Positions 1 through 64,000 of a DNA stretch of 64,000 nucleotides are shown in pieces. Source of the stretch: Actinotalea sp. Marseille-Q4924. GTDB taxonomy: Bacteria; Actinomycetota; Actinomycetes; Actinomycetales; Cellulomonadaceae. The DNA lies in assembly GCF_916618755.1 (NCBI RefSeq), contig NZ_CAKAKB010000001.1, positions 744,001 through 808,000 of the forward strand, in the 5' to 3' direction. The position numbers and the translations under genes are program-made. The notes beneath the pieces were generated by a model. It was given only the letters and a program-made list of their open reading frames with translations. It was not told the origin of the DNA and searched no databases. Within the stretch, counting starts at the first letter, position 1. Each line of letters begins with the position of its first letter.

Positions 1-219
1 CCTCAGACGCTCGGAAACGGTGGCGTTCGGAGTTGTGGTGGTGCCGATCGCAACGTGGACCTCCACGGCCTCAAAGCCATAGCTCCGAAGAGCGGCACGT
101 ACCCCGTCGGGGAGCACCGCTCGCCCGGCTCCAAAGTGGCGTGTCGCGGCACCCCAGACATTCCGCGAGTCGACCACGACGACAGCCGGTGTCGGCCGCT
201 CGAACGCTCCGCCAGTCAC
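1..219 (-). CDS. NYN-domain (PIN-like) protein, N-terminal part, cut by window edge
   Basis: The frame is open from a GTG at 217-219 to the window edge, giving 73 codons. An AGAGGGGG stretch lies about 7 nt upstream as ribosome binding site. The N-terminus reads VVVVDSRNVWGAA, then LPDGVRAAL and VEVHVAIGT. This is the hydrophobic strand with a conserved Asp and the Asn-Val-Trp pattern of NYN (DUF88-type) nuclease-like domains, which usually act on RNA. The C-terminus is outside the window, so the other acidic residues cannot be checked. It lies 36 nt downstream of the presumed frameshifted gene after the Tad operon and may be its last cistron. Confidence 0.6.
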   Translation of the reverse strand, partial: MTGGAFERPTPAVVVVDSRNVWGAATRHFGAGRAVLPDGVRAALRSYGFEAVEVHVAIGTTTTPNATVSERLR

Positions 220-255
220 AAGGCCCCCTCTTTCCGTCCTGTGGAGGGTACTAAG

Positions 256-922
256 TCACACGGACAGCCTCGGTCCGCGACGCGGGTGGTTCGGCCCGCA
301 TCGTTTGGTCTGTGGACATGTGGCTGGATGCTCGCGACCTTCGGTGGAGGGGCAGAGGGATCCGTGCGGTCCGGTGCGGGCGCCCCCGATGCGCTGCCCG
401 ACGCCCTCGGCGAGGTGGTCTGAGTGCTGGTCGCCGACGCCGACGCCCAGCGCCCGGCGATCACGTGATCGACGCTGCATGTCGACGTCGTCGGCCTCGC
501 AGAAGCGCCAGGTTCTCGGCGTCCCCAGGTCTCGAGCCGTCTCCACATCAGCGGCGTAGCGGTCGAGCTCGAGGTCCGAGGGACGGAAGGGGGGTGCGGC
601 GACGGCATGACGTGCTGTCCCTCGGCGTCGACGGGCTCGAAGTCGGTGTCACTGCCGACCGCCACGGCACGGAAGTCAAGTGTCCGAGGGCAGAAGCCGT
701 TGTCGAATGCGACTGTCGGGGTCACTCGGAGGTCCCCGCGCGCTCGTCGTTCCACTTCGCCACGCCGCCCTGCCAGCCGTCCCAGACCGTCAGCAACTGC
801 TCGCCGACTCGTCGGAGTCGCCACCACGGCTCCACTCCGTGGTGGAGCTGATGACCGACCTCCACGCCGCTTCTTCCGCTGGGCAGTCGCTGCGTGGGCT
901 GGCGGCCACTCCCATCCGTCAC
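256..922 (-). pseudogene. Probable frameshifted gene after the LysM-BTAD gene, unknown function
   Basis: A GTG at 920-922 overlaps the stop of the LysM-BTAD gene (GTGA), and 66 codons run in one frame, including VGEQLLTVWDGW and GGVAKWNDERAG. Protein-like sequence then continues in a second frame (PTVAFDNGFCPRTLDF) and a third (FRPSDLELDRYAADV), ending at a TGA at 256-258, just before the NYN gene. Tight spacing on both sides suggests one gene of about 220 codons broken by two indels. I do not recognise the family. The alternative is a short 66-aa gene followed by non-coding DNA. Confidence 0.35.
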
Positions 923-3900
923 CCGACGTACTCGGGGTCCAGGCTCTCCAGAGTGGCTCGAAGCCTCGACGTGAGACGCTCCGCCTCGTCGGCGTCGCCC
1001 CGACCACGGGCGGCACGAATCGCGTCGTCGTACAGGCGCTCAGAGCAGGGCTCGGCGAGGAGTCCTCGGGTGGCGGCGGACAGAGCACCTTGATGTTTGC
1101 CGGCCGCAAGGAGGCTGGCCGAGAGCACGTGTGCGGCGTCGACGATCGCGCTGATCATTTCCTGGATGTCATTCTCGGCCCAGGCGTAGTCGGCGCCGGC
1201 CAGGCCGCACAGAGGGCGATCTCGGACGAACTTCAGCGCATCCTGCAGCGCGTCGCGACCCTTCTCGCCCTCTGCGTAACCCCGGCGGACGAGGTCCTGG
1301 AACGCGGTCCAGTCGCATGCGACCTCTCGGCCGAGCCGGTAGTAGCCGTCCGCGTCCACCGGCGGGAGGTGAGCGACGCCCACGCGCTGTCGGGTGCGGT
1401 AGAGAAGGCTGTTGCGGGTCTGATTCTCGACCCGCCGGCCACGCCAGAGGACCTCGTCGAGTTCGGAGCCGGTCGCCTTGCCGCGGAGCGCGAGGTAGAC
1501 GAGGAGTTCGATGGAGCGCTTCCCGAGCGGCCGCGCACCCTCGGGGAGGCCGACGATCTCGATCGGGCCGAGCACGTTCACCTGGAGAGTCCGTCCGGAG
1601 GTGTCGCTACTGCCTTCAGAGTGGACGGCACGAGAAGCTGGAATCGCCGCGAGCGCCTCGGCCATCTCGTCACAGATCACATTGTTCGCAGTGCCGTCAG
1701 GTCCGGGGCCCGGGGCCGCCGCCGCCAGTAGGTCGACGATCCGTCGGAGGTCCGCGTCTGTGAGTCGTGAAGGCACGAAGTGGATCCCGTCACCGTCAAG
1801 GTTCGCGCTGCCGTGAGACGCCACTGTGAGGGTCCAGCCAGCTCGATGGGCCGTTGTCAGCAGGACAGAGCCGGACCACGCAGCGGGTGGCGTCCATTGG
1901 GCATCTTCGGCTTCGTCCACATAGGTGACGGGGAGCCACGTGTCTCCCCCCGAGCGGTCGGAGCGGGCCTCGAGGGTGTCGTCGACGCCGATGGCTCCGA
2001 GGACACCAGTAATGGCCGCGGACCGACTGACGTGCTGTGCCGTGAGGTCACCCGGATCGACGCACTGCAGGCGCGCCGGGTCGCATGCAGCGGCGAGACC
2101 GGCGAACTGCGGGCCGGCGATCAACCCGATTCGACCAGTCAGGTCGCTCGTAGCGAGTTCCGTGACCAGGGCACGCAGGACGTCGGAGGCCCCGGTGGGA
2201 TCACCTGCGACGACGAGGGTGCCGGCCGCCTCGAGGTTGACGATGACGGTGGCGCTGTCGGTGTGGCCCACTGTGACCAGGGCGGGGTATGGCTCCGGCC
2301 GACCGGGATCATCATCGATCGGTACATCGTCAGCGAGAGCCGCTGTGGGCGCGGACCAGGTGCGTGGCCCGGCGGCTTCGTACGGGGGGATGGGGTCGCT
2401 GTCGTCATTGACGAGGTGGAGTTCGATGGTCTCGTCGCTCAGCATGAGCGTGCCGATCCGGGGGAGGTCGCGCTCCGCCGCGTAGGCCCGACTGGCCAGG
2501 TTGAGCAGGGACGTCTTGAGCTGCGGGATCGACAGCGGGGTGGTGGCGGTACGCAGGGTTCGTTCGGCCTCCTCGGTGGGCGATCCAGGAGGTGGAAGGG
2601 GGATGCGCTCGCCGGTGCGGCGGGTGCGGTGTTGGAGGTGGCGGCGCCGGGCGAGCTCGCCGATGACACCAAGGGCGGCGAGACCCGTCAGCCCAAGGAA
2701 GAGGCGGGTCGGCCTGGCGTCCTCGGCGTCGTCGTCTTCGACGCCGCCGTCGACGTCGGGGGCCGAAGGCACCGTCGCTTGTACGCCGACCGCAGGCCTC
2801 GACGCTCCGTCGTGCTGCTGAGCGGAGGGCGGAGGTGCCGGGGCCCGGCTTGTCGCCGTCTCTGGAGAATCGGCAAGGGTGTTCTGCGCGGGAACGGTTG
2901 GTGGGCTCTCAAGCGGCGCAGAGCTGACGACTTCGGCCGGGACCGGCAGCGCGAGACGCCACCCGGGGCGGATGAGGTCCGGGTCGGTGAGGCCGCTCCC
3001 GCCGTTCTGGGTGACGCCAGCGTTGAGGTCGAAGATCTCGGGGTATCGGGCACCGTCGCCGAGATGCGCGGCGGCGATCTCCCACAAGGTGTCGCCCGCG
3101 ACGACCTCGTGCACCCCCGCGGTCGCACCGGGGCCCAGGCGAGCCTCCGACGTGGCGGCAAGAGCGGGGAGGTTGGTGGCGTCCGCGGGTAGCCAAAGCT
3201 GCCAGCCGGGGTAGATCCAGTGTGCGTCGGTCAAGGCACCGCCATCGGGTTGTGGACGGCCGAGGTTGAGGTCGCGAATCTCGGTGAAGCGGTGCCCGGA
3301 CCCGAGGTGCCGTTCGGCCAGCGACCACAAGGTGTCACCGCGGGCGGCCGTGATGACGGGGTGTCGGTCAGCCTCCTCATGTGCAGCTCCGGCTGCCTCC
3401 ATTGCCGTCATCGCGGCCGGGAGGCGCGTCACTGCCGCCGGCGTCGCCGTCATCGGCTCGCTCAGGCCCGTCATCGTCGAGGGTGCGACGTCGGCAGCGG
3501 ACACGGGCGCTGCCGCGACGGGCGTCACGCCAGTCGCAAGCGATGGTGCCGCGGTGCTCAGAACAAGCCCAGTGGTCGTGACGAGCATTGCGGCTCCCCG
3601 CTGGAACCAGCCCAGCATCGGGATGGAAGGCGCCCGAACGTGGCGGAGGCTAGCGGCGACCTCCACGGTGACGCTGGCGCTGAAAGCTGCCCACGCGAGC
3701 CACGCGATGACCACGATGACGTCCAGCAGCAGCGACCCGTCATCGGGCCGCGTCAGGGCAGTCCGGATCGACTCCCATGTGGGCCCCGACTGCGGCCAGC
3801 TCAAGGGCGCCACGACGGCGAGCACCAGCGGCAGCCCGACAACGAACGCGACCAGCGCCGCAGCGGCGCCGAGCCCGCGCGTGATGTCCTGCGCGGTGCG

Positions 3901-3936
3901 GACGCGCCGGCGGGTCGGGGCGTAGGTGGGGTTCAT
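919..3936 (-). CDS. LysM- and BTAD-domain membrane protein ending the Tad operon
   Basis: This is a 1005-residue protein. Hydrophobic segments lie near residues 21-45, 69-87 and 113-135. Two LysM-like motifs follow at about 192-250 and 275-331, each with a GDTLW start and a PGW..LP end. A Pro/Ser-rich stretch comes next, then a further membrane segment at about 411-428. The C-terminal 220 residues match the bacterial transcriptional activator domain layout: a winged-helix part (VNVLGPIEIVG, RSIELLVYLALRG) followed by the helical BTAD repeat. LysM motifs bind peptidoglycan, so the protein may sense or anchor the pilus at the wall (inference). It overlaps the upstream TadG-like gene by 4 nt. 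Confidence 0.85.
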   Translation of the reverse strand: MNPTYAPTRRRVRTAQDITRGLGAAAALVAFVVGLPLVLAVVAPLSWPQSGPTWESIRTALTRPDDGSLLLDVIVVIAWLAWAAFSASVTVEVAASLRHVRAPSIPMLGWFQRGAAMLVTTTGLVLSTAAPSLATGVTPVAAAPVSAADVAPSTMTGLSEPMTATPAAVTRLPAAMTAMEAAGAAHEEADRHPVITAARGDTLWSLAERHLGSGHRFTEIRDLNLGRPQPDGGALTDAHWIYPGWQLWLPADATNLPALAATSEARLGPGATAGVHEVVAGDTLWEIAAAHLGDGARYPEIFDLNAGVTQNGGSGLTDPDLIRPGWRLALPVPAEVVSSAPLESPPTVPAQNTLADSPETATSRAPAPPPSAQQHDGASRPAVGVQATVPSAPDVDGGVEDDDAEDARPTRLFLGLTGLAALGVIGELARRRHLQHRTRRTGERIPLPPPGSPTEEAERTLRTATTPLSIPQLKTSLLNLASRAYAAERDLPRIGTLMLSDETIELHLVNDDSDPIPPYEAAGPRTWSAPTAALADDVPIDDDPGRPEPYPALVTVGHTDSATVIVNLEAAGTLVVAGDPTGASDVLRALVTELATSDLTGRIGLIAGPQFAGLAAACDPARLQCVDPGDLTAQHVSRSAAITGVLGAIGVDDTLEARSDRSGGDTWLPVTYVDEAEDAQWTPPAAWSGSVLLTTAHRAGWTLTVASHGSANLDGDGIHFVPSRLTDADLRRIVDLLAAAAPGPGPDGTANNVICDEMAEALAAIPASRAVHSEGSSDTSGRTLQVNVLGPIEIVGLPEGARPLGKRSIELLVYLALRGKATGSELDEVLWRGRRVENQTRNSLLYRTRQRVGVAHLPPVDADGYYRLGREVACDWTAFQDLVRRGYAEGEKGRDALQDALKFVRDRPLCGLAGADYAWAENDIQEMISAIVDAAHVLSASLLAAGKHQGALSAATRGLLAEPCSERLYDDAIRAARGRGDADEAERLTSRLRATLESLDPEYVG

Positions 3937-4382
3937 GGTCGTTCTCCGGAGACTCGATGGACGAGCGTGGCCTCGCCGTGGCCGGTGACGGTGAGATCGG
4001 TGACGCCGATAAGGGCCAGGAACGCTGTCGGGGAACTCGTAGTGACGGTGACCTCGATGGAGGTGCCGTCCGGGCCGATGGCGACGTTGCCGGTCTCACC
4101 CGCGGCAGCGAGGTACGCGTTGGCCGCGCCGACAGCACCCTGTCGGTCAACGGCGACGTTCTGGTGGCCCACGACGCCGGGCAGGGCGACCGCCTGGCCG
4201 GCCGCTCGCGCAGCCTCGGCGGCGACCGCGTCGGCGCGCTGAGCAGCACGGACCTTTGCTCCACCATCGACAACCAGTCCGATCAGGACCAAGAGGCCGA
4301 CGACGGTGATGGCCATGAAGATCGTCACCGACCCGGTGTCGGAGCCGGTACCGACCATGCGACGCCGCAGCCGGGTGATCAT
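3933..4382 (-). CDS. TadG-like pilus assembly protein
   Basis: This 149-residue protein has a short basic N-terminus, then GSVTIFMAITVVGLL, a hydrophobic helix resembling the prepilin-like segment of TadE/TadG proteins. Ala/Arg-rich sequence (RAAQRADAVAAEAARAAG) follows, as is usual for actinobacterial Tad minor pilins. The rest is predicted to be extracytoplasmic. It overlaps both neighbours by 4 nt (ATGA), so translation is probably coupled within the Tad operon. The assignment to TadG rather than TadE rests on length and position only. Confidence 0.75.
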   Translation of the reverse strand: MITRLRRRMVGTGSDTGSVTIFMAITVVGLLVLIGLVVDGGAKVRAAQRADAVAAEAARAAGQAVALPGVVGHQNVAVDRQGAVGAANAYLAAAGETGNVAIGPDGTSIEVTVTTSSPTAFLALIGVTDLTVTGHGEATLVHRVSGERP

Positions 4383-4834
4383 CGCGCACGGAACTGGTCG
4401 AGAGGCGAGGTTGCTGTCGACGTCAGAGTCCGCGACCCCGGCAGGCCGGGGAGGGCGAGGTCGGCGAAGGACACCGTGCAGGTGACGCTGGCCGAGACAC
4501 TTCCCGGCTGCCCGAGCGCGACGGCGAACCCCGACGTGTCAACCGTGACGCTCGAGGTGACGCAGCGGATGTCCTGGCCCTCCAGCTCGCGGGACGCCGC
4601 GGCGGCGGCCGTGGACTGCGCCGCGACGGCCGTTCGTGCGAGTGAGGCCTCACGAGCGGCGATGGTCGAGGCGTGTTCGACGGCGCCTGCGGCGACCTGC
4701 ACGCGCCCGGCGAGGACCACCAGGCCGAACAGGAGCAGGAGGGCCGGCGCCAGGATGGAGAGCTCGAGGGTCGCGCTGCCGCGCTCGCGATCCGGTCCGG
4801 CCCACGAATGGCGACGCGCAGCGGATCGAATCAT
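4379..4834 (-). CDS. TadE-like pseudopilin
   Basis: This 151-residue protein has a hydrophilic leader, then RGSATLELSILAPALLLLFG. The Glu inside a hydrophobic helix is the hallmark of TadE-like pseudopilins processed by a prepilin peptidase. An Ala-rich helix follows, then a C-terminal globular part with a single Cys in DIRCVTSS. It is the second of three consecutive TadE/G-like genes and overlaps both neighbours by 4 nt. Members of this family are minor components needed for Flp pilus assembly. No prepilin peptidase gene is seen in the window. Confidence 0.8.
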   Translation of the reverse strand: MIRSAARRHSWAGPDRERGSATLELSILAPALLLLFGLVVLAGRVQVAAGAVEHASTIAAREASLARTAVAAQSTAAAAASRELEGQDIRCVTSSVTVDTSGFAVALGQPGSVSASVTCTVSFADLALPGLPGSRTLTSTATSPLDQFRAR

Positions 4835-5295
4835 GGTCCACCGGCCGTTGTGAAGCGCTCGATCGGACCCTCCGCCGACTGGGACACCGTCAGCCCCGGG
4901 ATGCCGGGAAGGAGCGACAGGGCTCGCCCGGTGACCTGGACTCCGATCTGGTCGCGGCCCGGAACGGTGGCGGTGGCGGTGACCTCGGTGAGGGTGTCGG
5001 AGCCGTGGGTCTCGACGAAGGCCCGCGCCCGGTCGGGACCCGCAACTGGATCGGCCTGATAGAGCCGGGCAGCGGTGACACCCTCCTGCGCTGCCGCCAG
5101 GGCGATCGAGCGGGCATGGAACCAGAGCCCGTACTGGACGATTGCGGTGACGACGAGCAGCACGACCGGGAACAGGATCGCGACTTCCACGCTGGCAGAC
5201 CCTGCGTCCCGGGCGGCGCGCGGATGGCGCTGACTCGTCGCGCGCCGATGCGCCCGACGGGTCGGTGCCGGTCCTTGAGGCGTCTTCGCGCTCAT
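4831..5295 (-). CDS. TadE-like pseudopilin
   Basis: This 154-residue protein starts with a basic leader and then has GSASVEVAILFPVVLLVVTA, the TadE-type processing and membrane segment with the conserved Glu. ARSIALAAAQEGVTAARLY follows, a pattern common to TadE proteins. The remaining 90 residues should lie outside the membrane. It is the first of the three TadE/G genes. It starts 13 nt after the small pilin-like gene and overlaps the next gene by 4 nt. Confidence 0.8.
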   Translation of the reverse strand: MSAKTPQGPAPTRRAHRRATSQRHPRAARDAGSASVEVAILFPVVLLVVTAIVQYGLWFHARSIALAAAQEGVTAARLYQADPVAGPDRARAFVETHGSDTLTEVTATATVPGRDQIGVQVTGRALSLLPGIPGLTVSQSAEGPIERFTTAGGP

Positions 5296-5308
5296 GGCTC
5301 GACAGGTC

Positions 5309-5518
5309 TCAGTTGATCTGATCGACGCGTCGCTGTACCGCCGCGGTGATGGCCACGACGAGCAGGGTGGCGACAGCGATCAGGCCCAGGACGATGATGA
5401 CCAGTTCGAGGGTGGAGGCTCCGACGTCGTTGTCGCCGAGCCGATCGCGCACCTCCCTGCGAAGGGTGGCCACGTAGCCATTGAGAATGATGAGGGCGGC
5501 GAAGGTGTTCACGTTCAC
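5309..5518 (-). CDS. Small pilin-like protein (possible Flp major pilin)
   Basis: This 69-residue protein has a polar N-terminal half and a single helix in GASTLELVIIVLGLIAVATLL. The Gly followed by a Glu a few residues into the helix fits a type IVb prepilin cleavage region. In actinobacterial Tad loci a gene of this size between TadC and TadE often encodes the structural pilin. The leader here is long (about 32 residues) and the mature part short, so it could be a minor component. It sits 16 nt after tadC and 13 nt before the first TadE gene. Confidence 0.65.
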   Translation of the reverse strand: MNVNTFAALIILNGYVATLRREVRDRLGDNDVGASTLELVIIVLGLIAVATLLVVAITAAVQRRVDQIN

Positions 5519-5534
5519 TCCCTTGCTGTGCTGG

Positions 5535-6431
5535 TCAGCTGAACAAGATGCGGGCGAAAGCGGGGTAGGCGATCAAGGCCATGAAGGCGACGCCAAGGAG
5601 CGCGACGGGCACGACCATGTGCTCCGAGGCGGCATTGGCCTTCGCTGTCGTTGTCGTCAGGAGCTGGGTGCGCAAGGACGCGGCGCGAGCACGCAGCGTC
5701 GCGTACACCGCGGCGCCGTCGTGCCCGGACAGCCGCATGATGTCCGCGAGGTCGCCCAGCTCGGCGACACCGGTGCTGTCTGCTAGGTCGGTGAGTCCCT
5801 GCCAGGACGGCCGACCCGTGACCTCGGCACGCAGCAGCGCGTCGCGGATTCGCTGAAACTCGCGTGTGGTGCCGATGGCCGCCGCCCGGTCGAGGGCTTC
5901 GGTGGTGCCCGCGTCGGCGGCTCGCTCCAGGGCTACGAGCTCGAGGTAGACGCAGGCGGCGCGTCGCAGGTCGGCGCGAGCGGTGACCGCCCGGCGGCGT
6001 AGGTCGACGTCGGGGACAACGAAGAGGGCGCCACCGAGCATCACGGCGAACGCGACCGGTAGCGCCGCTGGCGGACGGAGCCCCATCGCGGCGGCAGCGC
6101 CGGCCAGGATCGCGGGGAACGCGACTCCCAGCAGGCCGAAGCCGACCTTGCGGGCAGCCAGAGCCTCGGCGGTCTGGTCGACCATCCGCAGATCGGTGGC
6201 GTAGCGGCGAAGGCCGAGGGACTCGACGAGCTGGGGAAGAGCGCGACGCTTCAGGGCGCCGGCCACCCGGGACTCGCCGACGGGGAACGTAGCCGGGGTC
6301 GGAGCGGTGTGCGGGTCGAGGCGGGCGAGCGCCGCGTGCAGGTTGGGGGCCGCTGGTACGAGACCGGCGACGACGACGGTGACGCCGACGCCGACGAGTG
6401 CACCCGCGAGGAGAACTGGCCAGAGGGTCAT
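5535..6431 (-). CDS. tadC: TadC, type II secretion F-like inner membrane protein
   Basis: This 298-residue protein has an N-terminal membrane helix, a central pair of helices (around LLGVAFPAILAGAAAAM) and a C-terminal helix near PVALLGVAFMALIAYPA. A T2SSF domain lies between, with the motif AAAIGTTREFQRIRDALL and GVAELGDLADIMRLSG. TadB and TadC form the inner-membrane platform of the Flp pilus machine that works with the TadA ATPase. It starts with ATG overlapping the tadB stop (ATGA), which supports coupled translation and the subunit pairing. Confidence 0.88.
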   Translation of the reverse strand: MTLWPVLLAGALVGVGVTVVVAGLVPAAPNLHAALARLDPHTAPTPATFPVGESRVAGALKRRALPQLVESLGLRRYATDLRMVDQTAEALAARKVGFGLLGVAFPAILAGAAAAMGLRPPAALPVAFAVMLGGALFVVPDVDLRRRAVTARADLRRAACVYLELVALERAADAGTTEALDRAAAIGTTREFQRIRDALLRAEVTGRPSWQGLTDLADSTGVAELGDLADIMRLSGHDGAAVYATLRARAASLRTQLLTTTTAKANAASEHMVVPVALLGVAFMALIAYPAFARILFS

Positions 6432-7291
6432 GAGCGCGCCGCCCCACGGTCGGTCAGGAAGCGTGGTTCCGGTGGAGACAGCGTCAAGGCCCGCATCCAG
6501 GCCAGGCAGCCGATGAACGCCGTGGCGATGACGGCCAGCACCAGCTGCCCGAGCGGCCCGGCGTACGGGCTGAGGTAGGTGCCGTTGAGCGCACCGACCG
6601 CAACGGCGCCTAGCGTGATGAGGGTGACGGCACGCGCCGTCGTCCGCGGCTTGGCTCGCTCGGCTTCGACCTTGCGGCGGACGGCAACGTCCTCGGCGAC
6701 CGAGTCCGCTACGGCGGTGAGCACCCGCGCCAACCCGGGTCCACGGCGCCGCGATGCGAGCACCAGGGCCGCCACGACCAGGTCCGCGGCAGCGTCATCC
6801 ACGTCGTCGGCGAATGCGCGAAGGGCCTGCTCGGTGGGCCACCGCGCCGACAGTCGTGCGACCAGCGCGGTGACCTCGGCGCGAAGCGCAGGTGGGCAGG
6901 TCCGCAGGCTGGCGGTCAACGCCTGTTCCAGGCCGACGCCGGCAACGAGGATGTCCGACAGGCGCCGTGTCCACTCCTCGATCGCCTCGACACGACCTAT
7001 CCGCCGGGCGGCGACAGTGCCCGTGGCAAACAGGACCGGCAGGCCGACGATGGTCGCTGTGATCACGGCCCCGGCGACAGGCCACCCAGAGATGGCCCAC
7101 GTCACCAGCCCGGCGGCGCCGGCCACAGTCCACCGCCATCGTGCCCAGCCGGAGGTGGCGAGTCGGCGTGGTCGACGCCTCGCCGCGGCAGGTAGGGGAG
7201 GCGTGACTGCCGAGCGACGGAACCCGACGACTGCGAGGACGAGCCCGATGGCCACCAGGGAGCCAGCGAGGCCGGCGAGCAGCGGCGTCAT
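6428..7291 (-). CDS. tadB: TadB, type II secretion F-like inner membrane protein
   Basis: The start at 7289-7291 (MTPLLAGLAG) is chosen because it gives the 4-nt ATGA overlap with tadA; a longer frame upstream adds only 11 unlikely residues. The 287-residue product has N-terminal helices, then WTRRLSDILVAGVGLEQALTAS, a typical T2SSF start. RRRGPGLARVLTAVADSVAEDVAVRRKVEAERA follows in two conserved blocks, then two C-terminal membrane helices. It is the partner platform protein of TadC in the Tad secretion machine. Confidence 0.88.
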   Translation of the reverse strand: MTPLLAGLAGSLVAIGLVLAVVGFRRSAVTPPLPAAARRRPRRLATSGWARWRWTVAGAAGLVTWAISGWPVAGAVITATIVGLPVLFATGTVAARRIGRVEAIEEWTRRLSDILVAGVGLEQALTASLRTCPPALRAEVTALVARLSARWPTEQALRAFADDVDDAAADLVVAALVLASRRRGPGLARVLTAVADSVAEDVAVRRKVEAERAKPRTTARAVTLITLGAVAVGALNGTYLSPYAGPLGQLVLAVIATAFIGCLAWMRALTLSPPEPRFLTDRGAARS

Positions 7292-8862
7292 GGCTGTCCC
7301 CCGACGTCGAGGGCGGTGGTCCACGTGCCGCCGCGGTGGTCGAAAAACGTCGGGTCGAACCCCGCCCGAATGAGGTCGTCCAGGCAGCCGGGTCGATGCA
7401 GCGGCACGGCGCGACCGTCGTAACCCGGGCCGAAGACCGTCGTCGTGGCTGGGCGGTACCCCTCACCGAGACCGTTGATCTCGACGACCTGGGCGACGAA
7501 CCGGCGCTTGTGCCCTCCGGCCGCGGACTCGTCGACGAGGGCGAGGTGCACGATCAGGTCGACCGACCCGGCAAGGAGGCGGTAGGCGAAAGCCTCGGTC
7601 ATCGACACACCGGCTGACAGGCACAGGGTGACGATCCGGTCGATGGCGTGCTGGGCGGTCCGGGCGTGCAGCGTGCACAGCGACCCGTCGCCGGTCGACA
7701 TCGCCTCGAGCATCGGCAGCACCTCAGGGCCGCGCACCTCGCCGACGATGATCCGACGCAGGTTCATCCGCAGGGCGTCGTGCACCAGATCGGTCAGGGT
7801 GACCTCGCCGGCGCGGTGTCCGTGGGCGTCCTTCTCCGCCGAGCCCTCGCGGCCTTCCATCGCGACGACGCGGGGATGGCGGTGGGGCAGGTCGTGCAGG
7901 TGCAGCTCGTACTCCTTCTCAATGGTCGCGAAGCGCTCCATCGGCGCGAACTCGTTGGCCAACGCGCGGACCAGCGTCGTCTTGCCTGCGTTCTGAAGTC
8001 CGGTCACGACGACGTTCTTGCCGGTCCCGATCGCCGCGCGCAGGAACGCCGCCAGCGCGCTGTCGAGGGTGCCGAGCTTGACGAGGTCGTTCAGGTCGAC
8101 GTCGCGCACCCGATGACGGCGAATGACGACGTGAGGGCGCGGGGTGGTCCAGGCCATCGCCGCCAGTCGCGAGCCGTCGTCGAGCCGCAGGTGCAGCGAC
8201 GGGTGCGCGGAGGAGAAGGTTCGCTCTGCCGATCCGCTGCGGGCGGCGAGTAGCTGGATCATCTCGATGAGCTCGTCGTCGGAGTCGGCCACCGAGGGGC
8301 CGCGCTGGTCGCTGCCGTCGGCGTAGGAGATCCAGACCGAGTCATGGCCGTCGACCTCGATGTTCTCCACGTCCGGGTCGTCCACGAGAGGCTGCAGCCG
8401 TCCCAGCCCGAACAGGTCGGCCATCACCGCTGCGGCGAGCCCGATCTCGGTTGCCGCGGACCACGGTTCGACGCCGTCGCGCACCTGACCACGTGCACGG
8501 TCCGAGAGCTCATCGGCGACCAGCGAACGGGCGAGCTCGCGCCGGGTGGAGTGGTCGGTGATCTGCTCCACCTGGAGCCGTGCGGCCAACCGTTCGGCCA
8601 CCGCGCGACGTACGTGCCGAACGGTCTGAGCGTCTGGTGTCGCTGGGCCCGCAAGTACGTGTTCGCCGGGCGTGCTCAACGCCCTGGGAACGGCGGAGGC
8701 GGCCGAGTTCGCGTCGAGAGCGACGGTCGCGTGGGCCCCGGCGCCGTCAGCCCATCCGGGCCTGGGAACGGCGGTCAGACGGGGGTGCCCGTTCAAGGCG
8801 TCGCCGTTGTGTGGTGGGCCTGGGTCTCGTGGATCGGGGGTGAGACGCTCGAACCCGCTCAT
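7288..8862 (-). CDS. tadA: TadA/CpaF-type secretion ATPase
   Basis: This 524-residue CpaF-family ATPase powers Flp pilin assembly. The Walker A motif is GLQNAGKT (about residues 288-295). The region with LRRIIVGEVRGPE and AMSTGDGSL contains the Walker B and His-box parts of this family. The N-terminal domain has the usual GLGRLQPLVDDPDVENIEVDG segment. The first 90 residues are poorly conserved. It overlaps tadZ upstream and tadB downstream by 4 nt each. It is cytoplasmic and acts at the TadB/TadC platform. Confidence 0.93.
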   Translation of the reverse strand: MSGFERLTPDPRDPGPPHNGDALNGHPRLTAVPRPGWADGAGAHATVALDANSAASAVPRALSTPGEHVLAGPATPDAQTVRHVRRAVAERLAARLQVEQITDHSTRRELARSLVADELSDRARGQVRDGVEPWSAATEIGLAAAVMADLFGLGRLQPLVDDPDVENIEVDGHDSVWISYADGSDQRGPSVADSDDELIEMIQLLAARSGSAERTFSSAHPSLHLRLDDGSRLAAMAWTTPRPHVVIRRHRVRDVDLNDLVKLGTLDSALAAFLRAAIGTGKNVVVTGLQNAGKTTLVRALANEFAPMERFATIEKEYELHLHDLPHRHPRVVAMEGREGSAEKDAHGHRAGEVTLTDLVHDALRMNLRRIIVGEVRGPEVLPMLEAMSTGDGSLCTLHARTAQHAIDRIVTLCLSAGVSMTEAFAYRLLAGSVDLIVHLALVDESAAGGHKRRFVAQVVEINGLGEGYRPATTTVFGPGYDGRAVPLHRPGCLDDLIRAGFDPTFFDHRGGTWTTALDVGGQP

Positions 8863-9629
8863 GACAACGCCCCCGTGCGGAGCGTGGCGACGGTGTCCCG
8901 CAGGTGCGCTGCGGCTTCACGTGCCGCGCGCAGCAGCGGCGAGCGATCGAACCGCCAGCCGGTGGTGGCGGCCTCGGTGAGCGCACGAGCCGCCCACCGG
9001 TCCGTCTCGATCACCGGTAGGCGGTCGACTTCGAGCTCGGCGGCGATCTCTCGCGCCGAGTACGGGCCACCGTCGCTGACGAGGAGCGCCGCCGTCTGGC
9101 TCGGTCCGCGAGACCCACGCAGCGCTCGGACTGCCTCCACGGCGGCGGTCACCGACGCCAGCGTCGAGCCCAGGACAACCACGACCGTGTCCGCCTGCTC
9201 GATGAGCGGCGTCGGTTCGTAACGGTGCCCCAGCCTGCCGAGGTCCACCAAGACGTCCGTGCTGGCCGCGCCGAGACTCGGGGCGGCGTCGGCCAGCGAT
9301 TGCCACACCGGCCCGAGCGGCCGTGCCTGCGTGGTGGCACTCAAGCCCGTGAGTACGAATCGACGGGCGTCGGGATCGAGGGCGACGGCGTGCTCGACGA
9401 TCTCCTCCGCGGTCCCGACCCTGCGCGCCGCCGCCAGAGCCAGCACACCCCCGCCCGCTGGGACTCCCGCCTGCGTGTAGCCCGGCAGGATTCCCGACCC
9501 AGAGACGTCGGCATCCACCACGAGGTTCCGCCTGTCGGGGTGCACGAGAGGCCAAACCCATCCCAGTGCCAGCGCTGTCGTCGTGACGCCCGGAGCTCCG
9601 GTCGCCGAGCACAGGGTGAACAGGCTCAT
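8859..9629 (-). CDS. TadZ/CpaE-like ParA-family protein with atypical P-loop
   Basis: This 256-residue MinD/ParA-like protein probably places the Tad machine in the cell, as TadZ and CpaE do elsewhere. The start MSLFTLCSATGAPGVTTTALALG occupies the deviant Walker A position, but the lysines expected in KGGxGKT are missing (TGAPGVTT). NLVVDADVSGSGILPG fits the following strand, and VLVDLGRLG and ADTVVVVLGS fit later ones. ATP hydrolysis is therefore doubtful; loss of the P-loop lysines is seen in some TadZ proteins. It is coupled to tadA and cpaB by 4-nt overlaps. Confidence 0.8.
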   Translation of the reverse strand: MSLFTLCSATGAPGVTTTALALGWVWPLVHPDRRNLVVDADVSGSGILPGYTQAGVPAGGGVLALAAARRVGTAEEIVEHAVALDPDARRFVLTGLSATTQARPLGPVWQSLADAAPSLGAASTDVLVDLGRLGHRYEPTPLIEQADTVVVVLGSTLASVTAAVEAVRALRGSRGPSQTAALLVSDGGPYSAREIAAELEVDRLPVIETDRWAARALTEAATTGWRFDRSPLLRAAREAAAHLRDTVATLRTGALS

Positions 9630-10306
9630 GAGTCGTCCCCACGTGGCTGAACCACCAGCGCGAATCGGCCGGTCGCCGCTCGCGCAGCAAGCGCCGGCCC
9701 GTCGTCATCGGTCGCGACGACGTCGACGACGACGACACCGTTCAGGTCCGGCACCCCGACCCGCGCGACGATGGTTTCGAAGACGGCGGGGTCGGTCGAG
9801 GGCGGGTCCGCCTGCTCGGGAGGGGTGTCGACGACCAGCAGCCGGTCACCCGGCAGCAGGCCCCCGGCGGGGACACGGTCGTGGTCCAGGGACAAGGGCA
9901 CGACGACCTCGCCGGGTCCCGGTGGACCGGCCGCCGTCACCTGGCTGGGCGCCAGCACCGAGCCGGCCACCAGCCGGACAGCCGCGACCTGACCGACAAG
10001 GCTCCCAACGTCGCTCGAGGGGATCGCCGCGACCGAAGGGTCGAGGGAAACGTCCGCGACCGCCAGATCCTGCGTAGTCAGCGTCGCGCCGTAGGCGACG
10101 TCCCGCGCCATCACCACGACCCCGGAGCGCTGGCCCGCGGCGGCAACTAGCCAGACGGCGGTGAGGGCACCGACCATCGCCAGGGCGATCCCCGCAACGA
10201 TCAGCCCGGGGCGACGTCGTCCTCGAGGAGTGAGGACGACGGGCGCGCGGAGCGACTGGGTTTGGCCGTTCGTCGCAGCCGGGGTGTGCGTGGTGTGTGT
10301 CGTCAT
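9626..10306 (-). CDS. CpaB/RcpC-like SAF-domain pilus protein
   Basis: The start at 10304-10306 (MTTHTTHT) is preferred; the frame runs further upstream but that extension overlaps the neighbour and is Arg-rich. The 226-residue product has one membrane helix (GLIVAGIALAMVGALTAVWL). A SAF domain follows, with VVVMARDVAYGATLTTQDL and the second half PGEVVVPLSLDHDRVPAGGLLPGDRLLVV. CpaB proteins of this type lie in the periplasm or wall space of Flp systems. It overlaps the TadZ-like gene by 4 nt. Confidence 0.82.
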   Translation of the reverse strand: MTTHTTHTPAATNGQTQSLRAPVVLTPRGRRRPGLIVAGIALAMVGALTAVWLVAAAGQRSGVVVMARDVAYGATLTTQDLAVADVSLDPSVAAIPSSDVGSLVGQVAAVRLVAGSVLAPSQVTAAGPPGPGEVVVPLSLDHDRVPAGGLLPGDRLLVVDTPPEQADPPSTDPAVFETIVARVGVPDLNGVVVVDVVATDDDGPALAARAATGRFALVVQPRGDDS

Positions 10307-10344
10307 GGCGTCTCCCGATGACGGTCGGCCCGTGGCGGCCGGGG

Positions 10345-11262
10345 TCAGTTCGTGACGAGCACCTGCAGCTCGCCGATGCGCACGGGCGTCGTCGACGACC
10401 GTGTGACGGTCAGGGCGCCGAAGGTCCCGCCGCCGGTCCAGGTGACCTCCCACGTCGACGTGGCGGTCACGGTGTAGGCGTCGTCCGGCTGGCCGACCGA
10501 TGGCGCCTCGTAGACGTGGTCGCAGGTCGGCGACTCGACGCCGCCCTCGAACCACGGCGTCCCTGCGTTCGTGCAGACCTCAGTGCTTCCGTCACCCATG
10601 TCCCACGCGATCTGCGTGACCTGAGCCGTTGCGGTCACCGAGAGCCCAGGGACCGCTGCGGTGGCCGAGTTCGGTCCCCACGTGGTCGGGGCGACCTCGG
10701 TCCACAGCCAGACCGGGACACCGACCAATCCCGTCCGATCCGGCGGCACCGTGATGCCGATCGTGGGACCCGCCAGGTGCATCTGGTCCACGGCGCGGGC
10801 AGCGAGCTGAGCCGGAGTGATCGCGATGCCGCCGTAGCCAGGTGGCGCCGCCGGAAGCCACGTCCAGCCGCCGTTGGTGCCGGGTATCCGGTCCATGCAC
10901 GTCACCTGGTACATGGCCCCAGAGGGGTAGTTGCCCTCCCAGAGGGGGTCGTCTCCGGGCGGCTGCGGGTCGAGCAGCATGTAGTAGCAGTCGTCGACGT
11001 CGTTGAACCAGCCGAAGGTGCCGTCGTAGCAGGGGAGCGCTTCGCCCGTCCGGCCGATCACGCAGACGCGCCCGCCGTCACGGCCTGAGGTGCCCTCGTT
11101 CGATACGGGATCCGGCTGTGGCGTTCCAGGACTCTCGACCTCGACCCAACAGATCTGCGTTCCGGGCAGGCAGACGACGGGAGGTCCACCCGTGGCGCTC
11201 GTGGCCGAAGCTAGCGGGAACACCAGACCGAGGATCACGCCGGGAGCAAGCCGCCTCAGCAC
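10345..11262 (-). CDS. Secreted protein of the Tad locus, unknown function
   Basis: This 305-residue protein starts with a signal peptide (LRRLAPGVILGLVFPLASATSA). The mature part is rich in Trp, Gly and Cys (CLPGTQICWVEVE, MLLDPQPPGDDP, CTNAGTPWF, CDHVYEAPS). The C-terminal half has the look of a PKD/beta-sandwich domain (AWDMGDGS, HVYEAP, YTVTATSTWEV). It starts inside the 3' end of the lipoprotein gene (7-nt overlap) and lies 38 nt before cpaB. Secreted proteins of this kind are common in actinobacterial Tad operons; the role is not known to me. Confidence 0.75.
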   Translation of the reverse strand: MLRRLAPGVILGLVFPLASATSATGGPPVVCLPGTQICWVEVESPGTPQPDPVSNEGTSGRDGGRVCVIGRTGEALPCYDGTFGWFNDVDDCYYMLLDPQPPGDDPLWEGNYPSGAMYQVTCMDRIPGTNGGWTWLPAAPPGYGGIAITPAQLAARAVDQMHLAGPTIGITVPPDRTGLVGVPVWLWTEVAPTTWGPNSATAAVPGLSVTATAQVTQIAWDMGDGSTEVCTNAGTPWFEGGVESPTCDHVYEAPSVGQPDDAYTVTATSTWEVTWTGGGTFGALTVTRSSTTPVRIGELQVLVTN

Positions 11263-11849
11263 GATGAGTCCCGGTCGACCTCAGAGCTCCGGATCGTCCA
11301 GCGGCCGTCGTAGACGTAAGCCGTCGAGGTCGTGAGCACGCGCAGCGCCTGGTTCGGGTCCGCGGCCGACTCGCCGCTCTCCGTGAACATCGGCTGCCAG
11401 TTGCTGACATCGACGCAGTCGGTGATCGTCGCGGTCGAGGTGTCAGCGAGCACGACATCGGAGACCTCCGGGGCGAGGAGAGGCTCACCGACGACCGCGA
11501 TCCCGCTGGACTCTAGCGACTGAACGCTCGTCCGAACGTCAGCGAGGGCGGTGTCCACGGCGAACTGCCGCAGGCTCGGAGCCTCCGGAGCCGAGGGATC
11601 GGAGAAGGCCTGCACCTTGGCATCCCAATAGCCCTGATACGCCTCAAGAACGGCGGCCTCCGCGGCAGCGACCTCGGGATCGGCGGTCGGGGTGGGCGTC
11701 GGGGTCGCGGTCGGCGACGCAGCGGCTGTTCGCGTCGGCGTCGGGCTCGGATTCGGATCATTGCCGTCGGCGGTGCAGGCACCAAGGAACGCCACGGCGG
11801 CGATCGCGATTGCCGCGGCCGTGCGAGTGGGCGTGCGGTGCATCGTCAT
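11256..11849 (-). CDS. Lipoprotein at the head of the Tad operon
   Basis: This 197-residue lipoprotein has a signal sequence ending in the lipobox LGAC, so Cys25 would be lipidated. A Thr/Pro/Ala linker follows (SPTPTRTAAASPTATPTPTP), then a compact domain starting EAAVLEAYQGYWDAKV. Secreted linkers of this kind tether a domain outside the membrane. The domain has two further Cys (DCVDVS and the C-terminal DSSC) that could form a disulfide. It overlaps the next gene by 7 nt. Function unknown. Confidence 0.78.
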   Translation of the reverse strand: MTMHRTPTRTAAAIAIAAVAFLGACTADGNDPNPSPTPTRTAAASPTATPTPTPTADPEVAAAEAAVLEAYQGYWDAKVQAFSDPSAPEAPSLRQFAVDTALADVRTSVQSLESSGIAVVGEPLLAPEVSDVVLADTSTATITDCVDVSNWQPMFTESGESAADPNQALRVLTTSTAYVYDGRWTIRSSEVDRDSSC

Positions 11850-11922
11850 CGGCGGTCACCGTCCCCCAACGGTTGTCGCGCCACCCCTGTCCTAGCCGCG
11901 TCCTGGGCCAGGAGTTCCATTG

Positions 11923-11953
11923 GACACCCGTTGTCCCGAGAACAACAGGGGTC
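11923..11953. promoter_or_regulatory. Inverted repeat upstream of the Tad operon lipoprotein gene
   Basis: GACACCCGTTGT (11923-11934) and ACAACAGGGGTC (11942-11953) form 12-nt arms with two mismatches around a 7-nt spacer. It lies about 75 nt upstream of the lipoprotein start in the gap 11850-12064, which otherwise holds no gene I can see. It could be an operator for the Tad operon or a hairpin ending transcription of the gene at 12065-12937. No T-run follows on either strand. Confidence 0.35.
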
Positions 11954-12064
11954 AATTCGGCCTGTGACGACAGCTGGCGCGTGGGTGCGTGGTGTCCTCA
12001 TAGAGATAGGTAGGCGCCGACCGACGCAACCTCGGGCGCGCTCGGCCTTGATCTGTGGACGACT

Positions 12065-12937
12065 TCAGCCCGCAGCGCGCTGTGGACGGCCGCGCTCAGG
12101 TGCGGTCGCAGTTGCGAACGGCGGGCTCGTGGTCAGTCGATGCAGGGTGCCGTTCAGTTCGCTGCGAACACTGGGGTCGCGGAGTACCTCGTCGCCGGCG
12201 GTCAGGAGCCGCGGAATCAGACCCGGCGACGCGGAAGTCCCCCGCAGTGCGAGCGCGAGCCGGCGCGCCTGCCAGGGCGGTAGGTCGAGCTCGACAGCGA
12301 GCAGTCGCCAGCCGACGAGCGTGCACCGGGGGTCAGGAGTGGTGGGCATGCACAGGACGGCGTCGACGATGCGCGTGGCCGTAGCCGGCTCCCACCCAGC
12401 GTCGACGAGCGCTTGGTCCACCCGAACGAGAAGCTCTCGCCAGGCCATCCCGGCGACGGGATCCGGGTCAGTGTGTGCAGGCTCCCAGCCGGCGCTGGCG
12501 AGCGAGTCGAGAGACGCCAATGGACCGCCCTCGCCTGATCGGGCTGCGGCATCGAGTCTGCGACCGCGGCGCTCCTCGGTGCCGTATCTCGCTGCCACGA
12601 CCTCGCCCAGGACCGCTCGCCGCGCCACCTGCCACAGCACGCCCCACGGTGAGGCCGCCGTCCGTAGGGACGGCTTGGTGAGGGTCACCCACACCGCCTC
12701 CCATCCGGTGGCTTCGGCTTGAGACGCGGCCGCGCCGCGCAGGCCGGCGTCGATGGCGAGCGGTCGGACGACCTCGTTGCGGACGTACTGCAGCAGGACG
12801 GTTGCGGTGTGGCCTTCCCAACCCTCAGCGTCGATGGTGGCTAATGCGTGCAGCAGAGCCTGCCTGTCGCGAGTGATGCGGGGCGGGGCTGTCGGCGAGG
12901 CGCTGCCTCGGCCTGTCGTCGGGTGGTTGTTCATCAT
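12065..12937 (-). CDS. Conserved hypothetical protein, possibly sigma-factor-like
   Basis: The start at 12935-12937 is chosen because AGGAGG lies 5-6 nt upstream; the second ATG is also possible. The 290-residue product is helical and basic. Residues about 80-130 (GWEAVWVTLTKPS, WGVLWQVARRAVLGEVVA) resemble the helical core of sigma-70 region 2, and the C-terminal part has a weak helix-turn-helix look (DLPPWQARRLALALRG). This is only a pattern impression. It is divergent from the tiny-ORF/excisionase chain and precedes the Tad operon, so a regulatory role there is possible. Confidence 0.55.
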   Translation of the reverse strand: MMNNHPTTGRGSASPTAPPRITRDRQALLHALATIDAEGWEGHTATVLLQYVRNEVVRPLAIDAGLRGAAASQAEATGWEAVWVTLTKPSLRTAASPWGVLWQVARRAVLGEVVAARYGTEERRGRRLDAAARSGEGGPLASLDSLASAGWEPAHTDPDPVAGMAWRELLVRVDQALVDAGWEPATATRIVDAVLCMPTTPDPRCTLVGWRLLAVELDLPPWQARRLALALRGTSASPGLIPRLLTAGDEVLRDPSVRSELNGTLHRLTTSPPFATATAPERGRPQRAAG

Positions 12938-12994
12938 CGCCTCCTGGTGTCGACCGGACACGAGAGACGCTGCTCAGGGGGTATAGCCCTGGGG

Positions 12995-13051
12995 ATGACG
13001 GTTGCGAAGGGGCAGGTCAATGAGGCGCTGACGAGGAGGTGGGGGCAATGA
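12995..13051 (+). CDS. Possible 18-aa leader peptide ORF
   Basis: ATG at 12995 reads MTVAKGQVNEALTRRWGQ, then TGA. That stop overlaps the next ATG (ATGA at 13048-13051). Upstream is CAGGGGGTATAGCCCTGGGG, which contains a TATAGC box and short inverted CAGGG/CCCTG arms. The chain of overlapping starts and stops suggests translational coupling to the two ORFs downstream. The ribosome binding site is weak, so it may not be translated. Confidence 0.25.
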   Translation: MTVAKGQVNEALTRRWGQ

Positions 13052-13206
13052 CGGGGTCCCGCGTCATCGGTACCAACCCCGATGACGGCCTCGCGCCACA
13101 ACTCGTCATTGCGGTTCGCTCGAGCGGTGGCCTCCCCGTCATCGTCGCGGCTATCGGCCCTCGTCACGCTGACTGGCATGTTGCACTTCAAGGAGGCCTG
13201 CTATGA
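13048..13206 (+). CDS. 52-aa small ORF coupled to the excisionase-like gene
   Basis: ATG at 13048 is preceded by GAGGAGGTGGGGGCA, a strong ribosome binding site. The product begins MTGSRVIGTNPDDG and ends HVALQGGLL. Its TGA overlaps the start of the excisionase-like gene by 4 nt (ATGA, 13203-13206). The strong site plus exact overlap make translation likely. No family is recognised; the middle (PQLVIAVRSSGGLPVIVAAIG) is mildly hydrophobic. It may serve mainly to couple translation to the next gene. Confidence 0.5.
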   Translation: MTGSRVIGTNPDDGLAPQLVIAVRSSGGLPVIVAAIGPRHADWHVALQGGLL

Positions 13207-13475
13207 CCGCAACTGCCCAGCTCCGCCTCGTTAGCCCGACCGCGACTCGAGCCCCGACGGCCCAGGAAGCCCACCTGATCAACCTGACGATCGAGAACGA
13301 CGAGAAGCTCCTACTCAGCGTCGTAGAGGCAGCCCACCGACTGGGTATCGGTCGCACGCTCATGTACGAGCTGCTTGGCTCGGGTCAGATCGAGTCCGTC
13401 CACGTCGGCCGGCTCCGGAAGGTGCCGGCCGACGCCCTGGCGGTGTTCGTTGAGCACTGCCGACGAGAGGCGTGA
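13203..13475 (+). CDS. Excisionase-family helix-turn-helix protein
   Basis: This 90-residue protein carries LLLSVVEAAHRLGIGRTLMYELLGSGQIESVHVGRLRKVPADAL, the winged-helix pattern of the excisionase/MerR-like HTH_17 family. Proteins of this type act as recombination directionality factors or as small repressors. AAGGAGG lies 7 nt upstream of the ATG. It overlaps the 52-aa ORF by 4 nt, and it overlaps the broken AAA ATPase on the opposite strand. It could be the Xis of the integrase at 47.8 kb if one element spans that distance, but nothing in the sequence proves this. Confidence 0.75.
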   Translation: MTATAQLRLVSPTATRAPTAQEAHLINLTIENDEKLLLSVVEAAHRLGIGRTLMYELLGSGQIESVHVGRLRKVPADALAVFVEHCRREA

Positions 13476-14463
13476 TGTCGCCTTCGCGCCTGAGGTCGAC
13501 ATGGGGTCGGTCGTCCGCGTTGATGTAGTTCACTCGCGCGTCGGTCAGTTCGGCCCAGTGGGCTTCGAGTCCCGCGAGGGTGGGGCTGACTCCCAGAGTG
13601 GGCAGGGGCTGCGAATGACCGTCGATGGAGCGGCACGCCTCTTCGAAGATGCGGTTCACCGTCTCGATAGCCGCCGGCAGGGCGGCGACTTTGATGTTCG
13701 ACAGGCTCGTCATACGCACGTTCGGCTGGTACCTCTGGGTGACGCCCTGCAGGAGCTCGGTCTCGGTGAAGACCTCGCACCAGGAGCGGATCCAGTCATA
13801 GCCGGTCCGGACGAGGGCGGCTCGCGCATCGCCCTCCTGGGACTTGGCCGCCTGGATCGTCTCGTTGATGTTCCTCTTGAGGTTGTTGAGGTTGTCCCAG
13901 CGCGGTCCCGTGGCACGCGCGACCTGCCCCTTGCCGTCCTCGTCGGTGATGTGGAAGTACGAGCATCGCTTGGACTTGGCCATGAGATTCAGGAGGGTCG
14001 TGGCGAAGAAGATGTCGTGCGTGAACACGATGACCTGGGTCGTGTCGGCGAGTGAGGCGATGCGTTGAGCCACCTCGTTGATGCGACGGTGATCGAGACT
14101 GGAGACGGGGTCGTCGAAGATGACCGGCGCCGTAATGCCGGCGAGGCGCGCCTCGGCAAGGAAGTCCGCGATGGCGAGGACCTTCTGCTCTCCTTCGGAC
14201 AGGACTTTCGAGGGCTTGTGCTTCCCGGTGAGGACTTTACGGCGCTGTGCGCGACCCTGTCGGCCGACGAACTCGATCTGCAGCTCGGGTGCGCGCAGCG
14301 CGGCCCGTTCCTCGTTAAAGAGCGCGTCGAAGCTCTCATTGATCATCTGGTCGCTCGCGGTCTTGGCGAGTCCGGTGACGGCGCGCAGCATGGCCGGCAT
14401 GGGCTTGGCGAGTAGTGCCAGTCGGTCGGCTTGCTTTGCGTCGCGGCGACGCGTCGCTCGCAC
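13360..14463 (-). pseudogene. Truncated AAA ATPase (AAA_13/RloC-like C-terminal half)
   Basis: The frame encodes the C-terminal half of a large ATPase: KVLSEGEQKVLAIADFLAEA (signature), VIFDDPVSSLDHRRINEVA (Walker B and D-loop) and VIVFTHDIFFATTLL (H-loop). The N-terminal lobe with Walker A is missing; upstream frames do not continue it. The last 40 codons are antisense to the excisionase-like gene and Pro/Arg-rich, so the original C-terminus is probably also replaced. Intact relatives include anticodon-nuclease and phage-defence ATPases, so this may be a remnant of a defence gene. It is unlikely to be active. Confidence 0.7.
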
Positions 14464-14644
14464 CAGATGGGCGTCGCTTTCCCTGGTACAGGCGCTGCCC
14501 CGACGAGCACGTGGCCGTCTTCGTCAATCCGCCGCGTGACCCCACCGCCCGAGGCCAGTCGGCGCCGGGGCAGCGGTTGTCCGTTCATGTGCCATCAAGT
14601 GGGTGGCAGACTGGGGCCGGAGACGGATGGCAGGAGGGTGACCG

Positions 14645-14749
14645 GTGCGAGTCGAGCTGCTGCACTTCGACGGCTGCCCGAACTGGACGACACCGGTCGG
14701 TCTCGGCGGCTCGCCGACCATCGACCAGCTCCTCGCGGCACTGTCGTGA
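14645..14749 (+). pseudogene. Thioredoxin-like metal-associated protein with internal deletion
   Basis: A GTG at 14645 opens a 34-codon frame: VRVELLHFDGCPNW joined directly to TPVGLGGSPTIDQLLAALS. In actinobacterial metal-resistance clusters a common protein of about 80-100 residues begins with this FDGCPNW block and ends with a block like the second one. The piece between them is absent here, consistent with an in-frame internal deletion. The family comparison is from memory. Confidence 0.45.
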
Positions 14750-14756
14750 GCGCGCC

Positions 14757-14925
14757 GTCGCCCTAGTCGCTGCTCTCTACCTGCTTGTAGCGGCCGGCAG
14801 CCGGCTGGCGGAACGGTTCGGAGCGCAGGCGTGCGGCTGCGCTGACGACTGCTGGTGCCGTCGGCCCGGTCTGCGGCCCTTCCTCGCACGCCCCTCCCGG
14901 CACAGAAGGTCGACGCGGACCCCGC
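14757..14925 (+). pseudogene. Remnant of a small Cys-rich membrane protein gene
   Basis: The plus strand contains VALVAALYLLVAAGSRL, a membrane helix, then GCADDCWCRRPGL, a Cys-rich tail. Small proteins with this arrangement accompany actinobacterial cadmium/mercury genes. The frame has no start codon of its own. The nearest GTG (14746-14748) opens another frame that stops after six codons, so an indel near the start probably silenced it. Confidence 0.4.
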
Positions 14926-14952
14926 GCGCTGGTGAGCCTTGCGGGCGGGTGC

Positions 14953-15285
14953 TCACCCGCGCGGTGCGTACATCATCACGGCGACGCCGAACAGGCAGAT
15001 GATGGCGCCGGTGATGTCCCACCGGTCAGGGCGGAACTTGTCGACGACGACGCCCCAGGCGAGCGAGCCGGCCACGAAGATGCCGCCGTATGCGGCGAGG
15101 ATGCGCCCGAAGTGCGCGTCCGGCTGGAGCGTCGCGATGAACCCGTAGAGGCCGAGAGCGATGACGCCGGCGCCGATCCAGAGGACGCCGCGGTGCTCGC
15201 GCACGCCTTGCCAGACCAGCCAGGCGCCGCCGATCTCGGCCAGTGCGGCGACGGCGAACAGGAGCAGGGAGCGCAGCGTCGTCAT
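14953..15285 (-). CDS. YnfA/UPF0060 family small membrane protein
   Basis: The 110-residue product starts at ATG 15283-15285 and has four membrane helices: [58 protein letters not shown] and [26 protein letters not shown] with the Arg and Tyr is typical of YnfA, an SMR-like family. Some members are linked to export of small cations, but the role here is unknown. The longer frame upstream belongs to the rhodanese. It is intact although its neighbours are broken. Confidence 0.85.
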
Positions 15286-15305
15286 GGGTGCCAGTGTGCC
15301 CGCCG

Positions 15306-15642
15306 TCAGCCCGCGGCTCTGGGACGCTCCATGGGTAGACCGGCGGCGAACCAGTCGGCCTTCCCGTCGGCAGACACGCGGACGTTGGTGTACCCCAGGG
15401 CGGTGAAGGCGGCGGCGGTGACCGTGGACCGGCCGCAGGCGGGGCCGGAGCAGTACACGACTACGGTGCGATCGCGGTCGGGGACGATGCGGGCGGCCTT
15501 GGCCGCGGTCAGCGCTCCTGGGGTGTTGACGGCGCCGGGCAGGTACTCGGCGTCGTAGTGAGACTGGCAGCGCCTCGACGAGGGCGACTTGGTCGAGCTC
15601 GACCAGGGCGACGAGCTCCTCACGGCTGATGGTTGCGGGCAC
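15306..15642 (-). pseudogene. Rhodanese-domain protein, frameshifted
   Basis: GTG at 15640-15642, with AGGAGAT upstream, opens [25 protein letters not shown]. The protein continues in another frame with [16 protein letters not shown] and [17 protein letters not shown], the rhodanese core with its active-site Cys loop (CSGPACGRS). An extra base at about 15564 breaks the frame. Joined, the product would be about 111 residues, a normal single-domain rhodanese. Either the gene is dead or the sequence carries an indel error. Confidence 0.7.
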
Positions 15643-15693
15643 TGGATCTCCTGGGTGTGAGTGTCGGTGGCTGGCCCCGTGCGGAGCGCCGTG

Positions 15694-16004
15694 TCAGCGG
15701 CCGCCGCAGCCGCATGCCGAGGCGCCCACGGCCGCGGTGGTGGCAGCGGCCCGTCGTTGGCGGCGTATCCAGATCGCGGTGGTGACGAGCGCGCCGACGA
15801 CAGCAACCACCCCGAGCGCGATGGCCTCACCGCCAGCCAGGAAGGCCCCGAGCCCGGCGGCCAGGCCGCCGGCGGCGATCAGCGGCACGGAGCATGCGAT
15901 GGCACAGGCGAGAACGACGCCGATCCCCGCGATCGCGCCCATCCGGGTGCCCGTGGCAGCGGTCGTCGTGGGTCCTCGTGGTGGTGCGTCGTCGGGGCGC
16001 TCAT
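15694..16004 (-). pseudogene. Small membrane protein with disturbed start
   Basis: The body of the protein is clear: MGAIAGIGVVLACAIACSVPL, two or three membrane helices, and a Cys-rich end (GASACGCGG). The only ATG with a good ribosome binding site (GAGGAGAACCG before 16002-16004) reads MSAPTTHHHEDP in a different frame, so one indel separates start from body. Translation from the internal ATG at 15940-15942 would still give an 82-residue protein. Cys pairs in the helices suggest metal (mercury-like) handling, but the family is not recognised. Confidence 0.45.
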
Positions 16005-16069
16005 CGGTTCTCCTCGCAGGGGTGATGGCGACCGCAGGCACGGTGCCTGGGTCGTGGGGTCGCGTGCGG

Positions 16070-16839
16070 TCAGGCGGCGGTGCCGAACATCGCGGCGACC
16101 ACGGCGGCCGCGTCGGCGGGGGCCTGGACCTCCAGGCGGATCTTGCCGGTGGTAAGGCGAACGGTGAAGGTGAAGAACGAGCAGCAGTCCTGCTCGGCGA
16201 CGGCCAGGCGGGTGACCTCAGCGGCAAGGTCCGCGGAGGCAGGGAACGTCAGGGCCATCCCGCCCGAGACGGGCTCACGAGAGGTGGCCCGCCGGACGAG
16301 CGCCTGCCACTGCGAGACCCGGTCCGGGACGGCGCCGGCATCGAGTGAGCACGCGATCGGCACCGCGGCCTCGCCCTCCATGGCCGGCCCACGGGTGAGG
16401 GGCACGAACGTCCGGCGATCCGCCAGGGGTACCGGGGCCGCAGTGGCGCACGGGCAGTCCACACCGCACGCTCCGGCGGTCGGCGCTGCGGCCAGCCGGG
16501 CGGACACCGCCTGAAGCTGCGCCGCCAGGGCGACCAGCTCACCGATGCGGGTCTGGGTCTCGGTCAGGCGCTCGGCGACCATCTCCACGACCTGGTGCGC
16601 GACACTCGAGCAGTCCTCGACGTCGAAGGCCCGCACAAGGTCGGCGACGTCGGACAACGGGATGCCGAGGTTCTTCGTGGCCGTGATGAACCGCAGCCGG
16701 GCGATGTCGGCCTCGTCGTAGGTCCGGCATCCGTTCGTGCCGCGCGCGGGCGCCTCGACCAGGCCGATGTCCCGTAGTAGCGCAGCGTGGTCGCGGGGAC
16801 GCCCACCATCGTGGCTGCTTCGGCGATGCGGTAGCCCAT
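16070..16839 (-). pseudogene. MerR-family regulator with extra Cys-rich domain, frameshifted
   Basis: ATG at 16837-16839 gives MGYRIAEAATMVGVPATTLRYY, the MerR helix-turn-helix start. The frame is lost at 16772-16774, where one base is missing. In the next frame the wing and dimer helix continue (IARLRFITATKNLG, SDVADLVRAFDV), then a Cys region (CGVDCPCATAAP) and a C-terminal domain ending AEQDCCSFFTFTV...EVQAPADA. MerR proteins with this tail occur with mercury or arsenic genes in actinobacteria. As read, it would give a 40-residue stub. Confidence 0.75.
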
Positions 16840-16852
16840 GTCGACGACGCTA

Positions 16853-16876
16853 GACCTTCAGGTCGGGTGGAAGGTC
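16853..16876 (-). promoter_or_regulatory. MerR-type promoter/operator of the broken merR
   Basis: GACCTTC (16853-16859) and GAAGGTC (16870-16876) form a dyad with a 10-nt spacer. On the minus strand the site reads TTGACC, the dyad, then TAGCGT about 20 nt further. This is the long-spacer arrangement of MerR-controlled promoters. The start codon follows 7 nt after TAGCGT, so the transcript may be leaderless. The site shares CTTGACCTTCCACC with the operator at 23071-23102. Confidence 0.55.
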
Positions 16877-16925
16877 AAGTGGGTGACGTCGGGCGCGGGT
16901 GGAGATTTTCGCGCGTCGAGTCACG

Positions 16926-17190
16926 CTAGACGGCCCGATGAAACATCACTCGCACGGGCCCATAGGGTAGGGCCGCACCGAGGAGTTGCATCGCGACGAA
17001 CATCGCGACCGAGGCCGGTGCGATGCCGGCGAGCGTGTCGCTCAGCGTTCTCGCGAGCGTGACAGCCGGCCTCCGAAGCTGGTGGAGGTGAACCAGTACG
17101 CGGCAGCGATGTAGCCGCCGACGGCGAACGCGACGGGCTTGCGGCCAGACCGCACCTCCTCACCGGTCGCCACCAGAACCGCGACGGACG
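16926..17190 (-). pseudogene. Aquaporin fragment with frameshift
   Basis: The minus strand reads VRSGRKPVAFAVGGYIAAAYWFTSTSF, then after a one-base loss RPAVTLARTLSDTLAGIAPASV. This matches an aquaporin C-terminal half: a membrane helix, then the second NPA loop (here RPA), as in MIP proteins of arsenic clusters. After QLLGAALPYG the sequence turns unrelated and stops at 16926-16928. The first half of the protein is absent, so this is a dead fragment at both ends. Confidence 0.6.
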
Positions 17191-17266
17191 GACCCCTCGG
17201 CGGCTGCGACGCACCGCTGCGCGACGCTAGTTTCGGCCCCATCAGCCCGCCGCCGAAGGAGCACCT

Positions 17267-18544
17267 GTGCGCGTTCTCGACAACCGGTCGGCACGTGCGC
17301 GTGCCGCGGGGGCTCCCGCGTCGCGACGGTCCGGGGGCACGTGGGTGCTGCTCGGGCCCGCGTTCGTGGCCGCGGTTGCCTACGTCGACCCCGGCAACTT
17401 CGCGACGAACTTCGCGGGTGGAGCCGGCTACGAGTACCGGCTGCTGTGGGTGATCGTCGCCGCCAACCTCATGGCCATGCTGATCCAGGCGCTCACGGCC
17501 AAGCTCGGCCTGGCCACCGGCCAGGACCTCGCCTCGCTGTGCCGGGCGCACCTACCTCGCCCGGTCACGAGGTTGCTGTGGGTGCAGGCCGAGGCCGTGG
17601 CGATCGCGACCGATCTTGCGGAGGTGGTCGGTGGTGCGGTTGCCCTGTACCTGCTGTTCGGTGTCCCGCTGCCCGTCGGCGGACTCATCACCGCTGTCGT
17701 CGCGTTCGGCCTCCTCGCTGCGCAGTCGCGTGGCCACCGGCCCTTCGAGCTGGTGATCACCGGTCTGCTGGCTGTGATCGCGCTCGGATTCGCCTACACG
17801 TTGGTGGTCTCGGGCGCGGAGCCGGCGGCCCTGGCCGGCGGGCTCGTGCCCGGGTTCGTCGACACCGACAGCGTCCTGCTGGCCACCGGCATCCTCGGGG
17901 CGACCGTCATGCCGCACGTGATCTACGTGCACTCGGCGCTCATGCCCGGCCGGTACGGGCTGCCCGGCCCGGCGGGGGCCACGGTGGCGCCGGCGGCGCT
18001 GCGCCGTGTCCTGCGCAGCCAGCGGTTGGACGTCCTGCTGGCGATGGGAGGGGCGGGCCTGATCAACGCCACGATGCTGATCGTCGCCGCCCAGCTCTTC
18101 GCTGGCGACCCGGGCGCCGCCACCCTGGAGGGTGCCCACGCCAGCCTCGCTGCAGCTGCGGGCGAGGGCGCGGCGTTGGCCTTCGCGCTCGCCCTGCTGG
18201 CCTCGGGTTTCGCGGCGTCGTCTGTGGGGACCTACGCAGGCCAGGTGGTCATGGCGGGGTTCCTGCAGCGCCAGATCCCGTTGTGGCTGCGCCGGGCGCT
18301 GACCCTTGCGCCGGCCCTGGTGGTCCTCTCCCTGGGTATCGACCCGACAGCGGCCCTGGTCTGGTCCCAGGTGGTGCTGAGCTTCGGTATCCCCTTCGCC
18401 CTTGTGCCGCTGCTGATCTTCACGGCGCGGCGCTCCCTGATGGGCTCGCTGGTCAACCGCCCGGTCACGACCGCGGCTGCCGGGGTCGTGGCGGCGCTCA
18501 TCGTCGCCCTCAACGTCTTCCTCCTGTGGGACCTGGCCACCTGA
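17267..18544 (+). CDS. mntH: Nramp-family divalent metal transporter (MntH-like)
   Basis: This 425-residue Nramp protein probably imports Mn(II) with protons. The helix 1 motif DPGN is present (AYVDPGNFATNF) and helix 6 has MPHVIYVHSAL, which together supply the metal ligands. Eleven or so membrane helices can be counted. GTG at 17267 is preceded by AAGGAG at a 6-nt gap. It is intact, though flanked by the aquaporin fragment and the broken VKOR gene, which is convergent and ends 14 nt away. Some Nramp proteins carry Cd(II). Confidence 0.88.
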   Translation: MRVLDNRSARARAAGAPASRRSGGTWVLLGPAFVAAVAYVDPGNFATNFAGGAGYEYRLLWVIVAANLMAMLIQALTAKLGLATGQDLASLCRAHLPRPVTRLLWVQAEAVAIATDLAEVVGGAVALYLLFGVPLPVGGLITAVVAFGLLAAQSRGHRPFELVITGLLAVIALGFAYTLVVSGAEPAALAGGLVPGFVDTDSVLLATGILGATVMPHVIYVHSALMPGRYGLPGPAGATVAPAALRRVLRSQRLDVLLAMGGAGLINATMLIVAAQLFAGDPGAATLEGAHASLAAAAGEGAALAFALALLASGFAASSVGTYAGQVVMAGFLQRQIPLWLRRALTLAPALVVLSLGIDPTAALVWSQVVLSFGIPFALVPLLIFTARRSLMGSLVNRPVTTAAAGVVAALIVALNVFLLWDLAT

Positions 18545-18558
18545 GAGGCGCCCCCTCC

Positions 18559-19242
18559 TCAGGGCAGGGGCGTGATCCAATACGTCCCAGAACCGCTGCG
18601 CCGCCGACGCGGTGATGACCAGGTACCAGGCGACCACGATCGGCAGCTGGTACTCCTGCACGACGTCGACCGCCTTCTGCGCTCCCGGGAGCCGTGGCGA
18701 CGGGATCGCGCGGAGGTTGCGCGCGGTCATGACCACGAACAGCGGGATGGTCACGATCACACGACGAGGCAGTCCGGGCACAGGGCGCCGATGCGGTACA
18801 GGCTCTGGAAGACGAGCCAGTGCACGAAGACGGACGCGGCCGTCGCCCCGACCTGCAGCCCTGCCCAGTACCAGCGGGCGAGCCGGGCGCCGGCGAGGAT
18901 CGCCACGCCCGTCGTCAGGACCACGGTGAAGCCGACGACGCCGATGACCGGGTTGGGGAAGCCGAACACCGACGCCTGCGGAGACGTCATCACCGAGCCG
19001 CAGGAGAGCACCGGGTTGAGCGTGCAGCTGGGGAATGTGGTCCAGTCGAGCAGGATCGCGATCCGCTCCAGCAGGAGGGCGACCGCGCGGCGAGCCCCAT
19101 CCCGCCCATGATGACCAGACCGGCCGAGCCTGCGCGATGCCGCCACAGCTGCGCGCCACCCCGTCGCCGTGCGCGCGGGCGCGGCCTCGGCCGGGCGGCC
19201 CGTGGGCGTTCCGGCCGTGCCGGTGGCGGCCTGCCTAGCCAT
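18559..19242 (-). pseudogene. VKOR-family thiol oxidase, several frameshifts
   Basis: The clearest stretch is VALLLERIAILLDWTTFPSCTLNPVLSCGSV, FGFPNPVIGVVGF and YRIGALCPDCLVV, the VKOR core with its CxxC (CPDC) and loop Cys pair. A missing base turns the Trp after VV into TGA. The C-terminal helices (IVTIPLFVVMTARNL, LPIVVAWYLVITASA) continue in another frame, and a third shift precedes the natural end WITPLP. Helix 1 (GLVIMGGMGLAA) lies in yet another frame. VKOR reoxidises DsbA, whose gene is next to it. Confidence 0.78.
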
Positions 19243-20130
19243 CGAGGGCCGCGGTCAGCGCCCGCTCGAGGTCATCGATGCTGTCCACGGGCAACGGCGC
19301 GCCGTCGAGGAAGAACGTCGGCGTCCCGGTGACTCCAGCGGCCTGCCCGTCCACCTGATCGCGCTCGATGCGCGCCAGTGTCGCCGGGTCGTCGAAGTCC
19401 TCCTCGAACTGAGCTGCGTCCAGGCCCAGCTCTTCCGCGTAGTCGAAGAACAGGTCACGCTCAGCGGTCTGCTGGTGTCCGCACTCCGCCTGTCTGGTGA
19501 AGAGCAGGTCGGATATCTCCTCGTGCCGCCCCTGCTCGCCTGCGGCCTCGGCCGCCAGGGCCGCGTTCACCGAGCTGGCGTGCAGCGGCATGTAGCGGAC
19601 GACCACCGCGACGCGCCGTACCGCTCCTTGAGGTCCTCGACCACCGCGTAGATCGCGCCGCACGCCTCGCACTCGAAGTCGAGGAACTCCACGAGCTCGA
19701 CCTCCGCGCCGGTCGTCAGCCGCGGCGAGTCCGGGCGGTTGATGACGGCACCGGTACCGATCATGACGCCGTCGCTGAACAAGTCCATGGAGACCCCGGA
19801 GAAGATCCCCACGGCGCGTGTCCTGCTGCCGGTGGCGTCCTCGTCGGGTCGGCCGAGCCTGGCCTGGACGAAGACGGCCACCCGGTCGAGTCCGATGAAC
19901 GCCGCACCGCCGGCGACGAAGGCCAGCATGGGGACCCACGCGGGGCTACCCGCCAGCGCCTCAGGCATCAGCTCCAGCCCCACCACCGCGAGCACGATGC
20001 CAGCGGCCAGGTGCAGCGCCAGGCTCAGCGTGCGGTCCGAGACCCGGAAGAACTCGGCAAGTGCCCCACCGGCGAAGTTGCCCAGCGCGGGCAGCGCCGC
20101 CAGACCGAGCACGAGCCAGTACGACGTCAT
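19235..20130 (-). pseudogene. ZIP transporter N-terminal part fused to DsbA, plus frameshift
   Basis: ATG at 20128-20130 starts a ZIP-family metal transporter: SYWLVLGLAALPALGNFAGG, AAGIVLAVVGLELMPEAL and SMDLFSDGVMIGTGAVIN. Right after GAVIN the frame runs into RPDSPRLTTGAEVELVEFLDFECEACGAIY, the thioredoxin fold of a DsbA-like protein (CEAC active site). The DsbA signal sequence and the last ZIP helices are missing, so a deletion joined two genes in frame. A missing base at about 19616 then shifts the frame. The rest of DsbA (RVAVVVRYMPLH, GVTGTPTFFLDG) ends at 19235, overlapping the VKOR start. Confidence 0.75.
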
Positions 20131-20310
20131 CACCCCACCCTCCGCCGGGACCCGAGCCCGCGCCAGCGGCGCTGCTGCGACCGCGTGGCTCGGCGACGTC
20201 AGAGAGCGGCCGGACCGCCACTCGGCTTCGGCAGACTCCCGCCACCTTCCGCTGGAAGACCCGCGTCGGCTGACTTGTGGCGGGTGTAGCGGAAACGTTC
20301 GTTTACGCCT

Positions 20311-20437
20311 CTCGCAGCCGACATCGGTGTGGCGATCGGCGCCGGCACGGACGTGGCGATCGCGCCGGCGGGGTCGTCTTGGCCTCGGGCGACCCTCGCT
20401 CGGTCCTGTCGGTCATCCAGTTCTCGCGCGAGGGTTT
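20311..20437 (+). pseudogene. Fragment of a heavy-metal P-type ATPase
   Basis: The plus strand reads LAADIGVAIGAGTDVAIAPAG and, after a one-base shift, GGVVLASGDPRSVLSVIQFSR. This is the hinge after the GDGxNDxPAL motif of copper/heavy-metal P1B ATPases. About 42 codons remain, with no recognisable ATPase sequence on either side. It faces cueP. The rest of 20134-20579 holds no gene I can recognise. Confidence 0.65.
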
Positions 20438-20579
20438 AGGCGTGGGCAGGTGCAGGTGCTCGTGTGCTGTCATGACCTGTGAGTGCCAAGCCCGCTGGGC
20501 CCCAGCCTCTGCGCCCACTGCACGGGCAGTGCGTCGACGGCGACCGGAGCGGCCGAGGCCGGCCCGGAGGGGCGGTGGA

Positions 20580-21131
20580 TCAGGTGAGCTGGAGGGTGGT
20601 CACACAGGTCGGGCTGCCCTCGGTCGTGCTGAACGGAACGCTGCCGCTCAGGTCGCCCTGGGTGATCTCGATCGTGCCCTCGACGCCTTCGGGAAGCCAG
20701 TAACCGACGAAGCCGTTGGAGTGCGTCGTGGCGCTCTCGTCGACGAGGACCGCACCGTCGGAGTCGGTGATTGTCACCTCCACCGGCTCGTCGACAAGTT
20801 CGCCCTGGCAGGTGGCGAGGCTGTGGAAGAAGCACTCGTGCGTGGTCTGGATGTAGGGCGCGATCGACACGTAGAACTGACCCTTGGCGAAGGGGAGGCC
20901 GATCTCTGTGGAGCCGTCGCCGAGGAGCACCTCGCCCTCGCGCACGGAAGCCGTGAAGTCCAGTGGCCGGTTCTCGGTGGAGGCGTCGAGCTGCGCGACG
21001 ATCTCCTGACCGGTCAGGCCGTCGAGACCGAGATCGGCGAGCACGTCATCCTCTGACGTGGTGGCGGAGCAGCCGGCAAGCAGAGCGGCGCTGGCGAGGA
21101 CAACGGTCGCGACGTGGAACCGAGAACGCAT
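20580..21131 (-). CDS. cueP: CueP-like copper-binding lipoprotein
   Basis: The start at 21129-21131 gives a lipoprotein signal (VVLASAALLAGC). The 183-residue product has LADLGLDGLTGQEIVAQLD, SIAPYIQTTHECFFHSLATCQGEL and NGFVGYWLPEGVEGTIEI, a layout typical of CueP. CueP is a periplasmic copper-binding protein of Salmonella; actinobacterial relatives are lipoproteins. The HECFFHS and TCQGE cysteines are likely copper ligands. The gene is intact although the ATPase that should precede it is reduced to a fragment. Confidence 0.85.
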   Translation of the reverse strand: MRSRFHVATVVLASAALLAGCSATTSEDDVLADLGLDGLTGQEIVAQLDASTENRPLDFTASVREGEVLLGDGSTEIGLPFAKGQFYVSIAPYIQTTHECFFHSLATCQGELVDEPVEVTITDSDGAVLVDESATTHSNGFVGYWLPEGVEGTIEITQGDLSGSVPFSTTEGSPTCVTTLQLT

Positions 21132-21139
21132 GTGCACAT

Positions 21140-21292
21140 CCTCGCTCACAGTCGTGCATCGTGGACAGGGACACGAGCATCTCGCCGATCTCCATTGGCA
21201 GGACGAAGCCCAACTGAGCGAGAACACCGGCGACGAGGGGGACGGCGGCGGTGTTGTAGTCGGGCGGCTCACCACAGGTTCTGCGGTCATCT
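21140..21292 (-). pseudogene. C-terminal fragment of a copper P-type ATPase
   Basis: Just upstream of cueP on the same strand is QNLW, then, after a shift, DYNTAAVPLVAGVLAQLGF and VLPMEIGEMLVSLSTM. This matches the last two membrane helices of CopB-type P1B ATPases, where MSLST is conserved. After about 50 residues it runs into unrelated sequence overlapping the cueP start. It probably marks a former copB-cueP operon whose front was deleted. Confidence 0.6.
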
Positions 21293-21577
21293 TCCGGTCA
21301 CCCGAGGCACATGATGCGGCCTCTCCACCTTCGGGAGCCAGTAGCCCGATGGCCCGGAACAGTGGCCGTGGCCGCCGAGTGCGCCGTCAGCCGCCGCGCT
21401 GCCCGAGTGCGCCAGCTCTGCGTCAGCGGCTGAGGCCCTGAACCGGCTCATCAGCAAGCGGCGGGCTGCCCAGAGCGCGCATCCGACGCAGATGTAGACG
21501 CTGGGGGTGCTGCCCAGCTCCGCGGCATGGGGCCGAGGTCGGCCGCAACAACCACAGGTCCGAGTCGCGGGCGACAC
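21287..21577 (-). CDS. Doubtful small zinc-ribbon-like ORF
   Basis: This 96-codon frame opens with GTG and reads TCGCCGRPRP and VYICVGCALWAARRL. The two CxxC pairs look like a zinc ribbon such as the ClpX N-terminal finger. The second half has low complexity, and no clear ribosome binding site is seen. It could be a remnant of another gene in this decayed stretch (21132-21641). Confidence 0.25.
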   Translation of the reverse strand: MSPATRTCGCCGRPRPHAAELGSTPSVYICVGCALWAARRLLMSRFRASAADAELAHSGSAAADGALGGHGHCSGPSGYWLPKVERPHHVPRVTGR

Positions 21578-21641
21578 TGCGCGGCGCGGTCATGATCCAT
21601 GATGGCCGATTCGGCGCCGATGGCGCAGCCGGGCACTGCGA

Positions 21642-23030
21642 TCAGGCGCAGCACGACGTCGGCATCTGGTTGCGGAACAGGCCTGCGGCGATCCGCAGGC
21701 TCTCGGCCATGGTCAGGTAGGGCGCCCAGGTGTCTGCGATGTCGTCGACCGTCATGCCGGCTCTGATGGCGTAGGTCGCGGCGAGCATGATCTCGCCGGC
21801 GCTGTCGGCGAGGGCGTGCACCCCCAGGACCTTGCCTGTTGCGGCGTCGGCGACGATCTTCACGGTCCCTCGGGTGTCGCGGTTGACCAAGGCGCGCGGG
21901 ACCTCTGAGAGGTTCAGCACTCGGGACGTGCAGTCGTGGCCGCGCTCGAGGGCCTCCTTCTCGCTCAGCCCGGCCGAGGCGAGCTGGGGGTTGGTGAAGA
22001 CCACGGTGGGCAGGCCGGTGTAGTCGACCCGCGCCCCAGGACCGTCCGGGCCGGCCAGTGCGTTGGCGGCGGCAGCGCGGCCTGCGGCGGCGGCGACGTA
22101 GACGTACTGCGGGGCACCGGACACGTCGCCTGCGGCGTAGACGCGCGGGTTGGTCGTGCGCTGGAACTCATCCGTGACGACGAAACCCCGCTCGTCGACG
22201 TCGACGCCTGCTGCGGCGAGTCCCAGCCCGTCGGTGCGGGCCGCGCGACCGGTGGCGATCAGCAGCCGCTCTCCGCGGACCACAACACCGGACGCAGTCC
22301 TTACGACGACCTCGCCTCCGTCGACCGAGACGGCGACGGCGTGCTCTTCGAGGACGCCGATGCCGTCGTCGGCGAAGACCGCGCGCAGGCGTTCGGCCAG
22401 CTCCGGCTCGGCCCGTGGAGCCACGCGCCCGACCAGGGACACCCTCGCACCGAGGTGGGCGAAGAGCTGTGCCTGTTCGAGTCCGACGTAGCCGCCACCG
22501 ATCAGCACCAGAGACCTCGGCACCTGATCGAGCTCCATGGCCGTCGTCGACGTCAACCAGTCCACGCCGTCCAGACCCGCCAGCTCGGGCACCGCCGGCT
22601 CGGCCCCGGTGGCCACCACGTACGCCTGGGCGCGCAGAGGCGTGCCCTCGACCGCGAGCGTGTCGCGATCAAGGAACCCGGCGTGCCCAGGCACGACCTC
22701 GAACCCATAGGCGGCAGCGACGTCGGCGTACTTCGCACCGCGCAGCTGCTCGATCAGCTCGTCCTTCTGCTGAACCAACGCCCGTAGGTCCACTCCACCT
22801 GCGGAGGTGGGAGCGCCGTCGAAGGGATTGGTCAGAGCGGAGTGACGGGCGCCGGCGGCCGCCAGGAGCGTCTTGGACGGCACGCAGCCGATGTTCACGC
22901 AGGTCCCACCGAGAACGCCGCGTTCGATCAGCACGACACTGTGCCCAGCCTGCCGCGCGGTGATCGCAGCCGCCATCGCCGCACCACCGGAGCCGACCAC
23001 CGCCAGGTCCACGTCATGGCCCGCGCTCAT
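21642..23030 (-). CDS. merA: Mercuric reductase
   Basis: This 462-residue flavoprotein disulfide reductase reduces Hg(II) to Hg(0) with NADPH. Features seen: FAD site GSGGAAMAAA, redox motif GTCVNIGCVPSK (C44/C49), NADPH site IGGGYVGLEQAQ, FAD second motif YAAGDV, and the C-terminal Cys pair TSCCA that hands over mercury. The N-terminal HMA domain is absent, as in many actinobacterial MerA proteins. It is divergent from a merR gene across a 99-bp gap with a palindromic operator. The gene is intact. Confidence 0.92.
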   Translation of the reverse strand: MSAGHDVDLAVVGSGGAAMAAAITARQAGHSVVLIERGVLGGTCVNIGCVPSKTLLAAAGARHSALTNPFDGAPTSAGGVDLRALVQQKDELIEQLRGAKYADVAAAYGFEVVPGHAGFLDRDTLAVEGTPLRAQAYVVATGAEPAVPELAGLDGVDWLTSTTAMELDQVPRSLVLIGGGYVGLEQAQLFAHLGARVSLVGRVAPRAEPELAERLRAVFADDGIGVLEEHAVAVSVDGGEVVVRTASGVVVRGERLLIATGRAARTDGLGLAAAGVDVDERGFVVTDEFQRTTNPRVYAAGDVSGAPQYVYVAAAAGRAAAANALAGPDGPGARVDYTGLPTVVFTNPQLASAGLSEKEALERGHDCTSRVLNLSEVPRALVNRDTRGTVKIVADAATGKVLGVHALADSAGEIMLAATYAIRAGMTVDDIADTWAPYLTMAESLRIAAGLFRNQMPTSCCA

Positions 23031-23070
23031 GCCAGATCCCTTCGTCGCCGGTCCTTGCTCCAGGCATCAG

Positions 23071-23102
23071 CCTTGACCTTCCACCGCACTGGAAGGTCAA
23101 GG
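23071..23102. promoter_or_regulatory. Perfect palindrome between merA and merR
   Basis: CCTTGACCTTCC (23071-23082) and GGAAGGTCAAGG (23091-23102) are perfect 12-nt arms around an 8-nt spacer, with TTGACC in each arm facing both ways. It lies between the divergent merA and merR genes, 28 nt before the merR start. This is the expected MerR operator for controlling both genes. TAGGCT downstream could be a -10 box for merR. Confidence 0.75.
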
Positions 23103-23129
23103 CCGGTAGGCTCGGCAGCTGGAGGCGAT

Positions 23130-23519
23130 GTGCGTATCGGAGAGCTGGCCCAGGCGAGCGGCACCACGACCAAGACGCTGCGCTACTACGAACAGGCGGG
23201 GCTCCTCCCGGCGCCCGAGCGCACCATCACCGGCTACCGCGACTACGAGCCCGCGACCCTCCAGCGACTGAACTTCATCCGCCGTGGTCAGGCCGCCGGC
23301 CTGACCCTGGCGCAGATCCGAGAGGTCCTGCACGTACGAGACGCCGGCGGGGCGCCCTGCCACCACGTCCGCGAGCTGCTCGACAGCCGCGTCCACCAGC
23401 TCGACCGCCAGATCGCGCACCTTCAGGCGTTGCGCGAGACCGTCACCGAGCTGCGGGACGCCGCCGCCGAACCTGACCCAGGGGCCTGCGACCCGACCGC
23501 GGTGTGTCGGTACCTCTGA
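23130..23519 (+). CDS. merR: MerR-family metal sensor, probable regulator of merA
   Basis: GTG at 23130 is chosen because the MerR domain starts there (RIGELAQASGTTTKTLRYYEQ) and GGAGG lies 4 nt upstream. The 129-residue product has the helix-turn-helix, the dimer helix (HHVRELLDSRVHQLDRQIAHL) and Cys residues at GAPCHH and the end motif CDPTAVC. The Cys before the long helix and the C-terminal pair fit metal-binding MerR proteins (MerR/ZntR/CadR type). The exact metal cannot be read from this; next to merA, mercury is likely. Confidence 0.85.
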   Translation: MRIGELAQASGTTTKTLRYYEQAGLLPAPERTITGYRDYEPATLQRLNFIRRGQAAGLTLAQIREVLHVRDAGGAPCHHVRELLDSRVHQLDRQIAHLQALRETVTELRDAAAEPDPGACDPTAVCRYL

Positions 23520-23632
23520 GCCGCGACCGTCATTCGCGCATCGGCGGCAGGTCAGGGGGCGGCGGAGAACCGTGACCGGCAATCGCCCGCCGACGACGAC
23601 CTTCTCGCCGCTACCGGCAACGGACAACGGCT

Positions 23633-24226
23633 CTACAGCCCGAAGGCGCCGCCCTCGATGAGGATGACGATGCCCAGGCCGATCAGGACGAGGGGGAACA
23701 GGACGTGTTCCCAGCGTTCGAGGACTTCGGCGATGGGTCGTCGGGTGGCGACGTACCTGGCGGCCAGGACAAGCACGGCGACCAGGGCGAGGAACACGAC
23801 GGCGTACGCGGCGGTCGCGGCGGGGCCGACGGTGAGGAAGACCGGCACGTAGACGCCGATGTTGTCGCCGCCGTTGGCGAAGGTGACCGCTGCGACGGTC
23901 CAGACGGCGGCGGCCTTGCCCGGGTCGTCATCGTCGTCGTCGCGGCCACGCCAGCCCCGCAAGGCGGCGTAGAGGCCGAGGAGCAGGGGGATGAGTCCGA
24001 AGTAGGCGATGGCGTCTTCGGGCAGGAAGGCGTTGGCGCCGAGTGCGACCAGGACGGAGGCGATGAGGATGGCGCCAAAGCCGAGGTACTGCCCGGCGAT
24101 GATCTTGGCGGTGGCGCCTGGGGCGCCGGCGCCGCGGGCGAAGAACAGTGAGAGCACGATGATGTCGTCGATGTTGGTCACCAGGAACAGGCCGACGGCT
24201 TGCAGGGCGGCTACGGCCAGGTCCAT
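23633..24226 (-). CDS. cadD: CadD-family cadmium resistance transporter
   Basis: The start at 24224-24226 (MDLAVAALQAVGLFLVTNIDD) is chosen over a longer frame because the family begins this way. The 197-residue product has six or so membrane helices and the motifs TNIDDIIVL and FANGGDNIGVYVPVF, both typical of CadD, which confers low-level Cd(II) resistance. A run of five Asp lies in the loop GRDDDDDDP. It is divergent from the CmtR-like gene across a 127-bp gap, so one regulator may control both. Confidence 0.85.
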   Translation of the reverse strand: MDLAVAALQAVGLFLVTNIDDIIVLSLFFARGAGAPGATAKIIAGQYLGFGAILIASVLVALGANAFLPEDAIAYFGLIPLLLGLYAALRGWRGRDDDDDDPGKAAAVWTVAAVTFANGGDNIGVYVPVFLTVGPAATAAYAVVFLALVAVLVLAARYVATRRPIAEVLERWEHVLFPLVLIGLGIVILIEGGAFGL

Positions 24227-24318
24227 CGAGGGGGCCCTTTCGGTTGGTTGCGGTGCGAGGCGCCGGCGCGCTACTTCGCGGCTGTGGCGGGGGCGGCCGA
24301 TAGAGAGGACGACCGGGG

Positions 24319-24353
24319 TCGAATCCACACCCGAGGGGCGCTAGCATCGATCC
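24319..24353 (+). promoter_or_regulatory. Probable leaderless promoter of the CmtR-like gene
   Basis: TCGAAT (24319-24324) and TAGCAT (24342-24347) are 17 nt apart. The ATG follows 6 nt after TAGCAT, so the RNA would begin at or next to the start codon, as in many actinobacterial leaderless messages. No ribosome binding site is seen in front of the ATG, which agrees. Confidence 0.45.
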
Positions 24354-24743
24354 ATGCCGATGATTATCGCAAGTCCTGATGTGAGTGGCCGGGTCGAGCT
24401 GGCGCCTGCGGGGGCGTTGTTCCGAGGGCTGGGCGATCCGACGCGCCTGGCGCTGGTGCGCCGCCTGGCGACAGGCGAGGCGCGGGTCGTGGACCTGTGC
24501 ACCGAGCTGGGCCTGAGCCAGTCCACCGTGTCCTCACACCTGGCCTGTCTGCGGGAGTGCGGGTTGGTCGACTACCGCGCGCAGGGACGCGCGTCGGTCT
24601 ACCACCTGACCCGCCCGGAGCTGCTGGACCTGCTGGCTGTGGCCGAGGGCCTGCTGGCCGCGACCGGCAACGCGGTGGCCTTGTGCCCCACCTACGCACG
24701 TCCCACCACCTCTGACCCGATCACCAAGGAGAGCGCACGATGA
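24354..24743 (+). CDS. cmtR: ArsR/SmtB-family sensor, CmtR-like (Cd/Pb)
   Basis: This 129-residue winged-helix repressor has LFRGLGDPTRLALV and LGLSQSTVSSHLACLRECGLV. The Cys pair C65/C69 in the recognition helix matches the C57/C61 metal site of mycobacterial CmtR, and C111 near the C-terminus (VALCPTY) matches its third ligand C102. CmtR releases DNA when it binds Cd(II) or Pb(II). Its stop overlaps the cadA start (ATGA), so it probably controls cadA and perhaps cadD. Confidence 0.85.
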   Translation: MPMIIASPDVSGRVELAPAGALFRGLGDPTRLALVRRLATGEARVVDLCTELGLSQSTVSSHLACLRECGLVDYRAQGRASVYHLTRPELLDLLAVAEGLLAATGNAVALCPTYARPTTSDPITKESAR

Positions 24744-26707
24744 GCGACGCCTGCGGCTGCAGCGACGACGAGACCACCCCCAGCGGCAAGGAAGCCGAGG
24801 AGCACGAGGCCGAGCGGCTGTGGGAGGTCAGCGAGCTCCGCTTCGCCGCCGTCGCCGGCGTGCTGCTCCTGGCGGGCCTGGTCGCAGGGTCCAGGGATCA
24901 GTCCGCAGTTGGGACGGTGCTGAACTGGGTGGCGCTGCTGGTCGGTGCGTGGACGTTCGTCCCCAGCACGATCCGGCGACTGGTCAAGGGCAAGATCGGC
25001 GTCGGGACACTGATGACGATCGCCGCGATCGGCGCGGTGCTGCTGGGTGAGGTCGCTGAGGCGGCCGCGCTGGCGTTCTTGTTCTCCATCAGCGAGGGCC
25101 TGGAGGAGTACTCCCTTGCCCGCACCCGCCGCGGCTTGCGTGCACTGCTGAGCCTCGTGCCCGCTACCGCGACGGTTCTGCGCGACGGTGCAGAGACCAC
25201 GGTGGCTCCCGCTGAGCTGCGCGTCGGGGACTTGATGGTGGTCAAGCCCGGGGAGCGGGTCGCCACGGACGGGATCATCCGCACCGGTCGCACCGCCCTG
25301 GACGTCTCGGCCATCACCGGTGAGTCGGTGCCCGTGGAGGCCGGAGCCGGGCAGGACGTCTACGCGGGGTCGATCAACGGATCCGGGGTCCTCGAGGTAG
25401 AGGTGACCACCACCGCGCAGGACAACTCCCTGGCGCGGATCGTGCGGATCGTCGAGGCCGAGCAGTCCCGCAAGGGCGAAGCGCAGCGCCTGGCCGACCG
25501 CATCGCCAAGCCGCTGGTGCCCGGTGTGATGATCGCCGCCGCGCTCATCGCCGTCGCCGGGAGCCTCCTGGGCGACCCGGGCACGTGGATCGAGCGGGCC
25601 CTGGTCGTGCTCGTCGCAGCGTCCCCGTGCGCCCTGGCGATCTCCGTCCCGGTGTCCGTGGTCGCCGCCGTCGGGGCCGCCTCCAAGCAGGGTGTGCTCA
25701 TCAAGGGCGGCGCGGCCGTGGAGGCCCTCGGCGCGATCCGCGGGGTCGCCCTGGACAAGACCGGGACGTTGACCCGCAACGCCCCGGCCGTCGTGGCCGT
25801 CGTCGCCGCGCCCGGCCGGACCGAGGCGCGCGTCCTGCAGGTCGCGGCCGCCCTCGAAGCGCGCAGCGAGCACCCCCTGGCGCGCGCCATCCTGGCCGCC
25901 GTACCCGCACTCAGCCCCGCGAGCGACGTGGAGGCCGTACCGGGGGCGGGTCTCATCGGGACGTTCGAGGGTCGGCCGGTCCGTCTCGGGCGACCGGGCT
26001 GGGTCCACGCCGGGTCCCTGGCCGGTGAGGTGGAGCGGATGCAGCAGGCCGGCGCGACCGCCGTCCTGATCGAGGAGGACGGCACGCTGCTCGGTGCCGT
26101 CGCGGTGCGCGACGAGCTGCGGCCCGAGGCCGCGCAGGTCGTGGCCCAGCTGCGCCGCGACGGATACCACGTCACCATGCTCACCGGCGACAACACACTG
26201 ACCGCGACCGCCCTGGCCCGCGAGGTCGGCATCCAGGACGTCTACGCAGATCTGCGACCCGAGGACAAGGCCGCACTGGTCGCCCAGCTGCGCACCCAGC
26301 GCCGCACCGCGATGGTCGGCGACGGCGTCAACGACGCCCCCGCCCTCGCGACCGCCGACCTCGGCATCGCGATGGGCGCGATGGGCACCGACGTCGCGAT
26401 CGAGACCGCCGACGTCGCGCTCATGGGCGAGGACCTGCGTCACCTGCCCCAGGCGTTCGCCCACGCCCGCAGGGCCAGGCGCATCATGCTCCAGAACGTC
26501 GGCCTGTCCCTGGCGATCATCATCGTGCTCATGCCCCTGGCCCTGACCGGTGTCCTCGGCTTGGCCGCCGTGGTCCTCGTTCACGAGGTCGCCGAGGTCT
26601 TCGTCATCGCCAACGGCGTCCGCGCCGGCCGGACGCGGCCCCTTCCCCACGACACGATCCCAGACACGACCGCGACGGCCGAGCGTGCAGCGATGGCCGA
26701 GCGTTGA
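24740..26707 (+). CDS. cadA: Cd/Zn/Pb-exporting P1B-type ATPase
   Basis: This 655-residue P-type ATPase has TGESVPVE (actuator), ASPCALAI (the SPC/CPC-type metal motif in helix 6), DKTGTLTRNAP (phosphorylation), SEHPLARA (nucleotide site) and GDGVNDAPAL (hinge). Eight membrane helices fit the P1B family. The N-terminus has only a short CGC motif instead of an HMA domain. It exports Cd(II), Zn(II) or Pb(II) at the cost of ATP. It is coupled upstream to cmtR (ATGA) and downstream to lspA (TTGA). Confidence 0.93.
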   Translation: MSDACGCSDDETTPSGKEAEEHEAERLWEVSELRFAAVAGVLLLAGLVAGSRDQSAVGTVLNWVALLVGAWTFVPSTIRRLVKGKIGVGTLMTIAAIGAVLLGEVAEAAALAFLFSISEGLEEYSLARTRRGLRALLSLVPATATVLRDGAETTVAPAELRVGDLMVVKPGERVATDGIIRTGRTALDVSAITGESVPVEAGAGQDVYAGSINGSGVLEVEVTTTAQDNSLARIVRIVEAEQSRKGEAQRLADRIAKPLVPGVMIAAALIAVAGSLLGDPGTWIERALVVLVAASPCALAISVPVSVVAAVGAASKQGVLIKGGAAVEALGAIRGVALDKTGTLTRNAPAVVAVVAAPGRTEARVLQVAAALEARSEHPLARAILAAVPALSPASDVEAVPGAGLIGTFEGRPVRLGRPGWVHAGSLAGEVERMQQAGATAVLIEEDGTLLGAVAVRDELRPEAAQVVAQLRRDGYHVTMLTGDNTLTATALAREVGIQDVYADLRPEDKAALVAQLRTQRRTAMVGDGVNDAPALATADLGIAMGAMGTDVAIETADVALMGEDLRHLPQAFAHARRARRIMLQNVGLSLAIIIVLMPLALTGVLGLAAVVLVHEVAEVFVIANGVRAGRTRPLPHDTIPDTTATAERAAMAER

Positions 26708-27234
26708 CCGCCCCGACCACTGACAGGCCGGTCCGGCCGGCGGTCTCACCGGTGAGGCGACGCCTGGCGGCAGGCGTGGGTGTCGTCCTGGTCGCGGCCA
26801 CCGACCTCGGTGTGAAGGCGTGGGCGGTGAACGGGCTGCAGGATCGGGTGATCAGCCTGGGCGTGGTCGACCTGCGCCTGGCGTACAATCCCGGGGTCGC
26901 CTTCTCCGTCGGTGCCGGTGCACCGGCATGGCTGGTGCTGACCGTGACCGCGATCGTCACCGCTGCGGTCGGCGTGGTCGCCTGGCGCACCGCCGCTGCC
27001 AGCACCAACGTGCGGCTGGCTGCCTTGGCCCTGGTCCTCGGCGGCGCCACCGCCAACCTCGCCGACCGCGCCGCAGACGGCGTCGTCACCGACTACCTGC
27101 ACAGCGGGTGGTTCCCGACCTTCAACCTCGCCGACACCGCCATCGTCACCGGCGCCGCCCTGCTGGTGCTGTCCACCCTGCAACAGCCCGCACCCGCAAC
27201 ACCGAGCGAGAACGGCACGATCGGTGCCCGGTGA
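26704..27234 (+). CDS. lspA: Lipoprotein signal peptidase LspA (accessory copy)
   Basis: The TTG start overlaps the cadA stop. The 176-residue product has four membrane helices and the LspA motifs: ATDLGVKAWA, YNPGVAFS, GGATANLADRAADGVVTDYLH and WFPTFNLADTAI. The two catalytic Asp (in NLADR and FNLAD) are present. LspA cuts the signal of prolipoproteins. Copies of lspA next to metal ATPases are known on resistance elements, and the chromosome probably has another copy (inference). Confidence 0.9.
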   Translation: MTAPTTDRPVRPAVSPVRRRLAAGVGVVLVAATDLGVKAWAVNGLQDRVISLGVVDLRLAYNPGVAFSVGAGAPAWLVLTVTAIVTAAVGVVAWRTAAASTNVRLAALALVLGGATANLADRAADGVVTDYLHSGWFPTFNLADTAIVTGAALLVLSTLQQPAPATPSENGTIGAR

Positions 27235-27295
27235 GGGAACCCGAGCAGGCCTCGCGTTGAGCACCGCCACGAGTGCGATCGGCGGCCGATGCTCA

Positions 27296-27315
27296 CATCA
27301 ACGTTCGTTACGATG
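27296..27315 (+). promoter_or_regulatory. Operator and -10 box of the CadC-like gene
   Basis: CATCAACG (27296-27303), TT, CGTT, AC, GATG form an inverted repeat with a 2-nt break in the right arm. TACGAT (27309-27314) is a good -10 box. The ATG at 27321 follows 6 nt later, so the transcript may be leaderless and the sensor would sit on its own promoter. Confidence 0.45.
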
Positions 27316-27320
27316 ACCGT

Positions 27321-27722
27321 ATGGCGACCGAGGGGTGCGACCTGCTGTGCCTGGACGTGTCGCGCGCCGAGGCAGTCCGTGCAGCACTGCCAAAGGCGCA
27401 CCGCTCCCAGGCGATGGCGATCACCGCCAAGGCACTGGCGGACCCGGTGCGCCTTCGCACGGCGATGGCCCTGGCCCTGGGGGCCGAGTTGTGTGTCTGC
27501 GATTTGGCGTGGGTCGTCGGGGCCGCGCCGAACCTGGTCTCGCACCACCTGCGCGTCTTGCGCCGCGCTGGCCTGGTGACCTCCCGCCGACAAGGCAAGC
27601 TGGTCATGTGCCGGCTGACATCCCTGGGCGCGGCGCTACTGGACGCCCTGGGCGTCGCCGCACCGGATGAGAGTCTGTGGGCGGCAGAGTCTGAGCTGAT
27701 GAAGGCGTCCGTCAGTGGATGA
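27321..27722 (+). CDS. ArsR/SmtB-family sensor, CadC-like (Cd/Pb/Zn)
   Basis: This 133-residue repressor starts MATEGCDLLCLDVSRAE. C6 and C10 in the N-terminal arm plus C58 and C60 (ELCVCDL) match the four Cys that bind Cd/Pb in CadC (C7, C11, C58, C60). The recognition helix is PNLVSHHLRVLRRAGLV. The upstream ATG-less extension is discarded because the -10 box lies inside it. It heads the redox/cytochrome operon and its 3' end overlaps the next gene by 8 nt, so that operon is probably metal-inducible. Confidence 0.85.
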   Translation: MATEGCDLLCLDVSRAEAVRAALPKAHRSQAMAITAKALADPVRLRTAMALALGAELCVCDLAWVVGAAPNLVSHHLRVLRRAGLVTSRRQGKLVMCRLTSLGAALLDALGVAAPDESLWAAESELMKASVSG

Positions 27723-28392
27723 GCCGACCGCAGCCGGCGGACCTCCGGCTCAAGGCTCGGCCGCCCCGGCACGGTCGGGCCGGCCACTGACCGGCCCGCG
27801 GGCAATCCTCCTGGCCCTGGTCGTCGTCACCGGAGCTGTGGTGGCGGTCCAGCTGGCCGGCTTCCTGTCGGCAGGCCAAGGCCCGGCGGCAGAACGGTCC
27901 CCGGTGGCTGCGGGCAACAGGACGGTGACGGAATACGCACCCGAGGACCGAGGCGAACCGGTGGCCCTGTCGGGAACCGGGCTGACTGGTGAGGCGATCG
28001 ACATCGCCGCATGGCGCGGCGATGTCGTGGTGATCAACGTGTGGGGTTCGTGGTGTGCGCCGTGCCGTGAGGAGGCACCGATCCTGGCCGCCACGTCGGC
28101 TGCGTACGCGGACCAGGGGGTGCGGTTCGTCGGAATCAACGTGCGCGACAATTCGGCCGCGGCGATCGCGTTCGAGGAGAGCTACGGGATCAACTACCCG
28201 AGCATCGACGACAGCAATGGAAAGGCCCTGCTGAGCCTGGCCGAGCACCTCCCCGGAGCCGGGGTCCCGGTGACCCTGCTCCTGGACCGTGACGGGAGGC
28301 CGGCGGCGCGCGTCCTGGGCGCGGTGCAGGAGTCGACCCTGACCGCGCTGGTGGACACGGTCCTGGCCGCGCCGATCGCTGGGTCGTCGTGA
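27715..28392 (+). CDS. TlpA/ResA-like membrane-anchored thioredoxin
   Basis: This 225-residue protein has one N-terminal membrane helix ([20 protein letters not shown]) and an extracytoplasmic thioredoxin fold. The active site is WCAPC, within [15 protein letters not shown]; cis-Pro is in [10 protein letters not shown]. ResA/CcmG-type proteins reduce apocytochrome c haem-binding cysteines with electrons from CcdA, which is encoded next (GTGA overlap). The GTG start overlaps the CadC-like gene by 8 nt. Confidence 0.9.
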
Positions 28393-29135
28393 GCGCGGTC
28401 CAGGATCTGGTCGCGACCGGCCCGTTGCTTGCGGCCGCGGTCGTCGCGGCCGTGGCGGGGCTGGTCTCCTTCGTGTCCCCCTGCGTGTTGCCCGTGGTGC
28501 CCGGGTACGTGTCCTACGTCGCTGGCGGCGCCTTGCTCGATGAGGGTGTCGCGACGCGGCGACGTCCGGTGGTGGCGGGTACGGCCTTGTTCATCCTGGG
28601 GTTCGCCTCGGTCTTCGTCGCCTACGGGGCCCTCTTCGGCGGTCTGGGCGCGACGCTGCAGTCCTCGCAAGCGGTGCTCACCCGTGTCCTGGGCGTCGTG
28701 GTCGTGGTCATGGGGCTGGTCTTCGCCGGCTGGCTGCCCCGATCCCAGCGCCAGATGCTGCCGCGGCTGCGTCCTAGGTCGGGCCTGGTCGGCGCCCCGC
28801 TGATGGGTGTCACCTTCGGGCTGGGCTGGACGCCGTGCCTGGGCCCGACCCTCGCCACGGTGCAGACCTTGGCGTTCACCGAGGCCAGCGCCGGGCGCGG
28901 GGCGGTGCTGGCCGGCGTCTACGCCGCCGGGCTCGGACTTCCGTTCATCGCGGTCGGTCTGGGCATGCGCCGGGCACTGACCGCGACCGACTGGGCCCGC
29001 CGGCACACCGTGGGGATCAAACGCGCTGGTGCGGTCATTCTCATCACCACGGGTCTGCTGCTGGTCACCGGGGTGTGGGACCACCTCATGCGCGGCCTGC
29101 AGTCCACGGTCTCGGGCTACACCACTGTTCTGTGA
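28389..29135 (+). CDS. ccdA: CcdA-type thiol-disulfide transporter
   Basis: This 248-residue protein has six membrane helices. The two Cys-containing motifs of CcdA are [14 protein letters not shown] and [12 protein letters not shown]. CcdA carries reducing equivalents across the membrane to TlpA/ResA for cytochrome c maturation. It is coupled to the TlpA-like gene by a 4-nt overlap. A gap of 30 nt separates it from the DUF3105 gene. Confidence 0.92.
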
Positions 29136-29165
29136 ACGACGTCGACAAACGAAGGGCGCCCACTG

Positions 29166-29804
29166 ATGGTGAACCACAAGCACGAAGCGGCCGAACGCGC
29201 TGCCCGGCTGGCCGAGATCCGCGATCAGCAGCGGCGCGCCGAACGCCGCCGCACGGCGGTCATCACCGGCACGAGCGTGCTCGTGGCCGGGGTCCTCATC
29301 GGAGCGACGACCATCGTGCTCGTCGGCGAGCAGCGGCGCGCCGCCGAAGTCGCCGACGCGGCCTCGGGGGAGATCGAAGGCGTCGCGACCTTCAGCGACC
29401 TGTCAGCCGGCCACGTCCAGCAGGCGGTGCAGTACGAGCAGACGCCGCCGGTCGGTGGTGACCACGCGGGTGTGTGGGCCAACTGCGGGACGTACACCGA
29501 GCCGATCCCCAACGAGCTGGGGGTGCACTCTTTGGAGCACGGTGCCGTGTGGATCACCTACAGCTCGGACCTGCCGGGCGAGCAGGTGCAGCGGCTGGCC
29601 GACCTGGCCGAGGGCAACGCGTACGTGTTGCTCAGTCCGTTCGATGGGCTGCCCGAGGAGCCGGTGGTGGCCAGCGCCTGGGGGACCCAGCTGGCGCTGG
29701 AGACGGCGGATGACCCGCGCCTGGAGCAGTTCCTGGTCAAGTACCAGCAGGGTGAGCAGACACCGGAGCCAGGTGCGCCGTGCACCGGTGGGGTGGACGC
29801 CTGA
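29166..29804 (+). CDS. DUF3105 membrane-anchored protein
   Basis: This 212-residue protein has a charged N-terminus, one membrane helix (VLVAGVLIGATTIVLV) and an outer domain with PPVGGDHAGVWANCG and VHSLEHGAVWITY, the conserved blocks of DUF3105. The His and Cys residues in these blocks suggest metal binding, but no activity is established. It is followed directly by the DUF305 gene (TGATG overlap); the pair is common in actinobacterial copper and cytochrome clusters. Confidence 0.85.
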   Translation: MVNHKHEAAERAARLAEIRDQQRRAERRRTAVITGTSVLVAGVLIGATTIVLVGEQRRAAEVADAASGEIEGVATFSDLSAGHVQQAVQYEQTPPVGGDHAGVWANCGTYTEPIPNELGVHSLEHGAVWITYSSDLPGEQVQRLADLAEGNAYVLLSPFDGLPEEPVVASAWGTQLALETADDPRLEQFLVKYQQGEQTPEPGAPCTGGVDA

Positions 29805-30493
29805 TGAGCGAGAACGCTACCGCGCCGCGCAGGATCCCGACCGCTGCGGTGGTGATCCTCGTGGCCGCCGTGGTCGGAGTCGCCGGCCTGGTCGCCGGCT
29901 CGGCCTTCACCAGTGGAGGGGAACCTGTCCCGCGGCCGGCTGAGGGGTCCGCCGAGGCTGGGTTCGCCCGCGACATGCAGGCGCACCACGCCCAGGCGGT
30001 GCAGATGTCCACGGTGGTGCGTGACGCTACGGAGGACCCCGAGGTCCGGTCCCTGGCGCTGGACATCATGCTCACCCAGCAGCAGCAGGCTGGGCAGATG
30101 TACGGCTGGCTGGAGCAGTGGGACCTGCCGCAGGCCAGCCTGGCCGCGCCGATGCAATGGACGAGCGAAACCGACTCCGGCATGGGGCCCATTGAGCACG
30201 GTGCTGACGCGACCGCGGCGCCGGGATCCGACGCAGTGATGCCTGGGATGGTGAGCGATGAGGACCTGGGCAGGCTCGCCGACGCAGGAGGGGTCAACGC
30301 CGAGGTGCTGTACCTGCGGCTCATGGTGGCGCACCATGAAGGCGGCGTGGCCATGGCTCAGGCGGCGCTCGACCTGGTCGAGGACGACGACGTCCGTCGT
30401 CTGGCGCAGGCGATCGTCAGCTCCCAGACCGCCGAGCTCGCGGTGCTCAACGACATGCTCGACGCGCGGGAAGCCGCGTCGACGGGCCAGTGA
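29804..30493 (+). CDS. DUF305 protein, possible copper-binding
   Basis: The start at 29804 (MSENATAP) is chosen because it overlaps the DUF3105 stop. The 229-residue product has one membrane helix and a four-helix DUF305 domain with FARDMQAHHAQAVQMSTVV and LRLMVAHHEGGVAMAQAAL. These paired MxxHH motifs resemble ferritin-like metal sites, and many DUF305 genes lie in copper-resistance clusters. The Met-rich ends support copper or silver binding (inference). It is coupled to the ResB gene by a 4-nt GTGA overlap. Confidence 0.85.
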   Translation: MSENATAPRRIPTAAVVILVAAVVGVAGLVAGSAFTSGGEPVPRPAEGSAEAGFARDMQAHHAQAVQMSTVVRDATEDPEVRSLALDIMLTQQQQAGQMYGWLEQWDLPQASLAAPMQWTSETDSGMGPIEHGADATAAPGSDAVMPGMVSDEDLGRLADAGGVNAEVLYLRLMVAHHEGGVAMAQAALDLVEDDDVRRLAQAIVSSQTAELAVLNDMLDAREAASTGQ

Positions 30494-32199
30494 CCGAGCC
30501 AATCGACGCCTGGCCCGGCAGCGCCGTCGCCGAGGCCGCGGGATCCCGGCCGATCGGGGACGCGCTCGAGGATGCTGCGGTCAGTGACCGTCTTGAGGAG
30601 GCGGCTCGGCCTGGAGTGATGGCGATGCCACCGCGCCCGACGGGGCAGGGGCTACGGGCATGGGGTCGGTGGGCGTGGCGGACGCTGACGTCCATGCGGA
30701 CCGCGGTGCTGCTCTTGCTGGCTCTGGCCCTGGCCGCCGTGCCCGGGTCGCTGCTTCCCCAGCGGGGGGTCGCGTTCGATCCCGGCGCCGTGACCCGCTT
30801 CGTGGCTGACAACCCGGTGGTAGGCCCGTTGTTGGACCGGCTGGGGTTCTTCGAGGTGTACTCCTCGCCCTGGTTCGCGGCGATCTACCTACTGCTCATG
30901 GTGTCCATGACTGGATGCGTCCTGCCGCGCGCCGCGCGCCTGTGGCGGTCGACGCGCGCCGAACCCCCACGGGCGCCGACCAATCTCGCGCGCTTGGACG
31001 GCCACCGTCGTACGACCGTGGACGCCGAACGGGCGCAGGTCCTGCAGGCGGCCGCGTCTCACCTGAGGGCACGGAGGTTCCGCGTCGTTGTCGACGACGA
31101 TTCCGTGCGGGCAGAGAAGGGGTACTTGCGCGAGGCCGGCAACCTGGTGTTCCACCTGTCGCTGCTGGTGCTGCTCTTGGGTGTCGCGATCGGGTCGCTC
31201 TTCGGTTTCGAGGGGCGGGTGATCGTCGTGGAAGGTGCTTCCTTCACGAACACGCGGCTGCAGTACGACGAGTTCACCCCCGGGCCTTTGACTGACGCCG
31301 AGGCGCTGAGTCCGTTCTCGGTCACGCTGGACGACTTCACCGCCAGGTTCGAGACGGCCGGGCCCCAACGCGGCAGCGCCCGGGAGTTTCAGGCCGACCT
31401 GACTGTGCTGCGCACGCCCGGAGGCGACGCGCAGAAGGTCACCGTCGAGGTGAACCACCCGCTGCAGGTGGAGGGGACCAAGATGTTCCTCACTGGCCAC
31501 GGTTACGCCCCGGTGGTGAGCGTCACCGATGGCCGCGGTCAGACGGTGTTCTCCGGGCCGGTGGTGTTCGTGCCCTTCGACGGTAACCTCTCCTCCGAGG
31601 GCGTGATCAAGGTCCCGGACGGGCAACCGACCCAGCTGGGGTTCGAAGGGTTCTTCCTCCCCACTGCCTCCGTCGACCCGGAGGCCGGGCCTCGATCGCT
31701 GTACCCGGACCTGGTCGATCCCCAGCTGCTGCTGACCGCCTACACCGGTGACCTCGGCCTGGGCGACGGCGCACCGCAGTCGGTCTTCCGCCTGGACAAG
31801 ACCGATCTGAGCCAGGTCATGGACGGGGGCGAGCCGTTTGCGCGCGCTCTGCGACCCGGTGCGTCGATGACGTTGCCCGACGGGCAGGGGACCCTGACGT
31901 TCGAGTCGGTCTCGCGGTTCGCGAACTTTCAGATCGCTTACGACCCCGGCAAGGAACTCTCCTTGGTCGCCGGGGTCACCCTGCTGCTGGGCCTGACGGT
32001 CTCACTGGCGGTCCGCCGACGCCGGGTCTGGGTCCGTGTCACCGCAGCGTCCGCAGGCGGCGCCGTTACCGTCGAGGCTGCCAGCTACGCCCTGACCCGA
32101 CGTGAGCCGGTCCCCGGCGAGCTCTCGTCGCTGCTCGCCGTCCTGCCAGGCGCCGAACCGGCCGGCAACCGCACTGCCCCGCACGACCGAGAGGACTGA
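30490..32199 (+). CDS. resB: ResB-like cytochrome c biogenesis protein
   Basis: This 569-residue ResB protein has membrane helices at MRTAVLLLLALALAAVPGSLLPQ, IYLLLMVSMTGCVLP, VFHLSLLVLLLGVAIGSL and near the C-terminus (VAGVTLLLGLTVSLAV), with a large outer domain between the third and last. LPQRG after helix 1 is typical. ResB and CcsA form the system II machine that exports haem and attaches it to cytochrome c. The first 60 residues are a variable extension. GTG overlaps the DUF305 stop. Confidence 0.9.
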   Translation: MTEPIDAWPGSAVAEAAGSRPIGDALEDAAVSDRLEEAARPGVMAMPPRPTGQGLRAWGRWAWRTLTSMRTAVLLLLALALAAVPGSLLPQRGVAFDPGAVTRFVADNPVVGPLLDRLGFFEVYSSPWFAAIYLLLMVSMTGCVLPRAARLWRSTRAEPPRAPTNLARLDGHRRTTVDAERAQVLQAAASHLRARRFRVVVDDDSVRAEKGYLREAGNLVFHLSLLVLLLGVAIGSLFGFEGRVIVVEGASFTNTRLQYDEFTPGPLTDAEALSPFSVTLDDFTARFETAGPQRGSAREFQADLTVLRTPGGDAQKVTVEVNHPLQVEGTKMFLTGHGYAPVVSVTDGRGQTVFSGPVVFVPFDGNLSSEGVIKVPDGQPTQLGFEGFFLPTASVDPEAGPRSLYPDLVDPQLLLTAYTGDLGLGDGAPQSVFRLDKTDLSQVMDGGEPFARALRPGASMTLPDGQGTLTFESVSRFANFQIAYDPGKELSLVAGVTLLLGLTVSLAVRRRRVWVRVTAASAGGAVTVEAASYALTRREPVPGELSSLLAVLPGAEPAGNRTAPHDRED

Positions 32200-32201
32200 A
32201 C

Positions 32202-33185
32202 ATGCCCACCCCCACCCTCCTGGCCGAGCTGAGCGACCGGCTCATCTACAGCGCCATCGCGGTCTACGCGTTGGCGATGCTCGCCTACGCCTACCAGGCC
32301 GCGCGCCGATCTCGCCCGGCAGCGGACGACGCGCCTCTCCTCGAGCCGGTCGCCGCCGGCAGACATGGCGCCGTGCTCGCCCCCCAGTCGCCGGCCTCCG
32401 CGGCCCCGCCTGGGATCCGCGACGCAGCCACGCGTCGCACGGAGCGGATCGCTGCGGCACTGACCACGCTGGCGTTCGTGCTGCACCTGGCCGGGGTCGT
32501 GGCCCGGGGTCTGGCGGCGGGCCGCGCGCCGTGGGGCAACATGTATGAGTTCACGGCCGCCGCCACACTGGCCGCCACGGCCGCCTATCTGGTGTTCTTG
32601 CGACGCCAGCCGGTGCGGGACCTGGGTGTGTGGATCCTCGCGCTGGTCACCTTGTGCCTGGGGCTGGCCGTGACGGTGCTGTACACCCCGGCGGGGGACC
32701 TGGTCCCGGCGCTGAACTCCTACTGGTTGGTCGTCCACGTCGCGGCGGCCATCATCGCCGGTGGCGTCTTCACCGTCGGGGCCGCCGCAACCGGCCTGTA
32801 CCTGCTGCGCCGCCGCGCTGACGCGCGCGACGCCGACGGGGAGGCGACCCGGGGCTACGCCGGGCGGCTGCCCGCAGCCGCCGCCCTGGAACGCGTGGCT
32901 CATACCGCCCACGTGTTCGCCTTCCCGGTGTGGACGTTCGCCGTGCTGGCCGGCGCGATCTGGGCCGAGGACTCCTGGGGTCGGTACTGGGGCTGGGACC
33001 CCAAGGAGACCTGGGCCTTCATCACCTGGGTGCTCTACGCCGCCTACCTGCACGCCCAGTCCACCGCCGGGTGGCGCGGAAGGAAGGCCGGGTGGCTCGC
33101 CCTGGCCGGATACGCCGCATTCCTGTTCAACTTCGTCGGCGTGAACCTGTTCATCACCGGCCTGCACTCCTATGCCGGCGTCTGA
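32202..33185 (+). CDS. ccsA: CcsA/ResC cytochrome c synthase subunit
   Basis: This 327-residue haem-handling protein has eight membrane helices and the tryptophan-rich motif WGRYWGWDPKETWAFITW. His residues on the flanking helices fit haem ligands (HLAGVVARG, LHAQSTAGW and VHVAAAIIAG). It works with ResB to ligate haem to apocytochrome c outside the membrane. It starts 2 nt after the resB stop, in the same operon, and is the last gene of the tight overlap series. Confidence 0.92.
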   Translation: MPTPTLLAELSDRLIYSAIAVYALAMLAYAYQAARRSRPAADDAPLLEPVAAGRHGAVLAPQSPASAAPPGIRDAATRRTERIAAALTTLAFVLHLAGVVARGLAAGRAPWGNMYEFTAAATLAATAAYLVFLRRQPVRDLGVWILALVTLCLGLAVTVLYTPAGDLVPALNSYWLVVHVAAAIIAGGVFTVGAAATGLYLLRRRADARDADGEATRGYAGRLPAAAALERVAHTAHVFAFPVWTFAVLAGAIWAEDSWGRYWGWDPKETWAFITWVLYAAYLHAQSTAGWRGRKAGWLALAGYAAFLFNFVGVNLFITGLHSYAGV

Positions 33186-33245
33186 CGACCGGCCGATGCC
33201 GGTGCGCACCCGGAGGGTGGGGGACGACCCAACGGGGACGCGCCG

Positions 33246-35192
33246 GTGAGCACACGATCCTACGGGGCCTCCTCCTCGGCCAGGGGGTCTGGTCCAGCTG
33301 CTGCGGCCGGTGGGGACCCTCGTGTTCACGCCGCTCCCGTCCGGGGGGTCGAGCGCATCGAGGCGCAACGCCGCGCTGGTGGCGCCTCGCCACCTGGCCG
33401 CATGGCGCCCGGGCTGGCGCTGGTCGGAGCAGGCGTGGGTGGCTGGGCGACGAGCCTGGCGTTTCCTGACCGGGGGTGGTGGCCGCTGGCCTACGCCGGC
33501 ATGGCGTGCCTGCTGTTGGCGATGCGCGGCGCACCACCGGTCCGCGCCGCAGGCATCGGCCTGGTCTGGGGCCTGGCCTTCTTCCTGCCGCTGGTGCACT
33601 GGGCACTGCAGGCCACCGGATCGGTGCTGCCGTGGGTCGCGCTCAGCGTGTTCCAAGCGCTGTACGTCGCCGGCTTCGGCGCACTGTGGGCCTACGCGCG
33701 CAGAGCCGTCTGGATCACCGGCCGCCCGCTCGCCCAGGCAGCCACCGCAGCCGTGCTGTGGGTCGCCATCGAGCAGGTCCGCGGCTCCTTGCCGTTCGGG
33801 GGCTTCCCGTGGGGCTTCCTGGCCTTCTCCCAGACCGAGGCGCCCGTGCTGCGACTCGCGCCCTACGGCGGGGAGGTCCTGGTCTCCGCGATCGTCGCCG
33901 CGACCGGGGCGCTGATGGCGCTTGCGCTGCAGTACCTGCGCCGCACTGCGGTGACGGCCGCGGCTCGGGCGCTGCTCGCCGCGGCGCTCCTTGCCGGCGC
34001 CCCGGGCCTGCTTCCCCTGAACGCCGGCCAGGAGAGCGGCTCACTGCTGATCGGAGCCGTCCAGGGCAACGTCCCGCAGCAGGGCGCCGACTGGGCCGAG
34101 CAGGCCCGCGACGTCACGGCCAACCACGCAGAAGGTACAGAGCGGCTCGCAGCCGACGCCGGAAGGCGTCGGCTGGACCTGGTGGTGTGGCCGGAGAGTG
34201 CCGCCGACATCGACCCCCGCACCGACCCGGCGCAGGCTTCGACCGTAGACCGCGCCGCCGCAGCGGTCGGCGCCCCACTGCTGCTCGGGACCCAGCGGTT
34301 CCCCAAAGGGCAGGACATCCGCTACAACGAGATCATCACCTGGACCGCCGGTGCGGGGGTCGGCGACACGTACGCCAAGCAGCACCCGGTGCCCTTCGGA
34401 GAGTACGTCCCCTTCCGCTCCTTCTTCCGGCGGCTGACTCCACTCGTCGACCGGGTCGCCACGGACATGGCAGCCGGCGGCGCCCCCGCGGTGATCGATG
34501 TGCGGATCGACGCGCTCGGACGAGACGTGCGCCTCGCCACCGGGATCTGCTTCGAGGTCGCCTACGCCAGCCTCATCCGCGAGGGAGTCCTCGATGGGGC
34601 AGAGCTGATTCTCATCCCGACCAACAACGCCTCGTTCGGGCGCACCCCGGAGTCGACCCAGCAGCTGGCGATGTCGCGCTTCCGCGCGGTGGAGCACGGC
34701 AGGTCGACCGTCCAGGTCTCCACCGTGGGCGTCAGCGCCATGATCAGGCCGGACGGAACGGTCGTCGCACGCACCGGCCTGTTCACCGACCAGGAGCTCA
34801 TCGCCTCGCTGCCGCTGCGCACCACGCTCACCCCGGCGGCGCGACTGGGCACGGCGCCGCAGACCGCTTTCTACCTCCTGGCGGCGGCCGCCATCGTCAG
34901 CGGTGCGCTGGCAGGCCGCCGACGACGGGGCCGCGACCACAGCTGGCGTCCCTCCCCGCGGCGGCTCCGCGCGCCGGGCGACCAGACCCCGACGCTGCGC
35001 GCTCGGGCCCTGCGGATGCCGGCCCGGGTGTGGATCGGCCGCGTGTGGCCCCCGTGGCTGGAGTGGCGCCTGATCGTCGGTCTCCTCGTGCTGGTGGCCG
35101 TCGCGGCCTACACCGGGGTGCGGCTCGGCCAGGACGTCGTGGAGAAGACCACCACCGCGGTGTCGACAACTTCCGGTGCCGCGGTCCCGTGA
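33246..35192 (+). CDS. lnt: Apolipoprotein N-acyltransferase Lnt
   Basis: This 648-residue protein has an N-terminal membrane domain (about residues 53-260) and a nitrilase-like domain. The catalytic triad is visible: Glu in VVWPESAADID, Lys in YAKQHPVPFGEY and Cys in TGICFEVAY. A last membrane helix (LIVGLLVLVAVAAYTG) lies in a basic C-terminal extension. Lnt adds the third acyl chain to lipoproteins. The first 52 residues look unlike the family; a start at 33402 (MAPGLALVG) is an alternative. It may serve the lipoproteins made with lspA nearby. Confidence 0.88.
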   Translation: MSTRSYGASSSARGSGPAAAAGGDPRVHAAPVRGVERIEAQRRAGGASPPGRMAPGLALVGAGVGGWATSLAFPDRGWWPLAYAGMACLLLAMRGAPPVRAAGIGLVWGLAFFLPLVHWALQATGSVLPWVALSVFQALYVAGFGALWAYARRAVWITGRPLAQAATAAVLWVAIEQVRGSLPFGGFPWGFLAFSQTEAPVLRLAPYGGEVLVSAIVAATGALMALALQYLRRTAVTAAARALLAAALLAGAPGLLPLNAGQESGSLLIGAVQGNVPQQGADWAEQARDVTANHAEGTERLAADAGRRRLDLVVWPESAADIDPRTDPAQASTVDRAAAAVGAPLLLGTQRFPKGQDIRYNEIITWTAGAGVGDTYAKQHPVPFGEYVPFRSFFRRLTPLVDRVATDMAAGGAPAVIDVRIDALGRDVRLATGICFEVAYASLIREGVLDGAELILIPTNNASFGRTPESTQQLAMSRFRAVEHGRSTVQVSTVGVSAMIRPDGTVVARTGLFTDQELIASLPLRTTLTPAARLGTAPQTAFYLLAAAAIVSGALAGRRRRGRDHSWRPSPRRLRAPGDQTPTLRARALRMPARVWIGRVWPPWLEWRLIVGLLVLVAVAAYTGVRLGQDVVEKTTTAVSTTSGAAVP

Positions 35193-35202
35193 ATCTCGAC
35201 CA

Positions 35203-36195
35203 TCACGGTTGCCCCGGTGGCGCCCCCGAGGGCCCCGAGCCGTTCAGGCGCGCGAGGTAGGCGTTGTACTCCTCGAGCTCGGCGTCGGCGCCGCCGTCTC
35301 GGTCGATCTGCCGGTCCCGCGCCCTGGACCGCTGGGTGTCGTTGCGCTGCCACCTACTGGCGATCAGCAGGAGCATCAGCAGTCCTGGCGCCTCCCCGTA
35401 GGACCAGGCCAGCCCACCGGCCAGCTGCTGGTCCCGCAGGGGATCGATCTCCCAGCCGATTGGCGGCGCAGCGAACAAGGGGACCATCGGCGCGGTGGCC
35501 ATCATCACGATCACCCCGAAGAACGCGTGCAGGGGCATCTCCAGCACCAGGTCCAGTGCCCGGCCATGATGGGTCTGCCGGATCGGCAAGGGGTCGGTGG
35601 ACAGCACCGGCACCGTGAACAGCAGCCCGGCCACCAGGAACCCCACCTCCAGGGCCAGGTGCCCGGTCCAGGTGCGCAGCAACGGGTCGGCGAGCTCGGC
35701 CAGGTACAGGCCGTAGAACGCGAGCAGGAACAACGGCACCATCACCGCCGGGTGCAGCACCACCCGACTGACCGGACTGCGCAGGGCCCGCCGCGCCGAG
35801 ACCAGCACCAGCCGGCCCACCCCCCGGTGCGGGGTCGCGCGCAGCAGCAACGTGCCGGGGCGCCCCAGCACCAGCAGCGGCGGGACGAGCATCATCAACG
35901 TCAGCTGCTGGAACATGAACGCCGAGAACAGCCGCAGCCCGTACCCCTCGATGCCCGCGCCCGTCACGACCGCCAGCACCACACAGCCCACCGTGAACGA
36001 GATGGTCGCGCCGATCGACCAGCGCCGCCCTCCCAGCCACAGTCGGCACGCGCCCGCCAGGTACAGCACCAGCAGCACCACGGCCAGCACCGGAAGGACC
36101 GGCACGGGCTGCAGCGTCGGTGCCAGCATCGTCTCCAGGGACGGTGGTGCGGTCGGCAGCCACACCGGCCCCGTGACGCCCGGGTCGTCCTGCAC
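35203..36195 (-). CDS. CtaG-type cytochrome c oxidase assembly protein
   Basis: GTG at 36193-36195 is preceded by GGAGGAGGAGCGG. The 330-residue product has seven membrane helices and PF09678-type (caa3 CtaG) motifs: LFSAFMFQQLTLMMLVPPLL, FYGLYLAEL, MPLHAFFGVIVM, and a C-terminal REDQ-like DPLRDQQLAGGLAWSYGE. Such proteins help copper insertion into haem-copper oxidase or bind copper. It is convergent with lnt (10 nt between stops) and divergent from the CzrA-like gene. Confidence 0.85.
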   Translation of the reverse strand: MQDDPGVTGPVWLPTAPPSLETMLAPTLQPVPVLPVLAVVLLVLYLAGACRLWLGGRRWSIGATISFTVGCVVLAVVTGAGIEGYGLRLFSAFMFQQLTLMMLVPPLLVLGRPGTLLLRATPHRGVGRLVLVSARRALRSPVSRVVLHPAVMVPLFLLAFYGLYLAELADPLLRTWTGHLALEVGFLVAGLLFTVPVLSTDPLPIRQTHHGRALDLVLEMPLHAFFGVIVMMATAPMVPLFAAPPIGWEIDPLRDQQLAGGLAWSYGEAPGLLMLLLIASRWQRNDTQRSRARDRQIDRDGGADAELEEYNAYLARLNGSGPSGAPPGQP

Positions 36196-36302
36196 CCGCT
36201 CCTCCTCCGAGTCTGTGCGCTTCCTTCCGACGGCCAGATGGATTTGCAGGCCATCGTCCGGGCCGCGAAGCGAGGGCGACCACAGCGCGCTAGGGTGACG
36301 TT

Positions 36303-36322
36303 ATCTGAAGATCCGCGCAGAT
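36303..36322 (+). promoter_or_regulatory. Operator of the CzrA/SmtB-like gene
   Basis: ATCTG (36303-36307) and CAGAT (36318-36322) are inverted around a 10-nt spacer, directly before the ribosome binding site AGGAG. ATCTG half-sites of this spacing occur in ArsR/SmtB operators. TAGGGT (36291-36296) could be a -10 box, with the operator covering the transcription start. Confidence 0.45.
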
Positions 36323-36334
36323 GAGGAGATGCCC

Positions 36335-36712
36335 ATGGGTCGGGTCCTGCCGCTGGACGGCTGCATCGGTGGCGATCCGCAGTCGCAACGCGTGGCGCTG
36401 GTCCGCGCCAGCGTCCCGGACGACGCCGAGGCAGGGTCGCTTGCCGAGCTGTTCCGACTCCTCGGTGACGTACGGCGCACGAAGATCCTCTATGCGTTGC
36501 TGGAGGCCGGTGAGCTGTGTGTGTGCGACATCTCCGCGGCGGTGCAGGTTCCCGAGGCGTCGGTGTCCCAGACGATGCGTCTGCTGCGGGCCTCGGGGGT
36601 GGTGGACAACCGGCGTGAGGGCCGACGGGTGTACTACCGGTTGGCCGACGCCCACGTGCGGATGTTGCTGGACGTGTGCCGGGAGCACACCGGACACGAG
36701 GGCAGCCGCTGA
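36335..36712 (+). CDS. ArsR/SmtB-family zinc sensor, CzrA-like
   Basis: The second ATG (36335) is chosen over 36329 because AGGAG then lies 6 nt away; the first ATG touches it. The 125-residue product has LFRLLGDVRRTKILYALL, ELCVCDIS and PEASVSQTMRLLRASGVV. The C-terminal helix carries D105, H107, H118 and H121, the alpha-5 zinc site of SmtB/CzrA. It should release DNA with Zn(II) or Co(II). It overlaps czcD by TGATG and probably represses it. Confidence 0.85.
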   Translation: MGRVLPLDGCIGGDPQSQRVALVRASVPDDAEAGSLAELFRLLGDVRRTKILYALLEAGELCVCDISAAVQVPEASVSQTMRLLRASGVVDNRREGRRVYYRLADAHVRMLLDVCREHTGHEGSR

Positions 36713-37626
36713 TGGGCGCCGGGCACGGTCACGGCCCCGTCGCGGAGCACGCTGGTGGGCGTTACCGCAGCCGCCTGGCCGGAGCGTTCCTCCTGACCGC
36801 GACGTTCTTCGCGGTCGAGCTGGCAGCGGGGCTGGTCTCCGGCTCGCTCGCGCTGATCTCCGACGCCGGGCACATGGCCGCCGACGTCGTGGCACTGGGG
36901 GCGGCCCTGCTCGCCACCCGGATCGCCACCCGCCCCGACCCCACGGGGCGGCGAACCTACGGCTCGTACCGCGCGGAAGTGTTCGCTTCCGGCCTGACGG
37001 TGCTGATCATGCTCGGTGTCGGGGTGTACGTGGTGGTCGAGGCGATCAGTCGGATCGGCGAGGACCCGTCCCTGCCCTCGGGCGTGATGCTCGTGGTCGG
37101 TTTCGTGGGCCTGGTGATCAACGTTGTCTCCATGCTGCTGCTGCGCAGCGGGTCCAAGGACAGCCTCAATGTCCGGGGCGCCTACTTCGAGGTGGTGGCC
37201 GACGCTGCCGGTTCGGTCGGCGTCATGGTCGCCGGTGTTCTGATCATCGCCACCGGGCGGCCGGTCTGGGACCTCGTCGTCGCGCTGGCGATCGCCGTCT
37301 TCGTCATCGTCCGTGCCGTCACGCTGGGGCGGCAGGTCCTCGCGGTACTGGGCCAGCACGCACCCGTCGGCATCGACCCGGAGGCCGTCAGCCGAGAGCT
37401 GGGCGCCGTGCCGGGCGTGAGCGCCATCCACGACCTTCACCTGTGGGTGCTGACCTCCGGGATGAACGTCGCCACCGCTCACCTCGTCGCGAGCAGCGGC
37501 GCCGATCACGCCGCGGTCCTGGCCGGTGCCCGGGACGTCCTGCGCGATGGCTTCGGCATCGCCCATGCCACGCTCCAGGTGGAAACGGCTCAGCAGCAGC
37601 ACGAGTGCTCGGACCTGACCTGGTAG
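36712..37626 (+). CDS. czcD: Cation diffusion facilitator, CzcD-like
   Basis: This 304-residue CDF transporter has six membrane helices, with SDAGHMAAD in helix 2 giving the H/D metal pair and AYFEVVADAAGS in helix 5 giving E/D in place of the usual H/D. A His-rich N-terminus (GAGHGHGP) and the cytoplasmic domain (VPGVSAIHDLHLW) are present. It exports Zn(II) or Cd(II) in exchange for protons. It starts in the stop of the CzrA-like gene. The start at 36712 is chosen for this overlap. Confidence 0.9.
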   Translation: MGAGHGHGPVAEHAGGRYRSRLAGAFLLTATFFAVELAAGLVSGSLALISDAGHMAADVVALGAALLATRIATRPDPTGRRTYGSYRAEVFASGLTVLIMLGVGVYVVVEAISRIGEDPSLPSGVMLVVGFVGLVINVVSMLLLRSGSKDSLNVRGAYFEVVADAAGSVGVMVAGVLIIATGRPVWDLVVALAIAVFVIVRAVTLGRQVLAVLGQHAPVGIDPEAVSRELGAVPGVSAIHDLHLWVLTSGMNVATAHLVASSGADHAAVLAGARDVLRDGFGIAHATLQVETAQQQHECSDLTW

Positions 37627-37630
37627 CCGC

Positions 37631-39099
37631 TCAATCGACCGGCGTCCCCGCCGAGCGCTTGGGGGACCCAGGTTGCTCCGTGCCCCCGGGGTCATTGGCG
37701 TCGGCGCGCTCGGCCATGCGAGTGAGCATCGCGTTGTAGGCGGCCAGATCGGCGTGGCCGCTGCGGTCCGCGGCGCGGTCCAGACGTTTCGCGGTGCGCT
37801 CGTCGTCCTTGGTCCACGCCAGGGCGATACCGATGGCCAGGGCGAGCATCGGCACCTCGCTGATGCCCCACGCGATCGCGCCACCGTCCCGCTGGTCCTC
37901 CAGCGCGGACGGCCCCCACGGTCGACCCAGCATCCCGAACCACTCAGGGACAAGGAGGGTCTCCTGCATGACCAAGGCGACGCCGAAGAACGCGTGGAAC
38001 ACCATGGTCGCGAAGAGCAGCAGGAGTCGGATCGGGAACGCGGGCCGCCGTGGGCCCGGGTCGATGCCGACCAGGGCGTTGACGAACAGGTAACCGGCGA
38101 GCGTGAAGTGCGCCACCATCAGCACGGTTCCGATCTGCCACCGAAGGGCGTACTCGAACGCCGGCGTGTAGTAGAAGATCACCAGCGACCCGGCGAAGTT
38201 CACCGCAGCCACGACCGGGTGCGACCAGAACCGCGCCCAGCGCGAGTGGACGAGTCCCAGCAGCCACTCCCGTGGCCCCCAGGAGGCGTCGTGCCGCACC
38301 GGCAGAGCACGTGCGGCGAGCGTCACCGGCGCCGACAGGGCCAGGAAGATCGGCACGACCATGATCAGGACCATGTGCTGGATCATGTGCGCGCTGAACA
38401 GCACGTGCCCGTACACCGCCGGGCCACCGGAGGTCACCCATCCCAGCAGCACGAGCCCCGTGACGGCACACGCCGTCCGGGTGAGCGGCCACCGGTCCCC
38501 GCGAGCACGTAGGCGGCGCACCCACCGCAGGTAGACGACCAGGGCGCTGGCGCAGCCGGCCGCGATGATCAGGTCCCACCGGAAGGACGTCAGCCACAGC
38601 TCGACGGTCGGGGCCGGCGGCAGCGGATGGCCGGTGATGACCTCGGCCGGGGTGAGGTCACCGCTGGCCGTCACGGCGCCGGGTGGTTCGGTGCTGCCGA
38701 GCCCGACCGCGACACCGGACACAGCGCCCATGACCGCGAGCTCGACGGCCACGAGGCGCCAGAACAGCGCGGGTGCTCGGCCCGACGCTGTCGGCCCGAG
38801 GCGGGGTATCACGGACCGGCGATGCACCAGGCCAGGAGCGCCAGGCCTCCGGTCAGCAGCACCTTGGCGACGATCAGCGTTCCGTAGGGCGTCGTCAGAT
38901 CCTCGGGCCCGTCGGTGCGCAGGACTACGTTGACCAGCCCTGAGACCACGACAGCGGCCAGCGACCACGCCGCTACCGGCGACCAGCGCGCGACGGTGGT
39001 GCCCAGGGCGCCGCCGAGATGACGAGCCACGAGCGCGATCGCCGCGAGCCCCCCGATCCACAGCGCGGCACCGACCAGGTGCAAGAACATCGCGCCCAC
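37631..39099 (-). pseudogene. CopD-CtaG fusion protein, truncated and frameshifted
   Basis: The 3' part encodes a full CtaG-like domain: VIFYYTPAFEYALRW, VLFSAHMIQHMVL, FHAFFGVAL and LEDQRDGGAIAWGISE. Upstream is a CopD piece (MFLHLVGAALWIGG, VVVSGLVNVVLRT, GTLIVAKVLLTGG) in another frame; the shift lies near 38815, where the CopD frame meets TGA. CopD-CtaG fusions of about 650 residues occur in actinobacteria. The first CopD helices are missing and the sequence changes abruptly at 39099. The CtaG half might still be made from an internal start. Confidence 0.78.
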
Positions 39100-39275
39100 C
39101 CCATGAGGAACCAGTAGCCCGCCGCCGCGCCGAGGAGGGCGAGGACCGCCAGGATGACGACCATCTTCATGCTGCGCCGCGTCCGCGGGGCCTCCGCATC
39201 CGACGGCTTGGCTGGCGCGGCGCCGCTCTGGGCGCCGATCTTCGGCTTGTTGGCGATAACGCGCTGCTCAGTCAC
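39099..39275 (-). pseudogene. FliL-like N-terminal fragment joined to copD
   Basis: GTG at 39273-39275 opens a frame: TEQRVIANKPKIGAQSG, then SMKMVVILAVLALLGAAAGYWFLMG. This has the length and layout of the cytoplasmic tail and membrane helix of FliL, a flagellar basal-body protein. It ends exactly where the CopD sequence begins, and no FliL periplasmic domain or other flagellar gene is seen nearby. It looks like one side of a deletion or insertion junction. The FliL match is from pattern memory and is only moderately sure. Confidence 0.45.
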
Positions 39276-39466
39276 ATCGTGGCCACATCTATCGTTGGAC
39301 GGCCCCACGGAGCACCGTGAGCCACCGAAGAGATCGGCCGGTCACCGCACGAAAGAAGCATGAGCAACGGGCGAGATGCCATCTGTCCCCGTCCGACCGG
39401 TGGGCGGACCGCGAGACGTGGCGGGATCGTCGGACGGGAACTCGCCGTGGCGGGCGCCCCGGGGGG

Positions 39467-39577
39467 CTAGGTCAGCTCGATGACGAGGGAGACCGCGTAA
39501 ACCGCGATGACCAGCCCGAATGCGACCAGCGGCAGCACCAATCCGAGCCGGGAAGGCCGCTTGCGCGGCTTAGTCAT
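39467..39577 (-). CDS. 36-aa single-span membrane protein
   Basis: ATG at 39575-39577 is preceded by AGGAGGGGA at close range, a strong site. The product starts MTKPRKRPSRLG, then has one helix (LVLPLVAFGLVIAVYAVSLV) and ends IELT: basic inside, one span, tiny outer tail. Its start overlaps the stop of the preceding gene by 8 nt, so the two are probably translated together. Function unknown. Confidence 0.6.
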   Translation of the reverse strand: MTKPRKRPSRLGLVLPLVAFGLVIAVYAVSLVIELT

Positions 39578-39902
39578 CTTCCCCTCCTGCACGTGCCACA
39601 TCGGACGATTCGGGAGTCTGCCATTCAGACGACGTTGACACGTGTTCGGCAGGCGCAGGCCTACCGCCTGGCCACTCCTCCGCATCCGGTGCCCCAACTC
39701 GTTGGGTATCGCCGGCAAGGACGCTCGCTTGACGTCCCGCATCTAGCTCCCGCTCGGACTGGAGCAGGTGCTGTCGATCGAGCGCCGCCAGGGCTGCCCG
39801 CTCGTTGCGGTCCGCATGAACGATCTTGCGCATCGCGAGCCAGAAGATCAGGCCGACGCCTGCACTCGGGGCGAGGGCACCGAGGATCTCCAGCACGTGC
39901 AT
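39570..39902 (-). CDS. Small membrane protein, unknown function
   Basis: This 110-residue protein begins MHVLEILGALAPSAGVGLIFWLAMRKIVHADRNERAALAALD, one membrane helix then a charged helix with the ADRNER block often seen in small actinobacterial proteins. The rest is Pro/Glu-rich and low in conservation. AGGGAGGG touches the ATG; the GTG at 39894-39896 has the better 6-nt gap and may be the true start. It is coupled to the 36-aa gene. The gap 39903-40118 shows no gene. Confidence 0.6.
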   Translation of the reverse strand: MHVLEILGALAPSAGVGLIFWLAMRKIVHADRNERAALAALDRQHLLQSERELDAGRQASVLAGDTQRVGAPDAEEWPGGRPAPAEHVSTSSEWQTPESSDVARAGGEDD

Positions 39903-40118
39903 CCCTCCCTGATTAAGGACCGCCTGCCCCGTCCTTCGGCCGGCGCTTCTCTTCAATCGGTATGACGAGCCGGCGCTGGGCACCCACGGAGAGAGCGGGC
40001 CGCGCAGGTGACCGCGTGCAGGGAGACTACCGGGTAGATCCGGTCGAGCGGTCTGGCGTGCCGCGAGTGAGTGCCGTGGCCGCTCTGGCCCGCATGGATC
40101 GAGGATCTCTCGTCGGTG

Positions 40119-41027
40119 TCATTCGGACGGCGCACCGGTAAGGGCGCTCACCGCCGCGCGGAGCCAGGGCGTGACGAGGGCAACGGTGGGGACCGCGAGC
40201 ACGGCGGCGCCGGCGAGGTAGGCGCCGGCGGCAACTGCCCGGGCGTGCCCCCGAGGCCCGTCGTCGGGGTAGACGTCTTCCAGGCGCGCGCGGCGCAGCG
40301 CGACCTCGTGCCCTGCGGCCTTCGGCTCAAGGGCACAGAGGGCACGGCGCAGGGGCCCGGGCCCGGTGCGCTGTGCCGCGACGTCGTCGGCGAGCATCTC
40401 CAGCAGGGTGCTGACGGCGTCCAGGGCGAGGCGACTGCGGACCACGCGGGGGAAGGCGACGTGCAGGGCGGTGAACGCCTCCAGGACGAGGTCGTGGCGG
40501 GCGCGCAGATGGGCCCGCTCGTGCTCGACGACGGCGCGCGTCTCGGCCTCGTCGAGCACCTGGAGCACCCTCTCGGTCACGACGACGCGCGCGGGCCGAC
40601 CGGGGACGCAGTACGCCAGCGGGACGGTGCCGCTCAGAACGTGGAGCCGGGCGGCGTCGTCGTCGAACGCGCCCAGGAGATCAAGGGCGTCCCGCTGCCG
40701 ACGGCGACGGCGTCGCAGTACGACGCCGAGCCGCAGGGTGGTGACGGTCAGCCGCAGGACGATGGTGCCCGCGGTGAGCGCGGCGACGGAGGCCGCGACC
40801 AGCAGCCAGGCGTCGCGCGCGCCCTGCTCGCTCCGCACCGCCCGCCAGATCTCCTCCGGCGCGGCGAGGGCGGCGCCGACGGCGGCGAGCACCGCGGCAA
40901 GCGCCCCAGCCTGCCAGAGCACCACGGCCGCCCGGGGCGCCCGGTGCAGCGGTCGGAGCCGCGCGAGCGCGACAGGCGCAGCGACCGACAGCAGGACGGC
41001 GAGGGCTGCGAGGGACAGTGCCGTCAC
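40119..41027 (-). CDS. M56-family membrane metallopeptidase (BlaR1-like)
   Basis: This 302-residue protein has membrane helices at both ends and in the middle, and a zinc protease motif HERAH in VVEHERAHLRARHD with a downstream helix (LLEMLADDVAAQ) holding the third ligand. It has no penicillin-binding sensor domain, so it resembles the short M56 proteins of actinobacteria. Such proteases cleave or otherwise inactivate the partner BlaI repressor when a signal arrives. It lies 39 nt after the blaI-like gene on the same strand. Confidence 0.88.
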   Translation of the reverse strand: MTALSLAALAVLLSVAAPVALARLRPLHRAPRAAVVLWQAGALAAVLAAVGAALAAPEEIWRAVRSEQGARDAWLLVAASVAALTAGTIVLRLTVTTLRLGVVLRRRRRRQRDALDLLGAFDDDAARLHVLSGTVPLAYCVPGRPARVVVTERVLQVLDEAETRAVVEHERAHLRARHDLVLEAFTALHVAFPRVVRSRLALDAVSTLLEMLADDVAAQRTGPGPLRRALCALEPKAAGHEVALRRARLEDVYPDDGPRGHARAVAAGAYLAGAAVLAVPTVALVTPWLRAAVSALTGAPSE

Positions 41028-41066
41028 GGTGCTCCGCGCGGGGCGGTCACGGTCGCGGGCTGCCGG

Positions 41067-41429
41067 TCAGAGCGCGGGACGCCCGAGGGCGGCGCGGAGC
41101 GCATCGGCCTCGGCGGAGCTGACCCGCCCGATGAAGTGCTGGAGGGCGGCGACGCGGGCGTCGGTCCCGTCGCTCAGGCCGAGGGCATCCAGCATGAGCT
41201 CGGCCGTGGTCTGCTCGCGGCTGCGCAGCGGGGCATAGCGATAGGCGCGGCCCTCCCGGAGCTGCGTGACCGCGCCCTTCTTGGCGAGGCGGTCCATGAC
41301 GGTCATCACAGTGGTGTAGGCGAGCGGCCGGTCCGCCTGGAGCGCCTCGTGCACCTCGCGGACGGTGCACGGCTGCTCGGCGTCCCACAGATGCGCCATG
41401 ACGGCGCTCTCGAGCTCACCCATCGCCAT
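41067..41429 (-). CDS. BlaI/MecI-family transcriptional repressor
   Basis: The start at 41427-41429 (MAMGELESAVMAHLW) is preferred; the longer frame covers the promoter. The 120-residue winged-helix protein has QPCTVREVHEAL, LAYTTVMTVMDRLAKKG and REQTTAELM, as in BlaI. It is divergent from cydA with a promoter region containing TACTAC and GTAGTA half-sites. In Mycobacterium tuberculosis the BlaI/BlaR pair is linked to respiratory genes rather than to beta-lactam resistance; a similar link is likely here (inference). Confidence 0.88.
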   Translation of the reverse strand: MAMGELESAVMAHLWDAEQPCTVREVHEALQADRPLAYTTVMTVMDRLAKKGAVTQLREGRAYRYAPLRSREQTTAELMLDALGLSDGTDARVAALQHFIGRVSSAEADALRAALGRPAL

Positions 41430-41463
41430 GGCGCAGATCCTACCGGGACCTTTGGACCTTGTC

Positions 41464-41516
41464 GTACTACTTGACACGTACTAGGCCGTGTAACATCTAC
41501 GACGTTCTGTAGTAGA
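41464..41516. promoter_or_regulatory. Divergent promoter with BlaI-like half-sites (blaI / cydA)
   Basis: TACTAC (41465-41470) and GTAGTA (41509-41514) are inverted across the gap, and TCTAC (41496-41500) with GTAGA (41512-41516) forms a closer dyad. Leftward, TTACAC and TAGTAC are 18 nt apart, giving a good blaI promoter. Rightward, TTGACA (41471-41476) and TAACAT (41491-41496) are only 14 nt apart, so the cydA start is less certain. Confidence 0.5.
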
Positions 41517-41543
41517 CAACACGAACGTCAGGAGATCGCCCCG

Positions 41544-43043
41544 GTGGACACCCTGGAGCTCGCACGCCTGCAGTTCGCGGTCGTGACGATCTACCACTAC
41601 TTCTTCGTCCCCCTGTCGATCTCCCTGGCGGCCCTGACTGCGGGCCTCCAGACGGCGTGGCACCGCACGGGGCGCCCGCACTACAGAGAGCTCACGTTGC
41701 TTGTGGGCAAGCTTCTCATGGTCACCTTCGCCGTGGGCGTCGTGACCGGCCTGGTGCAGGAGTTCCAGTTCGGCCTGTCCTGGAGCGACTTCGCCCGCTT
41801 CTACGGGGACGTCTTCGGCCCCACCCTCGCGATCGAGGGCATGCTTGCCTTCTTCCTGGAGGCCACATTCCTGGGCCTGTGGTTCTTCGGCTGGGACCGC
41901 CTGCCCCGGCTCGCGCACCTCGCGACCATCTGGGTGGTCGCCATCGGGACGCTGCTGTCCGCCTTCATCATCCTCGCCGCCAATTCGTTCATGCAGAACC
42001 CCGTCGCGTACCAGGTCGACCCGCGGACGGGCCGGGCGCAGCTGGACAGCTTCTGGGCCCTCATGGTCAACGAGGTCAACCTCGTGGCGTACCCGCACAC
42101 CATCGCCGGCGCCGCCATGACCGGCGGCGCGCTGCTCATGGCCGTCGGCGCCTGGCGTGCATGGGGCCGCGGTCCCACCGCGCGGGGGGAGCAAGACCAC
42201 CTGGCATGGCGCACCCTCGCCCGCCTCGGCGGATGGGTCACGGCGGTCGCCGGGCTTGCCGTCGCGATCACGGGGGACCTGCTCGGCAAGGTCATGACGG
42301 CCGTCCAGCCGATGAAGATGGCCGCGGCGGAGGCCCTGTACGTCACGCAGGCCGGCGCGCCGTTCTCCGTCTTCGCGATCGGGGACCCACGTAGCGGCGG
42401 AGAGCCCTTGCTCTCCCTCGACGTCCCGTACTTGCTCTCGCTCCTCGCGCACGGCGACCCCGGCGCGACCGTCCAGGGCATCGACGACCTCCAGGCGCAG
42501 TACGTGCAGGAGCACGGCCCCGGCGACTACGTGCCGTGGGTCCCCGTCGCCTACTGGACCTTCCGGCTGATGATCGGCACCGGCATGCTGGCGGCCACCC
42601 TCGCCGTCCTGTTCTTGTGGGTCACGCGTCGCGGCCACGGCCTCGTGCGGCACGGAGGCGGCCTCGCGGGCGCGGCCCGGGGCGTGCTCGCCGGCAGGGA
42701 AAGCCTGCGGACCCTCCTCGGCACCGGCGTTCTCGCCTGCCTGCCGCTGCTGCCCGCGCTGCCGGTGCTCGCCAACAGCTTCGGGTGGGTCTTCACCGAG
42801 ACCGCCCGTCAGCCGTGGCTCGTCTTCGGGCTGTTCCGCACGGAGGGCGGCGTGGGCTCAGGCCTCACCAGCGCCGAGGTGCTCACTTCCCTCGTCGGCT
42901 TCGGACTGGTCTATGGCGTCCTCGCGCTCGTCTGGTACCGGGCTGTCCGGCACCTCGTCGCAGAGGACCTCACCTCGCGCCCCGTCCGCACCAACGGGGC
43001 CGACGCCGACGACGGCGACGGCGCGCCCGTCCCCACCTACTGA
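41544..43043 (+). CDS. cydA: Cytochrome bd oxidase subunit I
   Basis: This 499-residue subunit has nine membrane helices. RLQFAVVTIYHYFFVPLSI contains the first haem b ligand His; VAYPHTIAGAAMTGG contains another; TARQPWLVF is the conserved end motif near the quinol side. The Q-loop is short, as in most actinobacterial CydA. The enzyme oxidises menaquinol and reduces oxygen with high affinity. AGGAGA lies 9 nt before the GTG start. It is followed by cydB after 8 nt. Confidence 0.95.
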   Translation: MDTLELARLQFAVVTIYHYFFVPLSISLAALTAGLQTAWHRTGRPHYRELTLLVGKLLMVTFAVGVVTGLVQEFQFGLSWSDFARFYGDVFGPTLAIEGMLAFFLEATFLGLWFFGWDRLPRLAHLATIWVVAIGTLLSAFIILAANSFMQNPVAYQVDPRTGRAQLDSFWALMVNEVNLVAYPHTIAGAAMTGGALLMAVGAWRAWGRGPTARGEQDHLAWRTLARLGGWVTAVAGLAVAITGDLLGKVMTAVQPMKMAAAEALYVTQAGAPFSVFAIGDPRSGGEPLLSLDVPYLLSLLAHGDPGATVQGIDDLQAQYVQEHGPGDYVPWVPVAYWTFRLMIGTGMLAATLAVLFLWVTRRGHGLVRHGGGLAGAARGVLAGRESLRTLLGTGVLACLPLLPALPVLANSFGWVFTETARQPWLVFGLFRTEGGVGSGLTSAEVLTSLVGFGLVYGVLALVWYRAVRHLVAEDLTSRPVRTNGADADDGDGAPVPTY

Positions 43044-43051
43044 GGAGTCCC

Positions 43052-44050
43052 GTGGATCTTGCCCTGCTGTGGTTCGGCCTCGTGGTCCTGTGCTGGGTGC
43101 TCTTCCTGGTGCTCGAGGGCTTCGACTTCGGCGTCGGGATGCTCGCCCCCGTCCTCGGCCGCGGCGGCGCGCAGCGCGGCGCAGCACTGCGGACCATCGC
43201 ACCGGTGTGGGACGGCAACGAGGTGTGGCTCGTCGCGGCGATCGGGACGATGTTCGCCGCGTTCCCCGACTGGTACGCCTCCGCGCTGTCCGGTCTGTAC
43301 CTGCCCATGGCGGCCCTGCTGCTGTGCCTCGCGGTGCGGGGTGTGGCCCTGGAGTTCCGGGGCAAGCGCGACGACGAGCGGTGGCGCGCGCGCTGCGACG
43401 CGGCCCTCGCCGTCAGCTCGGCCGCCACGGCCTCGCTGCTCGGCGCGGTGGTCGGCGTGCTCGCGGGCGGGCTCGCGCTCGGCCCGGACGGGGAGGTCGC
43501 AGCGGACGGCGGCGCGCTCGCCCGGACCGCCGGGACGCTCGCCCAGCCCGGTGCCCTCCTGGGCGCCCTCGGCGGCCTCGCCGCCGCGGCCCTGCTCGGC
43601 GCGACGTACCTCGGGCTCCGCACGACGGGTGGCGTCCGGGACCGGGCCCGGGCGTGGGTCGGCCCGTCCGCCGGTGTCCTCACCGCCGTGGTGCTGGTCG
43701 CCGGCATCGGAGGAGGGCTCCCGGGCACCGTCGTCGGTGCGTGCGTCGCCGTCCTCGGCGCTGCGGCCCTCGCGGCCCGTGCCGGCAGGGAGGCCTGGGC
43801 GTTCGCCCTCTCCGTAGCCGTCCAGGCTGTCGTCGTCGTCGCCCTGTTTGTGCAGGACGCCCCGGTGCTGCTGTCCAGCACGCTCGACCCGGCGTGGTCG
43901 GTGACGATCGAGTCTGCGCGGGCGAGCGCGTACGCGCTCAGCACCATCAGCTGGGCGGCTCTGGTCCTCCTCCCCGGCGTCCTCGCGTACCAGGGGCTGG
44001 CGTACTGGGTGTTCCGGCGGCGCGTGGCGAGCGACCCCGTGCCCACATGA
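43052..44050 (+). CDS. cydB: Cytochrome bd oxidase subunit II
   Basis: GTG at 43052 is chosen (TGAGGAG upstream) rather than the much longer open frame. The 332-residue product has EGFDFGVGML and PVWDGNEVWLVAAIGTMFAAFP, the two signature blocks of CydB, and eight or nine helices. It forms the bd-type quinol oxidase with CydA. Its stop overlaps the cydD start (ATGA). In the order cydA-cydB-cydDC the locus is as usual for actinobacteria. Confidence 0.94.
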   Translation: MDLALLWFGLVVLCWVLFLVLEGFDFGVGMLAPVLGRGGAQRGAALRTIAPVWDGNEVWLVAAIGTMFAAFPDWYASALSGLYLPMAALLLCLAVRGVALEFRGKRDDERWRARCDAALAVSSAATASLLGAVVGVLAGGLALGPDGEVAADGGALARTAGTLAQPGALLGALGGLAAAALLGATYLGLRTTGGVRDRARAWVGPSAGVLTAVVLVAGIGGGLPGTVVGACVAVLGAAALAARAGREAWAFALSVAVQAVVVVALFVQDAPVLLSSTLDPAWSVTIESARASAYALSTISWAALVLLPGVLAYQGLAYWVFRRRVASDPVPT

Positions 44051-47000
44051 GCGCCGCCCCGTCCCGCGGCGGGCGTGGCCCCGGCCCGGTCGACCTGCGT
44101 CTGCTCCGCCTCGCCGCGCCCGTCCGCGGTGCCCTCGCGGCGCTCGTCGCGGTGGCCGTCGCGCAGGCCCTGACGACGGTCGCGGTGGCGCTCACGCTGA
44201 CGTGGCTGGTGGTGGCTCTGGTCGAGGGTGCGCGGTGGGAGCAGGCCCTGCTCGTCCTGTCCGCGGCGCTCGTCGTGCGCACGGGGCTCGCCCACGCGCA
44301 GCCGACGGTCGCCCAACGCGTCAGCGGCGCTGCGGTCGCGGGCGCACGCGCGGTCGGCCTCAAGTCGCTCATGCGCGATCCTGGCGCCGCGGTCCGGGCG
44401 GGCGGTGACCCGGCCGCGGTCCTGTCCACGGGACTCGACCCACTCCGGCCCTGGTTCGCGGCCTACCTGCCCGCGCTCGTGGTCGCCGGCGTGCTGCCTC
44501 CGGTCGTGCTCGCGCTGCTCGTGCTGGTCGACTGGCCGTCCGCCATGACCGTGCTGCTCACCCTGCCGCTGGTGCCCCTATTCGCGGTGCTCGTCGGGTG
44601 GGCCACCCGACGCGGCGCCGACCAGCAGTACGCGCACGGCGGCCGGCTCGCCGGGCACTTCCTCGACGTGGTCCGCGGGCTGGTGACGCTGAGGCTTTAC
44701 GACCGCGCCGAGCGCCAGGTCGAGCAGGTCAGGCGGTCCAGTCGGGCGTACGCCCGAGCCACGACCCGGGTGCTGGGCGTGGCCTTCCTGTCCTCGACCG
44801 CGCTCGACCTCGTCGCGACCGTGTCCGTCGGGATCGTCGCCGTGGGCGCCGGGGTGCGGCTGGCGGGCGGCGAGATGGCTCTCTGGCCGGCCCTCGCGGC
44901 GATCATGCTCGCGCCCGAGGCATACCGCCCGCTGCGGGAAGCCGGGGCGCAGTTCCACGAGTCCGCGCAGGCGAGCGCCGTGATGGACCGCCTCGACGCG
45001 ATGGCAGGGGCAGGCGGGGGCACCGCACGTGAGGACGGCGAGGGGAGGGGTCGGCGGCGGGGGCACAGGGCGCCTCAGTTCGGTTCGCGGGGCGCCGGCG
45101 GCCGGTGGTCCTCCCAGACGTGACGGTGCGAGCCGGGGAACTGGTCGCCATCGTCGGGCGGTCCGGCAGCGGCAAGACGACGCTCCTGCGGCTGATGGCC
45201 GGGCACGGCACGCCCGACCGCGGCCGGGTCTGGGCGCGTGGCGCCCTGCACGTGCCCCAACGGCCCCAGCTGCCGCCGGCTCGTACGGTCCGTGAGGCGC
45301 TCGGCACCGGCGATGAGCGTGCTGCGGAGGTGCTCGCGGCGCTCGGGCTGGGCGAGGTGGCCCTCGGCACGCCGCTCGGGGAGGACGGCGGCGGTCTCTC
45401 GACCGGGCAGAGGCACCGCCTCGCGCTCGCACGGGCGCTCGTGCTGGCCGAGGACGCCGGGGCGGCGGGGGAGGACGTCGCGCTGCTGCTGGACGAGCCC
45501 ACTGCGCACCTCGACGCGGGCGCTGAGCAGGCCGTCCTCCGGCGCCTGCGCGACGCCGCGGCGCGCGGGGTCGCGGTGCTGGTCGCCACCCACCGCGAAC
45601 CGGTGTCCCGGGCCGCGGACCGGGTGGTTCGCGTCGAGCAGGCCCGTCTGACCGAGCGGGCGCCCGGTGCGACGCCCGAGGGCGCAGGGTCGGGTGGGGC
45701 CGCGGCGCCGCACGACGACGTGACGGGCCGTGAGCTGCCGGTCGCCTCCGACGGCACCACGGAGGACACCGGCCTCCTCGTGGGGGTCCGGCGGCAGTGG
45801 TCCGCGATGGACGCGCGCGCCCGGTTCGCGGTCGCGGCCGTCGCGGGGGCAGCGTCCCTGCTCTCAGGGGTCGGCCTGACGGTGGCCGCCAGCTGGATGA
45901 TCGTGCGCGCCTCCGCTCAGCCGCCGATCCTCACCCTGTCGCTCGCGGTGGTCGCCGTGCGCGGCTTCGCCATCGCGCGGCCCCTCTTCCGCTACCTCGA
46001 GCGACTCGCCTCCCACGACGCCGGGTTGTCCCTCCTGGCGGGGTGGCGCGGGGACGTGGTCGCGGCGCTGATCCCACAGGTGCCCGGCCGTCTCACCGCC
46101 CGCCGGGGGACGCTCCTGCTCCGCGTCGTGGAGGACGTCGACACAAGGCTCGACGGGCGCGTGCGCGGGGCTGTGCCGATCGCGGCCGTAGTGACAGCGC
46201 TCGCCGTCGCGACGGCGGGCCTCGCGTGGCTGCATCCAGCGACCCTCCTGCCGTGGGCGCTCGCGGTGGTGACCGCGGGTATCCTCGCACCCTGGGCGGT
46301 CCTCCGTGCCGACCGGCACCACGGTCCGGTCCTGGAGTCGACCGGCGAGGCGCTCCACGACGCCGTCGTGGCCGCGGTGGAGGGCGCTGACGGGCTCGAC
46401 CGGGCGGTACGCCGCGAGCTCGCCGCCCGCGAGCAGGCGGCGGAGGCGGCCCGCGCGCAGGACGCGCGGACCGACGGCCTCGGGCGCGCGGTCGCCGAGG
46501 TCGGTGCCGCGGTGGCGGTCGTGGGCGCGGCACTCGCCGCCGCGCTCGCCCCGCGCAGCGACCTCGGACCGGAGGAGGTAGCGGTGCTCCTGCTCGGTGC
46601 GGTCGCGACCGGGCAGGTGCTCCTGGAGCTCCTGCCAGCGGCCCGGGCCCGTCATCGCGGTGCCTCCGCCGCGAACCGGCTCGCCGCACTCGGTGCGGTA
46701 GCCGGCGCCCCCGCCGTCGCCTCCGATGCCGGCGCCCGCCGGACCCAGCAGAGCGACGCCTGCGAGGGCGTCGTCGTCGCGGGCCTGCACGCGGGGTGGG
46801 GCGGCCGACCTGTCCTGGATGGCGTCGACCTCAGCGTCGCACCTGCCCAGGTGCGCGAGATCACCTGGCCCTCCGGCGGCGGCAAGTCGACCCTGGCCGC
46901 GGTGCTCGTGGGGCTGCGGGCTCCCGCAGCCGGCCGGGTCGTGGTGTGCGGACGGGAGCCGGCGGACGCCCGTCGGGAGGGCCTCGTGGCGCTCGCCGGC

Positions 47001-47438
47001 GACGCCGACCACGTCTTCGCGACGACTCTGCGCGAGAACCTTCGCCTCGCGTGCTCGGACGCCCCAGACGACGCCCTGGTGCGGGCGCTGCACGACGCCC
47101 ATCTGGGCGGGTGGTTCGCCGGCCTGGAGGACGGGCTCGACACGTGGCTGAGCGGGGCGACGATCTCCGGGGGGGAGCGGCGACGGCTCGTCCTTGCGCG
47201 CGCGCTGCTGCGTGACCCGGCCGTACTGGTCCTGGACGAACCGACCGCCGGGCTCGCTGCCGCCGACGCCGACGCACTCCTTGAGGCACTGCGGGACCGT
47301 GCGCACGATCGACGACCGCCGCGTGCCCTTCTGGTGATGCACCACGCGGTCGCGCCCCGCCCGGTTCCACGCCCGCGACTGACAGTGAGGATGTGGGGAG
47401 ACCCAGCAACGGCCGGTCCTGATTCAGCGACTGACTGA
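44047..47438 (+). pseudogene. cydDC: CydDC ABC exporter fusion, frameshifted inside CydD
   Basis: The first frame (44047-45123) carries the CydD membrane domain (VALTLTWLVVALVEG to EAYRPLREAGAQFHESAQAS). The first ATPase domain continues in another frame (ASVRFAGRRRPVVLPDVTV, GRSGSGKTT, LSTGQRHRLALARAL, LLLDEPTAHLD). One indel at about 45020-45080 separates them. The CydC half follows in frame with its own ATPase domain: ISGGERRRLVLARALL and LVLDEPTAGLA. Its P-loop reads WPSGGGKST, with Trp for the first Gly, and the C-terminus after MHH is unusual. CydDC exports thiols for cytochrome bd assembly. Activity is doubtful unless the shift is an error. Confidence 0.82.
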
Positions 47439-47769
47439 CTTCGTGTACTGAACGCGATCTGTCGCGGGCGTGGAACCGGGCCTCCGCACGCGGCGGGAGG
47501 GGTCGGCGGTCGCGCAGGACCCACGGCAGGCCGGCGAGCGCGCGGCCCGCCGCGCCGACCGCATGGGCTTGCCTGTCCGATATGCGCTGCGGGTCTCCCT
47601 GCGCACAGACGAACAGAGCATCGACCTGTACGCGCCCATCGCCAACCAGCTCCGCATCCCGGTGCCGACCGAAATCACCGCTGGCTGAGTTTCCGTGGGG
47701 CAACGTTGCGACCTGCGAAGGTGGCAGCGGTCCGGCAGGGTGTCGGGTCGGCAGTCCGCTCTTCTCGGG
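47439..47769. other. Gap between cydDC and the first integrase
   Basis: A plus-strand frame of 72 codons (47470-47688, GTG start) ends DEQSIDLYAPIANQLRIPVPTEITAG, which reads like protein, but it has no ribosome binding site and no family I recognise. It may be the tail of a lost gene. I see no tRNA, repeat or terminator here. Confidence 0.3.
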
Positions 47770-48891
47770 CTATTGGGTCCGACTGCGCACAGCCTCGAAG
47801 GCTGCAAGAGCTTTGTCGTCGGCGTCGGGCAGGGTGTGCAGGTACTTCTGCGTCGTCATGATCTGCGAGTGGCCCATGCGCTGCATGACGGTCTTCAGGT
47901 CGGCCCCGCCAGCGAGCAGCCACGAGGCGTGCGCATGGCGAAGGTCGTGCATGCGTACGTTGAAGTCGATGCCGGAGCGCTGCACCGCCGGCCTCCAGTA
48001 CCGCGTGTTGAACGTCGCTCGTGAGAGTGGGTGACCACCGGCGACCTCGCGCGACGGGAACATTAGGTCGTCAAGGGCGAGGCCCAGCTCGGCGATGCGT
48101 GCAGCGAGGACGTCGAGGAGCCTCTGCGACACCCGCAGCGTCCGGGGTTCGTCGTCTTTGGGGTAGGGCTTGGCGAGCATCCGCTCGCCGGTGGGGGAGT
48201 CCTTGCGCGAGACCTCGACGATCGTTTCCTCGACGGTGATCGAGCGTCGAAGGAAGTCCACGTGCCGTGGGCGCAGCGCGACGAGCTCACCCCAACGGAG
48301 GCCGGTCTCGATCGCTGTCATCACCAGTGGCTTGAAGCGGTCGGGGATCTCGGCGAGCACGGACGTGTACTCCTCGGGAGTCAGTGTCCGCGCTTTCCTC
48401 GCGACGACCTTGGGCAGCTCGGTGTCTTCGCACGGGTTGAAGGCGATGAGACGGTCGCGCACAGCGCGGGCGAACACCGAGTGCAGCATCACGTGGTACT
48501 TCGCGATCGACCGAGGTGACAGGCCCTGCTCGACGCCTCGCGTCACCCAGTCTTGGACCGTCGACGGCATGATGCGGGCCAGCGTCATCTTGCCGAAGAA
48601 CGGCACGAAGTGGTTGCGAAGGTAGGACACGTAGCCGGCTCGGGTGCTCACCTCGAGGTGCCGTGACGGCAGCCAGACGTCTTCGGCGTACTCGCGGAAG
48701 GTGATGGCGCCACCCCGTGGGTCGATCCACGTGCCGTCGGCGACCTTCCCCTCCGCCTTCATGGCCGCCTTCAGAGCTTCTCGGCTGGTCGAGAACGTTC
48801 CGGCAGTCCGCTTCTCGCCGAAGGGGTCCCGGTACCGCGCTTGGTGTCGGACGGAGCCGTCGGCGCTTCGACGCTTGGCGACCCAGGCCAT
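47770..48891 (-). CDS. int: Tyrosine integrase of the left-hand tRNA element
   Basis: The start at 48889-48891 (MAWVAKRRSADG) is chosen by comparison with the second integrase at 61554. The 373-residue protein has an arm-type DNA-binding N-terminus, a SAM-like core-binding domain and a catalytic domain with R199 (TGLRWGE), H315/R318 (HDLRHAH), H341 (MGHSQI) and nucleophile Y350 (TTQKYLHT). It ends about 165 nt left of the att copy at 49057. It shares most residues with the integrase at 61554-62705, so the two elements are related. Confidence 0.93.
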   Translation of the reverse strand: MAWVAKRRSADGSVRHQARYRDPFGEKRTAGTFSTSREALKAAMKAEGKVADGTWIDPRGGAITFREYAEDVWLPSRHLEVSTRAGYVSYLRNHFVPFFGKMTLARIMPSTVQDWVTRGVEQGLSPRSIAKYHVMLHSVFARAVRDRLIAFNPCEDTELPKVVARKARTLTPEEYTSVLAEIPDRFKPLVMTAIETGLRWGELVALRPRHVDFLRRSITVEETIVEVSRKDSPTGERMLAKPYPKDDEPRTLRVSQRLLDVLAARIAELGLALDDLMFPSREVAGGHPLSRATFNTRYWRPAVQRSGIDFNVRMHDLRHAHASWLLAGGADLKTVMQRMGHSQIMTTQKYLHTLPDADDKALAAFEAVRSRTQ

Positions 48892-49042
48892 GCGGCGACC
48901 TCTTCCGTACGTGTGGTGTGGGCAAAATGTGGGCAAGCGACGGGCGCACACATGCGGCCCGTCCCGAACGATGGCGGACTCAGAGTTAGCCGTTGACCTG
49001 CACATTCGCTCCGTGCGAGCCTACTCAACCACGGGCGTCGAC

Positions 49043-49100
49043 GGTAGAGCACTCGGCTCATAACCCAGAGGTCGCAGGTTAAAATCCTGCCCCCGCTACT
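49043..49100 (+). other. att site: 3' fragment of tRNA-Met (left copy)
   Basis: From GGTAGAGCA (49043) to CGCTACT (49100) the sequence follows the second half of a tRNA with anticodon CAT. The acceptor 3' strand CCCCGCTAC and a T-arm are present. The 5' half is absent, the anticodon stem has a C-C mismatch and the T-loop reads TTAAAAT, so it is not a working tRNA. Bases 49057-49100 match 62864-62907 except at 49081. It lies next to the first integrase and marks an element end. Confidence 0.85.
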
Positions 49101-49113
49101 TGAAGTAGCAGTT

Positions 49114-49151
49114 CAGAGGCCCTTTCGATCTTCGGATCGGGAGGGCCTCTG
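49114..49151 (+). terminator. Hairpin after the left att copy
   Basis: CAGAGGCCCT pairs with AGGGCCTCTG, and an inner CGATC-TTCG-GATCG stem carries a stable UUCG loop. It sits 13 nt after the tRNA fragment, as tRNA terminators do, so it may have come with the element's own attP copy. No T-run follows. Confidence 0.65.
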
Positions 49152-49442
49152 GCGTTGGTGTCAACGAGGTGTCAACACCGGTTGCCTGGAAGTCGCCCGA
49201 ACTGGCGCAGACATCGCCGAACACTGCCCAGTCACGTGGAGGTCCTGGGCGGTGATGGACACAGAGGTTGATCATTTGGCGGACTGGTGGTCGGCCGCCG
49301 GGGACGGCGTGGGCTCCTGTGGCGGTTGTGGACTGCCGACGAGACCGGCAGGTCGCAGAACCGGGCGTTGCCCCCGCCAGTGCTCGCTGTCGTCAACCCG
49401 TGACCTTCGTTTTCGGCCCGTGCGATTGAGTATGGTTGGTAC

Positions 49443-49931
49443 ATGCAACTAGTTGAGTCGACGGCCGACCTTGCCTCGGTGGAGTCGATCGAGCAGGAGC
49501 TGACCTTGCTGGTGCGTCGGGCCCAGAAGGTGTACCTGCGCGGGGCCCCGGCGGCGCAGGTCGTGGAACGGGCGGCCTATGGGATTCTCGCGTGGCTCCA
49601 CGACATGGGCCCGCTGCGCCCCGGCGCTCTGGCGGCCCACTTCCACCTGGATGCCTCCACGATCAGCCGCCAGGTCACCTCTCTGGAGCAGGCCGGCCTG
49701 GTCGCGCGCGAGCCCGACGCCGAGGACCGACGTGCCTGCCGGCTGCGGCTCACCGAGCACGGTCAGGAGGTGTTGACCGCGACGCGGGCGGAACGGCGCG
49801 GCGTCGTCCGCGGGCTGCTGCAGTCCTGGTCTCGCGAGGACCTGGCGAACTTCGCGTCCCTGCTGGCCGCCTTCAACGCCGGCCTCGACCACCAGCTGAG
49901 CCAGTCCACCCGAGAAGAGAGTCAGCCATGA
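49443..49931 (+). CDS. MarR-family regulator of the MFS efflux gene
   Basis: This 162-residue protein has the MarR winged helix: GPLRPGALAAHFHLDASTISRQVTSLEQAGLVAREPDAEDRRACRLRLTEHG. It overlaps the MFS gene by 4 nt (ATGA) and probably represses both. A TATGGT box (49431-49436) ends 7 nt before the ATG, so the message may be leaderless. CAACTAGTTG, a perfect 10-nt palindrome at 49446-49455, overlaps the start codon region and is a likely binding site. Confidence 0.88.
   Translation: MQLVESTADLASVESIEQELTLLVRRAQKVYLRGAPAAQVVERAAYGILAWLHDMGPLRPGALAAHFHLDASTISRQVTSLEQAGLVAREPDAEDRRACRLRLTEHGQEVLTATRAERRGVVRGLLQSWSREDLANFASLLAAFNAGLDHQLSQSTREESQP
49446..49455. promoter_or_regulatory. Palindrome at the start of the MarR gene
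   Basis: CAACTAGTTG is self-complementary and begins one base after the ATG. MarR dimers bind similar short palindromes near their own promoters, often over the transcription start. The TATGGT box lies just upstream. Confidence 0.4.
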
Positions 49932-51616
49932 GCACCTCACCGTCGCCCCGAGCCGAGCAGCCCGCGGCGCCGACCGAGCAGGTGATGCCGATCCTGACGC
50001 ACCGGCAGATCCTCATCGTGTTGGTGGGTCTGATGCTGGGCATGCTGGTCTCCGCCTTGTCCCAGACGATCGTGGCCACCGCGCTGCCCACGATCGTCGG
50101 GGAGCTCGGTGGTCAGGACCAGCTGGCCTGGGTCGTGTCTGCCACGTTGTTGACCTCGACCGCGTCCACCCCCATCTGGGGCAAGCTCTCGGACCTGTAC
50201 GGCCGCAAGATCATGTTCCAGTCAGCGATCGGGATCTTCCTGGTCTCGTCCCTTGCCGCCGGGTTCGCCCAGAACATGGGGCAGCTGGTCGGGTTCCGCG
50301 CCGTGATGGGGATCGGCGTGGGAGGGCTGATGGCACTTTCCCAGGCGATCATCGGTGATGTCGTCAGCCCTCGCGAGCGTGGCCGCTACCAGGGCTACAT
50401 CGGCTCGGTCTTCGGCCTGGCTACCGTCGCCGGGCCCTTGCTCGGCGGCTTCCTGGTCGAGCACCTGTCGTGGCGGTGGACTTTCTGGGTCGGGATCCCT
50501 GTCGGCATCGTCGCCCTCGTGGTGACGGAACGCGTGCTGAAGCTGCCGTTCCCCCGCCGCCAGCACGCGATCGACTGGCTGGGAGCGTTCTTCATCGTCG
50601 CCGGGATCAGTGCGCTGCTGCTGATGCTCTCCCTCGGTGGCAAGGAGTTCGCCTGGAACTCGGTCTGGACCTATGGCCTGGCCGCGGTGGCGCTGGTGAT
50701 GCTCGCGCTCACGGTCTGGCAGGAACGCCGGACGGCCGAGCCGATCATGCCTCCTCGGCTGTTCGCCAACCACACGTTCGTCATCACCAGCCTGGCCGGG
50801 TTCGTGGTCGGGGTCGCCATGTTCGGCGCCATCATCTTCCTGCCTCAGTACCTGCAGATCGTCAAGGGCGAGTCGCCCACCGCCTCCGGTCTGCTGACCC
50901 TTCCGTTGATGGTCGGACTGCTGATCACCTCGATTGGGTCAGGGCGCCTGATCACCCGTTCCGGCCGCTACAAGATGTTTCCCGTCGCGGGTCTGCTGGT
51001 CGCCGCCGGTGGGCTGGCGCTGATGAGCCGACTGTCGGTGGACACCCCGCTGTGGCTCGCCGGGGTGTTCATGTTCATCACCGGCGCCGGCATCGGTATG
51101 GTGATGCAGGTCCTGGTCCTGGCGACCCAGAACGCGGTGCCCCATGCCGACCTCGGCGTGGCCACCTCCGGGGCGACCTTCTTCCGCTCCCTCGGCGGCG
51201 CGATGGGAGTGGCAGTCTTCGGCGCGCTGCTCACCCACCGGCTCCGCGACACCATCCCCGCGCAGCTCGAGGCGGCAGGCTTCCCCGCCGACCAGATGCC
51301 CCGCGGGGCCGCGACCCTGGGCAGTCCCGAGCAGATCGCCGACCTGCCGGAGCCCATCCATCTCGCGGTCACCACCGGGTTCGCCGAGGCACTGCAGACC
51401 ACGTTCCTGGCCGCCGTACCCTTCGCGTTGCTCGGGTTCGTCATCCTGCTCTTCCTTCGCGAAGCTCCCCTGCGACACACCCGGGGGCACACCTCGGGCG
51501 AGGACGTCGCCGCCGCGTTCGAGACCGCGGTCGACCCCGACGCGCACCTCACCGCCGAAGAAGACGCACCCGCGCCGGGCGATCCCCAGCCACCGGGGGT
51601 GCCCCGGCGTCGCTAG
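49928..51616 (+). CDS. MFS drug transporter, DHA2 (EmrB/QacA-like) family
   Basis: The start at 49928 (MSTSPSPRAEQ) overlaps the MarR stop; longer frames upstream are not real. The 562-residue product has about 14 membrane helices with motif A-like GKLSDLYGRKIMF, motif C-like GLATVAGPLLGGFL and TIVATALPTIVGELGG at the start. The family exports cationic drugs, dyes and antibiotics using protons. The C-terminus (about residues 510-562) is a cytoplasmic acidic tail. The regulator and pump form one operon. Confidence 0.92.
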   Translation: MSTSPSPRAEQPAAPTEQVMPILTHRQILIVLVGLMLGMLVSALSQTIVATALPTIVGELGGQDQLAWVVSATLLTSTASTPIWGKLSDLYGRKIMFQSAIGIFLVSSLAAGFAQNMGQLVGFRAVMGIGVGGLMALSQAIIGDVVSPRERGRYQGYIGSVFGLATVAGPLLGGFLVEHLSWRWTFWVGIPVGIVALVVTERVLKLPFPRRQHAIDWLGAFFIVAGISALLLMLSLGGKEFAWNSVWTYGLAAVALVMLALTVWQERRTAEPIMPPRLFANHTFVITSLAGFVVGVAMFGAIIFLPQYLQIVKGESPTASGLLTLPLMVGLLITSIGSGRLITRSGRYKMFPVAGLLVAAGGLALMSRLSVDTPLWLAGVFMFITGAGIGMVMQVLVLATQNAVPHADLGVATSGATFFRSLGGAMGVAVFGALLTHRLRDTIPAQLEAAGFPADQMPRGAATLGSPEQIADLPEPIHLAVTTGFAEALQTTFLAAVPFALLGFVILLFLREAPLRHTRGHTSGEDVAAAFETAVDPDAHLTAEEDAPAPGDPQPPGVPRRR

Positions 51617-52522
51617 GTGTTGTGGTTCAGGAGCTGGTGACGCATGCGGGATGCAGGAAACGGGTGTCCTGACCCCGACGCCGTTCGCCCTCCGTTGTCG
51701 CCCTGACCGGCGGATCGTGGCCGTGACACGCACAGAGGGCGTGGCGGGTCCGCGGCGGTCAAGCACTGACTGTTGGCCGCACGCCGCTTGAGCCCAGCGG
51801 GACGCGTGCCGTGGGGCCGGCTTGCCGCCGCGCCGGGAGGGGGTCAGCCGGTCGCGTCCGGCGGTCCCGCGCGGTGGCTCCCTGGTCGATCAGCCAGCGC
51901 GGGACAGCCAGCCTGCATCCAGGCCTCCATCGCGGCGACCCCACGGGCCGCCTCCAGCGCAACGACGACGGGCCGGCGATCGGGTCCGGGCCAGGCGGGG
52001 GGCCCGGCCGCCAGCCACGTGGTCAGGACCGCTGGACGTGCGTACCAGTAGGTGCCCATCGCGAGGCTTCCGGTCATCAGGCACCACGCCAGGAGGCGGG
52101 CCGCTCCCAGCAGCCATGTCGCCAGGGTGTAGAGGTACAGCCTGGCGCGAAGGTGCAACACCACGGCACCCCTCTTCCCGGGGTCTCGCAACGCTCATCG
52201 GCTCGCATCGCGCCACCGGGCCAACTCCCGGGGGCTTGTCAGCAACCCTGCCACGACGGGCCGCGCAACGGAAGCGTCCGGCCGTGCCGCCGCCGTCCCG
52301 ATCGGCGGCGTGGTGCTCGCCGGCCACCGCGACCTGTGCCCGGTCGAGCAGTCGCTGCGGATGCCGCGACCGACCTGCGGTGCCCGGTCGAATCTCCTCG
52401 CGGACCCGCCCGCCGACCCCGCCCGCCGACGGAGTGCACCCGACGATCGTGTTCGCCGCACTGGCGATCAACGACGACCAGCGGAGCTCATACGCTCTCG
52501 CCCACTGAACAGACGGACCAGG
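51617..52522. other. Low-content stretch with remnants inside the right-hand element
   Basis: No strong gene is seen. A minus-strand frame (51844-52191) contains LYLYTLATWLLGAARLLAWCL and TWLAAGPPAWP, which look like a membrane protein, but only a TTG or an internal GTG start is available. A plus-strand tail (52426-52508) reads GVHPTIVFAALAINDDQRSS, resembling the VVFAALA block of IS1634-type transposases, then stops. Both could be remnants. Confidence 0.4.
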
Positions 52523-53068
52523 TCAGGCCTCACGGCCAGGCTGGGGGAGGTGCGCCTCGATCAGCTCTATGATCTCGGGCGCGTCGGGCTCGACCTTCGG
52601 CCGGAATCGATGCACATGGCCGTCGGGGGTGAGGAGGAACTTCTCGAAGTTCCAGGTGATGCGCCCCGCCTTCCCGCTGGCGTCGGGGGTGCGGGTCAAC
52701 TCGGCGTAGAGAGGGTGCCGTGACCTGCCGTTGACCTTGACCCGCTCGAACATCGGAAAGGTCACGCCCCAGGTCGTCGAGCAGTACTCCTTGATGGCGT
52801 CCTCACTGCCCAGTTCCTGCAGGAACTGGTTGCTCGGGAACCCGAGCACGGTGAAACCTCGCTGCCCATAGGTGCGCTGGAGGGCCTCGAGCTTGTCGTA
52901 CTGGGGTGCGAGCCCGCACCGCGAGGCGACGTTGACGATCAGCCTGACCTGCCCGGCGTACCTCGCCAGGGTCGTGACCTCGCCGTCGATCGTCGTGACC
53001 GGGATGTCGTCGATCGTCGTGACCGGGATGTCGTCGATCGTCGTGACCGGGATGTCGTCGATCGCCAT
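52523..53068 (-). CDS. Glutathione peroxidase family protein with tripled N-terminal motif
   Basis: This 181-residue Gpx/BsaA-type peroxidase has Cys51 in NVASRCGLAPQY, Gln81 in GFPSNQF and Trp in ITWNFEKFL, the catalytic triad. The Cys form reduces peroxides using thioredoxin or similar donors. The N-terminus repeats IDDIPVTT three times because of a 24-bp tandem repeat; other members usually have one copy. It is alone on the minus strand. It stands among efflux and detoxification genes, which suggests a role in oxidative stress. Confidence 0.9.
   Translation of the reverse strand: MAIDDIPVTTIDDIPVTTIDDIPVTTIDGEVTTLARYAGQVRLIVNVASRCGLAPQYDKLEALQRTYGQRGFTVLGFPSNQFLQELGSEDAIKEYCSTTWGVTFPMFERVKVNGRSRHPLYAELTRTPDASGKAGRITWNFEKFLLTPDGHVHRFRPKVEPDAPEIIELIEAHLPQPGREA
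52989..53060. repeat. Three perfect 24-bp tandem repeats inside the Gpx gene
   Basis: The unit starts ATCGTCGTGACCGGGATG and is present at 52989-53012, 53013-53036 and 53037-53060 without a mismatch. It encodes the octapeptide IDDIPVTT on the minus strand. The 24-bp period keeps the frame. Perfect identity suggests recent slippage or strong constraint. Confidence 0.95.
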
Positions 53069-53266
53069 GCCTGCTCAACACCGCGGCGAAAACGGGCATT
53101 CCCGCCCCGGCGGTGCCGGCCGGTGGCGCGACAGCCCTCAGCGGGCTGCCCGCGGTGGGGTAGGTCGCTCAGCGCAGGTGCAGGTCTTTCCGGCTCGAGC
53201 GGCGCCAAGCCCGTTCACCGGGGCCGCGGGCATGACCACCCACTCACACGAGCGCACGGGCTTCGG

Positions 53267-53815
53267 TCACCTGCTGCCAGCGCGGACGGCCGCTCGGACC
53301 GCCCGCACGGTTCGATCTGCCTCTTCCGGCGGCGTCACCGGCCCCGATGGCCTTTCTGGCGCTCCACTGACCTCGTCACCGTAGACCTGCTCTGCGGCTC
53401 GCCGCAGCGCCGCGAATGCCGTGGCTATGGTCCGCACGCTGTCGTCGTCCAGGAGGGACAGGAGCGCGACGCGATGTCCGGCGCCTTCGGCCATCAACGT
53501 GTCCACCAGCTGTGAGCCTTGAGCTGTGGGATGCACCTGTCGGGCGCGCCGGTCGGTCGGGTCGGCCACGCGCTCGACGAGCCCCCGGTGTTCGAGCCTG
53601 TCCACCAGGCCGGTCACCGACGCCGGGCTGATCTTCAGTGCGTCGGCCAGCTCGTGGCTCATCAGGGAGCCGTCGGCGTGCAGCAGCAGCAGCACCTTCA
53701 GCTGCTGCATCGTCAAGGTCGTCTGCAGCAGAGCGGTGAACTGGGCCCGCGAGAAGAGGCGGATCAGCGCCGCCTCGTCCTCGGCGATCGCCGCCATCAC
53801 CGCATCGCGTTCCAC
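53267..53815 (-). CDS. MarR-family regulator of the RND efflux gene
   Basis: This 182-residue protein has LTMQQLKVLLLLHADGSLMSHELADALKISPASVTGLVDRLEHRGLVERVADPTDRRARQVHPTAQG, a full MarR winged helix with the DRR wing. It is divergent from the RND gene, and the 65-bp gap holds an inverted CCCGTA/TACGGG pair. It probably represses the pump and itself. The GTG start at 53813-53815 is taken; a later start at VMAAIAEDE is possible. Confidence 0.88.
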   Translation of the reverse strand: MERDAVMAAIAEDEAALIRLFSRAQFTALLQTTLTMQQLKVLLLLHADGSLMSHELADALKISPASVTGLVDRLEHRGLVERVADPTDRRARQVHPTAQGSQLVDTLMAEGAGHRVALLSLLDDDSVRTIATAFAALRRAAEQVYGDEVSGAPERPSGPVTPPEEADRTVRAVRAAVRAGSR

Positions 53816-53839
53816 CGTGTGACTCGATTCTTCGGTCAG

Positions 53840-53872
53840 CCCGTACTATTCACCTCGCACCGACTATACGGG
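53840..53872. promoter_or_regulatory. Divergent operator region of MarR and RND efflux genes
   Basis: CCCGTA (53840-53845) and TACGGG (53867-53872) are inverted across a 21-nt spacer that holds TAGTAC (minus strand) and TATACG (plus strand) as possible -10 boxes. The layout lets one repressor cover both promoters. GGAG (53871-53874) is the ribosome site for the RND gene. Confidence 0.5.
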
Positions 53873-53880
53873 AGATCTCC

Positions 53881-56800
53881 ATGACTCGTCTTGCCCGGCT
53901 GAGCCTTGCCAACCGCGCCGTGGTGGCACTGGCGACGTTGATCCTCATCGTGGCGGGCGTCTTGTCGACGACGTCGCTGAAGCAGGAGCTCATCCCGTCC
54001 TTGGAGATCCCGCTCGCGGTGGTGGTGACGCCTCTCCCGGGTGCGGCGCCGGACGTGGTCGAGCGGCAGGTGACCGAGGTGGTCGAGGCTGCCGTCAGCG
54101 GTGTGGAAGGTCTGGAGGGGACCGAGTCCACGAGCCGCAACAGCCTGTCGGTGGTGTCGGTGGAGCTGGCCTACGGTACCGACCTGCAGGCGGCCCAGCA
54201 GGACCTGGAGCAGGCCGTGACCCGGGCGGGCACCGGCCTGCCGACGGGCGTCACACCGTCTGTGATCACCGGCAGCATCGACCAGCTCCCGGTGGTGCAG
54301 CTGGCGGTGGCCGCCCCGCAGCTGGACGAGCAGGAGCTCGTGACCCGGGTGGAGGAAGAGGTCGTTCCGCGGTTGCGGGGCCTGGAGGGGGTTCGGGAGG
54401 TCACCCTGTCCGGGGCGCGGGAGACGCGGGTCGAGATCGTTCCGGACCCCGTGGCCCTGGGGGCCGCGGGGATCGGCCTGGATGCTCTCACTTCGGCACT
54501 GCAGGCCAACGGTGCGGTCATCCCGGCCGGCACGGTCACCGACGGGCAGCGCTCCCTGAACGTCGTGGTGGGCGAGCGGTTGTCCTCGGTGCAGGACATC
54601 GCGGCGATCCCGCTGCCCACCGCTGACCCCTCAGGGGCACCGGTCCTGCTGGGAGACGTGGCCACGGTCGAGCAGGCACAGGTTCCCGCCACCTCCTATG
54701 CCCGGACCAACGGTCAGGCGAGCGTCGCTCTGGCGATCACCAAGACCCCTGACGGCAACACCGTCAGCGTCTCCCATGACGTGCGGGACCTGATCCCGGG
54801 GATCGAGGCGGCGCTGGGTGAGGGTGCTGCGGTCGACGTGGTCTTCGACCAGGCCCCGTTCATCGAGAAGTCGATCGAGGACCTGAGCACCGAGGGCCTC
54901 CTCGGCCTGATCTTCGCCGTGATCGTGATCATGCTCTTCCTGCTGTCACTGCGCTCCACCTTGGTTACCGCGATCTCGATCCCGCTGTCGTTGCTGATAG
55001 CGATGACCGGGCTGCTGGTCGGTGGGTACTCGCTGAACATCCTGACCCTGGGGGCGCTGACGGTCGCGGTCGGACGGGTCGTGGACGACTCGATCGTGGT
55101 GATCGAGAACATCAAGCGCCACCTCGGCTACGGCGAGCCCAAGGCGCAAGCGATCTTGACCGCGGTGCGTGAGGTCGCCGGCGCCGTGACGTCCTCCACC
55201 ATCACCACCGCGGCGGTGTTCGTGCCGATCGGGATCGTCGGCGGTCAGGTCGGCGAGCTGTTCCGGCCCTTCGCCTTCACCGTGGCCGTGGCCCTGCTGG
55301 CCTCGCTGGTCGTCTCCTTGACCATCATCCCGGTGCTGGCCTACTGGTTCCTGCGCGCCCCGGCCGACCATCAGCACGCGGCTGTGGACCGGGACCGTGT
55401 CGAGCAGGGCGAGCGCCACGGACTTCTCCAGCGCAGCTACCTGCCGGTGCTCCGAGGGGCCATCGCCCACCCGCTGATCACTCTCGCCATCGCCGTCGCC
55501 GTCCTCGGCGGGACCCTCGCGGCCGGCACGAGGCTGGAGACCAACTTCATCGGCGACGCCGGGCAGAATACCCTCAGCGTCGACCAGCAGCTTCCGGCCG
55601 GCACGAGCCTGGAGGTCACCGACGCCGCCGCACGGCAGGTCGAGGAGGTCATCGCCGAGCTGGACGGCGTCGAGACCTACCAGGTGACCGTGGGCTCGGG
55701 TGGAAGCGGGCTGCAGACCGCCTTCCTGGGCGGTGGCGGCGGGTCGAACACGGCCACCTTCGCGATCACCACCGACCTGGACGCCGACCAGGCCCGGGTC
55801 GAGCAGGACCTTCGTGCCGCGATCGCGGACGTGGAGGACGCCGGGGAGCTGACCGTGACCACCGGGCAGGCCGGGTTCGGGTTGCCGCCGGTGGAGGTCG
55901 TGGTCCGTGCCGACGACGACCAGACGCTGCGCGAGGCCGCAGATCTGGTCGCCGAGGCCATGGCGGACGTCCAGGGCACGACCGACGTCGTGAACAACCT
56001 TGCCTCAGACGCACCAGCGGTCCAGATCCAGGTCGACCGGGCGGCAGCGACCCAGGCTGGCACCAGCGAGAGCGCTATCGGGCAGGCGGTGGCCGGCCTG
56101 CTCCGTGGTGCGCCGATCGGCCAGGCGGACATCGCCGGGCGCACCACCGACGTCGTGGTGCTCCTGGGCCAGGCCCCCGGCGACGTCCAGGCCCTGCGCG
56201 ACACCCCTGTCCCCACCGCCACCGGGATCGTTCCCCTGGGGCAGGTCGCCGAGGTCAGCGAGGTCCAGCAGCCCACCAGCCTGACCCGACAGGACGGGCA
56301 GCGCACGGCCACGGTGACCGCCACCGCGACCGATCAGAACCTCGGCGGTATCACCACCCGGCTGCAGGAACAGCTCGACGCCCTCGACCTGCCCGACGGC
56401 GCAGAAGCCGAGATCGCAGGCGTCAGCGCCGAGCAGCAGTCAGCGTTCGCCGACCTGTACGTGGCCCTGCTGGCCTCCATCGCCATCGTCTACCTGGTGA
56501 TGGTCGCCACGTTCCGCTCCCTGCTGCAGCCGCTCATCCTCCTGGTGTCGGTGCCGTTCGCCGCCACCGGAGCACTGGCCCTGCTGCTGCTCACCGGCAC
56601 ACCCCTGGGCGTGCCGTCGCTGATCGGGCTCCTCATGCTGGTCGGCATCGTGGTGACCAACGCGATCGTGCTCATCGACCTGGTCAACCAGAAGCGCGAG
56701 CAGGGCCTGAGCGTGGTCGACGCCGTGATCGAGGGGTCCCGATACCGCCTGCGGCCGATCCTGATGACCGCCGCAGCGACCATCGGCGCCCTGACCCCCA

Positions 56801-56991
56801 TGGCACTGGGACTGACAGGCGGCAGCGTCTTCATCTCCCAGCCGCTGGCCCTGGTGGTCATCGGCGGGCTGACCACCTCCACCCTCCTGACCCTGGTGCT
56901 CGTCCCGGTCCTGTACAACCTGACCGAACGCGCCAGCGCGGCCCTGCGTGAGCGCCGAGGCCGCCGGACGGCCACCACCCTCCCAGCCTGA
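53881..56991 (+). CDS. RND-family efflux transporter (HAE1/AcrB-like)
   Basis: This 1036-residue RND protein has the double layout of the family: a helix at the start (ANRAVVALATLILIVAGVL), a large outer loop, helices 2-6 with AVGRVVDDSIVVIENIKRH (acid pair in helix 4), a second loop (from about residue 540) and helices 8-12. The N-terminal TTSLKQELIPSLEIP matches the HAE1 pattern. No membrane-fusion or outer-membrane partner is present, so it probably works alone as in other Gram-positive bacteria. Substrates unknown. 56992-57248 shows no gene. Confidence 0.93.
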   Translation: MTRLARLSLANRAVVALATLILIVAGVLSTTSLKQELIPSLEIPLAVVVTPLPGAAPDVVERQVTEVVEAAVSGVEGLEGTESTSRNSLSVVSVELAYGTDLQAAQQDLEQAVTRAGTGLPTGVTPSVITGSIDQLPVVQLAVAAPQLDEQELVTRVEEEVVPRLRGLEGVREVTLSGARETRVEIVPDPVALGAAGIGLDALTSALQANGAVIPAGTVTDGQRSLNVVVGERLSSVQDIAAIPLPTADPSGAPVLLGDVATVEQAQVPATSYARTNGQASVALAITKTPDGNTVSVSHDVRDLIPGIEAALGEGAAVDVVFDQAPFIEKSIEDLSTEGLLGLIFAVIVIMLFLLSLRSTLVTAISIPLSLLIAMTGLLVGGYSLNILTLGALTVAVGRVVDDSIVVIENIKRHLGYGEPKAQAILTAVREVAGAVTSSTITTAAVFVPIGIVGGQVGELFRPFAFTVAVALLASLVVSLTIIPVLAYWFLRAPADHQHAAVDRDRVEQGERHGLLQRSYLPVLRGAIAHPLITLAIAVAVLGGTLAAGTRLETNFIGDAGQNTLSVDQQLPAGTSLEVTDAAARQVEEVIAELDGVETYQVTVGSGGSGLQTAFLGGGGGSNTATFAITTDLDADQARVEQDLRAAIADVEDAGELTVTTGQAGFGLPPVEVVVRADDDQTLREAADLVAEAMADVQGTTDVVNNLASDAPAVQIQVDRAAATQAGTSESAIGQAVAGLLRGAPIGQADIAGRTTDVVVLLGQAPGDVQALRDTPVPTATGIVPLGQVAEVSEVQQPTSLTRQDGQRTATVTATATDQNLGGITTRLQEQLDALDLPDGAEAEIAGVSAEQQSAFADLYVALLASIAIVYLVMVATFRSLLQPLILLVSVPFAATGALALLLLTGTPLGVPSLIGLLMLVGIVVTNAIVLIDLVNQKREQGLSVVDAVIEGSRYRLRPILMTAAATIGALTPMALGLTGGSVFISQPLALVVIGGLTTSTLLTLVLVPVLYNLTERASAALRERRGRRTATTLPA

Positions 56992-57248
56992 CACTGACAC
57001 CCCCGGCGGTCTCCGGCGGGTCGTGATTCACAGCCGTTCCGGTCGACCGTGGACCGGCGCACCTGTGCCAACCAGGCCGAGCGCGCCTCGGCGACCTTCG
57101 AGTGCCGGCGCCACCCCGGCCTCAGCTACCGGTGCCCGAACGACTTGGCGGACCTTCACACCGCCGCAGTGGCCGTGGCACGATCAACGAGCCGTCCGGG
57201 ATACCGGGTCAGGCTCCTGCAGCACGACCTCAACGAAGGGGTTAGGCG

Positions 57249-58262
57249 ATGAAGGCAGCGCGGTTGCACGAGTTCGGCGGTGACTTCGTGGTGGAGGAGG
57301 TTCCGACGCCGGAGCCCGGTGCCGGTGAGGTTCGGGTCCGCGTCGGCGGGTCCGGCGCGTGCCACTCCGACCTGCACGTCCGGGCGGGGGAGATCCCCGT
57401 CCACCTTCCCGCCCTGCTGGGGCACGAGAACGCCGGGTGGGTGGACGCCATCGGTCCGGGCGCCGAGGGCTTTGAGATCGGTGAGCCCGTCGTGGTGTTC
57501 GGTGGGTGGGGCTGCGGCCGCTGCCGTGTGTGCTTGGGTGGCCAGGAGCAGCTGTGCGACACCATGCGGTGGGGCGGTATCGGCCCCGACGGTGGCTACG
57601 CGGACTACATGGTCGTGCCGAGCACCCGGCACCTGCTGGCCGCTGGCGACCTGGACCCGGCGCTCGCTGCCCCGCTGACCGACGCGGCGCTCACCCCGTA
57701 CTCGGCGGTGAAGAAGGCCCTCCCGCGTCTGGTGCCCGGCACCACGGCGGTGCTGGTGGGCGCCGGTGGGCTCGGCCAGTACGGGCTGCAGTTCCTCAAG
57801 CTCCTCTCCCCGGCGACGGTGGTTGTCGTCGACAGCTCGGCGGACAAGCGGCGCCTCGCCCTGGAACTCGGTGCCGACCAGGTGGTCGACCCGGCAGACG
57901 CCGACGCCATGGAGCAGATCAAGGCCGCCAGCCACGGCGAAGGCGCGGCGGTCGCGCTGGACTTCGTCGGGGCCGACGCGACGATGAGGCTGGGGGCCTC
58001 GTCGCTGGGCCCGCAGGGCCTGTTCGTCCTGGTGGGCCTGGCGGGAGGTTCCTTCCCGTTCTCGTTCTTCTCCCTGCCCGTCCAGGCGACGCTGACCAGC
58101 AGCAGCTGGGGCAGCCGCAACGAGCTGGAGGAGGTCCTCGCCATGGCCCGGACCGGGCGCCTGGTCTCCACGATCGAGCGGTATCCGCTGGGCGAGATCA
58201 ACGACGTGTTCGCGCGCCTCGCCGCCGGGCAGGTCCAGGGCCGTGCCGTCCTGATCCCTTGA
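57249..58262 (+). CDS. Zinc-dependent alcohol dehydrogenase (MDR family)
   Basis: This 337-residue medium-chain dehydrogenase has the catalytic zinc ligands C38 (GACHSDLH) and H59/E60 (GHEN), the structural zinc Cys quartet (CGRCRVC and EQLC, C89-C103) and the cofactor site VGAGGLGQYGLQ. VVVVDSSADKRR, with Asp after the second strand, suggests NAD rather than NADP. It oxidises alcohols or reduces aldehydes. It has its own upstream gap and a GAAGGGG site 12 nt before the ATG. Confidence 0.92.
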   Translation: MKAARLHEFGGDFVVEEVPTPEPGAGEVRVRVGGSGACHSDLHVRAGEIPVHLPALLGHENAGWVDAIGPGAEGFEIGEPVVVFGGWGCGRCRVCLGGQEQLCDTMRWGGIGPDGGYADYMVVPSTRHLLAAGDLDPALAAPLTDAALTPYSAVKKALPRLVPGTTAVLVGAGGLGQYGLQFLKLLSPATVVVVDSSADKRRLALELGADQVVDPADADAMEQIKAASHGEGAAVALDFVGADATMRLGASSLGPQGLFVLVGLAGGSFPFSFFSLPVQATLTSSSWGSRNELEEVLAMARTGRLVSTIERYPLGEINDVFARLAAGQVQGRAVLIP

Positions 58263-58379
58263 GCACACTCGTCCACGTCCCGCTAGGCGCGTCTGCCACG
58301 GCGAGCGGCACCATGCGCTGACGCGGCGCCCGCCGCCATCACCGCCTGGCCGAAGACAGCAGACATGACCCGGTCCGGG

Positions 58380-58739
58380 CTAGTCAGCCGCCCGGCTCCA
58401 TTCTGCTGCCCAGGAAGCTATCGCGTCGATGACCGGTCCGAGGGCCCGCCCCTTCGCCGTCAGCACGTAGCGCGGTGCGCCTGCGCCGATCGGGCACGTG
58501 CGCGAGAGGAGTCCTTCGCGTTCCAGCTCCCGTAGCCTCTCGGCCAGCAGGCGGTCCGAGAGCCCGGGGATGACGGCGCGGATCTCACTGAAGCGCTCCG
58601 CGTGGGCCATCAGGGCGTGAAGAATGACACCGTTCCACCGTCGACCGAGCAGCTCGACGGTCTGGTGGAACGACGGGCAGTAGCGACCGCAGTCGTCGCC
58701 CGCGGGACCGACCGCCTCGTCCGCCACCTCGCCCTCCAC
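58380..58739 (-). CDS. HxlR-family regulator
   Basis: This 119-residue protein has the HxlR winged helix: CPSFHQTVELLGRRWNGVILHALM, FSEIRAVIPGLSDRLLAERLRELEREGLL and YVLTAKGRAL. Two Cys in DCGRYCPSF lie where redox- or electrophile-sensing HxlR proteins (HypR, QorR type) have theirs. It is divergent from the DoxX gene. It therefore probably represses DoxX-DUF5519 and responds to aldehydes, quinones or disulfide stress (inference). Confidence 0.88.
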   Translation of the reverse strand: MEGEVADEAVGPAGDDCGRYCPSFHQTVELLGRRWNGVILHALMAHAERFSEIRAVIPGLSDRLLAERLRELEREGLLSRTCPIGAGAPRYVLTAKGRALGPVIDAIASWAAEWSRAAD

Positions 58740-58755
58740 GTCCGCTCAAGGGTGA

Positions 58756-58806
58756 TTGACCCGCGCCCAGGGTACTGCTATACCTCAATCACTTACATCT
58801 GGTAAG
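58756..58806 (+). promoter_or_regulatory. Promoter and operator of doxX
   Basis: TTGACC (58756-58761) and TATACC (58779-58784) are 17 nt apart, a good vegetative promoter reading to the right. CTTAC (58792-58796) and GTAAG (58802-58806) form perfect arms with a 5-nt spacer at the expected transcription start, which suits repression by the divergent HxlR protein. Confidence 0.6.
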
Positions 58807-58826
58807 CGGCGACCTGGAAGGGTGAC

Positions 58827-59246
58827 GTGGAGGTCCTGGTGCTCATCGGCAGGGTGGTCTTCGCCTTGCTCTTCCTCGGCTCAGGCTTTGGCCACCTCAC
58901 ACAGCGGCAGATGATGGCCGGTTACGCCACCGGCAAGGGAGTGCCTGCCGCCAACCTGATGGTCCCGCTGACCGGGCTGCAGCTCCTGGCCGGCGCACTG
59001 ATGGTGGCCCTGGGGATCTGGCCCGACGTCGGCGCCCTCCTGCTGGTGACCTTCCTGGTGCCCACAGCCTTCATCATGCACGGCTTCTGGGCCGAGACCG
59101 ACCCCGGCGCCAAGGCCATGGAGCAGACTCAGTTTCTCAAGGACCTGGCCCTGGCCGGAGCGGCACTGGTGATGTTCGCCGTCTTCGCCTACCTCGGTGA
59201 CGATCTGGGCCTGGTCCTGGTCGGCCCGCTGTTCAGCCTGTCATGA
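58827..59246 (+). CDS. DoxX-family membrane protein
   Basis: This 139-residue protein has four membrane helices, starting RVVFALLFLGSGFGHL and including PLTGLQLLAGALMVALGIW and FLKDLALAGAALVMFA, as in DoxX proteins. DoxX members are linked to thiol redox balance and thiosulfate metabolism in mycobacteria. The GTG start has GGAAGGG upstream. It overlaps the next gene by 4 nt (ATGA). Confidence 0.88.
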   Translation: MEVLVLIGRVVFALLFLGSGFGHLTQRQMMAGYATGKGVPAANLMVPLTGLQLLAGALMVALGIWPDVGALLLVTFLVPTAFIMHGFWAETDPGAKAMEQTQFLKDLALAGAALVMFAVFAYLGDDLGLVLVGPLFSLS

Positions 59247-59746
59247 GCGGCGCGGTTCCCGTGGCCATGCCCGAGCGCCCGGGCCCGCGACCCTCGACGA
59301 CCCCGACCAACCCGCACACCCAGCTCGACCAGCAGCCGAGCGACGACCGACCACGGCAGCGCCTCATCGGGCAGCTCGCCGACCTGCCGGATGTGGTCTG
59401 GGCGGCCTCGACGATCTCTGTCCCGGGTGCACAAGCGCTCACGCTGCCTCGGGGCCCACACCGAGGGCCACCCGACGCGTTCATGATCGACACCGAGTTC
59501 GCCCACCTCCACCCGGCCCCTGACCACTCCCTTCACCTGGTACTGCCGTCGGCGGCCGCCGAAGCCGCCATCGACGCCGGCTGGGCCGAGCAGCACCCCA
59601 TCGCCCGCCTCGGGCTCATCTCGCCGGGTGCGGTCATGGTCTACGCGCCACGGGACGCGCACGAGGCGGACATCGCCGCCGGCCTCGTCCGGGCGTCCTA
59701 CGCATACGCAACTGGTTCGACGCGTTCGCTCAGAGCGAAAACCTGA
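59243..59746 (+). CDS. DUF5519/luciferase-like family protein
   Basis: This 167-residue protein has an N-terminal Pro-rich stretch, then DLPDVVWAASTISVPGAQALTL, DAFMIDTEFAHLHPAPDHSLHLVLP and AEQHPIARLGLISPGAVMVYAPRD, a DUF5519-like pattern with several His near the centre. No catalytic activity is established. It starts inside the doxX stop, so the two are made together under HxlR control. The family name is from pattern recognition; confidence in the gene is high, in the family moderate. Confidence 0.7.
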   Translation: MSGAVPVAMPERPGPRPSTTPTNPHTQLDQQPSDDRPRQRLIGQLADLPDVVWAASTISVPGAQALTLPRGPHRGPPDAFMIDTEFAHLHPAPDHSLHLVLPSAAAEAAIDAGWAEQHPIARLGLISPGAVMVYAPRDAHEADIAAGLVRASYAYATGSTRSLRAKT

Positions 59747-59818
59747 GCGGGCAAAGACGCCGCGGCCCGACTCTCCGGTCCGCGCCCGATCCGAAGATCA
59801 CTCAAGGAGGAGTGCCTC

Positions 59819-60673
59819 ATGGCAGGACGACTCGAGGGCAAGGTTGCCCTCATCACCGGTACGGCGGACGGTCAGGGACGGGCCGCCGCCCTCGCCTTCG
59901 CCGCTGAAGGCGCCAAGATCGTCGGGTGCGATCTCAAGGCGGAACTAGCCGAACAGACCGTCGAGCTCGTCCGGGCGCAGGGCGGTGAGATGGTCTCGAT
60001 GCAGCCGCTGAACCTGGGCGACGAAGCCGCGGTGCAGCGCTGGATCGACTTCGCCGTCGAGCAGTACGGCGACTTCGACATCCTGTACAACAACGCCTCG
60101 GGTGTCCGCGGCGGCACCATCGAGTCCTTGACCCGCGCGGACTGGGACTTCGACATGACCAACGAGGTCACCATCTTGTTCCTGGCCATCCAGAAGGCCC
60201 TGCCGGTCTTCAAGCGCAAGGGCCGCGGCACCATCCTCAACACCGGCTCGGTCGCCGCGATGGTCGGCTCGGCCATGCCCGGCAACGTCGCGGGCAACCT
60301 CGTGCACAACGTCGCCAAAGGCGCCGTCCTGCGCCTGACGACCAATCTCGCCGTCGAGCTGTCACCGTGGAACATCCGCGTCAACACCGTCTCCCCAGGG
60401 TTCATCGACACCCCCGCGACACGACCGCTGCTGGAGGCCGGCGGGCGCGCACCTGTCGAACGCGCACTGCTCAACCCGCGCGTGGGGCGGCCGGAGGACA
60501 TCGCCATGGCAGCTGTGTACCTGTGCTCGGACGAGGCGGACTACGTCACAGGTGCGAACCTGGTCGTCGACGGCGGCTGGGTCGCAGGTGGCGGCGTCGG
60601 CCGCCCCGACCCCGAGATCGAACAGATCTTCGGCGAGGTGATGAAGAAGCTGACCAACGCCCCCACCGCCTGA
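59819..60673 (+). CDS. Short-chain dehydrogenase/reductase lacking the usual Tyr
   Basis: This 284-residue SDR has the cofactor motif TGTADGQGRA, DLKAE after the second strand (Asp suggests NAD), NNAS, a Ser at 143 in LNTGSVAA, Lys at 167 in AKGAV and SPGFIDTPAT. The catalytic Tyr expected four residues before Lys is His163 (LVHNVAK), and no Tyr lies between Ser143 and Lys167. It may use His instead or be inactive as a dehydrogenase. AAGGAGGAG lies about 6 nt before the ATG. It follows the DoxX-DUF5519 pair. Confidence 0.88.
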   Translation: MAGRLEGKVALITGTADGQGRAAALAFAAEGAKIVGCDLKAELAEQTVELVRAQGGEMVSMQPLNLGDEAAVQRWIDFAVEQYGDFDILYNNASGVRGGTIESLTRADWDFDMTNEVTILFLAIQKALPVFKRKGRGTILNTGSVAAMVGSAMPGNVAGNLVHNVAKGAVLRLTTNLAVELSPWNIRVNTVSPGFIDTPATRPLLEAGGRAPVERALLNPRVGRPEDIAMAAVYLCSDEADYVTGANLVVDGGWVAGGGVGRPDPEIEQIFGEVMKKLTNAPTA

Positions 60674-60877
60674 CAGTGAGGATGTAGGCGAGCCCTCGAC
60701 GACGCTCCCTGCCCTCTGCGCGCCTGACGGTGACCGACGCCGCCGACCCTTCGGTGCCGCCGATCTGGCCCGCCCGCGGCCGGGGCCTCGCGGTCGTGCT
60801 GTTGGCCGCCACCACCTGATCCCTCCGGCAAACACGGACCGCGGCGCTGGTCGCGGCATGGCGAAAGGTCAACGAAG

Positions 60878-61450
60878 TTGATGCCTGACATGGCAACGAT
60901 GCTCGCGCACTGGACCGAGAGGGCCGGGCCCCACTCAGAGGGCGCGCTCCTGCAACCGCACCATGAACGGTGCCTTGGCTGCGGCCCGGACAACCCCCAC
61001 GGCCATCACCTCCAGGTCCACCGCCGTGGGGACGGGGTGATGGCTGACCATGTCTTCGACGAGCGCCACGTCGGAGCTCCCGGAGTCGTGCACGGCGGCG
61101 CCGTCGCCACCGTCCTTGACGACCTGTTCGGGTTCCTGCCCTACCTGGTCGGAACGCCGGCCGTCACCCGCCAGCTCACAGTGGACTACCTGTCACCGGT
61201 GCTCGTCGGAGTCACCTACCGGATCGAGGCGACGGTGACGAGCCGGGAGGACCGCAAGGTCTTCGTCGTCGCCACCGTGAGCGACCTGGATGAACGCACC
61301 GTGGCCACGTCGAGCGCGGTGTTCATCACGGTCGACGTCGAACACTTCGCCCGGCACGGAGGCGTCTCCGGCGGTGGCCCGACACCACCCGTCACGAATG
61401 ACCACCGTGACACCGGCCGGGAGAGCGCGGTGGGCCAGCAACGCGGGTAG
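60878..61450 (+). CDS. Hotdog-fold thioesterase (PaaI-like)
   Basis: The frame opens with TTG at 60878; ATG at 60881 is the more likely start. The roughly 190-residue product has CLGCGPDNPHG, GVVHGGAVATVLDDLFGFLP and TRQLTVDYLSPVLVG, the hotdog helix with HGG and the following strands of PaaI/THEM4-type acyl-CoA thioesterases. It probably hydrolyses a CoA thioester formed by the preceding oxidoreductases. The C-terminal 30 residues are a polar tail. Confidence 0.85.
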   Translation: MMPDMATMLAHWTERAGPHSEGALLQPHHERCLGCGPDNPHGHHLQVHRRGDGVMADHVFDERHVGAPGVVHGGAVATVLDDLFGFLPYLVGTPAVTRQLTVDYLSPVLVGVTYRIEATVTSREDRKVFVVATVSDLDERTVATSSAVFITVDVEHFARHGGVSGGGPTPPVTNDHRDTGRESAVGQQRG

Positions 61451-61553
61451 TGCGTGTCTCGACAGCGATCTGTGCGCGCGAGCTCCAGCCGGACCCTGAA
61501 CCCGCCACGCGCCCGAGGCCCGCGGAACCGCTTCGCTTGAAGCCCGGGGTGGG

Positions 61554-62705
61554 TCACCTCGAGGCGCGGGAGCGGGTGGCGTGAAAGGCGGCGAGTGCGC
61601 GCTGATCGGCGTCGCCGAGGGTGTGCAGGTACTTCTGGGTGGTCTGGATCTGCGCGTGGCCCATTCGCTCCATCACGGAGAGAAGGTCCGCTCCTCCGGC
61701 CAGCAGCCAGGATGCGTGTGCGTGACGTAGGTCGTGCATGCGAACGGGAAAGTCGATGCCGGAGCGTTGAACGGCCGGCCGCCAGTAGCGGGTGTTGAAC
61801 GTGCCCCGCGAGAGGGGTTGGCCTCCTTCGGTCTCACGGGAAGGGAAGAGCAGGTCGGCCGGTCCCAGGCCGAGGTCATCGATCCGCGCGAGGAGGGCGT
61901 CGATCAGATCCTGGGAGACCGCGACGGTGCGCGGCTCGTCGTCCTTGGGGTAGGGCTTGACGATCATACGGCGCCCGGTTGGGGAGTCCTTGGTGGACAC
62001 CTCCACGATGGTGTCCTGCACGGTCACCGTGCGGGCCTCGGTGTCCACGTGCCGGGGTCGTAGCGCGACGAGCTCGCCCCATCGCAGGCCGGTCTCGATG
62101 GCCGTCATGACCATGACCGTGAAGCGCGGCGGGATCTGCGCCAGCAGCCGGGTGTACTCATCCGGGGTGAGGGTGCGGGTCCTGGTGGTGATCACCTTCG
62201 GAAGGTCGGTCGCCGCGCAGGGGTTGAAGGGGATGATCCGGTCGGCCACGGCTCGGGCGAAGATCGAGTGCAGCATCACGTGGTACTTGACGATGGACCG
62301 CGCGGACAGGCCCTTGCGTCGCTTGTCGGCGATCGTCGTGGGTTTGGCCGCCTGGTTGACCCACTCCTGGACCAGGGCAGGCATGATCCGCGCCATTGGG
62401 TAGTCCCCGAAGAAGGGGACGAAGTGGATGCGCAGGTTCGAGGCGTACGCGGCGTAGGTGGTGACCTCCAGGTGGCGCGAGGGCAGCCACACGTTCTGGG
62501 CATACTCCTTGAAGGTGATGCGTCCGGCCCGTGGGTCGATCCACGTCCCCTCGGCGAGCGCGATCTCGGCGCGGACAGCGGCCTGCATGGCGGCCTTGTC
62601 GGTGCTGAAAGTCCCGACGGTGCGCTTGGCTCCTGAGGCGTCGCGGTAGCGGCCCTGGTACCGCTTCTTGCCGTCCTCGGCCCGCCGCACGGTCACCCAC
62701 GCCAT
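61554..62705 (-). CDS. int: Tyrosine integrase of the right-hand tRNA element
   Basis: The start at 62703-62705 (MAWVTVRRAEDG) matches the first integrase; the longer frame runs into the att side. The 383-residue protein has an arm-binding domain, the SAM-like domain and catalytic R208 (TGLRWGE), H324/R327 (HDLRHAH), H350 (MGHAQI) and Y359 (TTQKYLHT). It carries a 10-residue insert (KPTTIADKRR) absent from the first integrase. It ends 159 nt left of the att copy at 62864. It should recombine at the tRNA-Met 3' end. Confidence 0.94.
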   Translation of the reverse strand: MAWVTVRRAEDGKKRYQGRYRDASGAKRTVGTFSTDKAAMQAAVRAEIALAEGTWIDPRAGRITFKEYAQNVWLPSRHLEVTTYAAYASNLRIHFVPFFGDYPMARIMPALVQEWVNQAAKPTTIADKRRKGLSARSIVKYHVMLHSIFARAVADRIIPFNPCAATDLPKVITTRTRTLTPDEYTRLLAQIPPRFTVMVMTAIETGLRWGELVALRPRHVDTEARTVTVQDTIVEVSTKDSPTGRRMIVKPYPKDDEPRTVAVSQDLIDALLARIDDLGLGPADLLFPSRETEGGQPLSRGTFNTRYWRPAVQRSGIDFPVRMHDLRHAHASWLLAGGADLLSVMERMGHAQIQTTQKYLHTLGDADQRALAAFHATRSRASR

Positions 62706-62863
62706 CTCGACCACCCCGGCCGACATGTGGGCCCAATGTGGGCAGACGCCGCCGGGCACTGGCGAACAGCGGCGAACGCCGGCGTACGCGAAACCCATGC
62801 TGATGTGGGTAGATGCATGCATTGAGCCTACTCAGGCGTCGTCCCCTGGCAAGAGGGCCTGCA

Positions 62864-62907
62864 CTCATAACCCAGAGGTCGCAGGTTCAAATCCTGCCCC
62901 CGCTACT
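62864..62907 (+). other. att site: 3' fragment of tRNA-Met (right copy)
   Basis: CTCATAACCCAGAGGTC to CCCCGCTACT is the anticodon loop (CAT), variable loop, T-arm with intact TTCAAAT, and acceptor 3' strand. The 5' half is missing, since the sequence before CTCATAA is unrelated. It matches 49057-49100 with one difference (C at 62888). It is probably the displaced original 3' end of the chromosomal tRNA gene. Confidence 0.88.
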
Positions 62908-62910
62908 CAT

Positions 62911-62946
62911 GACGAAGGCCCGGACCTGATGGTCCGGGCCTTCGTC
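62911..62946 (+). terminator. Strong hairpin after the right att copy
   Basis: GACGAAGGCCCGGACC and GGTCCGGGCCTTCGTC are perfect 16-nt arms with loop TGAT, three bases after the tRNA fragment. This is probably the original tRNA-Met terminator, now cut off from its gene by the insertions. The stretch from here to 63223 (about 280 nt) shows no gene. Confidence 0.8.
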
Positions 62947-63223
62947 GTCGGGCACGGAGCCGCGCGCCCCGCGGTCCGTCGTCCCCAGGCGACCTGCCGG
63001 CGCTGGACGAGCAGAGCCGCCACGGCCGCTGTGGGGACCGTGGGGATGTCGTGCCGTGCTTCTCGTCGAACCGGACACGTCCCGTGCCTGCGACGAACAC
63101 CTCACCGTCGGGATCAGGTGATGGGAGTGTGCCTCGGGTGTGTGGCTGGCCACGTACCGGGGCGCCGGAGTGTGGTGCTCGCACCGATGCCTGCGGTGAC
63201 GGTCACGTCAGACCGTGGAGGGC

Positions 63224-64000
63224 ATGAACACGACTCACTTCACCCGCTTGTCGGCCATGTCCGTCGTCTCCGCGATGCTCGTCGCGGGCTGCTCGGGCGG
63301 GGACGACCTCGAGCCCGCGCAGGCGAGCACATCACCTGCCGCCCCTGCGGAGCTACGCCTCGCCTTCACGAGCGGACTTGCTGACGCGCACGTCGAGGCC
63401 CTGCAGGACGCGATCGCGACGCAGGAGGACTCCGGGCTCTCGATGACCGTCGACCAGTCCGCGGACGTCCAGCACACCCGCGACGGCGAGCAGCGGATCG
63501 TCCAGGCGGTCGCCGACGGCACCATCGACCTGGCGGTGGTCGGTGCGCGGGTGTTCAGTCAGCTGGGCGCGCACGACCTCGACGCGCTCGTCGCCCCGAT
63601 GGTGCTGACCAGCGTCGAAGCCCAGGAGGCGGTCTGGTCGACGGACCTCGTGGACCGGATGCTCGACGGTCTGGGGTCGGTCGGCGTCACCGGTCTCGCC
63701 GCGTTCCCTGGCCCGGTGCGACGCCCTGTCGCCGCGGGTGAACCGCTGATCGGCCGGGCCGACTTCGAGGACGTCCCGTTCTTCGTCTGGGACGGGGACG
63801 TCAGCGAGCTGACCGTCGAGGCGCTCGGAGCCACGGCCGTGGAGGTCACACCCGAGGAGCGCAACGCCGGCATCGAGGACGGGACGATCCACGCCTTCGA
63901 CAACACGCTGCTGTTCATGGCGGACAAGACGGACTGGGCCACCCGGGCGATGTCGTTGAACGTCGGGCTCTGGCCGTCCGTCAGCGTGCTGGTCGCCAAC
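63224..64000 (+). CDS. TRAP/DctP-type solute-binding lipoprotein, cut by window end
   Basis: ATG at 63224 with GGAG upstream gives a lipoprotein signal (VVSAMLVAGC). The 259 visible residues include LRLAFTSGLADAHVEALQ, VQAVADGTIDLAVVGARVF, a hinge near LTSVEAQEAVWS and TVEALGATAVEVTPEE, the DctP fold of TRAP transporters that bind organic acids. The conserved Arg in GPVRRPV fits the carboxylate ligand. The gene continues past the window. It is the first gene on what looks like undisturbed chromosome. Confidence 0.82.
   Translation, partial: MNTTHFTRLSAMSVVSAMLVAGCSGGDDLEPAQASTSPAAPAELRLAFTSGLADAHVEALQDAIATQEDSGLSMTVDQSADVQHTRDGEQRIVQAVADGTIDLAVVGARVFSQLGAHDLDALVAPMVLTSVEAQEAVWSTDLVDRMLDGLGSVGVTGLAAFPGPVRRPVAAGEPLIGRADFEDVPFFVWDGDVSELTVEALGATAVEVTPEERNAGIEDGTIHAFDNTLLFMADKTDWATRAMSLNVGLWPSVSVLVAN

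Follow-up and report, generated by a model that had tools for sequence, protein, structure and literature searches.

A putative accretion array of two integrase-bearing elements at the initiator tRNA gene of Actinotalea sp. Marseille-Q4924

The tRNA fragments and the two elements

The window analysed is a 64,000-nt stretch of the Actinotalea sp. Marseille-Q4924 genome. As originally predicted, it contains two direct 44-bp copies of a tRNA 3′-end (49057–49100 and 62864–62907), which differ by one mismatch (98% identity) at a spacing of 13807. No whole tRNA was called by ARAGORN inside the window. When window positions 62640–63400 were compared with the host genome, an intact tRNA gene at C1:713317–713391 (80.6 bits, E 1.5e-15) was recovered along with the first 44-bp copy (76.1 bits, E 3.4e-14), and with these E-values the match is not due to chance. 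The intact gene lies 30.6 kb to the left of window base 1 and 79.7 kb to the left of the first copy, which rules out that the two copies are unrelated repeats. Because it has the GGG/CCC anticodon stem and the C1-T72 mismatch that mark an initiator tRNA, the gene at C1:713317 is read as initiator tRNA-fMet and not as an elongator; an elongator tRNA-Met gene is found at C1:481008. The predicted tRNA-Met target is therefore right as to the tRNA 3′-end, while the gene itself is that of the initiator, with its intact copy outside the window. It is apparently the sole copy in the host, and judged by their sequence both 44-bp copies are its 3′ fragments. Fragment 1 (49057–49100, plus strand) starts at anticodon-loop base 32, has C56 changed to A and forms the joint of elements A and B. 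Fragment 2 (62864–62907, plus strand) is the terminal 3′-end with C56 unchanged. It is followed by the tRNA gene's own terminator-like hairpin (62908–62948, plus strand), now behind element B; a hairpin like it comes straight after the intact gene in genomes G018 and G167.

Element A is 79.7 kb long (C1:713349–793056), ends at int1 and reaches back to the intact tRNA gene; the left-hand element of the original prediction is thus present, with its extent corrected. The window holds its right-hand 47.8 kb (1–47769), whereas most of the conjugation genes of A are encoded further left, before window base 1. Profile matches in its proteins include a TrwC relaxase (E 1.4e-85), a TraG-D_C coupling protein (E 1.3e-27) and a TrbL/VirB6-like protein (TrbL, E 5.5e-6); a VirB4-like AAA_10 match falls under the Pfam cut-off, the ORFs of A having been scanned in part. 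On this gene content, element A is classed as a conjugative-type element. Within the window it contributes T2SSE/T2SSF-type genes (5535–8862), metal and cytochrome cargo (about 17150–47383) and the tyrosine integrase gene int1 (47770–48891, minus strand; 373 aa from MAWV). As in an ICE, the integrase is accompanied by attachment sites at both ends (the tRNA gene at C1:713317 and the fragment at C1:793057) and by identical arm repeats: TGTGGGCA occurs twice, 11 bp apart, at the right end (48917–48935, plus strand), and the same pair is found at the left end (C1:713453–713471).

Element B (49057–62907, plus strand) is 13.85 kb long and bounded by both fragments. Its left end supplies a replacement terminator-like hairpin (49101–49157, plus strand), read by eye. 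The plus-strand cargo comprises a MarR regulator (49443–49931), an MFS transporter within a longer ORF (49592–51616; the domain starts at residue 147 and the true start is probably later), an RND (AcrB-type) transporter (53881–56991), a zinc-type alcohol dehydrogenase (57249–58262), a DoxX-like protein (58827–59246), a short-chain dehydrogenase (59819–60673) and a 4HBT thioesterase (60878–61450). On the minus strand are a glutathione-peroxidase-like protein whose ORF contains a 24-bp repeat in frame (52523–53068), a second MarR regulator (53267–53815), an HxlR regulator (58380–58739) and int2, the tyrosine integrase of B (61554–62705; 383 aa from MAWV). Both integrases are tyrosine recombinases (PF00589, E 2e-23 for int1 and 2.4e-26 for int2; also PF14659). 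The relatedness predicted for them holds: they share 71% identity, and each begins with MAWV, int1 at 48891 and int2 at 62705 (both minus strand). The upstream sequence said to be common to both is likewise present, as GAGCCTACTCA at 49017–49027 and 62824–62834 (minus strand), where TAGGCT is the candidate −10 element of putative int1 and int2 promoters.

No transfer or mobilisation gene was found by Pfam scan among ten B proteins plus int2, and no relaxase among the ten. With attL and attR present as fragments 1 and 2, B resembles a CIME. However, CIMEs as described in the accessible text of PMC5704250 and PMC7563491 have also lost their recombination genes. B is accordingly named CIME-like rather than CIME, because the int2 reading frame is uninterrupted; its copies in genomes G000, G002 and G004 are 100% identical. 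An IME, by the definition in the accessible text of PMC7563491, encodes a relaxase, which the ten proteins scanned do not include. Plasmid and phage origins of B were considered and rejected: 65 plasmid records matched, none covering 80% of B (17 of the best 20 match the tRNA end alone), and among the 1234 phage integrase records found, none reaches 60% identity to int2.

Element B and its neighbours in related genomes

The left end of B occurs in 4/221 family genomes, representing four species, each time with exact fragment borders and with a different left neighbour. The copies in G000, G002 and G004 are separated by nine single-base differences over 13.8 kb (one of them at the last base of B, which may belong to the flank), together with a 24-bp repeat and an indel of 2 bp. 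Left-flank DNA, in contrast, is only 82.4% (G002) and 86.3% (G004) identical to G000. Across the four hosts, identity left of fragment 1 is 73–80% in all six pairs (0.9–1.3 kb aligned of 1.4 kb), compared with 99.9–100% over the 1.2 kb to its right. By these comparisons, B is a self-contained unit, which four species harbour beside four different neighbours. The conjugative backbones and cargo blocks in the arrays are mosaics, as might be expected if B were a fixed remnant beside which whole conjugative elements were exchanged. This reading is very improbable, since nine single-base differences against such divergent left flanks point to recent movement of B, and since G010 and G002 have a common left-element end without and with B, respectively.

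Over the 3.5 kb that end at the joint, the latter two genomes share 99.97% identity. Past it, G010 continues into C56 and the chromosomal hairpin, with no B, while G002 continues into A56 and B. The pair indicates that B inserted in the terminal tRNA fragment of another element, and it supports the original prediction of a right-hand element in the end of a left-hand one. B-less and empty sites (G010 and G018) were identified by the tRNA's own terminator, and the G018 contig stops 1.7 kb beyond its empty site. An empty site that runs straight into the TRAP gene is not available in the genus, because the sole match among 19 genomes, both for the TRAP protein and for another protein of the right flank, lies in this genome itself. 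When 12 right-flank proteins were compared with the relatives' stretches, distant matches alone were obtained, for two proteins.

The locus thus has the features of a tandem accretion array: the tRNA gene is intact at one end, its 3′ fragments separate the elements and close the array, and a relative lacks an element. The predicted stacking of related integrase elements at one tRNA gene is borne out by the intact gene and both fragments in the same genome. In this layout the intact tRNA gene is followed by A (79.7 kb), which fragment 1 separates from B (13.85 kb); fragment 2 and the tRNA's original terminator then lead into the chromosome. Taken together, the allele change, this layout and the B-less and B-bearing ends confine the crossover to the stretch from tRNA base 32 to base 56. 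Integrases would recombine at the anticodon loop, so that the incoming element supplies a new 3′ half to the gene on its left and the old 3′ half stays at the incoming element's far end. The different left neighbours in four hosts indicate that the arrays changed over time. Such arrays presumably gain and lose members, as originally proposed.

Arm repeats and the altered tRNA end

The right arm repeats of B are TGTGGGCC and TGTGGGCA, 11 bp apart (62726–62744, plus strand), and match the left arms of A. They are unlike the left arm repeats of B itself, where GTGTCAAC occurs twice, 11 bp apart (49158–49176, plus strand). Agreement between left and right arms over 13 elements sums to 205 against 170.3 (sd 6.8), a value reached in 0/20,000 permutations; ten elements are clearly above background, and three fail (B and two others). 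In 17 integrases, similarity of the first 65 residues follows that of the right arm repeats (r 0.79; partial 0.79, 0/5,000). In sequence comparison, the 11-bp-spaced repeat pair therefore follows the integrase N-terminus and agrees across both ends in most elements tested.

In its sequence context, the T-loop change A56 was found in 4/221 family genomes, always behind another element. Intact initiator genes have C56 in 134/148 class genomes and another base in 0/148. Because the left fragment of B has A56 and the intact initiator genes found show only C56, a host that lost just A might be left with a crippled initiator tRNA. B may also be restricted to life behind another element, as its tRNA-end change is absent from the working copies examined. 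B, which has travelled widely, thus brings along a 3′-end through which the host initiator tRNA would be altered if the neighbour were lost. That A56 is instead a neutral mark of a spreading element, which leaves both tRNA function and the neighbour unaffected, has a slightly better than even chance of being correct. It is a single base, and ARAGORN still calls the A56 form a tRNA, although the program does not discriminate and was dropped as a test of the change. Other inner fragments carry changes too, as relaxed selection alone would lead one to expect; their excess depends on which fragments are counted, being 3/10 vs. 0/12 (p 0.078) without MAG G014 and with dropped fragments added, and 3/11 vs. 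0/11 (p 0.21) when one uncertain G004 fragment is also moved. The exclusive C56 of intact genes and the confinement of A56 to positions behind another element argue against neutrality.

Movement of element B and stacked elements elsewhere

The explanation that we consider probable as a whole is an accretion array in which B most likely travels with a neighbour, with A+B as the predicted mobile unit. Travel with a neighbour is suggested by the scan of B, which revealed no transfer gene, and by arm repeats that differ between the two ends of B, and A+B is the predicted unit because the right arms of B match the left arms of A. The 93.5-kb composite would be excised by recombination between the tRNA gene and fragment 2, transferred by the conjugation machinery of A, and inserted into a tRNA gene or the terminal fragment of another element; later loss of the carrier would strand B behind. 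In the G002 array, no left end with the right-arm repeat of B was seen, and co-excision is therefore not predicted there. More tentatively, excision of A alone would leave the sole initiator tRNA gene with a changed T-loop (A56), which would favour keeping A, or moving A+B as one.

B may also move by itself despite its unlike arms, because its integrase is uninterrupted. Excision and insertion of B alone by int2 whatever the arm repeats, using the neighbour's conjugation machinery in trans, is a real but lesser possibility, consistent with the identity of int2 in three genomes and with exact borders beside a different left neighbour in 4/4 copies. It fits less well with the missing relaxase among the proteins scanned, and with left arms that differ from the right arms accompanying int2-type N-termini when most elements have clearly matching ends. 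In a further reading, which we regard as unlikely, B is an obligate "second-row" element and holds its neighbour captive: the altered tRNA end could not replace the initiator, so that B could live only behind another element, both elements would leave together, stacking would be self-reinforcing, inner end copies would decay, and private arm repeats would distinguish identical core sites. If so, a neighbour of B would be unable to leave alone without damaging the cell's sole gene for the initiator tRNA.

Site-specific accretion and cis-mobilisation of Streptomyces islands have reportedly been the subject of a 2017 study by Zhang and Loria, which by its title is alike in accretion and cis-movement in an actinobacterium, with another host and other elements. 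Stacking at tRNA genes is already known, actinobacteria included: the accessible text of PMC3218068 describes the tandem AICEs Fean5518/Fean5534 at tRNA-Lys of Frankia sp. EAN1pec and Sav3708/Sav3728 at tRNA-Arg of Streptomyces avermitilis, and also covers 17 T4SS-type ICEs. These pairs are likewise two elements at one tRNA gene, and the integrases of the Frankia pair are closely related, as here. However, tandem AICEs use FtsK-type transfer, whereas element A, with its TrwC relaxase and T4SS-type genes, resembles the T4SS-type ICEs of that paper. The accessible text makes no mention of the target, arm repeats or altered tRNA end of the present array, and the word Cellulomonas is absent from its main text.

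ICE-CIME and ICE-IME accretion is described, in the accessible text of PMC5704250, for ICESt1/ICESt3-related elements of Streptococcus. These also form tandems at one target by insertion in the attR of another element, and the composite moves in cis, as is predicted for A+B. Unlike them, B combines an uninterrupted integrase, unlike arms and an altered target end, and the target is an initiator tRNA gene. In the part of the literature searched, no report was found of stacked elements at an initiator tRNA, of agreeing arm repeats within stacks or of ICEs from Actinotalea, nor any description of the A56 end and the A+B arm match.

Stacked islands raise the questions of how each integrase recognises its own ends when the core sites are identical and of what holds a stack together. 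Both gain data here, from an end-matching repeat pair that tracks the integrase N-terminus and from a tRNA end that would alter the initiator if the neighbour left.

Array layout and the initiator tRNA gene

From left to right, the array consists of the tRNA gene, element A (conjugative-type, 79.7 kb), fragment 1, element B (a cargo element, 13.85 kb), fragment 2 and the chromosome. As the original prediction held, two 44-bp copies of a tRNA 3′-end with a single mismatch lie at 49057–49100 (fragment 1) and 62864–62907 (fragment 2), and the pair of tyrosine integrases was also borne out, int1 at the right end of A and int2 at that of B sharing 71% identity. ARAGORN found no whole tRNA in the window. 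A search of the host genome (G000; 6 contigs, 99.99% completeness) with the right-end sequence returned a third copy (44/44 match) at C1:713349 on the same contig, where ARAGORN calls a complete tRNA-Met(CAT) at C1:713317–713391. This is read from its sequence as the initiator tRNA-fMet, its GGG/CCC anticodon stem and C1-T72 mismatch being what we take to be initiator marks. The other CAT tRNA found (C1:481008) is an elongator, and a query spanning the entire tRNA found no second initiator gene in G000. Apart from the mismatch, the copies are identical from C32, where the anticodon loop begins, through the 3′-end.

The protein scan of A, which covered part of its ORFs, identified a TrwC relaxase, a TraG/D coupling protein, TrbL/VirB6-like and ArdC-like proteins, a type I restriction system and a VirB4-like match below threshold, together with T2SSE, T2SSF, Nramp, a disulphide reductase, a P-type ATPase, cytochrome c assembly proteins, cation efflux, cytochrome bd subunit I and an ABC protein. 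Of the features that define an ICE, A has the integrase, att copies, relaxase and coupling protein, the T4SS being represented by the TrbL/VirB6-like protein and the sub-threshold VirB4-like match. The metal/cytochrome cargo of A (17150–47383) is 96–99% identical to that of Cellulomonas carbonis (G002) and G010, but the conjugation region of G002 is only 66–72% identical and that of G010 gives no alignment of at least 400 bases, which points to an apparent swap of this cargo between differing conjugative backbones. In B, ten scanned proteins (MarR, MFS, glutathione peroxidase, MarR, RND transporter, alcohol dehydrogenase, HxlR, DoxX, short-chain dehydrogenase and thioesterase, in that order) precede int2, and no transfer gene was seen among these eleven. 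B retains an integrase and falls outside the CIME definition as quoted; with no relaxase seen among its scanned proteins, it also falls outside the IME definition of PMC7563491. It would work like a CIME if its neighbour indeed serves its ends. Close to the start of the glutathione-peroxidase-like gene, an in-frame 24-bp repeat (52984–53069) counts one more unit in G000 than in G002 and Actinotalea ferrariae CF5-4 (G004). Common to 49017–49027 and 62824–62834, GAGCCTACTCA forms with fragment-side sequence a minus-strand TTGnnn ... TAGnnT promoter-like pair, which was read by eye in several right ends; it is perhaps the integrase promoter. Genes for two TRAP binding proteins of the DctP type and for a kinase/regulator pair lie downstream of the array (63215–64000 and locus L009); of the 19 genus genomes, G000 alone has a match to the second DctP protein.

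The hairpin behind fragment 2 is of the kind found directly 3′ of the intact gene in Actinotalea subterranea (G018) and G167; another, element-borne hairpin stands behind both the intact G000 gene and fragment 1. Among the 19 genus genomes, tRNA 3′-half copies (at most 3 mismatches) number at least two in eight and at least three in five, with none in G013. By reading, the 3′ neighbour of the intact gene in the 18 genomes with a copy is an element-type left end in 15, other sequence in two (G008, G011) and the chromosomal-type hairpin in G018. The G018 contig stops 1.7 kb beyond the tRNA and an int2-like gene lies at the end of another contig, so its emptiness is known for the tRNA joint only. 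The relatives also include Actinotalea lenta (G006), Cellulomonas phragmiteti (G171), Cellulomonas marina (G153) and a MAG (G014).

Distribution of B and its left-fragment allele

B is a travelling unit, present in G000, G002, G004 and G198, the last from another genus. The G198 copy (L203–L205, C1:2995662–3030101 of that genome) has ~20 kb extra inside and a mosaic middle, and is identical to that of G000 over the outermost 1,209 bases on the left and 1,508 on the right (counted from the last base of the tRNA). The other three copies show 9 single-base differences, one 24-bp repeat and one 2-bp indel, and 100% identity to int2 was found in the genus only in these three genomes. Left-flank DNA identity to G000 is 82.4% (G002) and 86.3% (G004); across the six pairs of B hosts, identity is 73–80% left of fragment 1 where alignable and 99.9–100% over 1.2 kb to its right. 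To the right of B, the chromosomal-type hairpin occurs in G000, G002 and G198, and a different sequence in G004. G010 lacks B, and its left-element end, matching that of G002 at 99.97% over 3.5 kb, runs directly into a chromosomal-type hairpin; judged from these alignments, G010 is the B-less state of the G002 joint. G171 is a looser B-less counterpart of G000 (89.9% over 1.27 kb).

In all four B copies, fragment 1 carries a C56 to A change (A56). C56 pairs with G19 at the tRNA elbow. C56 is found in the G010 recipient end and in the fragments at the right end of B. From this distribution, A56 moves along with B, and a crossover between tRNA bases 32 and 56 is most likely. The intact initiator gene pattern has C56 in 134 of 148 class genomes and any other base in none, the other 14 matching neither pattern. 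A56 with its context occurs in 4 of 221 family genomes, always as the left fragment of B; of 396 order genomes, G000 alone has it. Any B copy bearing C56 would escape this pattern search. ARAGORN calls all three joined tRNA forms tRNAs.

Among 19 intact genes, two are altered (one compensated pair in both), as are ten of the 15 inner fragments and none of the 12 terminal ones, positions being assigned by reading, with G004 fragment C168 uncertain. With B entered once, 7/12 inner and 0/12 terminal fragments are altered (p 0.005; 0.006 with C168 counted as inner). The comparison becomes 7/16 against 0/13 with dropped fragments added (p 0.008), 3/6 against 0/11 with the MAG excluded (p 0.03), 3/10 against 0/12 with both (p 0.08) and 3/11 against 0/11 when the uncertain G004 fragment is also moved (p 0.21). 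Because p rises this far with fragment choice, the inner-fragment excess is suggestive only. One G014 element (L132, L137; C3:2936 and 25954) shows one and the same change at the anticodon position, CTCGTAA, at each of its ends, as would fit a previously altered fragment having served as its target.

Arm repeats and proposed routes of release

Inside each element end are two 8-bp repeats with 11 bp spacing. For the 13 elements whose two ends share a contig (B entered once; G002 and G010 close kin), the summed left-right arm agreement is 205; permutation, with kinship ignored, gives 170.3 (sd 6.8), and 0/20,000 permutations are as high. Agreement is at background for B (11/19), G009 element 3 (10/19) and one G014 element (13/19), and 15–19 for the remaining ten. 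The test excluded pairs split over contigs (by eye, G005 and G171 agree and G153 does not; for the last G004 element only the right end is placed) and two G014 elements with no visible arm pair or an atypical left end. Across 17 integrases (21 extracted less 4 duplicates, eight duplicate named loci having been omitted beforehand), the more alike two integrases are over their first 65 residues, the more similar are their right arms (r 0.79). The partial correlation controlling for the rest of the integrase is also 0.79 (0/5,000), whereas the rest, controlling for the N-terminus, gives −0.24. Integrases without an MxW start or long frame, TGGTCAAC-type ones included, were omitted, and the right-arm rule demanded GC in the second repeat, which barred other repeat types. 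Since the N-terminal coding sequence adjoins the right arms, part of this correlation could come from linkage; agreement with the distant left arms is less easily explained in that way. In G000, the right arms of B, TGTGGGCC/TGTGGGCA, match the left arms of A (TGTGGGCA twice), and they also match the tRNA-side left end in G198 and G004, though not in G002.

It is well described that ICEs, IMEs and CIMEs accrete when site-specific recombination takes place in an attR fragment (PMC5704250, PMC7563491), and tandem AICEs are described at tRNA genes of Frankia and Streptomyces (PMC3218068). Here, if the tRNA recombined with fragment 1, A would be released and the tRNA would be left with A56; with fragment 2 as its partner, A+B would be released and the tRNA would have C56. 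Recombination between the two fragments would release B. The main rival to joint movement is that B, which carries int2, moves autonomously; arm agreement favours release of A alone or of A+B over release of B. Release of A+B would be the sole route that fits the arm repeats and also leaves the usual initiator tRNA, and A and B most likely move together. The boldest reading, that A56 in the left fragment of B acts as a lock stopping the neighbouring element from leaving alone, seems to us unlikely. Two complete initiator tRNA genes, ~1.9 kb from each other, occur in some genomes of genus g20 (L208 in G167; L211 in G190), where the proposed constraint would be looser.
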